This document shows positions 1 through 36,034 of a DNA stretch of 36,034 bases, piece by piece. This DNA is from an uncultured Lachnospiraceae bacterium (GTDB lineage: Bacteria; Bacillota; Clostridia; Lachnospirales; Lachnospiraceae), in contig CAOKQK010000031.1 of the NCBI GenBank assembly GCA_948470905.1, positions 1 through 36,034 of the forward strand. The letters run 5' to 3'. The notes below the pieces were generated by a model. The model saw nothing but the letters and a program-made list of their open reading frames with translations. It was not told the origin of the DNA and ran no database searches. A program made the translations under genes and the position numbers. Position 1 is the first letter of the stretch, and each line of letters opens with the position of its first letter.

Positions 1-334
<334 letters not shown>

Positions 335-345
<11 letters not shown>

Positions 346-868
346 GGTCCGTGACCACATAGCTTGCGTTCATCTGCATCAGGTTCGGCTTCAGGTGGAA
401 GCGGGTCTTGCCGGATCCGCTCCCGCCGATGACCAGCACGTTCTTGTTGATGTTGTACTTCGGCATCCTGTTCCTGCCCAACATAACACGCTCGGTCTGG
501 GTCAGCAGGATGTTGTCCTCAAACTTCGGGGCGATAAAAGGCCTGATGTCTTTTTCCGTTCCCCACCTGGTGCTGCCGTACTCCACCCCATGCCGGTATT
601 TTTTTGCGTTCTTTCCTTTTATATAGACCGCCGCCCGGACTGCTGCCGCCCCCAGGATTCCTGCCAGGAGGTCATGGGGGTTAAGGCCCGGCAGCGGGTT
701 CCTGGAGATGAATGTCCCCAGCCCCGCCAGGGCGCCCGCTGCCTTGGATACCACATCTTTACCCGCGGAAAGACGGTATGCACCGGCTGCCTTGGAGAAC
801 AGCCAGAAAAGGAACACATAGGGCAGCAGCCGGATAAGTATCTTTTTCAGCCCTCCGCTGTGCTTCAA
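335..868 (-). pseudogene. virD4: VirD4/TcpA coupling protein, truncated after Walker A by an insertion
   Basis: The 177-residue fragment starts with a cytoplasmic Met-Lys segment, has an N-terminal hydrophobic stretch (about residues 9-29), and contains the family signature VEYGSTRWGTEKDI and Walker A GGSGSGKTR at about residues 148-156. Full-length VirD4 coupling proteins are around 550-620 aa, so Walker B and the all-alpha domain are missing. The fragment ends S-Y-V-V-T-D-P-N-R-stop, where the family normally continues T-D-P-K-G. The last codons are therefore contributed by the inserted element. The gene overlaps pcfB by 4 bases (ATGA), the usual partner order in Gram-positive conjugation operons. 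As it stands it cannot couple the relaxosome to the transfer channel, so the ICE should be transfer-defective unless the insertion excises. Confidence 0.85.
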
Positions 869-1338
869 CGTTCCATCCCCCCTTTCTCCCGGTTCTTCTC
901 CTTCCCTGCGGACATTTCCCGCACCACCTGTTTGAAATGTGAAAGCATCTCCCGCAGTGACGCTTTCCCTTTCTGCCTGCCCACCGTCCTTGCCGTGTAC
1001 TCGGCAAAGGCGGCGTTCAGCACGTCCGCATCCCTGGACTTGAAAAATACCAGATAGGCCCCTTTTGCCGGGTCCTTCTTTACGGCAAAATCCACACCGT
1101 ATTTGCGGGCCACACGTTCAAAGGAGCCAATGTTTTTGCCTGTCACCTCAATGCTCTGCACCCCTGTCCCCTGCCCCACAAGTTCCTTAACAGTCTTTTT
1201 CCCGTGTTTTACGCCGCTTCCCTGTTCCGCCAGGTACTTCCGGATTGCCGCTTTCAGCAGTTCCTCCGTCAGCTTCGCCCCGGCCCTGCCCACCCGGATC
1301 ACCAGCACCACCGACTTGTCCCTTACTTCCTCCTGCAT
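865..1338 (-). CDS. pcfB: PcfB family conjugation protein (DUF3801)
   Basis: The 157-aa product begins MQEEVRDKSVVLVIRVG and matches the PcfB/DUF3801 pattern of a short beta-alpha N-terminus (LTEELLKAAIRKYLAEQ) and a conserved core around IEVTGKNIGSFERVARKYGV. PcfB is an accessory factor of the VirD4-type coupling protein in Gram-positive conjugation (known from pCF10), thought to help bring the relaxosome to the coupling protein. The C-terminus is lysine-rich and basic. The gene sits directly upstream of virD4 with a 4-base overlap, so the two are translationally coupled. The start at 1338 follows family length. An in-frame GTG at 1401, preceded by GAAAGGAGGG about 12 bases away, would add 21 residues and cannot be excluded. 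Confidence 0.8.
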   Translation of the reverse strand: MQEEVRDKSVVLVIRVGRAGAKLTEELLKAAIRKYLAEQGSGVKHGKKTVKELVGQGTGVQSIEVTGKNIGSFERVARKYGVDFAVKKDPAKGAYLVFFKSRDADVLNAAFAEYTARTVGRQKGKASLREMLSHFKQVVREMSAGKEKNREKGGMER

Positions 1339-1452
1339 GGTCCCTGTACCCGGGGCCTGCCGGTATGCGCCACGCCTGTCAATAAGGCTAATATGGCGCA
1401 CACACCGCCCCGGCCCTCCTTTCTCCCGGTATCCGCCGCCATGGGGGCCATG

Positions 1453-2037
1453 TTACCGCCCCCTGTCCTGGCTGTCCCTCTTTGTTTTCCCGGCCTCCTG
1501 CCGCCCGGTTTCTTTCCTGCAGCCCCTTATATCTTTCAGTATGCTCCCCTTTTGTTCAGCGGCTTTCCCGTGTTCCAGGTTTTCCGCTGCGGGCAGAAGC
1601 CCGTTCTTCAAAAAGGAACAGTAAGTGCCGTTCCTGCCCAGGATGATGTGGTCCAGCAGCGGGATGTCCATAAGCCTTGCGGCCTCCCATATTTTATGAG
1701 TCAGCTCCAGGTCTGCCCTGGAGGGCGTCGGGTCCCCGCTGGGATGGTTGTGCAGGAGCATGATGTTCGCCGCATTGGAAAGGATGGCGCTCTTGAACAC
1801 TTCCCTGGGTGACACCAGGGCCATGTTCACCGTGCCCATGCTGATGATCTCCATGTTGACGGGCCTGCCGTCCGCCTGCATGTTCACCACGCAGGCAACC
1901 TCCCTGTCATAACCCTCCAGCTCCATGCCCAGCAGCGCCACCGCGTCCTCCGGGCATTTTACCGGCGTATCGCTGTACAGCGGGGGCTCCGGCACCAGGC
2001 GGATGGATACCCTTTTTAATTCATGCTTATCCGCCAT
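1453..2037 (-). CDS. radC: RadC-like JAB/MPN-domain protein
   Basis: The 194-aa protein has the RadC/JAB metalloprotease signature HNHPSGDPTPSRAD at about residues 94-107, including the zinc-binding H-x-H and downstream Asp, and then LLDHIILGRNGTYCSF. RadC-like proteins are common passengers of ICEs and phages; despite the name, a DNA-repair role is not established for them. The N-terminus lacks the helix-hairpin-helix of chromosomal RadC, as usual for the mobile-element form. The C-terminal 40 residues are basic and of low complexity. Several starts are possible: ATG at 2037 (chosen; overlaps the upstream small ORF), ATG at 2043 and TTG at 2055. A GGAAAGGGGG stretch could serve the first two. 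It lies in the same operon as DUF3846 and pcfB. Confidence 0.85.
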   Translation of the reverse strand: MADKHELKRVSIRLVPEPPLYSDTPVKCPEDAVALLGMELEGYDREVACVVNMQADGRPVNMEIISMGTVNMALVSPREVFKSAILSNAANIMLLHNHPSGDPTPSRADLELTHKIWEAARLMDIPLLDHIILGRNGTYCSFLKNGLLPAAENLEHGKAAEQKGSILKDIRGCRKETGRQEAGKTKRDSQDRGR

Positions 2038-2251
2038 CCCCATCCCCCTTTCCAAGCCGCACGGTCATGATGAATTCCTCCCCGGACAGGGATTCCGGCA
2101 GGGGGCGCAGGGAAAGTTCACTCCGGCTTCCGCCCTGCCAGCCTCCCCTGTCCAATATTACCGGCTGTCCCGGTAAATCCTGCCTGCCTTTCCTGACGCC
2201 CACCCGGCTGTCCTCCCGGGTGCCCATCTGGCTGCCATCCCCGCTTCTCAT
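2027..2251 (-). CDS. Small ICE protein of unknown function (74 aa)
   Basis: This short frame starts with an ATG at 2251 that overlaps the stop of the DUF3846 gene (ATGA). It ends inside the start of radC, so it fills the gap between two operon genes by coupled translation. I do not recognise the family. The C-terminal half (RPLPESLSGEEFIMTVRLG) reads like ordinary protein and contains no low-complexity sequence, whereas the first 25 residues are Ser/Gly/Arg-rich. The support is positional: exact overlap at both ends and no other frame that covers the gap. It could still be a chance open frame in GC-rich DNA. Confidence 0.5.
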   Translation of the reverse strand: MRSGDGSQMGTREDSRVGVRKGRQDLPGQPVILDRGGWQGGSRSELSLRPLPESLSGEEFIMTVRLGKGDGDGG

Positions 2252-2730
2252 CCAATTTCCCTCCCTGCTTCCCATCCGGCTGCCCTCCCGGGCGGCGTCC
2301 CATGTTTCGTAAGCGCTGCCCCGCCGCCGTCTCCCAGTGTCTCCCACAGCCTGTAGACCGCATCCGCTGCGTCGTCCGGGTCGGAATACAATACACCACC
2401 TATCTCCATGAACTCCCCGGGCGTTGCAAACACTGCCCGGAATTCCTCCTGCTGGCCGGGCGTGAGCGAGGCAAAACTGTTCCCCTCCTCCGGGATCCCG
2501 CACAGCAGGAAAGCGCCGTGGACAGCCTCCTTTTTCCCCGGCATGCACCGGTTGGGGGGCAGGCCTGCCGCATCCTGGCGGCTCACCAGCATCACCCGCT
2601 GGGGCAGGAAACATCCCAGCTGCGCCCGGCCTCCCAGCACCGCCTCCACAGCCTCCAGTGTGTTTTCCATTCTATCCAGCCGGGGCGGCCTCCCCGGCTC
2701 CACTACCAAGACTTCCATCTTCTGGTCCAT
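2248..2730 (-). CDS. DUF3846 domain protein of the ICE
   Basis: From the ATG at 2730, with AGGAGG 4 bases upstream, the 160-aa product begins MDQKMEVLVVEPGRPP and continues with the DUF3846 pattern: MENTLEAVEAVLGG, then a strand containing a LPPNR motif (about residue 56), and HGAFLLCGIPEEG. DUF3846 proteins are small, soluble, and common on Firmicutes conjugative elements, often near antirestriction or conjugation genes; the biochemical role is unknown. The frame stays open upstream of 2730, but that extension is Gly/Arg-rich translation with no family match, so the shorter start is chosen. The C-terminal 30 residues (GTPPGRAAGWEAGREIG end) are low-complexity. It is followed with a 4-base overlap by the 74-aa ORF. 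Confidence 0.75.
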   Translation of the reverse strand: MDQKMEVLVVEPGRPPRLDRMENTLEAVEAVLGGRAQLGCFLPQRVMLVSRQDAAGLPPNRCMPGKKEAVHGAFLLCGIPEEGNSFASLTPGQQEEFRAVFATPGEFMEIGGVLYSDPDDAADAVYRLWETLGDGGGAALTKHGTPPGRAAGWEAGREIG

Positions 2731-2753
2731 ACATCCTCCTGTCTGCCTTCCGG

Positions 2754-3893
2754 CTATAAATGAAAATACAGCGGGATATTGATCCCTGTCCCCCTGCAGG
2801 TGATCCTTACCTCCACATCCCCCGCACCGTCCAGTCCCCCCAAGATACGGAACATCCTTTCTTCCTCCGCCGCCGTCTCCCGGCAGCGTTTCCTGCCGCC
2901 CTTGTCCGTGTAGGAGAAACGCATCCTGCACTGGCAGGGGATCTCGGTCACAGCAGGCCCTTTCCTGATTCCAGCCTCATATTCCGCAAGGCTGCCTGCG
3001 CTGTCTATGATCTCCTGGACCAGCCTGGAACTGCTTCCGGCAGCCCTGACACGGATGAAAAAGTTCTTTTCTTTTGTCAGTATACCGTGGAACCGCCTGC
3101 GGCTTCTCTTAAAGAACGCAAACAGCAGCCACGTCCAGATATACCGCAGTACACCTGTAGCTACTAAAACTGCCAATATGCATAATGCTGTTAATACTGC
3201 CAGCAGTTTTAAGGGCCATTGGCTGTTTTTCCCCGGTTCCCCGGATGGTTCCGCCTGCCCGGGTTCCCCGGTCTGGAACGGCTCCGTCTCCGGCTGCGGC
3301 TGTGGGGTGTCATCATCCCTGGCAGCTGTGCCGCCCTCCCTGGCGGGTCCTGTGCTTTCTGCAGGCTGTGTTCCCTGTCCTGCCTCCGGCGTGCTGCCAG
3401 CCTGTCCGCCTGCAGGTTCCTGTTTTCCTCCCTGCCCTGGTGCGTCATCCCCCGGTTCCTGCCCGGCTTCAGGCGCACCGTCCTCCCCCGGCTGTGTGCC
3501 ATCCCCGGTTCCCGTATCATCAGGAAGTGCCGGTTGTCCTTTCCCGGAATCCGGTTCTTCCGGCTGTCCTTTCCCGGGGTTTGATGTTTCCGGCTCCCCC
3601 TCCCCAGGGGATGGCTCCCCGGATTCATCTCCCGGCCCTGGTTCTTCCGGCTGCCCATTCCCGGGGTTCGGTTCTTCCGGCCTGTCTCCGGGTTCCGGTT
3701 TTTCCTGCTCCCCATCCCCGGTATCCGGCTTGTCCTGTTCTCCATCCCCCGGTTCTGATGGTGTCTGCGCCTCCCCCGCCGTGGCCGTCACCTGGCAGGT
3801 GCTGCTCCCTGCCCTGGCACAGGCCGGGAGCGGCCGGGCACAGGCGGAAAACAGCATAAGGCATACCAGGGTGCCATACAAATATTTTTTCAT
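2754..3893 (-). CDS. Secreted/anchored Pro-Gly-Glu-rich protein with a C-terminal membrane segment
   Basis: The 379-aa protein has a good start at 3893 (AAGGAGG 8 bases upstream) and an N-terminal signal sequence (MKKYLYGTLVCLMLFSACA). A Cys sits in SACA but the context is a weak lipobox. Residues about 40-205 form a highly acidic Pro/Gly/Glu/Asp-rich linker made of imperfect repeats of the type PEEPxPGxGQ. A single membrane segment follows (about residues 224-262, LKLLAVLTALCILAVLV), and then about 115 basic residues, presumably cytoplasmic. The layout suggests a cell-wall-spanning stalk that ties an outer domain to the membrane. It is grouped with three other exported ICE proteins and probably helps build a surface structure used in conjugation or adhesion. 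I do not recognise the C-terminal domain. Confidence 0.7.
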   Translation of the reverse strand: MKKYLYGTLVCLMLFSACARPLPACARAGSSTCQVTATAGEAQTPSEPGDGEQDKPDTGDGEQEKPEPGDRPEEPNPGNGQPEEPGPGDESGEPSPGEGEPETSNPGKGQPEEPDSGKGQPALPDDTGTGDGTQPGEDGAPEAGQEPGDDAPGQGGKQEPAGGQAGSTPEAGQGTQPAESTGPAREGGTAARDDDTPQPQPETEPFQTGEPGQAEPSGEPGKNSQWPLKLLAVLTALCILAVLVATGVLRYIWTWLLFAFFKRSRRRFHGILTKEKNFFIRVRAAGSSSRLVQEIIDSAGSLAEYEAGIRKGPAVTEIPCQCRMRFSYTDKGGRKRCRETAAEEERMFRILGGLDGAGDVEVRITCRGTGINIPLYFHL

Positions 3894-4013
3894 TGATCCT
3901 GCCTCCTTCCCCCATATGGCGCATATCTGTGTGCTGGCAGGCCCTTCCCCTGCAGCGCCGCCCATATGGAAAAGGCCGCCCCAAAAGGCAGCCCCTGTCA
4001 ACTCAACATCCGT

Positions 4014-4505
4014 TTATTCTGTGTATTCCCCCAGGGAAAAGGCAAAGGTAAACTCCCCTGTATAGGTATCCGGCACGGTAAGCTCCGCAGACACCCTGCC
4101 CCCTGCTTCCGTGTATTCCCCCGCACTGATATGCAGTTTCCCGGCGCCCGCCTGCCTGCCGGGATGCACCCATTCCGTGACGTCTTGCGAGATGGCCGCC
4201 TGGCAGGCCTCCCCGGTGGTGCTGCCCGTCATCACAAAGGTTCCTGCGGTGGGCCGGACGGTCACGCTCTGCCCCGGGAGGATGCTCCCCTTTGCGGCCA
4301 CCGTATAGCTCCCCTCATATTTCCCGGAAACACTGTCATAACGCAGTTCCAGGGATGCGGGCACCTGCACGGAATAGGTGCTGCCCACGGCAGCCGATAC
4401 CCTGCAGTCCCCTGTGCCGTCCGCAGTATACTCCTTTGCGTTTACGGGGATACTGCTGGCCATTGCTGCCATCAGTAACATGGCGGTAAATATTTTCTTT
4501 TTCAT
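4014..4505 (-). CDS. Secreted beta-rich surface protein, paralogue of the next gene
   Basis: The 163-aa product has a clear signal peptide (MKKKIFTAMLLMAAMASSIPVNA) and a mature part that reads as a small beta-sandwich: YSVQVPASLELRYDS, YTVAAKGSILPGQSVTV, and a final strand YTGEFTFAFSLGEYTE. The neighbour at 4737-5294 shares the same order of motifs (EYTxxGTxxCxxS, TYxVxxPAxxxL, KGxLLxxQ, DTYxGxxxFxFxxEEY). The two are therefore a duplicated pair within one operon. No sortase motif is seen. They may be pilin-like subunits or adhesins; this is inference from signal peptide, repeats of the fold and context. The start at 4505 has GGAGG about 10 bases upstream; the longer upstream frame is not supported. 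Confidence 0.75.
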   Translation of the reverse strand: MKKKIFTAMLLMAAMASSIPVNAKEYTADGTGDCRVSAAVGSTYSVQVPASLELRYDSVSGKYEGSYTVAAKGSILPGQSVTVRPTAGTFVMTGSTTGEACQAAISQDVTEWVHPGRQAGAGKLHISAGEYTEAGGRVSAELTVPDTYTGEFTFAFSLGEYTE

Positions 4506-4736
4506 CTGGTAAAACCCTCCTTCCACTTCCTGCGGCACCCCGTCCGCCGGGGATGCCGCACAACATTGTTTCCTGCAGGTTACAGATACGGCGGATTCGA
4601 CCAGGGGAGCTGCCTCCCCTACCTGTGCGCCGGATGCTGCCAGCCTGCGGCACATTTCATTCAGATACCCGGGTAAAAAGCCGCCTGCCGTGCCCAAGGC
4701 CATCCCCGGCACAGCTTACGGGCAGATATGCCCTGT

Positions 4737-5294
4737 TTAAGGCAGGTTCTTCTTCTCATACTCCTCCACACCGAAAGTAAAGACCAGCGTACCGGCATAG
4801 GTGTCCGCATCATCCACTTCCCAGGTGGTCACGGTTCCGGCGGCATACACATACTCCGTGGGGGAGATCTCCACATACTCGCCCATGTCAAAGAGCGGCG
4901 TGGTCCCGCCGGGATACCACCTGGTCTTTGACATGTTCACCGTCACGGGGAGGCTTGCCCCGGTATTCTCCCCCGTCAGCTTCCCATTCAGGTAATCGCC
5001 GTTTGTTCCCCTGGATAACTCCACCGACAGATGCGTGGGCTCCACCTGCACCATCTGGTTCAGCAGCAGATCCCCCTTGACCCCCACCTGGAATGTCCCG
5101 GAGGCCGTGCCGTCCTCCGCCGTATACGTCAGCCCCACCGCTGCCGGGATGGATACCGTATAGGTGGACGTGACCTGGCAGGAAATCTTACATTCTGCCG
5201 TCCCCTCCGTGGTGTACTCCTGTGCCGCCGCGGTCATCCCGCCCTGCAGCAGCGCCGCCGCTGTTAAAAGTGCCGCCATAATCCTGTTCCTCAT
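4737..5294 (-). CDS. Secreted beta-rich surface protein (paralogue of 4014-4505)
   Basis: The 185-aa product starts at the ATG at 5294 (AAGGAGG 6 bases upstream). It has a signal peptide (MRNRIMAALLTAAALLQGGMTAAAQ, shown by its basic start, hydrophobic core and A-A-A-Q end). The mature part begins EYTTEGTAECKIS and ends YAGTLVFTFGVEEYEKKNLP, parallel to the neighbouring paralogue. It is longer by about 22 residues, mainly from an insert around WYPGGTTPLFDMGEYVEI. The protein is expected to be exported and beta-rich. It has no cell-wall anchor motif, so it may associate with the membrane proteins encoded beside it. The function is not known. Confidence 0.75.
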   Translation of the reverse strand: MRNRIMAALLTAAALLQGGMTAAAQEYTTEGTAECKISCQVTSTYTVSIPAAVGLTYTAEDGTASGTFQVGVKGDLLLNQMVQVEPTHLSVELSRGTNGDYLNGKLTGENTGASLPVTVNMSKTRWYPGGTTPLFDMGEYVEISPTEYVYAAGTVTTWEVDDADTYAGTLVFTFGVEEYEKKNLP

Positions 5295-5409
5295 GGAAAC
5301 CTCCTTTTCTTCCCTGCCTGCTGTTATTTTTATTTTCCCCCGCACCCGGCAGGATCATGTGACGGAAGGAACGCAGGAGCGGTGCCCCTGCGTGCAAAAA
5401 CCGGGCTTT

Positions 5410-5952
5410 TCAGTCCAGGATTGCCAAAGTTGTCTGGCAGCTGCCCTGGGTAAGGCCGATATACCCCCCGTCCCCGTCCGGGTAATAGGGGATCTGGAGG
5501 AAACTCAGGTCATGCTCCCCCGCCCCCAGTGTCTCCCCGGGCACCCAGTCCACATGCTGCCCGGAGGGGATCAGGCCCGTCTCAAAGACTAGGCACCCCT
5601 CACTGTCATAGACCTCATACCGCAGCAGGAAATCCAGGTTTTCCGCCCGGTTATCCAGCTGCACCACTGTTTCGGGGCCGATGGAGGCATCCTCGATCCC
5701 GGAGAAATAGACGTTCCTGCCCGCAAGGGGGTCTGCCTCCAGTTCCGCTGCCTGCCCATCCGTGGCCCTGGTATCCACCACCAAGCCCCCTGCGGCAGGG
5801 TTTTCGCTTCCATGCCCCACAGCAACAGGGGGTTCGCTTTTATGCTCCCTGTTGCTCATGCAAAAGGCAGTGGCGGCCGCCACAATCACCACTGCCGCCA
5901 ATACTGCCAGAATCATTATTATCAGGTTTTTCCTGCCCTTTCCTTTTTCCAT
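5410..5952 (-). CDS. Membrane-anchored ICE protein with extracellular beta domain
   Basis: The 180-aa protein has a short basic cytoplasmic start (MEKGKGRKN), a single membrane segment (about residues 10-31, LIIMILAVLAAVVIVAAATAF), a disordered stretch, and a C-terminal domain (about residues 75-180) ending LTQGSCQTTLAILD. That domain alternates short strands (VVQLDNRAENLDFLLRYEVYD, FETGLIPSGQHV, GEHDLSFLQI) and probably sits outside the membrane. The start is supported by AAAGGAG 5 bases upstream. It lies between the LRR protein and the paralogous secreted proteins in one operon. I do not recognise the family; a role as membrane base or chaperone of the surface proteins is a guess. Confidence 0.7.
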   Translation of the reverse strand: MEKGKGRKNLIIMILAVLAAVVIVAAATAFCMSNREHKSEPPVAVGHGSENPAAGGLVVDTRATDGQAAELEADPLAGRNVYFSGIEDASIGPETVVQLDNRAENLDFLLRYEVYDSEGCLVFETGLIPSGQHVDWVPGETLGAGEHDLSFLQIPYYPDGDGGYIGLTQGSCQTTLAILD

Positions 5953-6084
5953 TTTTCTCCTTTCTGCCGCCTAGTAAGGTTTCTTACCCCGCCCATGCCA
6001 GGTATTCCACCCCTGGCTGTTCCCTTCATCCTGCAGATATGCCTCCATGGCTTCTCCCGGGAATGTCAGACCTCTTTTCAGGGA

Positions 6085-8058
6085 TCACTTCTGCCCGCAG
6101 CTGATCCCCAGCCTCAGCGTCCCCTCCCAGTCCCCCGGGATCCTTTCACCTGACAGGAGGATCCTGCCCGTCCCGTTATAAAAACCATCCCCGTCCACTG
6201 CGGCATCACTGCTGTCAATATCCCATTCCGTCCCATCCGCCTGGACGGACAGGGGGAGTGTCCTGCCTGTTTCCGCATCCTGCAGGGAGAACCCTGCCCC
6301 TTCCACTGTTACGGACAGGCGGTAGGTATTGTCAGGGAACAGGTATCTCACCGTGACGGGGATTTCCCCCACGATCCGGTTATTCCCCCCATCCTCCGAC
6401 AGGCTGATACTGGCCGGGACCGATACGACAAAACCGGGCGTAATTTTATAATGGTACAGGTCGTACAGACGTGTAAAAGATTCCGTGGTGGCGGTCTTAT
6501 CGCCGCACCCCGCATCCACCAGCGTCTCCGCAGCCGCCAGTTCGTCCAGCAGTTCCTGCCACTTGGCAGGCGGGTACTTTCCCCCTTGTGCCAGCGTGCC
6601 GTTCCGGATATCATCCCCCACCATCTGCACAAGTTCCTCCAGGGCGCTCAGCCTTGCAACGAAGGTCACGTCCCTGCGGACAGCCGCCCAGTCATATTCG
6701 TACTGGTATACATTCCCGATCTCCACCGTGGTGGGCGTGATCTTCTCCACGGAAGCCATGAATGCCTTGAACGCTATCCTGCGGGTGTTGTCGACCAGGA
6801 TGATATAGTCCGGGATGGTGCCCTTGTCATAGGCATCCTTGGCAAATGCGTCCGCGCCGATCACCGTCACGCTGTCCGCTATCTCTATCCGGGATGCCTT
6901 GGTGTTGGCAAATACCCTGTCGTGGATCTCCGTGACGCCCTCCATGAAATGGATGGTATAGCCGTCCGATATGTTCGCCGGGCTCGCCATGGTACTGCCC
7001 ACCTGCGACACGCTGGCAGCCCCGGTCTTCCCGGGCGTGATATAGATATCCTCCAGTTTTTTCATGTCATAAAAGGGGATGTTGAGGCTGTTGTATTCCA
7101 GATCCCCAGGCAGGGTCAGCGACGTGGCCCCCTCGCAGTGGTAGAAGGAGTAGTTGGAAATGCTGTCCACCGTGTCCGGTATGACCACTGCTTTCAGGGA
7201 AGTGCAGTATTCAAAGGCATACTCCCCTATGGTCCCCACGCTGGAGGGGAGCGTATACTCCTGCAGGCTGGAGAACCTGGAGAACGCGTACTTACCGATA
7301 TTTGTGATCCCCTCCCCCACTGTCACGCTGATGATCCTGCCCCTGTACGCCCTGTAAGGCTGGTAGTCATAATACCCGATCCCCGCCATCTCCCCGGTGC
7401 CTGTCAGTTCCAGCCGGTATGTGTCATTCCCCAGGCCGTACAGGGCAGCGATCACGTTATCGTCAAAGACTGCGTAGGTATCAAAGCTGTTATTGTATTT
7501 CCCGCTGCTGTTGCCCATGTTCCACTGCATCAGCCTGTCATCCGGGTAGACGGTCAGGCCGTAGGGGCTGGCCAGGTCCTGCACTGCGTCCGCATCACCA
7601 TAAGTTCTCCCCTGTTCCATGTCCCCTACAGCCGCACTGGCATCACTCCCGGCATCCCCTACTGTCCCGTTTCCGTTTTCCCCGGTACTTTCACTTCCTG
7701 CATCGCCTCCTGATACCGTGCCGCTCCCCACAGGATATCCGTCAGCCGGGTCATTCCCGGATACAGTACCGTTTCCTGTGGGACACCCCGCAGCCGGGTC
7801 ATTCCCGGATACAGTACCGTTTCCTGTAGAACACCCCGCAGCCGGGTCATTTCCGGATACAGTGCCGTTTTCTGTAGAATATCCTGCATCCAGACTATTC
7901 CCGGATATAACACTGCTGCTTTCCACAGAATAACCTGCGCCAGGGTTATTCCCCGGCATGATGGGATTCCCCTGCGCCTGTACCGGGCAGAGGCCGGACA
8001 CCGCAAGGCTGGCTGCCAGCAGTACTAGGGCTGCGCCCTTTCTCACAAAACCTTTCAT
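6085..8058 (-). CDS. BspA-like leucine-rich-repeat surface protein with 16-residue N-terminal repeats
   Basis: The 657-aa protein has a signal peptide (residues 1 to about 29, ending PVQAQ). A repeat region (about residues 35-115) has 16-residue units carrying NGTVSGNDPAAGC. Next come LRR_5 (BspA/TpLRR) repeats at about residues 225-330, recognised by ITNIGKYAFSRFSSLQ, VGTIGEYAFEYCTSLK and VDSISNYSFYHCEG, with a further partial repeat near residue 405 (VTVIGADAFA). The last 110 residues (FVVSVPASISL to GDWEGTLRLGIS) resemble the beta module of the two small secreted proteins downstream. BspA-like proteins mediate adhesion to host proteins or other cells. No LPxTG motif is present. AAAGGAG lies about 10 bases before the ATG at 8058. 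It is the probable adhesin of the ICE surface-protein operon. Confidence 0.8.
   Translation of the reverse strand: MKGFVRKGAALVLLAASLAVSGLCPVQAQGNPIMPGNNPGAGYSVESSSVISGNSLDAGYSTENGTVSGNDPAAGCSTGNGTVSGNDPAAGCPTGNGTVSGNDPADGYPVGSGTVSGGDAGSESTGENGNGTVGDAGSDASAAVGDMEQGRTYGDADAVQDLASPYGLTVYPDDRLMQWNMGNSSGKYNNSFDTYAVFDDNVIAALYGLGNDTYRLELTGTGEMAGIGYYDYQPYRAYRGRIISVTVGEGITNIGKYAFSRFSSLQEYTLPSSVGTIGEYAFEYCTSLKAVVIPDTVDSISNYSFYHCEGATSLTLPGDLEYNSLNIPFYDMKKLEDIYITPGKTGAASVSQVGSTMASPANISDGYTIHFMEGVTEIHDRVFANTKASRIEIADSVTVIGADAFAKDAYDKGTIPDYIILVDNTRRIAFKAFMASVEKITPTTVEIGNVYQYEYDWAAVRRDVTFVARLSALEELVQMVGDDIRNGTLAQGGKYPPAKWQELLDELAAAETLVDAGCGDKTATTESFTRLYDLYHYKITPGFVVSVPASISLSEDGGNNRIVGEIPVTVRYLFPDNTYRLSVTVEGAGFSLQDAETGRTLPLSVQADGTEWDIDSSDAAVDGDGFYNGTGRILLSGERIPGDWEGTLRLGISCGQK
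7712..7954. repeat. 48-bp tandem repeats in the LRR protein gene (about 5 units)
   Basis: Four units of 48 bp (7712-7759, 7760-7807, 7808-7855, 7856-7903) and a diverged fifth can be aligned by eye. Each contains GATACAGTACCGTTTCCTGT or a close variant and CAGCCGGGTCATT. They encode 16-residue units of the NGTVSGNDPAAG type. The two central units differ at only a few positions, so copy number is likely to vary between strains. Confidence 0.85.
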
Positions 8059-8276
8059 TTCTGTCTGCTCCTTTCCAGATTTTTCATCTGCGCTGTCTGC
8101 GCCGTTCCTCTTCCGTTCCTGACCACCCCCTTTCCATCCATGCCGGGAAACATATGGCAGGCTGCCCAGGCCGCCATATTCCCCGGCCCTTCCCGCATCC
8201 GGCAGCCCTTTTCCAAAACATACCAGCGGAAAAAGGAATATCCATCCCTGGTTCCATCTTCCTGCCGTTCCCGCCC

Positions 8277-9413
8277 TTACCCTCCCCCAAAGCCATTTGC
8301 CATGTCATGACGCACAAGGCTCGCATAATACTGGCTGATGGTCACAGGCGCATTGAACAGGGCGGACAGGGTATAGGCACGGATATTCCCCACCAGGGTT
8401 GTGTTCTGGTCCAGGCAGTCCATCACATACTCGATATGGGTACTGTCCAGTTTCAGGAACCTGTTTTTCACAACCTCCGTGCCCATTTCCTCCTGGTTGA
8501 CACGGGTTGTCTCCCGGCTGCTGCTGCAGACCTCCGCCATGAGTTCCACAAAGCCGTCAAGGCGCTGCCTGTCATAGGGATAGCGTTCCAGCAGGATATC
8601 ATAGCTGATGTTTTCCCGGATCAGGGCACGATAGGCGCTGAACAGTTCCATCTTTCCCATCCTGTCCGCCTGCCCGGTCCCTCCTGCCCCTGTACAGGGA
8701 TTGATGGATGAATCAGTCTCACTCACCTCAGTATTGCTAAAGTCAGTATTATTTGTTTGTGATTTCCGCAATTCCTGTTTTGTGGTTTTCACATTTCCTG
8801 ATTTGTGATTTTCACATTTCTTGAGTTGTGATTCTGCGGTTTGCTGCGGCCTGCCATGTTCAACAGATAATTCCACCGGCTTCTGCTGCATTATCTGCCC
8901 TGGCATGGCTGCCTGTCTCGGCAGAACCGGAATTGTTGCCCCGATTCCAGATGCTTTCCCTGAGGCTGTATGCCCCGGCGGCACTGCACACTTTAACGGC
9001 ACTGCCTGTGCTGGCGGTTTCGGCGCATCCCCGGGCGGAGCCTGCGCCCCTGAGATGAAATTTTTCACATAGATCACATTTGGCTTCCCCAGCCCCCGGC
9101 GTTTCCGCTCGATCAGCCCCACCCCTTTTGCCGTGTCCAGCTCGCTTAACAGCTTGTTGGCTTTCTGTTCCGCACAGGCAAGAGTCCCCATCACGTCGGC
9201 AATGGTAAAAATGATATACACCCTCCCGTCCCCGTCCATCCACCCGTTTCTCACGGAGAGCGACATCCGGTCCAGCAGCAGCCCGTAGAGTACTTTCGCC
9301 TCCACGGATACATCCTTGAACCTCCTGTCCGTAAAGAGCGCCTTGGGGATGCGGTAGAAACTGTACTGTTCTGCTTCATTCCCATAATAATAATCCAGAT
9401 CAAGCGGCATCAT
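8277..9413 (-). CDS. repA: RepA_N-type replication initiator protein A
   Basis: The 378-aa protein begins MMPLDLDYYYGNEAEQYSF and carries the RepA_N domain (about residues 15-125): YRIPKALFTDRRFKDVS, EAKVLYGLLLDRMSLS, DGRVYIIFTIADVMG, GLIERKRRGLGKPNVIYVKNF. A variable middle (about 130-250) holds iteron-like DNA repeats. The C-terminal domain (about residues 255-375; ELFSAYRALIRENISYDIL, KNRFLKLDSTHIEYVMDCL) is of the type found at the end of these initiators (DUF6017-like). RepA_N proteins start theta replication of plasmids and of the circular form of some ICEs. The start at 9413 follows AAGGAGG at 6 bases. It lies downstream of parA-parB but is separated from them by a strong terminator, so it is probably transcribed on its own. 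Confidence 0.85.
   Translation of the reverse strand: MMPLDLDYYYGNEAEQYSFYRIPKALFTDRRFKDVSVEAKVLYGLLLDRMSLSVRNGWMDGDGRVYIIFTIADVMGTLACAEQKANKLLSELDTAKGVGLIERKRRGLGKPNVIYVKNFISGAQAPPGDAPKPPAQAVPLKCAVPPGHTASGKASGIGATIPVLPRQAAMPGQIMQQKPVELSVEHGRPQQTAESQLKKCENHKSGNVKTTKQELRKSQTNNTDFSNTEVSETDSSINPCTGAGGTGQADRMGKMELFSAYRALIRENISYDILLERYPYDRQRLDGFVELMAEVCSSSRETTRVNQEEMGTEVVKNRFLKLDSTHIEYVMDCLDQNTTLVGNIRAYTLSALFNAPVTISQYYASLVRHDMANGFGGG
8758..8849. repeat. Four 23-bp iteron-like repeats inside repA (possible replication origin)
   Basis: Units at 8758-8780, 8781-8803, 8804-8826 and a partial one at 8827-8849 share the register TGTGRTTTYC(A/G)CA(A/T)TTCYTG. The stretch is markedly more AT-rich than the GC-rich gene around it and is flanked by another AT-rich run (8730-8760). 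Origins of RepA_N plasmids such as pSK41 are known to lie inside the rep coding region as such repeats. Position and spacing are seen; origin function is inferred. Confidence 0.65.
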
Positions 9414-9476
9414 GGCTGCCTCCTTCCTTTGCTTTAATGAACCGGCAGACGCATCCGCCAGGGCTGGTATCTGCCA

Positions 9477-9538
9477 GGACGCAAAAAAGCCGCCCGGCAA
9501 CCTGTTCAACTAAGTCACCGGGCGGCTTTTTTGCGTCC
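9477..9538 (-). terminator. Strong hairpin terminator between parB and repA
   Basis: A perfect 21-bp inverted repeat (9477-9497 with 9518-9538, loop 20 nt) contains GCCGCCCGG / CCGGGCGGC flanked by six A/T pairs. It works as an intrinsic terminator on either strand because each arm carries a run of A or T. It lies 17 bases after the parB stop and 64 bases before the repA start. A second small hairpin (GGCAGA 9444-9449 with TCTGCC 9470-9475) sits in the repA leader. Confidence 0.85.
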
Positions 9539-9554
9539 CTGCCCAATATAAAAT

Positions 9555-10484
9555 TTATGCGTTTACGTCATTCCTGTCCTTTTTCCACACCTCCAGGAGG
9601 GAAAAGATGACCTCCTCCATCTGCTCCCGGGTATAGGACTGCGGGAAATACTGTTTCAGCCTCCCGCTTTTCAGCGTTACTTTTGCCGGTGGGGGATTTT
9701 CCTCTGTCAAAATCGCATCCATCACATCCCTGCCCAGCTTCCCATCCTGGCTGTACTTTTTCAGCCGCTTTGCCTGCTCCAGGGAGGGCACGGAGGATAA
9801 ATTTTTCATCAGTTCCAGGAGCTGCCCCTGTTCCTCCTTTGTCAGATAGGACAGTTCCACAGCCGGATTGAACGGCAGTTTCCTGTCATCCGCCATCTGG
9901 AGAAGTTCCGGCAGGAGTTCTGTCAGGCGGATGTATCTCTGTATCTGCTTAAAATTTTCCCCGGACTCATCCGCTATGATTTCAACTGAAAACTTCTTCC
10001 TTAAATTCTGGACAACTTGTCCAGAATTATTTCCTGCCGGCCTGCCCGCTTTCCTTTTGATCGCATCCAGCTTCATCTTATAGGCCCATGCCTTTTCACT
10101 GGGGAGCAGGTTCTCACGCTGAAGGTTGCTGTCCACCATGAACAGGGTGGCCTCATCATCATCCAGGTCACGGATGACCACCGGCATGGTGTCCTGCCCC
10201 GCCAGTTCCAGCGCATGTCTGCGGCGGTGCCCTGCGATCAGTTCATACCCTCCCTCCGCACGGGGGCGGGCAATACCGGGTACAAGCACCCCATGGAGTT
10301 TCACGCTCTCCACCATCTCCCCCATGGCTTCATCGTCCAGCACCTTGAATGGATGCCCCTTAAAAGGGAACAGCTCCCCCAGGGGGACCTCCTGCACCTT
10401 TTCCCCCGCAGCCTCCGCAGGGCTGCCCACGGAAAACAGGTCATCATAGGAAGTCATCTGGATATTCCTTGCGCTGCTTTTCAT
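9555..10484 (-). CDS. parB: ParB family partition protein
   Basis: The 309-aa product has the ParB/Srx N-terminal domain: VPLGELFPFKGHPFKVLDDE (about residues 33-52), ELIAGHRRRHALELAG (about residues 80-95, the arginine patch now known to bind CTP in ParB) and NLQRENLLPSEKAWAY (box II, about 119-134). The helix-turn-helix region covers KQIQRYIRLTELLPELL. ParB binds parS-like sites and works with ParA to segregate the element. The C-terminal region (from about residue 240) is the extension seen in ICE/Tn1549-type ParB proteins. Its ATG overlaps the parA stop by 4 bases, so the pair is co-translated, and the operon ends at the terminator at 9477-9538. Confidence 0.9.
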   Translation of the reverse strand: MKSSARNIQMTSYDDLFSVGSPAEAAGEKVQEVPLGELFPFKGHPFKVLDDEAMGEMVESVKLHGVLVPGIARPRAEGGYELIAGHRRRHALELAGQDTMPVVIRDLDDDEATLFMVDSNLQRENLLPSEKAWAYKMKLDAIKRKAGRPAGNNSGQVVQNLRKKFSVEIIADESGENFKQIQRYIRLTELLPELLQMADDRKLPFNPAVELSYLTKEEQGQLLELMKNLSSVPSLEQAKRLKKYSQDGKLGRDVMDAILTEENPPPAKVTLKSGRLKQYFPQSYTREQMEEVIFSLLEVWKKDRNDVNA

Positions 10485-11263
10485 ATCCCCGCCACCTCCC
10501 CCACCAGGGCCTGATAGGCTGCCGCCACTTTCCCGGCCGGGTCATGGAGGTAAATGCTCTTCCCCTCCGCACTGGACTCTGACGCCCTTACCGACATGGG
10601 GATGATGCTGTCAAATATCCGCAGCTTCCCATCATAAGTGCTATGTAAAAGTTCCACGATATCCCTCGCATAGTTTGTCCGCATGTCTGCCATGGTGATA
10701 AGTATCCCGGCAATGGCAAGCCCGGGGTTGATCTGGCGGCGTACCTTTGCAACCGTCCTTAATAACTGCTCCAGCCCCTTGATGGAAAGGTACTGGGCCT
10801 GCACGGGTATGACCACCTGGTCCGCTGCCGCCAGGGCATTGATGGTCAGCATCCCCAGGGATGGCATGGTATCCAGCACGATTGCGTCATAATCATCCCG
10901 TACCTCTTTCAGGAACTCCCGCAGGATCGTCTCCCGGCTCATGGTATTCACAAGCGTGACTTCCATGCCGGAAAGCTCAATATTGGCCGGAAGCAGGTCT
11001 ACGCCCTCATCATGGTGGAGAATCCCGAATCCCTCCGGAAGCGGGCTGTCATTAATAATGGAAGAAAGCACTGTTGCCAGCGTGACCTCCAGCCTGTCCG
11101 GCTGCTGGAACCCCAGGCTTGCCGTCATGGAGCCCTGGGCATCCATATCTATCAGGAGGACTTTTTTCCCCGCACAGGCAAGCCCCACGCCTAAGTTCAC
11201 GGAACTCATGGTCTTTGCGCAGCCCCCTTTCTGGTTACATACCGCATAAACTGTCGCTGCCAT
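10481..11263 (-). CDS. parA: ParA family partition ATPase
   Basis: The 260-aa protein begins MAATVYAVCNQKGGCAKT, with the deviant Walker A KGGCAKT at residues 12-18. It continues with LLIDMDAQGSMTASLG (Walker A'/switch region), IVLDTMPSLGMLTINAL (Walker B region) and VIPVQAQYLSIKGLEQL, all typical of the ParA/Soj ATPases used for partition of plasmids and ICE circular forms. Cys in place of the more common Val or Ser in K-G-G-x-A/G-K-T is tolerated in the family. The ATG at 11263 is chosen because GGGGAGGGG lies 5 bases upstream; a GTG two codons earlier overlaps the stop of the preceding ORF. It is co-transcribed with parB. Confidence 0.9.
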   Translation of the reverse strand: MAATVYAVCNQKGGCAKTMSSVNLGVGLACAGKKVLLIDMDAQGSMTASLGFQQPDRLEVTLATVLSSIINDSPLPEGFGILHHDEGVDLLPANIELSGMEVTLVNTMSRETILREFLKEVRDDYDAIVLDTMPSLGMLTINALAAADQVVIPVQAQYLSIKGLEQLLRTVAKVRRQINPGLAIAGILITMADMRTNYARDIVELLHSTYDGKLRIFDSIIPMSVRASESSAEGKSIYLHDPAGKVAAAYQALVGEVAGI

Positions 11264-11265
11264 GT

Positions 11266-11490
11266 TCACCCCTCCCCTCTCACACAGGCTGGCAGATTAC
11301 TGATATTCAGATATCCATATCCTACCAGGTAATAGTCCAGGCAGTTATGCTCCACATAAGCCCACACCCAGTAAGGCACATCCCTGTGCCCGGTTCCTCC
11401 AACGCCGCCTGCCTGTTCCAGGAGCCTCCTTAAATCTCCCATACCCTGCCTCCGGCTTTGTAAATCACTTCCGTTAAATCTCTCTGTCAT
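11266..11490 (-). CDS. Small ORF heading the parA-parB operon, function unknown
   Basis: The frame gives a 74-aa product from the ATG at 11490 (MTERFNGSDLQSRRQGMGDL), or 104 aa if the ATG at 11580 is used. AAAGGAGG lies about 14 bases before the 11490 start, which is long but usable; the upstream ATG has no ribosome site and lies inside a palindrome. The C-terminal half (RDVPYWVWAYVEHNCLDYYLVGYGYLNI) is aromatic and looks like a folded protein. It ends 2 bases before parA. I do not recognise it. Its place at the head of the partition operon would fit a regulator or a structural partner, but nothing shows this. Confidence 0.55.
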   Translation of the reverse strand: MTERFNGSDLQSRRQGMGDLRRLLEQAGGVGGTGHRDVPYWVWAYVEHNCLDYYLVGYGYLNISNLPACVRGEG

Positions 11491-11529
11491 CTGTACTGAT
11501 TTATCCTCCTTTGCCTGAATTTGACGGGT

Positions 11530-11628
11530 AAGCAAACGCAGCCACGCTTTGCGTGTCTGCTTATTGCATAAAATAAGCATAACCGGTGGAAGCCGCTTGT
11601 TTCCTAGCTTTTTTCGGTTATGCTTATT
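11530..11628. repeat. Cluster of palindromes at the right end of the ICE
   Basis: Three overlapping inverted repeats are seen. The first is AAGCA-A-ACGCA (11530-11540) against TGCGT-GT-CTGCTT (11550-11562). The second is GCTTATT (11559-11565) against AATAAGC (11572-11578). The third is a perfect 14-bp pair AATAAGCATAACCG (11572-11585) against CGGTTATGCTTATT (11615-11628) with a 29-nt spacer. The middle arm can pair with either neighbour. It lies between the broken protease gene and the parA operon. It may be a recombinase or partition-protein binding region, or a terminator or operator. Confidence 0.6.
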
Positions 11629-11633
11629 ATAAC

Positions 11634-12174
11634 TCAGGCGTTATCCAGAAACCTCTCCAAAAGAGAACTTCCGTCATGGGCACCATAAGTATTTCCAAAA
11701 CTCAGATTGATCACAAGCGGCATTTGCAGTTCTATCGCCTTATTGACCGCATAAGTCACCGCCCGCATGATCTCTGTGGTCCTTGGGAAGGAAAAGGCAT
11801 CTGGAAGCCCCAGCTTGACGATCAACAGTGCTGCTTCCGGCGCTGCACCCTGATAGGCGGCGCTGCTGCCTGCCGCAATGCCCGCTACCGCCGTCCCATG
11901 TCCGCTGGTATCCACGCTGGGCAGGAGCTGGAACTGCTGTGCGCCGGATGCCTCCAGTGCGCGGTTGATCTGCTCCGCAGCAAACTCTACCCCCAGCACA
12001 AATCCTGCCGGCGGCTGTCGTCGCTCCTGTTCTGTCCCCTCTTCCGCCCCACCTTCCACTCCTTCTGTATCGGAACCGTCAGGCTGCCCAGAAGGGCGCA
12101 GGGTTTGATCCCATAGATAAAGAATCCTGGTCCTGCCGTCTCTGTTGCGAAACTCCGGAAGTCGATAGTCAATT
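11634..12174 (-). pseudogene. S8 (subtilisin-like) protease, central fragment cut at both ends
   Basis: The frame reads I-D-Y-R-L-P-E-F-R-N-R-D-G, then TRILYLWDQTL, and contains the catalytic-His motif DTSGHGTAVAGIAAG and INLSFGNTYGAHDGSSLLER, all typical of clostridial S8 proteases. It lacks the N-terminus and catalytic Asp (found at 17669-18067) and the catalytic Ser domain, which would lie beyond the ICE. It ends F-L-D-N-A-stop at the ICE junction. A low-complexity acidic insert (about 12000-12090) separates WDQ from the His motif. The frame stays open to 12266 only because it runs into the recombinase gene. It cannot make an active enzyme in this state. Confidence 0.9.
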
Positions 12175-14061
12175 CCCTCCTGTGTTGCATAGGTGCTGAA
12201 AGAGCCTGCCTCTGTCCCATTCTGCCCAATGTATCTTAATACTGGAAGTTTTTCTTTCATCGACACATACTATAATTTTGTCAATCAATCCCTCCACATT
12301 CTGCCTTGTCAGCTCTGCCAATCCCAAACACCCCATCATATCCTTTGTCTGGAGTTCCCCGTCTACAACCTGGTCCCAGTATGCTATTTTTTCCTCCGCT
12401 TCTGCAAGATTGACCTTTATAATTAATTCTTTTCTTTCTGCCTCCGCAAGCCTTACTTGCAGAATACTTTCTCTGCTGGAGTTTTTTTCTTTACCTGCCA
12501 AACTCCTTTTGTATGCAAAGTCTTCTTCATCTGCAAAATTCCCTCTGCCTGTATAACTCCTTTTGTCCGCAAAATCTTTTTCATCTGCAAAATTCCCTCT
12601 GCCTGTATAACTCTTTTTGCCCGCAAAGTCTTCTTCATCTGGAAGCTCTCCCTTCACCGCCTGTCCGGTATTGGGATTTTTCCCTACCGCGGAGTAAACC
12701 TCATAAATCTCCAGCTTGTGTTTTTTCAGCAACGCCTGCTCTCTCTGAAGATGACGCTTTCTCTTTTTCCATTCCTGCCGTTTTCTTTCTGCAATCTCCC
12801 GGCATTTGACCTTTAAATTTTCTTCACCTTCCATCTGTATTACGTAATCCTGCATTTCGGAGAGCACATATTGCCCCAGATTCACGGCATCCACCTTCTC
12901 CACGCATCCCTCCAAAGAATCAGTATACCTGTATGGGCAGACAAAACAGGGTGCCGCCATTTTGCGGAAGCGCAGATTCCTGCCACAACACCCGCAGACC
13001 AGCTTCCCTATCAGGACATGCCGCGGCATCTGCCCGGCCCCCTTCCGGATTGTGTGCCCATCCTGCAGCATTTGAAATGTCTGTCGGTCTATAACAGGCG
13101 TGTGATGATCCGCATATACCTTCCACTCACTCTGCGGCTTTAAGTGGTTCATCCCGCCCACCGTCTCCTTTTCGGTCTTCCCATAGACAAGGTCCCCCAC
13201 ATACACCTGATTGTGAAGGATCTGACATACTGTGGATGTCTGCCAGATAAACATGCCCTTTTTAGGACGACGTCCTGTTTCGCCCTTTTCTACCCGAAAC
13301 TGCAGGGGTGTCTTAATCCCCTCCCTGTTAAAGAGCCTTGCAATCTCTCCCGAACTGCAGCCCTGGAGGGCAAGGTTAAATATACGTCTGACAACTGCCG
13401 CTTCATCCTCCGCAATCAGCAGCTGATGCCTGTCTTCTCCCGATTTCATGTATCCGAAAGGGCTGTTTGAGCTGATGTACTGCCCCTGTTCCTTTCTCAC
13501 GGACAGCGCCGACTTTACCTTTACCGACAAATCCTTACTGTACAGGTCGTACAGGAGATTTTTAAAAGAAATATCCAGCTCCCCCGCCATATACCTTTCC
13601 GCCGCGCTGTCGTAGCCGTCATTCACGGAAATGAAGCGCACACCCATAAAGGGAAAAATCTGCTCCAGGTAAGCCCCCAGCTCAATATAATCTCTGGAAA
13701 ACCGTGAAAAATCCTTTACCACAATGCAGTCAACCTCCATGCTGCGTACCAGCTCCAGTAACCTGCCGACTCCGGGACGGTTAAAATTCGTCCCGGAGTA
13801 ACCGTCATCCTCAAACTCCAACAACTCGTAACCTTCAAAGCGAGCTGCCACAAACTCTCTTAACAGCTCTCTCTGCATCTGGATACTGTTGCTCTCTCCA
13901 TAGACAATCTCCCCTTCGGCAGACTCCTGAGATACCGTTTTCGGAGTCTCTGATTCCCCATGAACAGAATCGGCATTTGCTGACATCTTCCTGACAGTAT
14001 GGTCCCCTTTGGACAATCGCATATAGATAGCAATCCTAAGTCTGCTGCTCACTGCCGCCAT
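12169..14061 (-). CDS. Large serine recombinase 3 of the trio
   Basis: The 630-aa protein has the catalytic-Ser motif IAIYMRLSKGD (Ser at residue 17), EDDGYSGTNFNRPGV (about residues 83-97) and VVKDFSRFSRDYIELG (about residues 112-127). A recombinase domain follows (SPFGYMKSGEDRH onwards) and a zinc ribbon CGCCGRNL with a distal Cys pair, then a long coiled-coil-rich C-terminus. It differs from the other two by an insert of about 40 residues between the serine motif and NSIQMQREL. It also has 18-residue repeats (FADEKDFADKRSYTGRGN) near residues 475-525. AAGGAGG lies 5 bases before the ATG. Its stop codon TGA lies in the protease sequence beyond the crossover. All catalytic motifs look intact. 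Confidence 0.9.
   Translation of the reverse strand: MAAVSSRLRIAIYMRLSKGDHTVRKMSANADSVHGESETPKTVSQESAEGEIVYGESNSIQMQRELLREFVAARFEGYELLEFEDDGYSGTNFNRPGVGRLLELVRSMEVDCIVVKDFSRFSRDYIELGAYLEQIFPFMGVRFISVNDGYDSAAERYMAGELDISFKNLLYDLYSKDLSVKVKSALSVRKEQGQYISSNSPFGYMKSGEDRHQLLIAEDEAAVVRRIFNLALQGCSSGEIARLFNREGIKTPLQFRVEKGETGRRPKKGMFIWQTSTVCQILHNQVYVGDLVYGKTEKETVGGMNHLKPQSEWKVYADHHTPVIDRQTFQMLQDGHTIRKGAGQMPRHVLIGKLVCGCCGRNLRFRKMAAPCFVCPYRYTDSLEGCVEKVDAVNLGQYVLSEMQDYVIQMEGEENLKVKCREIAERKRQEWKKRKRHLQREQALLKKHKLEIYEVYSAVGKNPNTGQAVKGELPDEEDFAGKKSYTGRGNFADEKDFADKRSYTGRGNFADEEDFAYKRSLAGKEKNSSRESILQVRLAEAERKELIIKVNLAEAEEKIAYWDQVVDGELQTKDMMGCLGLAELTRQNVEGLIDKIIVCVDERKTSSIKIHWAEWDRGRLFQHLCNTGGN
12501..12643. repeat. 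54-bp tandem repeat (2.7 units) inside recombinase 3
   Basis: Units at 12501-12554, 12555-12608 and a partial 12609-12643 share TGCAAAATTCCCTCTGCCTG and the flanking AACTCCTTTTG. They encode 18-residue Asp/Lys/Phe-rich units in the coiled-coil region of recombinase 3. They differ at only a few positions, which implies recent duplication. Confidence 0.85.
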
Positions 14062-14082
14062 CCGCTCCTCCTTGATTATTTA

Positions 14083-15693
14083 TTAATTCCTCGGACAATG
14101 AGCCACAAGTCCGGGAAAGTCTGACTGCAGGTAAATTGTTGATTTTTCAGGTGCAAATCGAAAAGTAATCTTCACCCTCTTGTCCGGATACAGTTCTATC
14201 CTTTGGATCAGGGCAGCAATCAATTCACCATCTGCCGCTGCCTTCCCTGAAAACACTGCCAATTCGCGCAGCATTACGTTCCACCGCCGGGCTTCTGCGC
14301 ACACCTCCTCTAGCTTGCCTCTTTTTTCCTCCAGGCTGGCCCTCGCCTTCCCTGCCTCCTCCTCATTCTGCGCCTTCCATTCCAGAAACGCTTCCCTCTT
14401 TAGAATGCCTTCCCGATATTTCCGATACTGCTCACTTCCCGCCCAATCCGCGTTTTTCAGCCTTCTTTGCAGCGCATCCGCTTCTTTCTGTATCTGGCAT
14501 TTTCTCTCATTGGCATATTTCATATTCTCCTGTACCAGTTCTTCTGGCAAAATATCACGAAATGCCGCCTCCCGCCTTAATATTACGTTTACTATTTCAG
14601 TCAATAAATTTCCTGAAACAGTACTAACGTCGCAGCCATGCTTATCTTTTTTGGGAGAATTTCTGCAAAAATAACGGCTGTGTACAGCTTCCTGTCCCGC
14701 AGCAGCCCTTTTCGCAGTGCCCCGCCTGCCCAACTTCCTTCCACAGCAGCCGCAGAACAGCATGCCCTCGAAAATATCCTTTTTTTCTGTCTTAACACAA
14801 AAAGCAGGATGTAACTCCTGCTCTTTTGTCTTCTCCGCTCTTTCTGCAAACTGCCCGGCAATCCGGCAGAATTGTTCCCTGCTGATGATCGCCTCATGGG
14901 TGTTTTCTGCCCTGCTGCCCTCCAATACCGTACAGCCTGTATAAACCAGATTAGTCAATACTGCCTTTATGCTGCTCCTGCCCCACCGGTACAGCATTTC
15001 CCCCGACTGCCGGCACAGATGGTTGTACCTTCGGTACTCCGCAGGACGATGGATCCCCCGTTCATAAAGGCTTTCCGCAATCTCCCGAAAACTCCTGCCC
15101 TCGTCATATTGCGCAAAAATCCACCTTACCACCTCCGCCGTCCCTGCCTCCGCAAACAGGCATTTCTTCCCACAGATCCACTCCGCCCCATAGCCATAGG
15201 GCGGAATGCCCCCCACATAGCTGCCCGACTCCCGCTTTGCCCTCTTGGCGCTCTTTACCTTGAGGGAAATATCTCTGGCATACATTTCATTTGCCAGATT
15301 CTTCAGGTTGATGCCAATGTCATCACTTTCTGCAAAAAGGCTGTCAAAGCCGTCCGTGACAGAGATAAAGCGAACGCCTAAAAAGGGAAATATTTTCTGG
15401 ATATAATTTCCTGCCTCAATATAATTGCGCCCAAACCTGGAAAAGTCCTTCACAACAACACAGTCCACCCTGCGCTGCCTTACATCCCCCATCAGACGTT
15501 CAAAACCCTCTCTGGCGAAATTCGTCCCCGTCTTTCCCAGATCGCTGTAGCAGTCATACAAGACCATGTCCCCCTGTCTTTTCATGTATTCCTTCGCTAT
15601 CTCTATCTGGGTCTGGATCGATTCGTTTTTCCTGTCACTGCCCTCCACCGAAAGGCGTGCATAAATTCCCACAGAATAAATCCTTCCAGCCAT
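14083..15693 (-). CDS. Large serine recombinase 2 of the trio
   Basis: The 536-aa protein has VGIYARLSVEGSD (catalytic Ser at residue 15), SDLGKTGTNFAREGFERL (about residues 50-67) and VVKDFSRFGRNYIEAGNYIQ (about residues 81-100). Next come the recombinase domain (GGIPPYGYGAEW), a zinc ribbon (MLFCGCCGRKLGRRG with CRN...HGC downstream) and a C-terminal coiled coil. The ATG overlaps the stop of recombinase 1 (TGATG), so translation is coupled. A GTG one codon earlier is also possible. The stop is 21 bases before recombinase 3. Length and domain order are normal for the large serine recombinase family, and no catalytic residue appears lost. Confidence 0.9.
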   Translation of the reverse strand: MAGRIYSVGIYARLSVEGSDRKNESIQTQIEIAKEYMKRQGDMVLYDCYSDLGKTGTNFAREGFERLMGDVRQRRVDCVVVKDFSRFGRNYIEAGNYIQKIFPFLGVRFISVTDGFDSLFAESDDIGINLKNLANEMYARDISLKVKSAKRAKRESGSYVGGIPPYGYGAEWICGKKCLFAEAGTAEVVRWIFAQYDEGRSFREIAESLYERGIHRPAEYRRYNHLCRQSGEMLYRWGRSSIKAVLTNLVYTGCTVLEGSRAENTHEAIISREQFCRIAGQFAERAEKTKEQELHPAFCVKTEKKDIFEGMLFCGCCGRKLGRRGTAKRAAAGQEAVHSRYFCRNSPKKDKHGCDVSTVSGNLLTEIVNVILRREAAFRDILPEELVQENMKYANERKCQIQKEADALQRRLKNADWAGSEQYRKYREGILKREAFLEWKAQNEEEAGKARASLEEKRGKLEEVCAEARRWNVMLRELAVFSGKAAADGELIAALIQRIELYPDKRVKITFRFAPEKSTIYLQSDFPGLVAHCPRN

Positions 15694-17282
15694 CACCCAA
15701 TTCCCTTCATATTAAATTCCACTCGGATTCTCTTATCCTCATATACCTCAATGCGACGCACAAACGTCATCAATACATCCCGATTCAGTTCTGTCAGCTC
15801 CTGCACCTCCTTAAAGTGCTCCAGTTCCCTGCCGGCCGCCGCACCTGCCTCCATGCAGCGGCGTATCCATTCCTCCTGCCCTGCAATGGCTTTCCCCGCC
15901 CGGGCATATTTATCCTCATAAATTTGTCGGAAAACACAAAAGTCCTCCCGGCTGATGGTGCCGTCTTTCAAGTCCTCCCACAGACTGTCCTGCAGAGACA
16001 GGCACTGCTCCCGCACCTTGACAAGCCTTGCCGCCTCCCCCTCCAGCGTCCTTATATCTTCAAATTTAACCTCCAGCCCATTCATATATGCCGACAGCCT
16101 CTCCCAATCTGTCAACACCTCTGCCTGTATCCTCAGGCAAGCCAGCACAGTTTCCCGCAGCACCTCCTCTGTGATATCATGCCGGCTGCAGCCCCTTCCC
16201 TTATTTCGCGCCGAGCATATAAAAGAGAGCCTTTCTTTTCCTTTATAACGATCCAGCCTCCTTGCCATAGGCCTCCCGCAGTCCCCACAGAACAAAAGCC
16301 CTGAAAACATATGGGCACATTCTTCCCCTCCGCTGCGGCGGCTTCCCGTCTTTAAGAGCCTCTGCACATTGTCAAATTCCTCCCTGCCGACAACTGCTTC
16401 GTGGGCATGCTCCACCCGCGCCCACTCCTCCTTAGGTTTACGGCAGTACTTGTTTACCTTTACACTTACCTTTTCGGTCTTTCCCTGCTCCAGAGTTCCT
16501 ATATAGACCGGATTAGTCAAGATTCTCCTGACTGCCACTGCAGACCATTCTGCCTGAATGCCTGCGGCAAACCCGCTGCTGTAATGACCGCCTTGCGCCC
16601 GCTTATACTCCATTGGGCTCAATACCCCCAGGATATTCAGCTTTTCGGCAATCGCCGTGGCGCTCATGCCCCCAAGCCTCCAGCCAAAGATACTCCGCAC
16701 CACCCCTGCCGCGTATCCGTCCGGAACAAGATGATTCCTGTCCTCAGGATCCTTCTGATAACCATAAACGGCAAAAGCTCCGATAAATTTCCCATTCTCC
16801 CTTTTGATCTTCTGGTGGCTCTTTACCTTGTCAGAGATATCCCTGCAGTAGGCATCATTGACAAAGTTCTTCACCGGAAGCACCAGCGCCCTCTCATTAT
16901 AATCTGCCGTCAGGGAATCATAGCGGTCAGTAACCGCAATAAAGCGCACATTTAAAGCCGGGAAGATCTTCTGTATCAATCGCCCGGCTTCAATATACTC
17001 TCTCCCAAATCTGGACAGGTCCTTTACAATAATGCAGTCAACAAGCCCGGCATAGACATCCTCCATCATACGTCGGAACCCCGGACGCTCAAAGCTGGTC
17101 CCCGAGTAACCGTCATCCACGTAAATATCGTAAATTTCCATATCTTCCTGTCTGCGGACGAAGGCGCGGCACAGTTCCCGCTGTGAGCTGATGCTGTCGC
17201 TCTCAAGCCTCCCTCCTGTGGAAGTGTCATCCCGGGACAGCCGCAGATATATGCCTGCATGGTATAACTCCTTTGGTTTCAT
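15693..17282 (-). CDS. Large serine recombinase 1 of the trio
   Basis: The 529-aa product starts MKPKELYHAGIYLRLSRDD (catalytic Ser at residue 16), with DDGYSGTSFERPGF (about residues 56-69) and IVKDLSRFGREYIEAGRLIQ (about 83-102). The recombinase domain follows (AFAVYGYQKDPEDRNHLV), then a zinc ribbon (FSGLLFCGDCGRPMARR with FIC...GCS), then a helical C-terminus. The start has GGGAGGA 5 bases upstream; the ORF stays open 8 codons further but without support. It is first in the three-gene recombinase operon, 42 bases after the 79-aa ORF. The sequence is clearly different from recombinases 2 and 3 outside the motifs, so the three are not a recent tandem duplication. Confidence 0.9.
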   Translation of the reverse strand: MKPKELYHAGIYLRLSRDDTSTGGRLESDSISSQRELCRAFVRRQEDMEIYDIYVDDGYSGTSFERPGFRRMMEDVYAGLVDCIIVKDLSRFGREYIEAGRLIQKIFPALNVRFIAVTDRYDSLTADYNERALVLPVKNFVNDAYCRDISDKVKSHQKIKRENGKFIGAFAVYGYQKDPEDRNHLVPDGYAAGVVRSIFGWRLGGMSATAIAEKLNILGVLSPMEYKRAQGGHYSSGFAAGIQAEWSAVAVRRILTNPVYIGTLEQGKTEKVSVKVNKYCRKPKEEWARVEHAHEAVVGREEFDNVQRLLKTGSRRSGGEECAHMFSGLLFCGDCGRPMARRLDRYKGKERLSFICSARNKGRGCSRHDITEEVLRETVLACLRIQAEVLTDWERLSAYMNGLEVKFEDIRTLEGEAARLVKVREQCLSLQDSLWEDLKDGTISREDFCVFRQIYEDKYARAGKAIAGQEEWIRRCMEAGAAAGRELEHFKEVQELTELNRDVLMTFVRRIEVYEDKRIRVEFNMKGIG

Positions 17283-17324
17283 AGGTCCTCCCCCATTGCT
17301 CTCCATTACAGATCCGCGCGCATC

Positions 17325-17564
17325 CTAATATTTTATCTTGGCTATTTTCGCCACATACTCCTTCATCCTGTCGCTCATGCTCACTTCCGTATCAGCATAG
17401 TCCAGCTGAATGACATAATCCCCGTACCTTACCAGGAAAGGGTACTGTACCTGCTCCAGATATTCCCGGATCCTCTCCTCCACCGGCCTGGACCTGTCTA
17501 TACGAATATCCCTGATATCCACAAGCGCATCCCTGTCAGCCTGCATAATGTCTGCATCGCCCAT
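17325..17564 (-). CDS. Small acidic protein of the trio element (DUF6870-like), possible accessory factor
   Basis: The 79-aa product contains VDIRDIRIDRSRPVEERI (about residues 15-32), a QVQYPFLVRYGDYVIQLDYADT strand pair read in two parts, and SDRMKEYVAKIAKIKY at the C-terminus. The pattern V-D-I-R-D-x-x-I-D, then N/Y-P-F/Y, then G-D-x-V-I, is one I associate with DUF6870 proteins, which have no known function. That name is from memory and not checked. A weak GAAGG ribosome site lies about 12 bases before the ATG. It is the only non-recombinase gene of the element and is first in the operon. Small proteins beside large serine recombinases are sometimes recombination directionality factors, so this is a candidate by position only. 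Confidence 0.6.
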   Translation of the reverse strand: MGDADIMQADRDALVDIRDIRIDRSRPVEERIREYLEQVQYPFLVRYGDYVIQLDYADTEVSMSDRMKEYVAKIAKIKY

Positions 17565-17580
17565 AATATGTAATCCTTCC

Positions 17581-17606
17581 GCAGTTTAACGCCTTCGATA
17601 AACTGC
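17581..17606 (-). repeat. Inverted repeat at the start of the trio operon leader
   Basis: GCAGTTTA (17581-17588) and TAAACTGC (17599-17606) form a perfect 8-bp stem with a 10-nt loop, 17 bases upstream of the 79-aa ORF. A second short palindrome CTATG/CATAG lies at 17646-17660. Both are between the operon and the element end, where recombinase or regulator binding would be expected. Confidence 0.5.
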
Positions 17607-17668
17607 AGGTCGCTTTTCTATACCTTATGCCGCCTGCGGAATGTCCTATGATAACCATAGCGCCGCAT

Positions 17669-18067
17669 CTACCTGACACACTCCCCGCTGTCTAAAACGG
17701 CGATCAATGTCCCCCTTCCGGTCAGATTCGGCTCCCTGAACGCCACCTGCGGGAGGCAGGAGCCTTCCGCAGGCATCTGCGCCTCATAAAAATACCGCTT
17801 GGGCATCTCTACATATTCAATCTGCTCCAGTTCTACAATATTTTCCACCAATTGCTCCGGCACTGTCAATATGGCATATCCTGCTATGAGATATTCAATC
17901 TTCACCCCCAACAACTCCAGCGCATCCAGACTGCCGTGATACTTTACGATCAGCTCCCATGTACGTGTTTCTTCGTCAAATCCCACATTCAGATCCTCTG
18001 TACGTTTCCTGACCTCTTCGGAGGTCTGAAGGGCAAGCTGCAGTAAATTTTCCAGTTTTTGGTTCAT
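17669..18067 (-). pseudogene. S8 (subtilisin-like) protease, N-terminal fragment
   Basis: The 132-residue frame starts at the ATG at 18067 (GGGGGAAAGG just upstream) with MNQKLENLLQLALQTSEEV. It has a propeptide-like part (WELIVKYHGSLDAL, YAILTVPEQLVENIVELEQI) and reaches the first catalytic motif, NLTGRGTLIAVLDSG, where D is the catalytic Asp of clan SB proteases. It then runs into the trio element and ends G-E-C-V-R-stop. The missing middle is at 11634-12174. Clostridial genomes carry several S8 proteases of this type, some related to the spore-germination Csp proteases; which subgroup this belongs to cannot be told here. It is inactive as found. Confidence 0.9.
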
Positions 18068-18327
18068 ATCCTTTCCCCCTCGCCGCTGCAATACAATTTC
18101 CGGATGTATGTGCTTCTTCCCACCCGGCTCTGCGCTTTGCAGATATCAGGAACTGTAAATCTTCACAATTGCCTCTATGCATTCATTCCGCACCAATTGC
18201 AAAGTTATTTACAGCTCCTTACATCATATGACGCCGGGCGCCAAAAGGTCATACACTCTTGCCGTAATCATCAGCAGGAAAGGAATAAAAGATCCGACTT
18301 CCATAAGGCTGCCCCCCATTGCTGTAA

Positions 18328-18340
18328 ACGGCGAAGCCGT
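18328..18340 (-). terminator. Weak hairpin after the M18 aminopeptidase gene
   Basis: ACGGC-TTC-GCCGT followed by TTTA on the minus strand lies 20 bases after the aminopeptidase stop. The stem is only 5 bp. The rest of the 293-bp gap to the protease start shows nothing else I can name; it must hold the protease promoter. Confidence 0.3.
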
Positions 18341-18360
18341 GAATAGTAACTGCCCTCCGT

Positions 18361-19659
18361 TCACTCTGCAAAAAATACCTTGAATGTGTCGATGGCATAT
18401 CTGGTATCCTTCACTCCCGCAGTTTCCACCGCAGAGTGCATGGCAAGCTGCGGCAGACCGATATCCACACTGGACACGGACACATGTGCCGTGGAGATAT
18501 TCCCCAATGTACTTCCCCCGGGAATGTCTGACCGGTTCGCATATGTCTGATACGGCACCTCCGCCCTTTCACAGATACTTTTCATCACAGCCGCCGACAC
18601 CGCGTCAGTGGCGTATTTCTGGCTGCCGTGGTACTTGATGACAATGCCCCTGTTCAAATAAGGCCTGTTGGTGGGGTCTGCCTTCTCCGGATGATTGGGA
18701 TGCACCCCGTGGGCATTGTCCGCGGATATCAGAAAACTTCCCGCAATCAACTGCAACGTCATGCTGCGGGACAGGCCAAGCCCCTCCCCGATCCTCCACA
18801 GCACATCCTCCAGAAACGTGGAGTCCGCGCCCTGCCTGGTGCCGCTTCCCACTTCCTCATTGTCAAACACCGCGCACACATTGATAAAACGCTCCGGAAC
18901 ACTCTCCGCAAATGCCCTGTGCGCAGCATACACGCACTGTAAATCATCCAGCCTGGGAGACAGCACGAACTCCCCCTTCTCTCCGATGATCCTGCCCTTC
19001 TCCCTTGGATACAGAAAAAGATCATGCCCCAGGATATCCTTCGGATCCACACCGGCTTCTCCGGCGATCCGCTTCATCAGCGCGCCTTTTCCCTTGCCCT
19101 CCCCCATACTTTCATCCGGGCAGGCATACAGAGGCAGCATGTCTGTCTGAGGATTATAGGCATGGCTGCTGTTGATCTCCCGGTTCATGTGTATTGCCAC
19201 ATTGGGGATTACCAGAAGGTCTTTCTCCACATTGACCAGCCTGGTCTCCAACCCCTTCTCCCCCTTAACCACGATACGCCCTGCCACGGACAGACATCTG
19301 TCCAGCCATGTGGACAGTATCATACCGCCGTACATCTCCGTGTTGAGCTTTATATACGCACCCTCCACCGCCATCTCCGGCGACTCTTTGATCTTAAAGG
19401 CAGGAGAATCGCTGTGGGTCGCCGTAATATGAAACCCTTCCGCACTGCTCTCCGGAAGCCGGAAAGCGATCAGGGAGGAACCGTTCCTTGTGACAAAATA
19501 CCCCTGTCCCGGCGAAAGCTTCCATTCCTCTGACTCCATAAGCTCCCTGCAGCCCGCCTCTGCCAGCGCTTTCTTCATATTCTCCACCACATGGAAGCAA
19601 GTAGGGCTTTTCTCGATAAATTCCAGCATTTCTTTTGCTGTCTTCTGATATTCGTTCAT
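18361..19659 (-). CDS. apeB: M18 family aminopeptidase
   Basis: The 432-aa protein starts at the ATG at 19659 (AGGAGGG 7 bases upstream) with MNEYQKTAKEMLEFIEKSP. It shows the M18/LAP4 metal-site motifs: ITATHSDSPAFKIK (His ligand, about residue 80), FDNEEVGSGTRQGADS (Glu pair, about 265-280), SADNAHGVHPNH (Asp and His, about 312-323) and PQLAMHSAVETAG near the C-terminus. It is a cytosolic zinc aminopeptidase that removes N-terminal residues, often acidic ones, during peptide turnover. Length matches the bacterial family (about 430 aa). It is probably monocistronic. The symbol apeB is the one often given to clostridial homologues; it is a family name, not proof of specificity. Confidence 0.9.
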   Translation of the reverse strand: MNEYQKTAKEMLEFIEKSPTCFHVVENMKKALAEAGCRELMESEEWKLSPGQGYFVTRNGSSLIAFRLPESSAEGFHITATHSDSPAFKIKESPEMAVEGAYIKLNTEMYGGMILSTWLDRCLSVAGRIVVKGEKGLETRLVNVEKDLLVIPNVAIHMNREINSSHAYNPQTDMLPLYACPDESMGEGKGKGALMKRIAGEAGVDPKDILGHDLFLYPREKGRIIGEKGEFVLSPRLDDLQCVYAAHRAFAESVPERFINVCAVFDNEEVGSGTRQGADSTFLEDVLWRIGEGLGLSRSMTLQLIAGSFLISADNAHGVHPNHPEKADPTNRPYLNRGIVIKYHGSQKYATDAVSAAVMKSICERAEVPYQTYANRSDIPGGSTLGNISTAHVSVSSVDIGLPQLAMHSAVETAGVKDTRYAIDTFKVFFAE

Positions 19660-19792
19660 AAATAATCCCTCCTGATCGGGCAAAAAAAAGCTGTTCCCTG
19701 CCCGTCGCGCAGCCCGCATACTGCATCTCGGATGCACAAAAGCCCTCCCTCCTGTGCATCCGAACGCTTTTGCACACTGGCTTCTGCACGCC

Positions 19793-20374
19793 TCAGCGCC
19801 GGTAACACACCGCCTCCGCCATCTCATCCGCCTTATCCTGCCCGCAGAAAATCCCCGCGATCGCCAGGGCAAAGTCCACTGACGCGCCCATTCCCCTTGC
19901 CGTCACTACCTTATCCGAGATTTCCACCGGACCGTCTGTCACATCCGCACCCTCCAGCTGGCTCTCAAAGCCCGGATAACAGCATGCCTTCCTGCCCTTT
20001 AAAATACCCCTGTGCCCTAAAATGCTGGGCGCAGCACAGATTGCCGCAACATACCTGCCTTTTTGATAAAAGGCGTCCACCTGCGCCATCAGACCCCCAT
20101 GGGCTTCCAGATTCTCCGTCCCCAGCTTCCCGCCCGGCAGGACCAGCATGTCATACTCCTCAAAGTCCGCCTGCTCAAAAGTCTTATCCATCTGTACGGT
20201 CACATTGTGGGAGCTTCTCACCAGCATGTCCTCCCGCGCCGCCTCATTCTGTGACGCCCCACAGTGTACTGCCACCATATCCACCTCCAGCCCGCACCTG
20301 CGGCAGATATCCACCACAGTCAACGCCTCTATCTCCTCATATCCTTCCGCAAAAAAAACCGCAATCTTACCCAT
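19793..20374 (-). CDS. DJ-1/PfpI family protein
   Basis: The 193-aa protein has the DJ-1 layout: MGKIAVFFAEGYEEIEALT with the conserved Glu of the active site (about residue 13), DMLVLPGGKLGTENL (about residues 74-88), and the nucleophile elbow VAAICAAPSILG with Cys at about residue 109. The family includes protein and nucleotide deglycases or glyoxalases and redox-sensing chaperones (YajL, ThiJ); the exact activity cannot be told from sequence. AGGAGG lies 7 bases before the ATG at 20374. It is divergently transcribed from the lipoprotein gene, and the two share a 307-bp intergenic region with a promoter on each strand. Confidence 0.9.
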   Translation of the reverse strand: MGKIAVFFAEGYEEIEALTVVDICRRCGLEVDMVAVHCGASQNEAAREDMLVRSSHNVTVQMDKTFEQADFEEYDMLVLPGGKLGTENLEAHGGLMAQVDAFYQKGRYVAAICAAPSILGHRGILKGRKACCYPGFESQLEGADVTDGPVEISDKVVTARGMGASVDFALAIAGIFCGQDKADEMAEAVCYRR

Positions 20375-20445
20375 TTTCAGACCTCCTGACCTTTCGTTTT
20401 TCATTTACAGACTCATTTAGGAACCGTTCTTCCGTTCACAACCCT

Positions 20446-20473
20446 ATTATACACAAACGTGGGAAAAATTCAA
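20446..20473 (-). promoter_or_regulatory. Promoter for the DJ-1/PfpI gene
   Basis: On the minus strand TTGAAT (20473-20468) and TATAAT (20451-20446) are 16 bases apart and lie about 72 bases upstream of the start codon, a good sigma-A type match. Confidence 0.6.
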
Positions 20474-20480
20474 TGTCCGA

Positions 20481-20510
20481 TTGCCACTGGCAGCCGCGAT
20501 ATGATATAAT
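20481..20510 (+). promoter_or_regulatory. Promoter for the lipoprotein gene
   Basis: TTGCCA (20481-20486) and a perfect TATAAT (20505-20510) are 18 bases apart. The predicted transcript would have a leader of about 165 bases that includes a diverged copy (20520-20582) of the palindromic repeat described at 21949-22040. Confidence 0.6.
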
Positions 20511-20519
20511 AATTACCGT

Positions 20520-20582
20520 TCCCCCACGCTATGGCCTTATGCTTACGGACACATGGCACCTGGCCCATTGCCCGTGGGAATG
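20520..20582 (+). repeat. Diverged copy of the dispersed palindromic repeat (copy C)
   Basis: The right arm reads CCCATTGCCCGTGGGAAT, close to CTCRTTGCCCGCGGGAAT in the two full copies. The left arm CCCACG can pair with CGTGGG, and ATGGCC with GGCCCAT. The inner sequence is not similar. It is assigned to the family with caution. Confidence 0.4.
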
Positions 20583-20681
20583 AACAGCAACTATCATAAG
20601 CATCAGCTCATGGTATGGCGTGAGCACAAATCACAGATTCCTGACAATATGGACAGGAGTCAAAAACGGGAGGATTTTTCT

Positions 20682-21881
20682 ATGAAGAAACCATTATTAT
20701 CTGTTATGGCGCTGTGTGTGGCCTTCAGCCTGATCTCATGCGGGAATGAAAAGGACAAGCCCCTGACAGAAAAAGATCCGGACACCTGGACAGAAGCAGA
20801 CCTTGAAAACGCGCTACAGCAGGCAATAGACGCTGCCGACAAATCATCCGGCACTGCCAGCCAGGAGACGCCCGCACCTGCGGTCAGTTCCTTCGATGCA
20901 AAGCAGGAAATCCTTAACGCTTCCTGGGAGAGCGGTCTAATCCAGATTGATGACAAGCTGGTCCAGCTGCCCCTTACATTAAGCGATTGGCTCGCCCTGG
21001 GTCTGGACTATGAAGTAGATTCGGGCAAGAAAAGCAAGGATTATCTGTTTACCCAAAATGAACAGGTTTCAATGAAACTGACCTATAATGGAGCACAGTT
21101 AGGCTCCCTGATCTTTATCAAGGAGACAGCAACCCCCGAAACCATGGAGGCCATGAATCCTATAATCGAGGAGCTTTCCATACTTCCCCTGTTTGGATGG
21201 CCGGAAAACATCACTATATATCTCCCCGGCGGCATGACCTATGGCGACCCTTATACCTCCATTGAGGAAAAGCTGGGAAGCGGGGCGGAAATTGACGCAA
21301 ACCTGACTTACACGTACGGGCGTATGAAACATTCCCAATCAGATATCCTCTATGGCATCCAAATAATTGTCAACAAAAATACGCAGTCAATTTGCGGCTT
21401 TGATATCGGAAAGAGCCTCCGGGCAGACGACAGAAAGAATTTAACGACACTTTCCTTCGACAATATGCCAAACACCCAGACCTCTGACACTCACAATGTG
21501 ACACTGTTATGGCCGTCTGAGTATAAACTGCTTTCGGGCGGCCTTACCCTTCAAACAGCCCGGCGTGTGGACAGTGTTTTGAACGACAATGGGAAAAAAT
21601 ACTATATGACCATTTCTTTCTCCATGCTGGCGCAGAAATATGCCAGCCCTTACGAATACCTCAGCTATGGGGATCCTGTCCTGGACGTGACAGATGAAAA
21701 CGGCATGAACCGAAAGGTCTATAAGGCAGACGGGGCCTATCTTGTAAACTGCTCCACAGACGTACATATTTTCAAGGCAACCATAAAACTGGAGGATTTG
21801 TCCGATCCTTCTACAGACGCGCTTGCAGCCCTGCAGGACCTGGTGATCGAGATTGCAAATTCGGTTCAGTTCAGCTCCTGA
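20682..21881 (+). CDS. Predicted lipoprotein of unknown function
   Basis: The 399-aa product starts at the ATG at 20682 (GGGAGG 8 bases upstream) with a type II signal peptide, MKKPLLSVMALCVAFSLISCG. The lipobox is L-I-S-C with the acylated Cys at about residue 20. An acidic, low-complexity linker follows (about residues 24-70), then a globular part with several YG/YT-type strands (LTYNGAQLGSLIF, NITIYLPGGMTYGDPYTSIEEKLGSG). The segment GDPYTSIEEKLG resembles the repeats often found in clostridial lipoproteins in which a Gly-x-S/P-helix motif is used. I do not recognise a named domain. It should be anchored on the outer face of the membrane. It is monocistronic; argG downstream has its own promoter. 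Confidence 0.8.
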   Translation: MKKPLLSVMALCVAFSLISCGNEKDKPLTEKDPDTWTEADLENALQQAIDAADKSSGTASQETPAPAVSSFDAKQEILNASWESGLIQIDDKLVQLPLTLSDWLALGLDYEVDSGKKSKDYLFTQNEQVSMKLTYNGAQLGSLIFIKETATPETMEAMNPIIEELSILPLFGWPENITIYLPGGMTYGDPYTSIEEKLGSGAEIDANLTYTYGRMKHSQSDILYGIQIIVNKNTQSICGFDIGKSLRADDRKNLTTLSFDNMPNTQTSDTHNVTLLWPSEYKLLSGGLTLQTARRVDSVLNDNGKKYYMTISFSMLAQKYASPYEYLSYGDPVLDVTDENGMNRKVYKADGAYLVNCSTDVHIFKATIKLEDLSDPSTDALAALQDLVIEIANSVQFSS

Positions 21882-21907
21882 ATCCCCAAATCGTATTCTA
21901 GTCCCAC

Positions 21908-21936
21908 TTGCATTTCACAGATGTTTGTTGTATAGT
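21908..21936 (+). promoter_or_regulatory. Promoter for argG
   Basis: TTGCAT (21908-21913) and TATAGT (21931-21936) are 17 bases apart, in the gap between the lipoprotein stop and argG. The leader to the argG start would be about 185 bases and contains the full palindromic repeat copy A. No arginine-repressor operator or T-box could be recognised by eye. Confidence 0.55.
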
Positions 21937-21948
21937 GTTTTCAGGTTT

Positions 21949-22040
21949 AATCAACAACCCCGCTGCAGAGCAGCGGGGCATGCGACCCTCGCGGCATTCG
22001 CCAAGGCCTTACAGGCTTTGGCTCGTTGCCCGCGGGAATC
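21949..22040 (+). repeat. Dispersed palindromic repeat, copy A (in the argG leader)
   Basis: The copy begins AATCAACAACCCCGC, forms a perfect 9-bp stem CCCCGCTGC/GCAGCGGGG with loop AGA (21958-21978), then GACCCTCGCGGCATTCG, an inner stem CCAAGGCC/GGCTTTGG (22001-22022), and ends TTGCCCGCGGGAAT. The outer arms CCC..GCGGCA and TGCCCGCGGG can also pair. Copy B at 34096-34234 has the same order with compensatory changes. Confidence 0.7.
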
Positions 22041-22126
22041 AAATATACATGCTCGTCGCTGTTTTGTGCCAGGCAGGCCGCTCTTAAACAGTGACGCATG
22101 ATTCAAACAAACGGAGGCTAATCACA

Positions 22127-23350
22127 ATGAAGGAAAAAGTAGTTCTGGCTTACTCCGGCGGTCTGGATACCACCGCCATCATTCCCTGGCTGAAAGAAAA
22201 TTTCGACTATGAAGTCATCTGCGTCTGCGTGGACTGCGGTCAGGCGGAAGAACTGGACGGACTTGAGGAAAGGGCAAAGTCCTGTGGGGCGTCCAAGCTG
22301 TATATCGAGAACGTCATCGACGAGTTCTGCGAACAGTACATTGTCCCCTGCGTACAGGCAAACGCAGTATATGAGAACAAGTATCTCCTGGGCACATCCA
22401 TGGCAAGGCCCCTCATCGCCAAGAAGCTGGTAGAGATTGCCCGCAAAGAAGGCGCTACCGCTATCTGCCACGGCGCTACCGGCAAGGGCAACGACCAGAT
22501 CCGCTTCGAGCTGGGCATAAAGGCGCTTGCGCCCGATATCAAGATCATCGCTGCCTGGAGAAACGACAAGTGGACCATGGACTCCCGGGAATCGGAAATT
22601 GAATATTGTAAGGCACACGGCATCCACCTTCCTTTCTCCGCGGATTCTTCCTACAGCCGCGACCGCAATATCTGGCATATCAGCCACGAAGGCCTGGAGC
22701 TGGAGGATCCCGCCAACGAGCCCAATTATGAGCATCTGCTGGTTCTGGGCACCACCCCCGAGAAGGCTCCCGACCAGGGTGAATATGTCACCATGACCTT
22801 CGAGAAAGGAGTTCCCGTCTCTTTAAACGGTCATAAAATGAAAGTTTCCGAGATTATCTCCGAGCTGAATACCCTGGGCGGCAAACACGGCATCGGTATC
22901 ATAGACATTGTGGAGAACCGCGTGGTCGGCATGAAATCCCGCGGCGTATATGAAACTCCCGGCGGAACGATCCTCATGGAAGCTCATCAGCAGCTGGAGG
23001 AGCTCATTCTTGACCGTGACACCTATGCCCTGAAAAAGGAAATGGGAAGCCGCTTTGCAAGCCTTGTGTACGAAGGCAAGTGGTTCACTCCCCTGCGTCA
23101 GGCGGAGCAGGCATTTATCGAAGAAACCCAGAAGTACGTCACCGGCGAGGTCAAATTCAAGCTCTACAAGGGCAATATCATCAAGGCAGGCACCACCTCT
23201 CCCTACTCTCTCTACAACGAGAGCATTGCCTCCTTCACCACCGGCGACCTGTACGACCATCACGATGCCGAGGGCTTTATCAACCTGTTTGGCCTGTCCT
23301 GCAAGGTCCGCGCCATGAAGATGCAGGAGCAGGGAGAGCAGCTCTCATGA
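22127..23350 (+). CDS. argG: Argininosuccinate synthase
   Basis: The 407-aa enzyme joins citrulline and aspartate, using ATP, to give argininosuccinate in arginine synthesis. Visible motifs are the N-type ATP-pyrophosphatase P-loop [13 protein letters not shown] (about residues 5-17), [16 protein letters not shown] (about residues 115-130), and [13 protein letters not shown] (about 178-190). Length fits the family (about 400). GGAGG lies 10 bases before the ATG. No argH is adjacent; the gene is followed with a 4-base overlap by a DUF1294 gene. The codon use of this gene is richer in C/G third positions than the lipoprotein before it, as expected of a well-expressed housekeeping gene. Confidence 0.95.
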
Positions 23351-23625
23351 TCTTCCTGGCGGCCTACCTTCTCATCATCAATATCGTTGGTTTTGCCGTC
23401 ATGGGAATAGACAAAAAAAGAGCCATCCGGGGTGCCTGGCGCATCTCGGAGGCTTCTCTTTTTTTGACGGCACTTCTGGGCGGAGCGCTTGGCTGCATCA
23501 TTGGCATGCAGCATTTCCGTCACAAGACAAAACATTGGTATTTTAAGTATGGAATGCCCGCCATCTTTCTCGCGCAGGCGGCGCTGCTTATGTTTCTTTT
23601 GCGGACATTTACACCAGGCTCGTAA
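23347..23625 (+). CDS. DUF1294 membrane protein
   Basis: The 92-aa protein overlaps the argG stop by 4 bases (ATGA). It has hydrophobic segments at about residues 1-20 ([18 protein letters not shown]) and 70-88 ([17 protein letters not shown]), plus a weaker middle one. The DUF1294 motif is [16 protein letters not shown], then [21 protein letters not shown] read in two parts. DUF1294 proteins are small integral membrane proteins without a known function. The coupling to argG is translational; nothing suggests a role in arginine synthesis. An imperfect hairpin TTCCAGG (23661-23667) / CCTGGAA (23690-23696) downstream could end the transcript but lacks a T run. Confidence 0.85.
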
Positions 23626-23788
23626 ACCTTCACAATCCTCTGTTCCGAAGGGCGGGGACGTTCCAGGAAAGGCATGCTGCCCCGGCATACCTGGAAGCAT
23701 AGACGTAAACCCTCTTGGAAGATATTATAATAATATTTACCAAACAGTCCTAAACAAAATTTCCGAAAGTGGAGAACAGGAGAATAGA

Positions 23789-24289
23789 ATGAAAGCATTA
23801 CAGATTTCTTCCATGAAACAATTTATGAACCATCTTCTCGCCGCAGAGACCTTCGCTCCCTTCCTGTTGGAGGAAGCAGTCATCTCCACGGCAAACACCT
23901 TTACCATAGATGGCCATGTAAATCGGGAATTTTATCAAAATGACCAGGACACGGACGTCCAAAGCATCCCCGAGCTTCGCCCCTGGAGCGAGCTGAAAGG
24001 GCTGTGTTTCGACCTGATCAAAGGCAGGCGCACTCCCCTTTTCTTTCGGTTCGTCCTGCACCTTAAGCCCGAAAAGGCTGTATCCCTTCTGGAGAGAGAG
24101 GGCTGCGGGATTGACCTTTCCCAGCTCAAGGCGCTTGTCTTAAACATCCGCTATGACGGTTCCAAGGCAGTTCTCACCACCGGGACCGCCTTCCACACCT
24201 TTGTCCCCTCCAAAGAACCGGATATTGTCTGGGACAGAGCGATGAAAAAGTTCCTGGACGGCAAGGGCATCTCCTACGAGGAACTGTGA
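23789..24289 (+). CDS. DUF5721 family protein
   Basis: The 166-aa product starts at the ATG at 23789 (AGGAG 7 bases upstream) with MKALQISSMKQFMNHLLAAE. It follows the pattern of DUF5721: FLLEEAVISTANTFTIDGH (about residues 25-43), WSELKGLCFDLIKGRRTPL and FVLHLKPEKAV. The family is restricted to Lachnospiraceae and relatives and has no known role. It is soluble, with no signal or membrane segment. A TATAAT-like run is seen at about 23724-23732, but no good -35 element. The next gene (spoVAE) is convergent with a 73-base gap. Confidence 0.75.
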   Translation: MKALQISSMKQFMNHLLAAETFAPFLLEEAVISTANTFTIDGHVNREFYQNDQDTDVQSIPELRPWSELKGLCFDLIKGRRTPLFFRFVLHLKPEKAVSLLEREGCGIDLSQLKALVLNIRYDGSKAVLTTGTAFHTFVPSKEPDIVWDRAMKKFLDGKGISYEEL

Positions 24290-24362
24290 CCTGATTTCCG
24301 GTCAGCCCTTTGTGCGGAATCTGAAACCTCCTCCGGCACATAAACACATATCCTCAGTATGG

Positions 24363-24722
24363 TCAGCTTTTTGTGTGAGGCTTGAAGACCAGGCTCGCCA
24401 GATAGCCAAAGATCAGCGCGGCGGAGGTGCCCACCGCACCGGCCTTAAAGCCTCCTGCGAACACGCCCAGAAGCCCCTGCTCATCCACCGCCTCCTTGAC
24501 TCCCTTCATCAATACATTTCCAAAGCCCAGCAAGGGTACGCTCGCCCCTGCTCCAGCATATTCCTGAAAGGGTTCATACCAGCCGAACACACTGATGACC
24601 GCTCCGGTCACTACAAGCAGGACCATAATGCGCCCTGGCATCATCTTCGTTTTTTCCATCAGAATCTGTACCAGCGCGCATATCAGCCCGCCAACCCAAA
24701 AGGCATTTACATAATCCATCAT
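24363..24722 (-). CDS. spoVAE: Stage V sporulation protein AE
   Basis: The 119-aa protein is almost entirely hydrophobic, with about four membrane segments. It has the SpoVAE/SpoVAEb signature: VGGLICALVQILMEKTKMMP near the N-terminus, WYEPFQEYAGAGASVPLLGFG (about residues 48-68, given here only by its ends W-Y-E-P and L-G-F-G), KGVKEAVDEQGLLGVFAGG (about 74-92) and LASLVFKP at the end. SpoVAE belongs to the inner-membrane channel that moves dipicolinic acid into the forespore and out on germination. In most spore formers it sits with spoVAC and spoVAD; here it is alone. The start has AAAGGAG about 9 bases upstream. It marks the host as a spore former. Confidence 0.9.
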   Translation of the reverse strand: MMDYVNAFWVGGLICALVQILMEKTKMMPGRIMVLLVVTGAVISVFGWYEPFQEYAGAGASVPLLGFGNVLMKGVKEAVDEQGLLGVFAGGFKAGAVGTSAALIFGYLASLVFKPHTKS

Positions 24723-25135
24723 ATGGCTGCTCTCCTTTACCTCACATTACGCTTTACCGCACGTCTCCCGCCGCAAACCCGCGTCTCCGGCGGCACATTC
24801 TGCGTTCCCTGCGGCAATGTATCTGTTTATGGTTAGTATTCACCAAAATAATAAATTTATGTATTTTTATCTGAAGTTCCGCTCCTCCGCTTTATCTGGT
24901 ACAGCATTGCATAATTCCGGATATAAGCCTTATTATCAGCCGAAAACAAGAGATGGACCGCCAGCTCCACACTATTCCGAACAAAAGGCCAAAAGACACA
25001 CATTATGGAAATGTGCATAACTGGCTATGGAATCATGGATAACTCTATTTTATAAAATGCAAAAAACTCTTATGCATTCTAAAAGGGTTATGCTATAATT
25101 AAGTCATTGACAAAACGAAAATTGGAGGAATCACA
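24723..25135. other. AT-rich intergenic region between spoVAE and the truncated GyrI-like gene
   Basis: This 413-bp stretch is notably more AT-rich than its surroundings. It must hold the spoVAE promoter (minus) and the promoter described at 25070-25099 (plus). A 67-codon open frame inside it has no ribosome site and no protein-like composition. I see no RNA gene or mobile-element end. Confidence 0.5.
25070..25099 (+). promoter_or_regulatory. Likely promoter of the truncated GyrI-like gene
   Basis: TATAAT (25094-25099) is exact; the best -35 candidate is TTATGC (25070-25075) at 18 bases. The start codon is 37 bases further, after GGAGG with a 7-base spacer. Confidence 0.45.
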
Positions 25136-25492
25136 ATGCAAAGTGTAAGAATTTATGAAATGCCCGCCTGTAAAATGGTTTCGTCTGGAACAGGCATGTT
25201 CGGTGAGGGTAAATTCAATATATTTGATGAATGGTTTTCTTCACAAAAAAGAGGGTTATTTCCGAAAGATTTCCTGTTTTGGGCAGGAGAGGGCTTTGTT
25301 TGGCTGTATATGTATGAAGAAGGAATGAATGTTCCAAACGAATTAGAAATAATAGATTTTCAAGGAGGTCTTTATGCTGTAGCAACCGATATAGACCAGA
25401 AAACGGATAAGCGCCGCTTTTCAAGAGCCGCCTTTTTGCGGCTTGCGCCGCTGGAAGGAATCCACCCGTCAAAAGAGGTCTGCCAACCATGA
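25136..25492 (+). pseudogene. GyrI-like effector-binding protein, truncated with a foreign tail
   Basis: The first about 90 residues (MQSVRIYEMPACKMVSSGTG, FVWLYMYEEGMNVPNELEI, DFQGGLYAVATDID) match the GyrI-like small-molecule-binding domain found at the end of AraC-type regulators and as stand-alone proteins of about 150-160 aa. After DIDQKTDK the sequence changes to RRFSRAAFLRLAPLEGIHPS, which does not fit the domain. The DNA there becomes GC-rich with a hairpin AGCCGC/GCGGCT (about 25428-25445). The last strands and helix of the domain are lost. The tail resembles intergenic or gene-end sequence of clostridial conjugative elements, so this is probably the scar of an old insertion or deletion. 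It may still be expressed. Confidence 0.65.
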
Positions 25493-25659
25493 AAAGATAT
25501 ACCCCCCCAATGCGGGGGCACCTGACGCATAAAGCCCAACCAGCCCGGCAGTCAGCCGGATAGGAACGGCAAACTTTTTTACACTTCTATTGCTTTTGTC
25601 TCACGCAAGAAAAACCGCGGGGAATTAAACCCTCTTTTTAATTAAACTGTCCGAACCTG

Positions 25660-26250
25660 TTATGATATAAATGCAATATCATATTCTCTAAGCTCCCATC
25701 CCAACAATTGCATAATCTTCAATTCATCCTGTGCATCCAAAACAGCATTGTGCGTCTCACTGTACCCTTTGTCTTTGATAAACATCCTCAATACACTTTC
25801 AACGCCATATCCCCATTTCAGCCTTCCCGTTTTAAAGCATTCCGCAGAATCCGGTATAGCCCTGTTATATTGGCGGTATGCAGCCAGACGCATAATATCA
25901 TACCATTCATATTCCGAATACTCTGGCAAATGTTTCTTATCAAAATGCGCATTGTACGCAAAAAGTTTCCGCACACCATAAGTACCCAGCCACTCTTTAA
26001 TCTCTTTTAGAGCCTGCGTCCTGCCTGCAATGCAAACCATATCTTCATCAAGCCGCAATTCATTTGAATACATTCCACCCACTCTGTATTCTGGATCTAT
26101 TATGTAATACGCGGAATCAAGCGCTTCTTTAGTCTCTGAATCAGCAATTATCACACCTATGGACATTACCTCATCATTCCAGTTTGTCTCCGTATCAATT
26201 ACTGCAAATTTATCTTTACTATGCTCTGCAATTTGTGTGTATTTAACCAT
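25660..26250 (-). CDS. DEDD-type 3'-5' exonuclease domain protein (DnaQ-like)
   Basis: The 196-aa protein shows the three exonuclease motifs: FAVIDTETNWNDEVMSIGV (Exo I, D-x-E at about residues 19-21), LFAYNAHFDKKHLPEY (Exo II with the conserved N and D, about 96-111) and ETHNAVLDAQDELKIMQLL (Exo III, H-x5-D, about 165-183). It therefore belongs to the DEDDh group that includes DNA polymerase III epsilon and RNase T. It lacks polymerase or other domains, so it is a free-standing nuclease of unknown substrate. No good ribosome site precedes the ATG at 26250. It is a single gene between a decayed GyrI-like gene and ridA, in relatively AT-rich DNA. Confidence 0.85.
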   Translation of the reverse strand: MVKYTQIAEHSKDKFAVIDTETNWNDEVMSIGVIIADSETKEALDSAYYIIDPEYRVGGMYSNELRLDEDMVCIAGRTQALKEIKEWLGTYGVRKLFAYNAHFDKKHLPEYSEYEWYDIMRLAAYRQYNRAIPDSAECFKTGRLKWGYGVESVLRMFIKDKGYSETHNAVLDAQDELKIMQLLGWELREYDIAFIS

Positions 26251-26502
26251 TTTCTACTCTGTCAGTAATATCATCCTAAATTTTTTATACCTGTGCGGCT
26301 GGAACACAACGGTTTGCCTGCATACAATTCATTGCAATACAGACGAACCATTGTGCCAGCAATACACTCCCAAATGAGCAAAACGCAGATGTACAAGCAT
26401 ATGCAGGGCGCGTAAGCGCGGATTCTGCGAATATGGGAGCAAAATTGGATACGCCTAAGGCGCTATTATATTAGACCCTCGCGGGAATAAGAAGCAGGAT
26501 TG
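26251..26502. other. Intergenic region with multi-stem structure and repeat remnant
   Basis: Nested stems CTCCCA (26367-26372)/TGGGAG (26434-26439) and CGCAGA (26384-26389)/TCTGCG (26424-26429) enclose a short hairpin GCGC-GTAA-GCGC (about 26408-26419), which on the plus strand has a GNRA-type loop. A further hairpin CGCC-TAA-GGCG follows (26452-26462), and then GACCCTCGCGGGAATAA (26472-26488), a collapsed form of the dispersed repeat. No gene fits. It could be an RNA on the plus strand or the end of the ridA transcript on the minus strand. Confidence 0.5.
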
Positions 26503-26877
26503 TTAAATAACTGCAATGACCTCAATCTCACACAACACGTTCTTTGGCAGCGTCTTTACAGCTACACAGCTCCTTGCAGGCTTCTCGGTAAAGAATTTCG
26601 CATACACTTCGTTAAACGCCGCAAAATCTCCCATATCTGCCAGAAAGCAGCTGGTCTTTACAACCTTAGTATAATCTGTTCCCGCCTCCGCAAGCAGTAC
26701 ACCGATATTTTTGCACACAAGCTCCGTCTGCGCCGTGATATCCTCCCCCTCAATATTTCCTGTCGCCGGATTGATGGGTATCTGACCTGACGCAAACAAC
26801 ATGCCGTTTGCCACAATGGCCTGTGAATACGGTCCGATTGCCGCGGGTGCTTTTTCTGTGGAAATTTTCTGTAACAT
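26503..26877 (-). CDS. ridA: RidA family enamine/imine deaminase
   Basis: The 124-aa protein is a typical RidA (YjgF/YER057c/UK114): PAAIGPYSQAIVANGMLFASGQIPI (only ends quoted: P-A-A-I-G-P-Y-S-Q and G-Q-I-P-I, residues about 10-35), NPATGNIEGEDITAQTEL, VKTSCFLADMGDFAAFNEVY and PARSCVAVKTLPKNVLCEIE, which includes the conserved Arg and Glu of the active site. It hydrolyses reactive enamines and imines released by PLP enzymes and so protects amino-acid metabolism. AGAGGA lies about 9 bases before the ATG. It is single and not linked to an amino-acid operon here. Confidence 0.95.
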   Translation of the reverse strand: MLQKISTEKAPAAIGPYSQAIVANGMLFASGQIPINPATGNIEGEDITAQTELVCKNIGVLLAEAGTDYTKVVKTSCFLADMGDFAAFNEVYAKFFTEKPARSCVAVKTLPKNVLCEIEVIAVI

Positions 26878-27236
26878 GGTCTTGTCCTCTTTTCTTTATT
26901 TTCCTGGTTTTCTTGGTTTTTCTGGTTTTCTTGGTTTTTCTGGTTTTCTTGGTTTTTCTGGTTTTCTTGGTTTTTCTGGTTTTCCTGTTTCTTCCAGTCT
27001 CTGTGGTTTCTCTGGGCTATCGCTTTTCCTGATTCCCTGGCTTCCCCTGGAAACTGTCAATCATTCTTCCTTCCAGGCTTTCTCCTGATTCCCTGGTCTT
27101 ACTGTTCTTCCAGGCTTTCCCGAATACTCCTGGTCTTAAGGTTTTCAGACTTCCAGACCTCTCCGCAGGTTTCACCGTAATCGCAGGGCAATTCTGACTT
27201 CACGGGAGAAACAACACAAACTGCTGCCTGCAAATA
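26878..27236. other. Low-complexity intergenic region upstream of ridA
   Basis: The region is pyrimidine-rich on the plus strand for about 250 bases, beginning with perfect 18-bp repeats (26905-26976) and then irregular CTGG/TTCCAG-containing sequence. Translations are only low-complexity repeats. It must hold the ridA promoter, but I cannot place it. Confidence 0.5.
26905..26994. repeat. 18-bp tandem repeat, four perfect copies plus a diverged fifth
   Basis: The unit TGGTTTTCTTGGTTTTTC occurs at 26905-26922, 26923-26940, 26941-26958 and 26959-26976 without a mismatch; 26977-26994 is a diverged copy. It is a homopurine/homopyrimidine tract about 28 bases upstream of the ridA start. Such tracts are prone to slippage. 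Confidence 0.9.
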
Positions 27237-27482
27237 TCAACCCTCCGCGTCCGGCTCGTCGAACTCTGCCGTCACATAGAAGCCCCGGGAATTCTCCACA
27301 ATATCTGCCACAACCCCCTCACGGCTCATCAAGCGGTTGCGGAAAGGAATATTTGCCGACATCGCAAGCGACGGGTCTATGATATAATAATAATTGCTGG
27401 GCAGCAATCCTTCTGTAACTGTAATCTTCTGGCCAATCTCCAAAAGCCCGGATCGCTCCATCTTAAACTCCATCCTGCGCAT
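27237..27482 (-). CDS. Conserved-looking hypothetical protein (81 aa)
   Basis: The product begins MRRMEFKMERSGLLEIGQKI and continues with protein-like sequence (GLLPSNYYYIIDPSLAMS, SREGVVADIVENSRGFYVTAEFDE read in parts). It has no membrane segment or signal peptide. The beta-rich pattern suggests a small barrel-like fold. GGGAGG lies about 11 bases upstream, directly joined to an inverted repeat (CCGCTGCTG 27497-27505 / CAGCAGCGG 27537-27545) that could mask the ribosome site or end the preceding transcript. I do not recognise the family. It follows the sigma/anti-sigma pair in the same direction with an 84-base gap. Confidence 0.6.
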   Translation of the reverse strand: MRRMEFKMERSGLLEIGQKITVTEGLLPSNYYYIIDPSLAMSANIPFRNRLMSREGVVADIVENSRGFYVTAEFDEPDAEG

Positions 27483-27496
27483 TACGATTTTCCTCC

Positions 27497-27545
27497 CCGC
27501 TGCTGCTTATCTAAGCTTTGTCCAAGACCATTGTAACAGCAGCGG
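27497..27545 (-). repeat. Inverted repeat abutting the ribosome site of the 81-aa gene
   Basis: CCGCTGCTG (27497-27505) and CAGCAGCGG (27537-27545) pair perfectly with a 31-nt loop. On the minus strand the second arm runs straight into GGGAGG, the ribosome site of the 81-aa gene. No T run follows on that strand, so it is a poor terminator; on the plus strand TTTTTT follows within 10 bases. Confidence 0.5.
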
Positions 27546-27566
27546 AAACTTTTTTCAAGCAATTCC

Positions 27567-28994
27567 TCAGTCGTCCCATTCCATTTCATGATCCAAGACA
27601 GCGCCGCTGGTGCCGCTGATGGTATATTCATACTCGTAGCCGCCGCACTTGAACTCCACCTCATACTCCAGTCTTCCGTCATCCCAATCCCGCTCCACTT
27701 CCAGGTGACTGACCTGGCTCTCAGACAAGCCCGCGTGGGTCAACGCCGCTGCCTTTGCACCATCGGCTCCTATGTCGCCGCCGTTCCCTGGCTCCTGCAC
27801 CTGGCTCCCCGTGCCCACGCCGTTCCCAGGCTCCTGCACCTGGCTTCCTGTATTCCCGCCGTTCCCTGGCTCCTGCGCCTGGCTTCCCGTGCCCACGCCG
27901 TTCCCTGGCTCCTGCAGGGCATTCAGAATATCCTGCTGCCCGCTGAGCACAGCCCCGGTAAAAGCATCAATCCGGTACTCAAACTCCTCCCCGCTAAGCA
28001 GATTAAGCTCTACCTCATAGTGAGGGACAGGATCGTCCAGCTCCGGATCCACGTCACGGACCACGTTGGAATCCATCACATTCGTCCCTGCGTACTCCTC
28101 GGCAATGATCGCTGCAGCACCTGTGCCGATGGGCATGCCGGGTGCGCCGATCTTGATCAGATCCCGCAGTTCCTCCACGGAAAGAGCTGCCAGTGCTTCA
28201 AACTCCAGCGAACTGTTCAGGGCAATGACCTGGTTTACCATGTACGCCTTTCCAGAAGAAATGTTGTTGTTCTGCGCCTGAATCTCCATACCGGCATCCA
28301 CTGTCAGTTTCTGGCTGTAGACGGCGGACTGACTGGACGACATTTGCAGCGCGGTGTCCACAACGGTGACTAATTCCTCCTGAATGCGGGCTGCACGTCC
28401 CTGGTCGCTGTCCTCCACAGAGATCAGGATTGCGGAGGAAATGCTGTCCAGATAGCCGTGGCGCAGCAAGGCGCCCACAATGGCATTTACCGCCACATCC
28501 AGCTTGATCCCTTCCAGGTCGGCTCCGCCGCCCATCTCATAAAGCACAGCGGCGGCATCCCTGTTCATAGCCTTGCAGGACAGCACAGTTCCGTTTCGGT
28601 TCAGGCGCAGCTCAATGCTGGGATTTACATCCAGGGAAATAATGCTCGCCACCGCCCTCATCTGCCAGTAAAAGATTCCGCCCCCACTGCCCGCAAGGAT
28701 CAACGCCAGCACTGCTGCGGCAGCCGCCAGGCTCCATGTCCGTCTTTTTCTGCCATTATTTTTGCTGTCATTATTTCCGCTGCCATTGCTTCCACTGCTG
28801 TTGTTTCCTCCATTGCCATTTCCATTTCCGCTTTCCCCGGCATTATTTTTCACGGTTCCATCTGTAATCATGTCTTCCATTTCTACCACAGTTCCTTTCC
28901 CCGCCCTACAGCGGGAGAGAATGCTCTCCACATCATCAGGGCCGGCATGATCCAAAGCCTGCTCCAGCTTCCGCTCCAGTTCCCGGTCTGTCAT
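27567..28994 (-). CDS. RsgI-like anti-sigma factor with PepSY domains
   Basis: The 475-aa protein is encoded right after an ECF sigma gene (ATGA overlap). Residues 1-45 form the probable sigma-binding part; an Asn/Gly/Ser-rich linker follows (about 50-82). There is one membrane segment (about 87-110, SLAAAAAVLALILAGSGGG), then the RsgI core IISLDVNPSIELRLNRNG (about 118-135) and DVAVNAIVGALLRHGYLD. The outer half has two PepSY-like segments (HYEVELNLLSGEEFEYRIDA and the last 45 residues ending HEMEWDD), separated by 13-residue repeats of the QEPGNGVGTGSQV type. It probably holds the sigma factor at the membrane until an outside signal arrives. The start at 28994 is fixed by the overlap; AAGGAG lies 11 bases upstream. 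Confidence 0.8.
   Translation of the reverse strand: MTDRELERKLEQALDHAGPDDVESILSRCRAGKGTVVEMEDMITDGTVKNNAGESGNGNGNGGNNSSGSNGSGNNDSKNNGRKRRTWSLAAAAAVLALILAGSGGGIFYWQMRAVASIISLDVNPSIELRLNRNGTVLSCKAMNRDAAAVLYEMGGGADLEGIKLDVAVNAIVGALLRHGYLDSISSAILISVEDSDQGRAARIQEELVTVVDTALQMSSSQSAVYSQKLTVDAGMEIQAQNNNISSGKAYMVNQVIALNSSLEFEALAALSVEELRDLIKIGAPGMPIGTGAAAIIAEEYAGTNVMDSNVVRDVDPELDDPVPHYEVELNLLSGEEFEYRIDAFTGAVLSGQQDILNALQEPGNGVGTGSQAQEPGNGGNTGSQVQEPGNGVGTGSQVQEPGNGGDIGADGAKAAALTHAGLSESQVSHLEVERDWDDGRLEYEVEFKCGGYEYEYTISGTSGAVLDHEMEWDD
27781..27917. repeat. 39-bp tandem repeats in the anti-sigma gene (3.5 units)
   Basis: Units at 27781-27819, 27820-27858 and 27859-27897 and a partial 27898-27917 share CCGTTCCCTGGCTCCTGC. 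They encode the 13-residue EPGNG-type linker between the two PepSY-like segments. Confidence 0.85.
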
Positions 28995-29578
28995 AAGGGC
29001 ACATCTCCTTTCAGTTGGGCACTCATTTTTTTGATCGCGCGATGATATCTTGACAGGATCGTATTGACCGGCTGCTCCATCAAAGCAGCTATCTCCCGGA
29101 ATTTCAGCCCTGACGCGGCATGCAGAAGAACTACCTGCCGTTCCTGGTCCTCCAGCGCCGCCAAGACTGTCTGGAGCACGACCCGGTCCTCCACCGTGAC
29201 AGCAGACGAACCGGCGGGAATAGCATCCCACTGCTCCTGGGCAAATTCTGCCATATGTGAGTACACACGCAGCCGCATACGGGACAAATTCCTTGCAATA
29301 GTCAAAATCCACGCCATGGGCGAACCCATGGACCTGTAATATCCGGCGCTCTCCCAGATCTTGACGAAAGTATCCTGGGTAATATCCTGGGCATCCTGGG
29401 AATTTTTCAGGATAGACAGAGCTAATCCGTAGACTGCTCCCCGGGCGCAGCCATACAATTCTCCCAAAGCCTCCCTGTTTCCGTCAGCTATAGACAGCAA
29501 AAGCCGGTCCAGCTTCTTCCGGTCCCTTACATCCGCCTCAGGTCCCATTGTCCGGATAATCTCCCCACCGATCAACAT
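28991..29578 (-). CDS. ECF-type RNA polymerase sigma factor
   Basis: The 195-aa product has sigma region 2 (ALGELYGCARGAVYGLALSI, then QDAQDITQDTFVKIWESAGYY read from about residue 60) and region 4 (DQERQVVLLHAASGLKFREI and MEQPVNTILSRYHRAIKKM, about residues 135-180). It lacks regions 1 and 3, as ECF sigma factors do. AGGAGG lies 8 bases before the ATG at 29578. It is coupled to the RsgI-like membrane protein, so its activity is probably set by that partner. Its targets are unknown; such pairs usually also transcribe their own operon, but I could not place a convincing ECF promoter in the 61-base gap upstream. Confidence 0.9.
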   Translation of the reverse strand: MLIGGEIIRTMGPEADVRDRKKLDRLLLSIADGNREALGELYGCARGAVYGLALSILKNSQDAQDITQDTFVKIWESAGYYRSMGSPMAWILTIARNLSRMRLRVYSHMAEFAQEQWDAIPAGSSAVTVEDRVVLQTVLAALEDQERQVVLLHAASGLKFREIAALMEQPVNTILSRYHRAIKKMSAQLKGDVPL

Positions 29579-29639
29579 TGCTTATTCCTCCTGTCACTTT
29601 AGAAATGCGCGAGGAAAGGTTTTTATTGCACAAATCATC

Positions 29640-29966
29640 TCATTTCTTTTTCTTTTTTCTCTCCGGCAGCTCCGGATACATCTCCTCAATCATCCTCTGA
29701 AGCTGCTCACTGTCCTCCAGAATCGTACAGGGAAGCATCTCTTTGGTTCCCTCATAGGGAAGCTGGGGCTCACTGTCCGGCATATACCTCTTGCTTGTCT
29801 CGGTGATCTTGATCAAGAGTTCTCCCGAACCATAGATCCCTCCGAATATCCTGTCATTAAAATAAAAGACATACCCGCCCATCATGGGAATGTTTCTCAC
29901 GCCGGGAAGCCCTGCCAGCTGGTCCATCACATATTCCGCCATCCGCTTATTCTGATCACTGCTCAT
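29640..29966 (-). CDS. TfoX N-terminal domain protein
   Basis: The 108-aa protein has the TfoX/Sxy N-terminal pattern: MAEYVMDQLAGLPGVRNIPM, MMGGYVFYFNDRIFGGIYGS (from about residue 28) and LLIKITETSKRYMPDSEPQL. In proteobacteria TfoX regulates competence; the short Firmicutes proteins with only this domain have no shown role, so 'TfoX-like' is a domain name only. The C-terminus is a lysine tail (six K). GAAGG lies 6 bases before the ATG. A perfect palindrome GTTCCCGC-CT-GCGGGAAC lies 20 bases upstream (29986-30003). Confidence 0.85.
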   Translation of the reverse strand: MSSDQNKRMAEYVMDQLAGLPGVRNIPMMGGYVFYFNDRIFGGIYGSGELLIKITETSKRYMPDSEPQLPYEGTKEMLPCTILEDSEQLQRMIEEMYPELPERKKKKK

Positions 29967-29985
29967 CTCATACCTTCTATGTTTA

Positions 29986-30003
29986 GTTCCCGCCTGCGGG
30001 AAC
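29986..30003. repeat. Perfect GTTCCCGC/GCGGGAAC palindrome upstream of the TfoX-like gene
   Basis: Arms of 8 bp with a 2-base centre. A related motif lies upstream of the methyltransferase gene (35835-35852, one mismatch pair) and a half-conserved one at about 30133-30150. The arms match the terminal GCGGGAAT of the dispersed repeat family. Confidence 0.6.
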
Positions 30004-30038
30004 TTTTCCGCCCTCTACACTCCGACGCCCCCTTGTCT

Positions 30039-30083
30039 GGAAGGAATTTTCATCTGTTCCATTCACATCTGTAAATTCCTTCC
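30039..30083. repeat. Inverted repeat GGAAGGAATTT / AAATTCCTTCC
   Basis: A perfect 11-bp stem (30039-30049 with 30073-30083) with a 23-nt loop, flanked outside by C-rich (30028-30032) and G-rich (30084-30090) runs that could lengthen it. It lies in the 203-bp gap between the GyrI-like and TfoX-like genes, both minus. It could be the terminator of the GyrI-like gene, though without a T run, or a small non-autonomous element. Confidence 0.5.
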
Positions 30084-30169
30084 GGGGGGGCTTGCGTTAA
30101 GAGGCTGTTTTTAAGTTCCACACTACATTAAGTCCCCATCCGCGGGAACTTATTCCCTCCTGCCCTTTC

Positions 30170-30805
30170 TCAGCCGGACTTTCTGACCGGATGCCGGATC
30201 ACGGTCTTGCGCCGCTCCGGTGCCACCCGCCTGGCATCCGACAGATAAATTTCATGATGCATCCGTTCCGGTGAAAAATCATTCTCGTAGCCGTTTTCCG
30301 CAAGATACCTGTCCATCAGCGCCACTGTCGTGGGCTCATCGTCATAATCACCGATATGCATGCACTGTATGCAAAGCCCTTCCTCCACAGACAGAAATTC
30401 CACCTTGGAGAAATCCTGCTTTTTCTTCTTCTCCGCCTCCGACACCGCCCACCGGAACTCCTCTTCCGTGACAAAATCCGGCAGACGGATCATGGATATC
30501 CACCGGAAATCTTCTTTATGGCTATAATCTATGCCCTCCACGCCCTCCTGCCACCAGAACCCCTCCAGGGGCGGCACCACATAGTCAAAATACCCCTCAA
30601 TTTTGTGTCCTCCCATTTTGCTCATTTTTATGGTGAATGCAATACCGTACAAAAGGCCCATGGACTCCTTATATTCTCCGCCTTCCACGTTCGGATCGCC
30701 GCTGCCCCGCACCGCAATATAATTCATCCTTGGAACCGTCACCAGCTCCGGCTTCGCCTTGGGCATATAATACTCTTTGTACTCTTTCTTATAATCAAAT
30801 GCCAT
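30170..30805 (-). CDS. GyrI-like small-molecule-binding domain protein
   Basis: The 211-aa product begins MAFDYKKEYKEYYMPKAKPE and has the stand-alone GyrI-like layout: VTVPRMNYIAVRGSGDPN (about residues 20-37), a central YFDYVVPPLEGFWWQEG (about 70-90), and GLCIQCMHIGDYDDEP (about 145-160). It then continues LMDRYLAENGYENDF and ends with a basic tail. This subgroup binds or hydrolyses small hydrophobic compounds in the few members studied; the ligand here is unknown. The start at 30805 follows GAGG about 9 bases upstream. Two further in-frame Met codons (30811, 30823) are possible. It is a complete gene, in contrast with the truncated relative at 25136. Confidence 0.85.
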   Translation of the reverse strand: MAFDYKKEYKEYYMPKAKPELVTVPRMNYIAVRGSGDPNVEGGEYKESMGLLYGIAFTIKMSKMGGHKIEGYFDYVVPPLEGFWWQEGVEGIDYSHKEDFRWISMIRLPDFVTEEEFRWAVSEAEKKKKQDFSKVEFLSVEEGLCIQCMHIGDYDDEPTTVALMDRYLAENGYENDFSPERMHHEIYLSDARRVAPERRKTVIRHPVRKSG

Positions 30806-30932
30806 TTTCATCACCTCGTCCATACTATATTTGCAATTCCCTGTAAACGTACTTTTCCTAACCGGAACAAGCCAGAATCAAAAACCCCACGGCAGTCACC
30901 AGGTACCTGCGTGTCTTGTAATGGAACATCTC

Positions 30933-33900
30933 CTAATGCATGATAGAGAAATAATTGATCAGTATCTGCTTAATATGGTTATACCGTCTCGCATAAGAAT
31001 TTTCCACGCGGATTACCTGCATATTATGGGCGCGGCAGATTTCATTTTTCTTGCGGTCCCGGTTCCTCACCACTTCATCCTCAAAATGCTCCTTCCCGTC
31101 CAGCTCTATGGCCAGCACCGGAATTTCAGCCTGCCCCTGGCGCTCATACACCACAAAGTCAAAACGCCCGGAATAAAACAGGTCGCTGTAATTGATGTTA
31201 TTCTGAAAAACCTGTGAGATTGCTACTTCTTTTCTGACCTGAAAACGGTTCTGGGACAGCCAGATATTCTCCAGGGCATGGTTGAGATTCTCCAGGAAAG
31301 CCTCCTCCGTCTTTGTGCTGAAAGGCTTCACCCCCAAGGCCCTGGAGTTTGCCCACTTCTGCGTCACCTGGGACTTCCCGTTCTCCTTCACATACTGCAC
31401 CAGCTCATAAAGGTCATCCTCACCATCCTTCTGATGCAGCCGCGCCAGATTGTCATCGTCCAGAACCAGGACCAGCTTCTCCCTTGCCCGGGAGGTGGCC
31501 ACATTGATCAGCTCCTTATTATTCTTCAGCCACTCGTAAGTCCCCGCCTGGGTCTGGTCCGTGAGCGCCAGGGAAAAGAGCACCACATCCTTCTCATCTC
31601 CCTGAAAGGCGTGGACCGTCCCGCACACCACATTCTGCAGCCGCTCCCGCTCCAGAGCATCTTCTATCAGTTTCCTCTGGTTGACAAAGGGTGTGATCAC
31701 CCCGATGGACTTGTCCCGGTTCTGACCGGCATACCGGACAACCTCCTCCACCTCTCTGTCAGCGGTGTTCTTGATATTGCTGCAGCTGCTCTTTACACTG
31801 ATATGCACAAGAGGATTCGGATCGGCGCTGGCAGAGCAGATGTTCAGTCTGGAATTGTAATACTTTTTGTTGTTGAATTCAATAATCTTCCGATTACAAC
31901 GATAATGGTTGTGCAGAAGCACCTCATCGCTCACCGCGTCACATGCCAGATACGTTTTATAAATGGAATTCGCCCTGTAATCATATTCGTCCGCCACATT
32001 GTATTTCCTGCGCAGCTTCTGGTTCGTCAGCTCGTCCAGCAGAATGACTGGGTTCAGCTGCTGGGGATCCCCTACCAGCATCAGGTTCTCTCCCCGGATG
32101 ATGGGCACCAGGGACACCGCCGTATTGCACTGGCTGGCCTCATCCAGGATCACCATGTCGAACGCAGGCTTCGGCTCCCCAAGCTTGTGGGCGGAGATGC
32201 AGGTGGTGATCATGATAGGAAAGACCCTCTGGAGCTTTTTTACATTCTCTGTCCTGCCAAGATACCTGCCAAATTCTTCTGCCCGCCTGTCAGGGTCTTC
32301 CTCGGATAAAATCTTCCTCAAATCCTGATATTTTTCCTCGCTCAGCCTCTTGATATATCTGGCAGAGGTGTAATAGAGATATTGATATAATTCCTCCAGA
32401 TTGTTGTCCAGCAGTGCCAGCGCCTCCCCGTCGGTGGTTTCCCCCAGCTTTTCCAGCCTCCTCTGGACCTGGTTTAACTGCCGCCCCTGCAGGTCCGCCT
32501 GAAAAGGGACCATTTCCAGGGAAGCCCTGTTCCCGTTCTGGTACTCCACCATCCGGTTCAGAGTTTCCCGCCGCTCCTTTAAGTCCAACACATCCTCATA
32601 ATTTTTCAGCAGATTGGAAAGCTTTTTTGCCCGTTCGATCCGGTCGCCCTTATTCCTGTCCAGCGTAGACTCAAACACGCTGATCTCCCGTGCCCTCGCG
32701 TACACCTTCCGGATATATTCCACAGCCTCTTTCACCTTTTCCGCATTTCCCACCCGAAGCACAGGAAAGAGGATCCGCCTTCCCCGATACTCCATACCGA
32801 TCAGCTTCTCGAACACTGTATTGATGGGATGATTATTATAAGAAGCAAAAAGAACCGTCCTTTCGTTAAAAAAAGCCGTCACTATGGTGTTGATGATGGT
32901 GTTTGTCTTCCCCGTCCCCGGCGGCCCCTGGATATACGCCACCGGATATTTCATGGCATTGTTGATCGCCAGGAGCTGATCCAGGTTGATCCTCCTGTCG
33001 ATCAGGGTGATGGGATATGCTTTCCTGCGGTCAGGCCGGCTCAGGAGATCCCCGAAAAAAGCCCTGATGGGAACTGTGGCTTTTCCCTCGTAATAGCTGT
33101 CAATAACCGCCCGGTACTCCCTGTGCAGGTCCAGCACCACCTCCATTCCCAGACCGATCACATAGGGCATGTCATCCACACCCATCACCTGCCTGCAATG
33201 CCTGGTCACACAATCCTTAATCTGCTCCTGGTTCCTCTCAAAATCCTTTAAAAGCTCATACTCCTCCGCATCCAAGTACCTGCGGATGCTCTCCCTGTTC
33301 CATCCGCCTTCCTGATGCCGCTTTCCCTCCTTACTCCACAGGCTTTCCTGATCCCGCTTTCCCTCTTTGCCCCACTGATCTTCCCTGCTCCCTTTGCCCC
33401 ACTTGCTTTCTTCCCCATCACTCACAATGAATTCCGTGCATATGGTGATCTCGTCGTCCGGATGCAGGGTCCTGTTCTTGACATCCAACTGCAGCTTTCT
33501 GTAGGCAAGCACATACAGCCCCCTGCTGGTATGTATGCTCAGGACATTCAGGGCAAGCTGCTGAATCACCAGCTTTCCGTCCCTTCTCTCCTTCTCATCC
33601 ATCTTGTATTGAAAATGCTTTACAATTGTCTGAAACTGCTCTGCGTTAAGCTGGTAATCCTCCCCCTGGAATCTCTCCCCGTCCAGGAACCGAACCAGCT
33701 CGAAGTTGGAATAATAAGGCGTGGTGTCCAGACGGTTGCACATCTCCAGATAATTCAGTATCTTTAAGTTGGCAACATTGTCGAAAAGCGCCTTGTACTT
33801 ATGGGGATTCAGGTAAATATCCTGCACCAGCTCCGGGTTCACCGGGCAATAGGATCCCTCCACAATCTGAGAGGACAAAATGGAATCGATATAGATCCTG

Positions 33901-34085
33901 TCGTAGGAATCCGTGGTATATTTGCCCAAATGCAGGCCGTCCACGGACAGCGTCCGCTTCACCGCATTCAGGTCATGGATCCCGATCCAGTATCTGGTGA
34001 TCTTGTCTTCCCGGTTTTTATATTCTATTTTCAGCCATTTTCCCTCATGGATCGCCCGGAAAATATCATGACAAACGTTGTTCAT
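30933..34085 (-). CDS. SF1 helicase with N-terminal WYL-like region and C-terminal nuclease-like domain
   Basis: The 1050-aa protein has an N-terminal segment AIHEGKWLKIEYKNREDKIT (from residue 11) to YDRIYIDSILSSQIVEGSY that looks like a WYL-type beta domain. A second WYL-like strand set (GLYVLAYRKLQL) is near residue 189. A Lys/Glu/Trp-rich linker of imperfect repeats spans about 228-263. The helicase core follows: Walker A GPPGTGKT (387-394), VILDEASQ (645-652), VGDPQQLNPV (671-680), HNHYRC (725-730), GVITPF (795-800), VHAFQGDE (824-831) and NVATSRARE (861-869), as in Upf1/Dna2-type SF1 helicases. The last 135 residues (FDFVVYERQ, LAIELDGKEHFED, DRKKNEICRAHNMQVIRV) match the DUF2726/restriction-endonuclease-like fold. 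GGGAG lies 6 bases before the ATG at 34085. It probably unwinds and cuts nucleic acid; a defence role is possible but unproven. Confidence 0.85.
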   Translation of the reverse strand: MNNVCHDIFRAIHEGKWLKIEYKNREDKITRYWIGIHDLNAVKRTLSVDGLHLGKYTTDSYDRIYIDSILSSQIVEGSYCPVNPELVQDIYLNPHKYKALFDNVANLKILNYLEMCNRLDTTPYYSNFELVRFLDGERFQGEDYQLNAEQFQTIVKHFQYKMDEKERRDGKLVIQQLALNVLSIHTSRGLYVLAYRKLQLDVKNRTLHPDDEITICTEFIVSDGEESKWGKGSREDQWGKEGKRDQESLWSKEGKRHQEGGWNRESIRRYLDAEEYELLKDFERNQEQIKDCVTRHCRQVMGVDDMPYVIGLGMEVVLDLHREYRAVIDSYYEGKATVPIRAFFGDLLSRPDRRKAYPITLIDRRINLDQLLAINNAMKYPVAYIQGPPGTGKTNTIINTIVTAFFNERTVLFASYNNHPINTVFEKLIGMEYRGRRILFPVLRVGNAEKVKEAVEYIRKVYARAREISVFESTLDRNKGDRIERAKKLSNLLKNYEDVLDLKERRETLNRMVEYQNGNRASLEMVPFQADLQGRQLNQVQRRLEKLGETTDGEALALLDNNLEELYQYLYYTSARYIKRLSEEKYQDLRKILSEEDPDRRAEEFGRYLGRTENVKKLQRVFPIMITTCISAHKLGEPKPAFDMVILDEASQCNTAVSLVPIIRGENLMLVGDPQQLNPVILLDELTNQKLRRKYNVADEYDYRANSIYKTYLACDAVSDEVLLHNHYRCNRKIIEFNNKKYYNSRLNICSASADPNPLVHISVKSSCSNIKNTADREVEEVVRYAGQNRDKSIGVITPFVNQRKLIEDALERERLQNVVCGTVHAFQGDEKDVVLFSLALTDQTQAGTYEWLKNNKELINVATSRAREKLVLVLDDDNLARLHQKDGEDDLYELVQYVKENGKSQVTQKWANSRALGVKPFSTKTEEAFLENLNHALENIWLSQNRFQVRKEVAISQVFQNNINYSDLFYSGRFDFVVYERQGQAEIPVLAIELDGKEHFEDEVVRNRDRKKNEICRAHNMQVIRVENSYARRYNHIKQILINYFSIMH

Positions 34086-34095
34086 ATCGGCTCCC

Positions 34096-34234
34096 AATCA
34101 AAAACCCCGCAGCAAGCTGACGGGGTATCAAGCTTGATGCGCAGCAAGCTGCGGGGTATTTGACCCTCGCGGCATTCGTCAAGGTCCCAGAGAAGTAAAC
34201 TTCTCGGACTTTGACTCATTGCCCGCGGGAATAA
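34096..34234 (+). repeat. Dispersed palindromic repeat, copy B
   Basis: It begins AATCAAAAACCCCGCAGCA, has two successive CCCCGC/GCGGGG-type hairpins, then GACCCTCGCGGCATTCG, an inner stem TCAAGGTCC/GGACTTTGA extended by GAGAAG/CTTCTC, and ends TTGCCCGCGGGAATAAA. It is on the same strand as copy A but here lies between two minus-strand genes, so it is not tied to one gene arrangement. Confidence 0.7.
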
Positions 34235-34261
34235 AATGATCGTACTGCCCACGGCAGCCCC

Positions 34262-34723
34262 TTACATCTTCCCGTCACAATGCTGCATTCCCTTGACAGC
34301 AAAGAAATCTCTCAGGATTCTTTCCGCACACTCACGCCCAAACCAGCCTTCGCCCGCCCTCTCTCTGGGATAAAGACGATGCATATCTTCCTTTTCCGTT
34401 TCCGCCAATTCCGAAAAATCATCTATATCCCTGTCCAAAGGCACCCCTACAAGCTTATGGTCGCCGTCATTCCTCCTGAAAACCCCAATGATCCTGATAC
34501 GATCCTCCTCGCCAAGGGCGTACTCCTTGTCCGTCATGACAATGACATCCAGATGCTCACAGGGCGGCGTCCCGGATTCCATGATCCAGCCATAAGGCTG
34601 ACGGATATTTCTGGCATGAAAAATACTCTGCGTATCCTTTTCCACAAAAGAATCCGTCTGGGCAATATACTTCATTCTGTTTGGATAATGCCAGGTCTGT
34701 TCGATTTTTACCGTATATATCAT
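34262..34723 (-). CDS. Inorganic pyrophosphatase-like protein
   Basis: The 153-aa product starts at the ATG at 34723 (GGGAGG 8 bases upstream). It has the shape of a family I pyrophosphatase: YPYGWIMES-type start (RQPYGWIMESGTPPCEHLDV), VIVMTDKEYALGEEDRIRIIG, then FRRNDGDHKLVGVPLDR and EKEDMHRLYPRERAGEGWFG. In active enzymes the second motif is D-x-D-P-x-D-x-x-x; here the first two Asp are replaced (P-C-E-H-L-D-V), so metal binding and activity are doubtful. It may be a regulatory or altered homologue. It is not co-transcribed with the helicase, from which it is separated by repeat copy B. Confidence 0.65.
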   Translation of the reverse strand: MIYTVKIEQTWHYPNRMKYIAQTDSFVEKDTQSIFHARNIRQPYGWIMESGTPPCEHLDVIVMTDKEYALGEEDRIRIIGVFRRNDGDHKLVGVPLDRDIDDFSELAETEKEDMHRLYPRERAGEGWFGRECAERILRDFFAVKGMQHCDGKM

Positions 34724-34772
34724 CGACAACACCTCCCTGCGCCTTGCAGCAGCGCCATATATCATGCTTTAA

Positions 34773-34805
34773 CCCGAGTCCGTCTCTTAAAGTGGCAAAC
34801 TCGGG
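34773..34805. repeat. Inverted repeat CCCGAGT/ACTCGGG between the methyltransferase and pyrophosphatase-like genes
   Basis: A 7-bp stem with a 19-nt loop, about 100 bases after the methyltransferase stop and 50 bases before the pyrophosphatase-like start. It may be a weak terminator or an operator. Confidence 0.35.
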
Positions 34806-34908
34806 CTTTAACAAGTACACAGTCTCAAAAAAACAACTACATTAACGGAAATACCGAAAAATAACGTATACACTTTTACTGATACAAAACGCCTGCTGCT
34901 TAAGTATA

Positions 34909-35796
34909 TCATGGCTTGGTACCGCTGATCAGCACCGTGGTGACAATGCGGAAATCCCAGCTCTTTTCCCCATTTTCATATTTCCGGATCTTTCTGTCAT
35001 ATCGGCGGTTGATCATCTCCTCCAGGCTCCGGTACTCAGCCTCCGTGAGCGCATCCGGCGCCATCCTGTAAGCCTTCCCCACACTGCAAAGCTCCGACAT
35101 CCGGTCATCGTTAATCTGCGCCCGCGCCATCCCGTCATCCACATTGTCGCAGTCCGGCGCATAATTGACTGCCGCCACCGCATCTATGGAAATATCCCTG
35201 AACCCCTGCGCCGCAAGATGGGCAAAATACTTCTCCGTCCGGTTCTCATACCGCTTGACCGAGCTGAGCGAATTGGCGGATGCCGCCTCCCAGACCCTGT
35301 CAAACAATTCCTTTTCCTCACAGCCATCCGTGGGTATCCATTCCTCCGGCCTTGCTCCCCTGTTATAGACATCCATGACGATCATCCTGCCTCCGGGCTT
35401 CAGCACACGGTACTGTTCGCTGACAAACTTATCAGGTTCACAGAAATTAAACACAGTATGGGAGAAGCAGGCATCAAACAGATTGTCCTCAAAGGGAAGC
35501 TCGGTGGCATTTCCTGCCACAAAACTGCACGGTAAGCCTAATTCCCTGCTTTTCTTTACCGCAAATTCAATATGCCCGGTATCAAAATCCAGCCCCGTGA
35601 TCTCCGCATGGGGAAGCCGCTCCTTCAGACGATGACAGAGAAGCCCGCCGGCACAGCCCACTTCCAGAAGCTTCATTCCGTCGCGCAGCCCCATGGCGTC
35701 TATCCACCTGTCCATGTTTCCCTTATGGAACCTCAGTCCGCGGGACATGTAAAGTTCTTCCGTCTTCTGAACATATTGTGACCAGTAAGTGTTCAT
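34909..35796 (-). CDS. Class I SAM-dependent methyltransferase
   Basis: The 295-aa protein has the Rossmann-type methyltransferase motifs: MKLLEVGCAGGLLCHRL (motif I, about residues 40-56), ITGLDFDTGHIEFAVKKS (motif II, about 65-82), GNATELPFEDNLFDACFSH (about 95-113) and YRVLKPGGRMIVMDVYN (about 129-145). The C-terminal 130 residues form a substrate cap that I cannot assign. The substrate is unknown; similar clostridial proteins are annotated as UbiE/COQ5-like, which is only a fold relation. AGGAGG lies 7 bases before the ATG at 35796. Two small palindromes lie just upstream (35815-35852), where a regulator could bind. It is probably a single-gene transcript. Confidence 0.9.
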   Translation of the reverse strand: MNTYWSQYVQKTEELYMSRGLRFHKGNMDRWIDAMGLRDGMKLLEVGCAGGLLCHRLKERLPHAEITGLDFDTGHIEFAVKKSRELGLPCSFVAGNATELPFEDNLFDACFSHTVFNFCEPDKFVSEQYRVLKPGGRMIVMDVYNRGARPEEWIPTDGCEEKELFDRVWEAASANSLSSVKRYENRTEKYFAHLAAQGFRDISIDAVAAVNYAPDCDNVDDGMARAQINDDRMSELCSVGKAYRMAPDALTEAEYRSLEEMINRRYDRKIRKYENGEKSWDFRIVTTVLISGTKP

Positions 35797-35814
35797 TTCC
35801 CGTCCTCCTGTTCA

Positions 35815-35852
35815 ATTGCCACAAGTGGCAATTTGTTCCCGCAAGCGGAAAC
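35815..35852. promoter_or_regulatory. Two adjacent palindromes upstream of the methyltransferase gene
   Basis: ATTGCCAC-AA-GTGGCAAT (35815-35832) is perfect. GTTCCCGC-AA-GCGGAAAC (35835-35852) has one mismatch. Both have the same AA centre and lie 18-56 bases before the start codon, a usual place for operators. The remaining sequence to the window edge (35853-36034) shows no gene or other feature I can support. Confidence 0.4.
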
Positions 35853-36034
35853 TATTACGCCCTCTCCGCCTCCAGGCTGTTTTCTGTAGCAACACTATTA
35901 TAAACCATGTTCGACGCAAGGTCTAGAGTACAGTAGGCATTTTATTAAAAATCCAATAACCTGCGGTAACAGTTCAGTTACCAATGTCAGTTAGTTAAGG
36001 ACCGTAGGCTGCCACCCAAAAGCTGAAAACCGCT

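Follow-up and report, generated by a model that had tools for sequence, protein, structure and literature searches.

Known recombinase elements and the present locus

RIT elements consist of three tyrosine recombinases and little else. The locus described here resembles them in having three recombinase genes with little else, but differs in that its enzymes are serine recombinases, as indicated by their Resolvase domains, and in its fixed target. Among serine enzymes, streptococcal ICEs are known to carry triplets of site-specific integrases (PMC4701971). As far as the available text of that report goes, these share with our locus three same-orientation proteins with Resolvase and Recombinase domains, a position-wise clustering of these proteins, insertion inside coding genes, and very short direct repeats (2 to 8 bp there, a 2-bp GG core here). 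The streptococcal triplets, however, reside in mutT, traG, and hsdM within ICEs and dICEs, whereas here the target is the catalytic-Asp codons of subtilases, and the unit is a 5.5-kb one devoid of conjugation genes, with relatives reduced to a single recombinase (PMC4701971).

A second parallel is offered by gin, the three-serine-recombinase element that lies in the sporulation gene gerE in Bacillus cereus ATCC10987 and for which exact excision was shown (PMC5595907). Going by the accessible portion of that account, gin is likewise a non-phage element that interrupts a gene, and in our case too excision would in principle restore the frame; it differs in its length (28.6 kb), in the location of girC away from girAB, and in a 9-bp common consensus, as against an adjacent trio and a 2-bp core here. 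In the published excerpts on skin in sigK (PMC5025042) and yin in yabG of Clostridium botulinum (PMC10747680), the 5' portion of an interrupted sporulation gene is likewise followed directly by a serine recombinase gene; both are prophage-like with a single such recombinase, unlike the element of the window. In the available text on a C. difficile island (PMC6814731), three serine recombinases are dispersed, with no trio and no csp. The best NCBIfam matches of the present enzymes are XisF, of the fdxN element, and Ccr, of SCC (CcrA, CcrB, CcrC), all far under the curated cut-offs; the XisF model NF041201 scores 82.6, 95.9, and, at most, 101.8 bits against the three recombinases, the cut-off being 375.

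Given the triplets (PMC4701971) and gin (PMC5595907), as far as their accessible texts describe them, the novelty that a sequence-only reading had attached to a serine trio has to be toned down. What appears new is the target and the scale on which it is used, besides the hub of several sites proposed below and the 2-kb one-recombinase forms. A literature search, which left subscription papers and preprints mostly outside, brought up no csp-interrupting element among the titles and starts of abstracts listed, and no match for DUF6870.

Organization of the element

The presence of a compact recombinase element splitting a protease gene in the window (the whole 36,034-nucleotide stretch analyzed) is confirmed (Table 1). 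The three recombinases are adjacent and in one orientation, DUF6870 is the sole other gene between the junctions, and a survey of ORFs and domains in that interval found no conjugation module. R1, R2, and R3 each possess a Resolvase and a Recombinase domain and the motif Y-x-R-L-S, with a zinc ribbon in two of the three. These results bear out the earlier description of a 5.5-kb unit of three intact large serine recombinases and a 79-aa ORF; at the level of sequence, the ends and core of the element are fixed and its enzymes are intact. The last codons and stop of R1 (AAT TGA) come from the target gene. The smallest relatives retain a single recombinase, the orthologue of R3, and DUF6870, found upstream of R3 in 24/30 R3 loci, is a candidate accessory or directionality factor.

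Table 1. Features of the interrupted csp locus in window coordinates
Feature	Position	Strand	Basis and remarks
Second element, site F-L-D / N	1..11640	-	ParA, ParB, RepA_N-DUF6017, LRR, RadC, traG; runs off contig
csp middle part, I-D-Y ... F-L-D-N, with His motif S-G-H-G-T	11641..12174	-	Pfam Peptidase_S8
Element including one GG core copy	12175..17684 (5,510 bp)	-	Junction arithmetic; family-conserved arms at both ends; L221/L223 identical up to right junction
Right arm of element	12175..12200	-	Core GG = 12175-12176; cf. TACTTGACA.GAGAGG in relatives
R1, large serine recombinase, 630 aa	12169..14061	-	ORF, domains, motif
R2, large serine recombinase, 537 aa	14083..15696	-	ORF, domains, motif
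R3, large serine recombinase, 537 aa	15693..17306	-	ORF, domains, motif
DUF6870, 79 aa	17325..17564	-	Domain match
Left arm of element	17665..17684	-	GGAGTGTGTCAGG...; cf. GGAGnGTGTTATTATA in relatives
csp 5' part, CspB prodomain up to V-L-D-S-G	17685..18067	-	Pfam CspB_prodomain; NCBIfam CspBA positions 4-96; core GG at 17685-17686

The split csp gene

The split protease is a CspB-type S8 protease, broken between V-L-D-S-G and I-D-Y. Its N-terminal part in the window covers positions 4-96 of the CspBA profile, and the C-terminal part of an orthologue (G013) covers the contiguous positions 97-517, both matches being below the curated NCBIfam cut-off. Joining after the 2-bp GG core restores the frame to GAC AGC GGA ATT GAC TAT, in agreement with the break and core deduced previously, and the crossover is placed at the GG that opens the Gly codon. 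Uninterrupted alleles, which the same reading had advised seeking in relatives, do exist: the set has 31 alleles uncut at this codon, of which a sequence pattern found 29, all colinear there, and in the two that it missed (G102 and G107) the N- and C-terminal matches abut with no gap. The csp gene of the window is cut a second time, at position 11640, by another element, and a search of the window genome, which is 89.9% complete, recovered nothing of the csp tail beyond residue 175 at E values of 1e-10 or better. With two cuts and an unassembled tail, the csp gene of this particular genome may be dead.

Recurrence of the target and movement of the element

The N-terminal part of csp is found in 121/138 genomes of the genus; 14 of these 121 have the gene interrupted at family-type sites, nine of them at the codon used in the window. 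A family-wide contig scan, which has at least four genomes in common with the genus survey, showed that in 34/80 loci a subtilase is interrupted at this very Asp-Gly codon, and the Asp-site junction is also present in the named strains D16-36 (L216) and 1XD42-76 (L252). This reuse of one target, together with the family-typical arms, upholds the earlier view of a site-specific element. The family uses four csp sites besides the Asp site of the window, so that the sites hit include D-S-G, F-L-D-N, M-E-W-G, F-L-Y-G, and I-G-W-G. One further candidate for an M-E-W-G insertion (G092) was dropped, its main csp being intact, and is outside the 14 split alleles. Among named commensal strains, Faecalimonas umbilicata DSM 103426 has its csp parts 16.7 kb apart at M-E-W-G on one contig, Kineothrix alysoides KNHs209 is split at M-E-W-G with the parts on two contigs, and D16-50 is split at the Asp site. 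Occurrence at unrelated targets with no conserved core, named beforehand as fatal to site specificity, was not observed among the Asp lineages. Members of the trio family at large do insert elsewhere, including in traG, Amidase_3, an M23 peptidase, a deacetylase-like gene, and other subtilases, not all of which are sporulation genes.

The number of large serine recombinases in a family member ranges from one to three, the smallest members being 2-kb one-recombinase forms, and in two Roseburia genomes R3 alone occupies the Asp site. R3 genes 56-57% identical to that of the window were also found in L232 and L271, with no csp half in reach, and in L039, where the gene sits in another gene. Evidence for movement comes from two species (L221 and L223) whose elements are 99.84% identical over 10,558 bp, with the identity ending about 25 bp or less from the junction, while their csp alleles are diverged (dN of 0.51 for the C-terminal parts). 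The near-identity of the elements in divergent alleles means that the element moves, and does so into one exact base.

Selection on the split halves and the case for excision

All 29 fragments of the 14 split csp alleles lack stop codons. Two species pairs seem, from sequence comparison, to have inherited their insertion from a common ancestor. In one of them, G028/G068, dN/dS is 0.052 and 0.037 for the csp halves at a dS of about 1, and the dS of the element (0.86-1.44 over eight genes) matches that of the host (0.77-1.34 over five genes), these ranges being for sense genes only, with antisense ORF pairs ignored. In the Roseburia pair L241/L269, the corresponding values are 0.010 and 0.066 at a dS of 0.40-0.50, with 0.196 for R3; descent is here judged from a 4.1-kb match spanning the element and csp, the sole host sequence compared. 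With no constraint, some 21 stops per lineage would be expected. Outside these two pairs, the open frames could reflect recent insertion. The split gene does not seem to be decaying, its halves being, by these estimates, under strong purifying selection while split, and the combination of intact halves with low dN/dS favors precise excision, of the kind known from skin, gin, and yin, over simple gene killing: the element probably leaves the gene again once the protease is required. The choice originally offered between a simple transposon and a reversible switch can be narrowed to the extent that mobility is borne out and selection on the halves favors reversibility. No excision product, circle, or same-strain empty allele was seen.

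Taking these findings together, we propose as the probable explanation that the window contains a compact member of a Lachnospiraceae family of site-specific integrative elements, here targeting Asp codons, and that precise excision allows the csp protease still to be made. The Asp-site R3 lineages would recognize DNA encoding D-[S/T]-G-hydrophobic around the subtilase catalytic aspartate, with R3 as the likely enzyme setting the site. Recombination of attL with attR would bring back the exact csp frame, and presumably happens often enough to keep the protease in production. The most likely place for this is the mother cell during sporulation, since an element lost there, as with skin and gin, is not passed on. 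SpoIVA is present in all 14 split-csp genomes (116/138 in the genus), and the C. difficile csp operon, according to the accessible part of the report, requires the mother-cell sigma E (PMC3789822). A scan of element leaders for sigma-E promoters, with a consensus from general knowledge, was set aside as support. Four of ten leaders reached a p of ≤0.05, and the leaders of two orthologous elements in Roseburia reached scores of 15 and 13 out of 16 (0/300 shuffles each), the match lying partly in the conserved attachment arm; two spoIVA controls gave 1/300 shuffles each, yet 0/20 others passed at a p of 0.02, and the scan is given no weight.

An alternative, which we regard as unlikely although deserving of attention, is a plain site-specific mobile element that kills csp, the intact look stemming from recent insertion or from horizontal coming and going, with intact csp in other cells of the population. 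The clear horizontal movement in L221/L223 speaks for it, as do differences in state between sister species (G069 and G100, at a dS of 0.5, carry different insertions) and the fact that no excision product was seen. It is hard to reconcile with the two pairs whose insertion is apparently a common one (dS of 0.4-1.2), with dN/dS of 0.01-0.07 for the halves, and in which element and csp are equally diverged, as are other host genes in G028/G068.

The second element in csp

The insertion base of the second element is identical in G133, G159, G160, and the window. Its traG is cut, and just past that cut, at 2-280, lies the start of a further recombinase gene. The 5.5-kb trio could be conceived of as the integration module of this neighboring ICE-like element (ParA/ParB/RepA_N), parted from it by rearrangement; indeed, in G160, a ParA/ParB left end (C43) and an Asp-type trio right end (C45) are apparently one element, on contigs that are unjoined. 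We consider this very improbable: both trio junctions meet csp exactly, with family-typical arms, and the ICE lies at a different site, F-L-D / N, which in G133 and G159 has a trio of its own. An artefact of the draft assembly, which is in 157 contigs with this one ending inside a recombinase gene, is hardly credible and is rejected because the junction recurs in many independent assemblies, including D16-36 and 1XD42-76.

Recombinase lineages and target choice

Returning to the integrative family with precise excision, a broader and tentative proposal, which we hold to be somewhat short of even odds, is that the Csp-type germination proteases of Lachnospiraceae form a developmental DNA-rearrangement hub. 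Recombinase lineages, each faithful to its own site, would parasitize five or more separate codon runs within a single gene, exact mother-cell excision would confine the protease to sporulation, the recombinases might have evolved to read active-site or core-motif codons as the most constant DNA addresses, and a single R3 might suffice. The family provides a natural series of one, two, or three recombinases, from 2 kb to ICE-like size, at one DNA address across protease subfamilies, which lets one ask which recombinase works and how serine integrases gain new target sites. Should excision prove developmental, the germination protease of common gut Lachnospiraceae would be controlled by mobile DNA, which is testable in named strains. 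As new large serine integrases, these enzymes have a defined 2-bp core and a target that is protein-coded and tolerant, and may be of practical use in DNA engineering.

The insertion target tracks the R3 tree: over 53 rows, 41 of them labeled, there are seven label changes, equal to the minimum of seven, against a mean of 13.7 with shuffled labels (0/200 as low). Included in this tree are nine unlabeled rows, two long branches (Asp_G150 and FLDN_G160), and inR2_G014, while L039 and L243, which are the same record of G100 (the deacetylase element), are counted once. The Asp label is not one clade, with two changes in this tree and three in a reduced tree that omits those rows and includes the L039/L243 duplicate. 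Monophyly of the Asp-site recombinases, seen in a 31-row tree (SH-aLRT of 97), was abandoned on its being broken in a larger tree with six changes, partly because three loci in the latter that were labeled "other" (L227, L252, and L254) are subtilases cut at the same Asp-Gly codon. The recombinases also cluster by triplet position, with five label changes (minimum of two) in a 91-row FastTree tree from which the streptococcal proteins were left out, as against a mean of 43.7 with shuffled labels (0/200 as low).

Organization of the element and its target site

The window element is a real, site-specific insertion from a mobile family. As the sequence-only reading held, three large serine recombinases (R1, R2 and R3, the trio) and a 79-aa ORF form a unit; all three recombinases carry a Y-x-R-L-S motif, and the small ORF is a DUF6870 protein. 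The final codons and stop of R1 are supplied by the target, the CspB-type protease gene csp, and the C-terminal part of R1 contains 18-residue in-frame tandem repeats (DExDFAxKxSYTGRGNFA).

Features of the split csp gene (in gene order) and of related elements
Feature	Position	Strand	Remarks
csp N-part		minus	CspB prodomain, ends V-L-D-S-G; first, then GG core
DUF6870		minus	79 aa; between GG core and R3
R3		minus	537 aa; Resolvase + Recombinase domains
R2		minus	537 aa; Resolvase + Recombinase domains
R1		minus	630 aa; Resolvase + Recombinase domains; then second GG core copy
R1 repeats	window 12478-12639		
csp middle part		minus	I-D-Y-R-L-P ... F-L-D-N; between GG core and second element
Second element in csp	window 1-11640		ICE-like; ParA, ParB, RepA_N-DUF6017, BspA-type LRR protein, RadC, DUF3846, DUF3801
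traG/VirD4	window 1-868		CD1115 family; cut at V-V-T-D-P
Further serine recombinase	window 2-280		runs off contig
Broken trio, G014	L080:4585-17970; L031:15473-15733		two contigs
Asp-site element, G028	L032:5451-16045		chemosensory cluster
Faecalimonas umbilicata insert	L313:1649; L314:6230		16.7 kb, one contig
Roseburia leader	L269:9937-9996		promoter-like stretch

The predicted split between V-L-D-S-G and I-D-Y was borne out, joining at the GG core giving GAC AGC GGA ATT GAC TAT. In matches to the NCBIfam model CspBA, both below its cut-off, positions 4-96 are spanned by the N-part from the window and positions 97-517 by the C-part of an orthologue (G013); these ranges are contiguous, so csp has lost nothing at the cut. 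The expected uninterrupted alleles exist in relatives: among 31 not cut at the Asp codon, 29 were found by sequence pattern, all colinear, and in the two that it missed (G102 and G107) the N- and C-matches abut. At attR of Asp-site loci, the base 3' of GG follows the host gene (A, C, G or T), and the sequence 5' of GG is mostly invariant; the crossover therefore falls within GG, the two bases that open the Gly codon.

Serine-integrase triplets and a three-recombinase intervening element are a known class. New, in the literature searched, are the Asp-Gly codon of subtilases as target and the scale of its use, the multi-site hub within csp, minimal forms with a single recombinase, and selection on the split gene as evidence for reversibility.

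Recurrence within and beyond the genus

In a genus survey of 138 genomes, one per species, the csp N-part was present in 121 (E 1e-20 or better) and split at family-type sites in 14 of these, 12 of which have recombinase genes next to a csp piece on one contig; the G021 contig carries only the left junction, and no recombinases belonging to the element were seen in G099. At four of the sites (Asp, F-L-D|N, M-E-W-G|I and F-L-Y|G), the cut falls at an identical base in every genome whose junction sequence was read. The Asp-site element also occupies a paralogue of csp in G161, and in one more genome, G158.

Sites of csp interruption in the genus survey (G000, the window's genome)
Site	Genomes
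Asp codon	G000, G014, G021, G028, G068, G100, G150, G160, G161
F-L-D|N	G000, G133, G159, G160
M-E-W-G|I	G028, G133, G122, G069
F-L-Y|G	G014, G099
I-G|W-G	G100

A search of genome contigs based on seven aligned R3 proteins from the Asp site yielded 135 loci, of which the best 80 come mostly from Lachnospiraceae, the remainder including Bacillota and Clostridia. Among these 80, a Csp-type C-part starts at its first residue directly after the recombinases in 26; five more (L213, L214, L226, L231, L239) have an N-part up to the junction with no C-part after; and three (L227, L252, L254) have another subtilase, which we take to be AprX-like, cut at the Asp-site motif, with the junction read from both sides in L252 and from the right only in the others. 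In total, 34 of the best 80 thus interrupt a subtilase at the Asp-Gly codon, at least four genomes being shared with the genus survey (L214, L222, L230, L266). Nine use M-E-W-G instead (L242, L248-L251, L259-L261, L273), and the remainder belong to other clades, meet contig ends or have no assigned junction. The expectation of a conserved target held for the Asp-site lineages. In L039 (same record as L243), an R3 about 57-60% identical to that of the window cuts a polysaccharide-deacetylase-like gene, and a csp half was sought within reach at L232 and L271 and none found, so among R3 proteins this similar to the window's the target is not absolute.

Two loci, L221 and L223, share 10,558 bp at 99.84% identity; the match spans the right junction and ends within about 25 bp past it, inside csp, and the csp C-parts have diverged (dN 0.51). 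With a single genome per species in the collection, the element has moved from one species to another, into an identical codon of differing alleles, unless the two metagenome bins are cross-contaminated.

Selection on the split protease gene

No stops occur in any of the 29 fragments of the 14 split csp alleles, these being blast segments and hence in frame internally by construction. Over pairs of more than 120 codons whose dS is below 2, the median pairwise dN/dS is 0.137 intact-intact (239 pairs), 0.149 intact-split (182) and 0.156 split-split (37). Of 32 Asp-site C-parts, 27 are 438-499 codons long; those of L230, G028 and G014 stop short at a known second insertion, that of G100 meets a further insertion close to its 3' end, and that of L290 also ends early.

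Two pairs appear to share an insertion. In G028/G068, cargo is in common (83.5% DNA identity over 6.3 kb), and dS, only approximate near 1 (Nei-Gojobori), is 0.86-1.44 for eight element genes and 0.77-1.34 for five other host genes; given the similarity of these ranges, the insertion probably predates the separation of the two species. Their csp halves have dN/dS of 0.052 and 0.037 (0.068 and 0.037 for blast-trimmed segments), and an intact paralogue of this pair has 0.083. In the Roseburia pair L241/L269, a 4.1-kb match spans the element and a csp paralogue, the halves giving 0.010 and 0.066 at dS 0.40-0.50 and R3 0.196 at dS 0.39. At 0.6 substitutions per site, an unconstrained lineage should have gathered about 21 stops, and 0/500 simulations were stop-free. 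The simplest reading of these sequence comparisons is that the protease is still produced from split csp, which would require exact excision. Of the two readings earlier left side by side, simple transposon or reversible switch, the family is mobile (L221/L223), and the strong purifying selection on the csp halves favours reversibility.

Possible reasons for targeting csp

The C. difficile csp operon requires the mother-cell factor sigma E (PMC3789822). Excision in the mother cell would cost the element nothing, because that cell dies, the same logic as for skin, gin and yin (PMC5595907, PMC10747680). SpoIVA was found in 116/138 genus genomes and in 14/14 with split csp. The leader of the 2-kb Roseburia element contains GTCATATA-14 bp-CATACAAT, overlapping a conserved attachment arm; it resembles a sigma-E promoter. 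A search of element leaders for sigma-E promoters was not diagnostic: two spoIVA controls scored well, and 0 of 20 others passed at p 0.02. Genes besides csp are hit in the wider family: Amidase_3, M23 peptidase, traG and deacetylase-like genes. Of the trios at L154, L164 and L159, read at the right junction only, two near-identical ones interrupt Amidase_3 and the other lies by the N-terminal end of the Peptidase_M23 domain of another gene. In the Faecalimonas umbilicata type strain DSM 103426, csp is split at M-E-W-G by an insert including recombinase genes of the trio family.

Size series and the probable role of R3

The forms range from 2.0 kb in Roseburia (R3 and an ORF of about 93 aa, poorly conserved, dN/dS 0.58), through DUF6870+R3+R2 (G161 paralogue, L235) and the 5.5-kb window form, to 16 kb in G028, with, apparently, an ICE-like form in G160. 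The recombinase retained in the smallest is R3. The three-gene tree groups recombinases by position in the trio. On the R3 tree (53 rows, 41 labelled by target), the target label needs seven changes, the minimum being seven, against a shuffled mean of 13.7 (0/200 as low), near-copies, such as two almost identical amidase rows, favouring this clustering; Asp alone needs two changes and FLDN (F-L-D|N) two, with one FLDN row on a very long branch.

Second element, nested insertions and cargo

The second element carries ParA, ParB and RepA_N-DUF6017 at its end and shares its insertion base with G133, G159 and G160. Just past the cut in its traG starts the further serine recombinase gene, apparently a nested insertion. 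In G014, a different trio interrupts R2 of the Asp-site trio, whose R3 is divided between two contigs; recombinase genes therefore seem to be targets too. The G028 element encodes Hpt, HD-GYP-like response regulators, histidine kinase, CheR, CheB, CheA, CheW and MCP, most of this cluster recurring in G068; at L271, the gene after the trio resembles, by eye, an Hpt gene.
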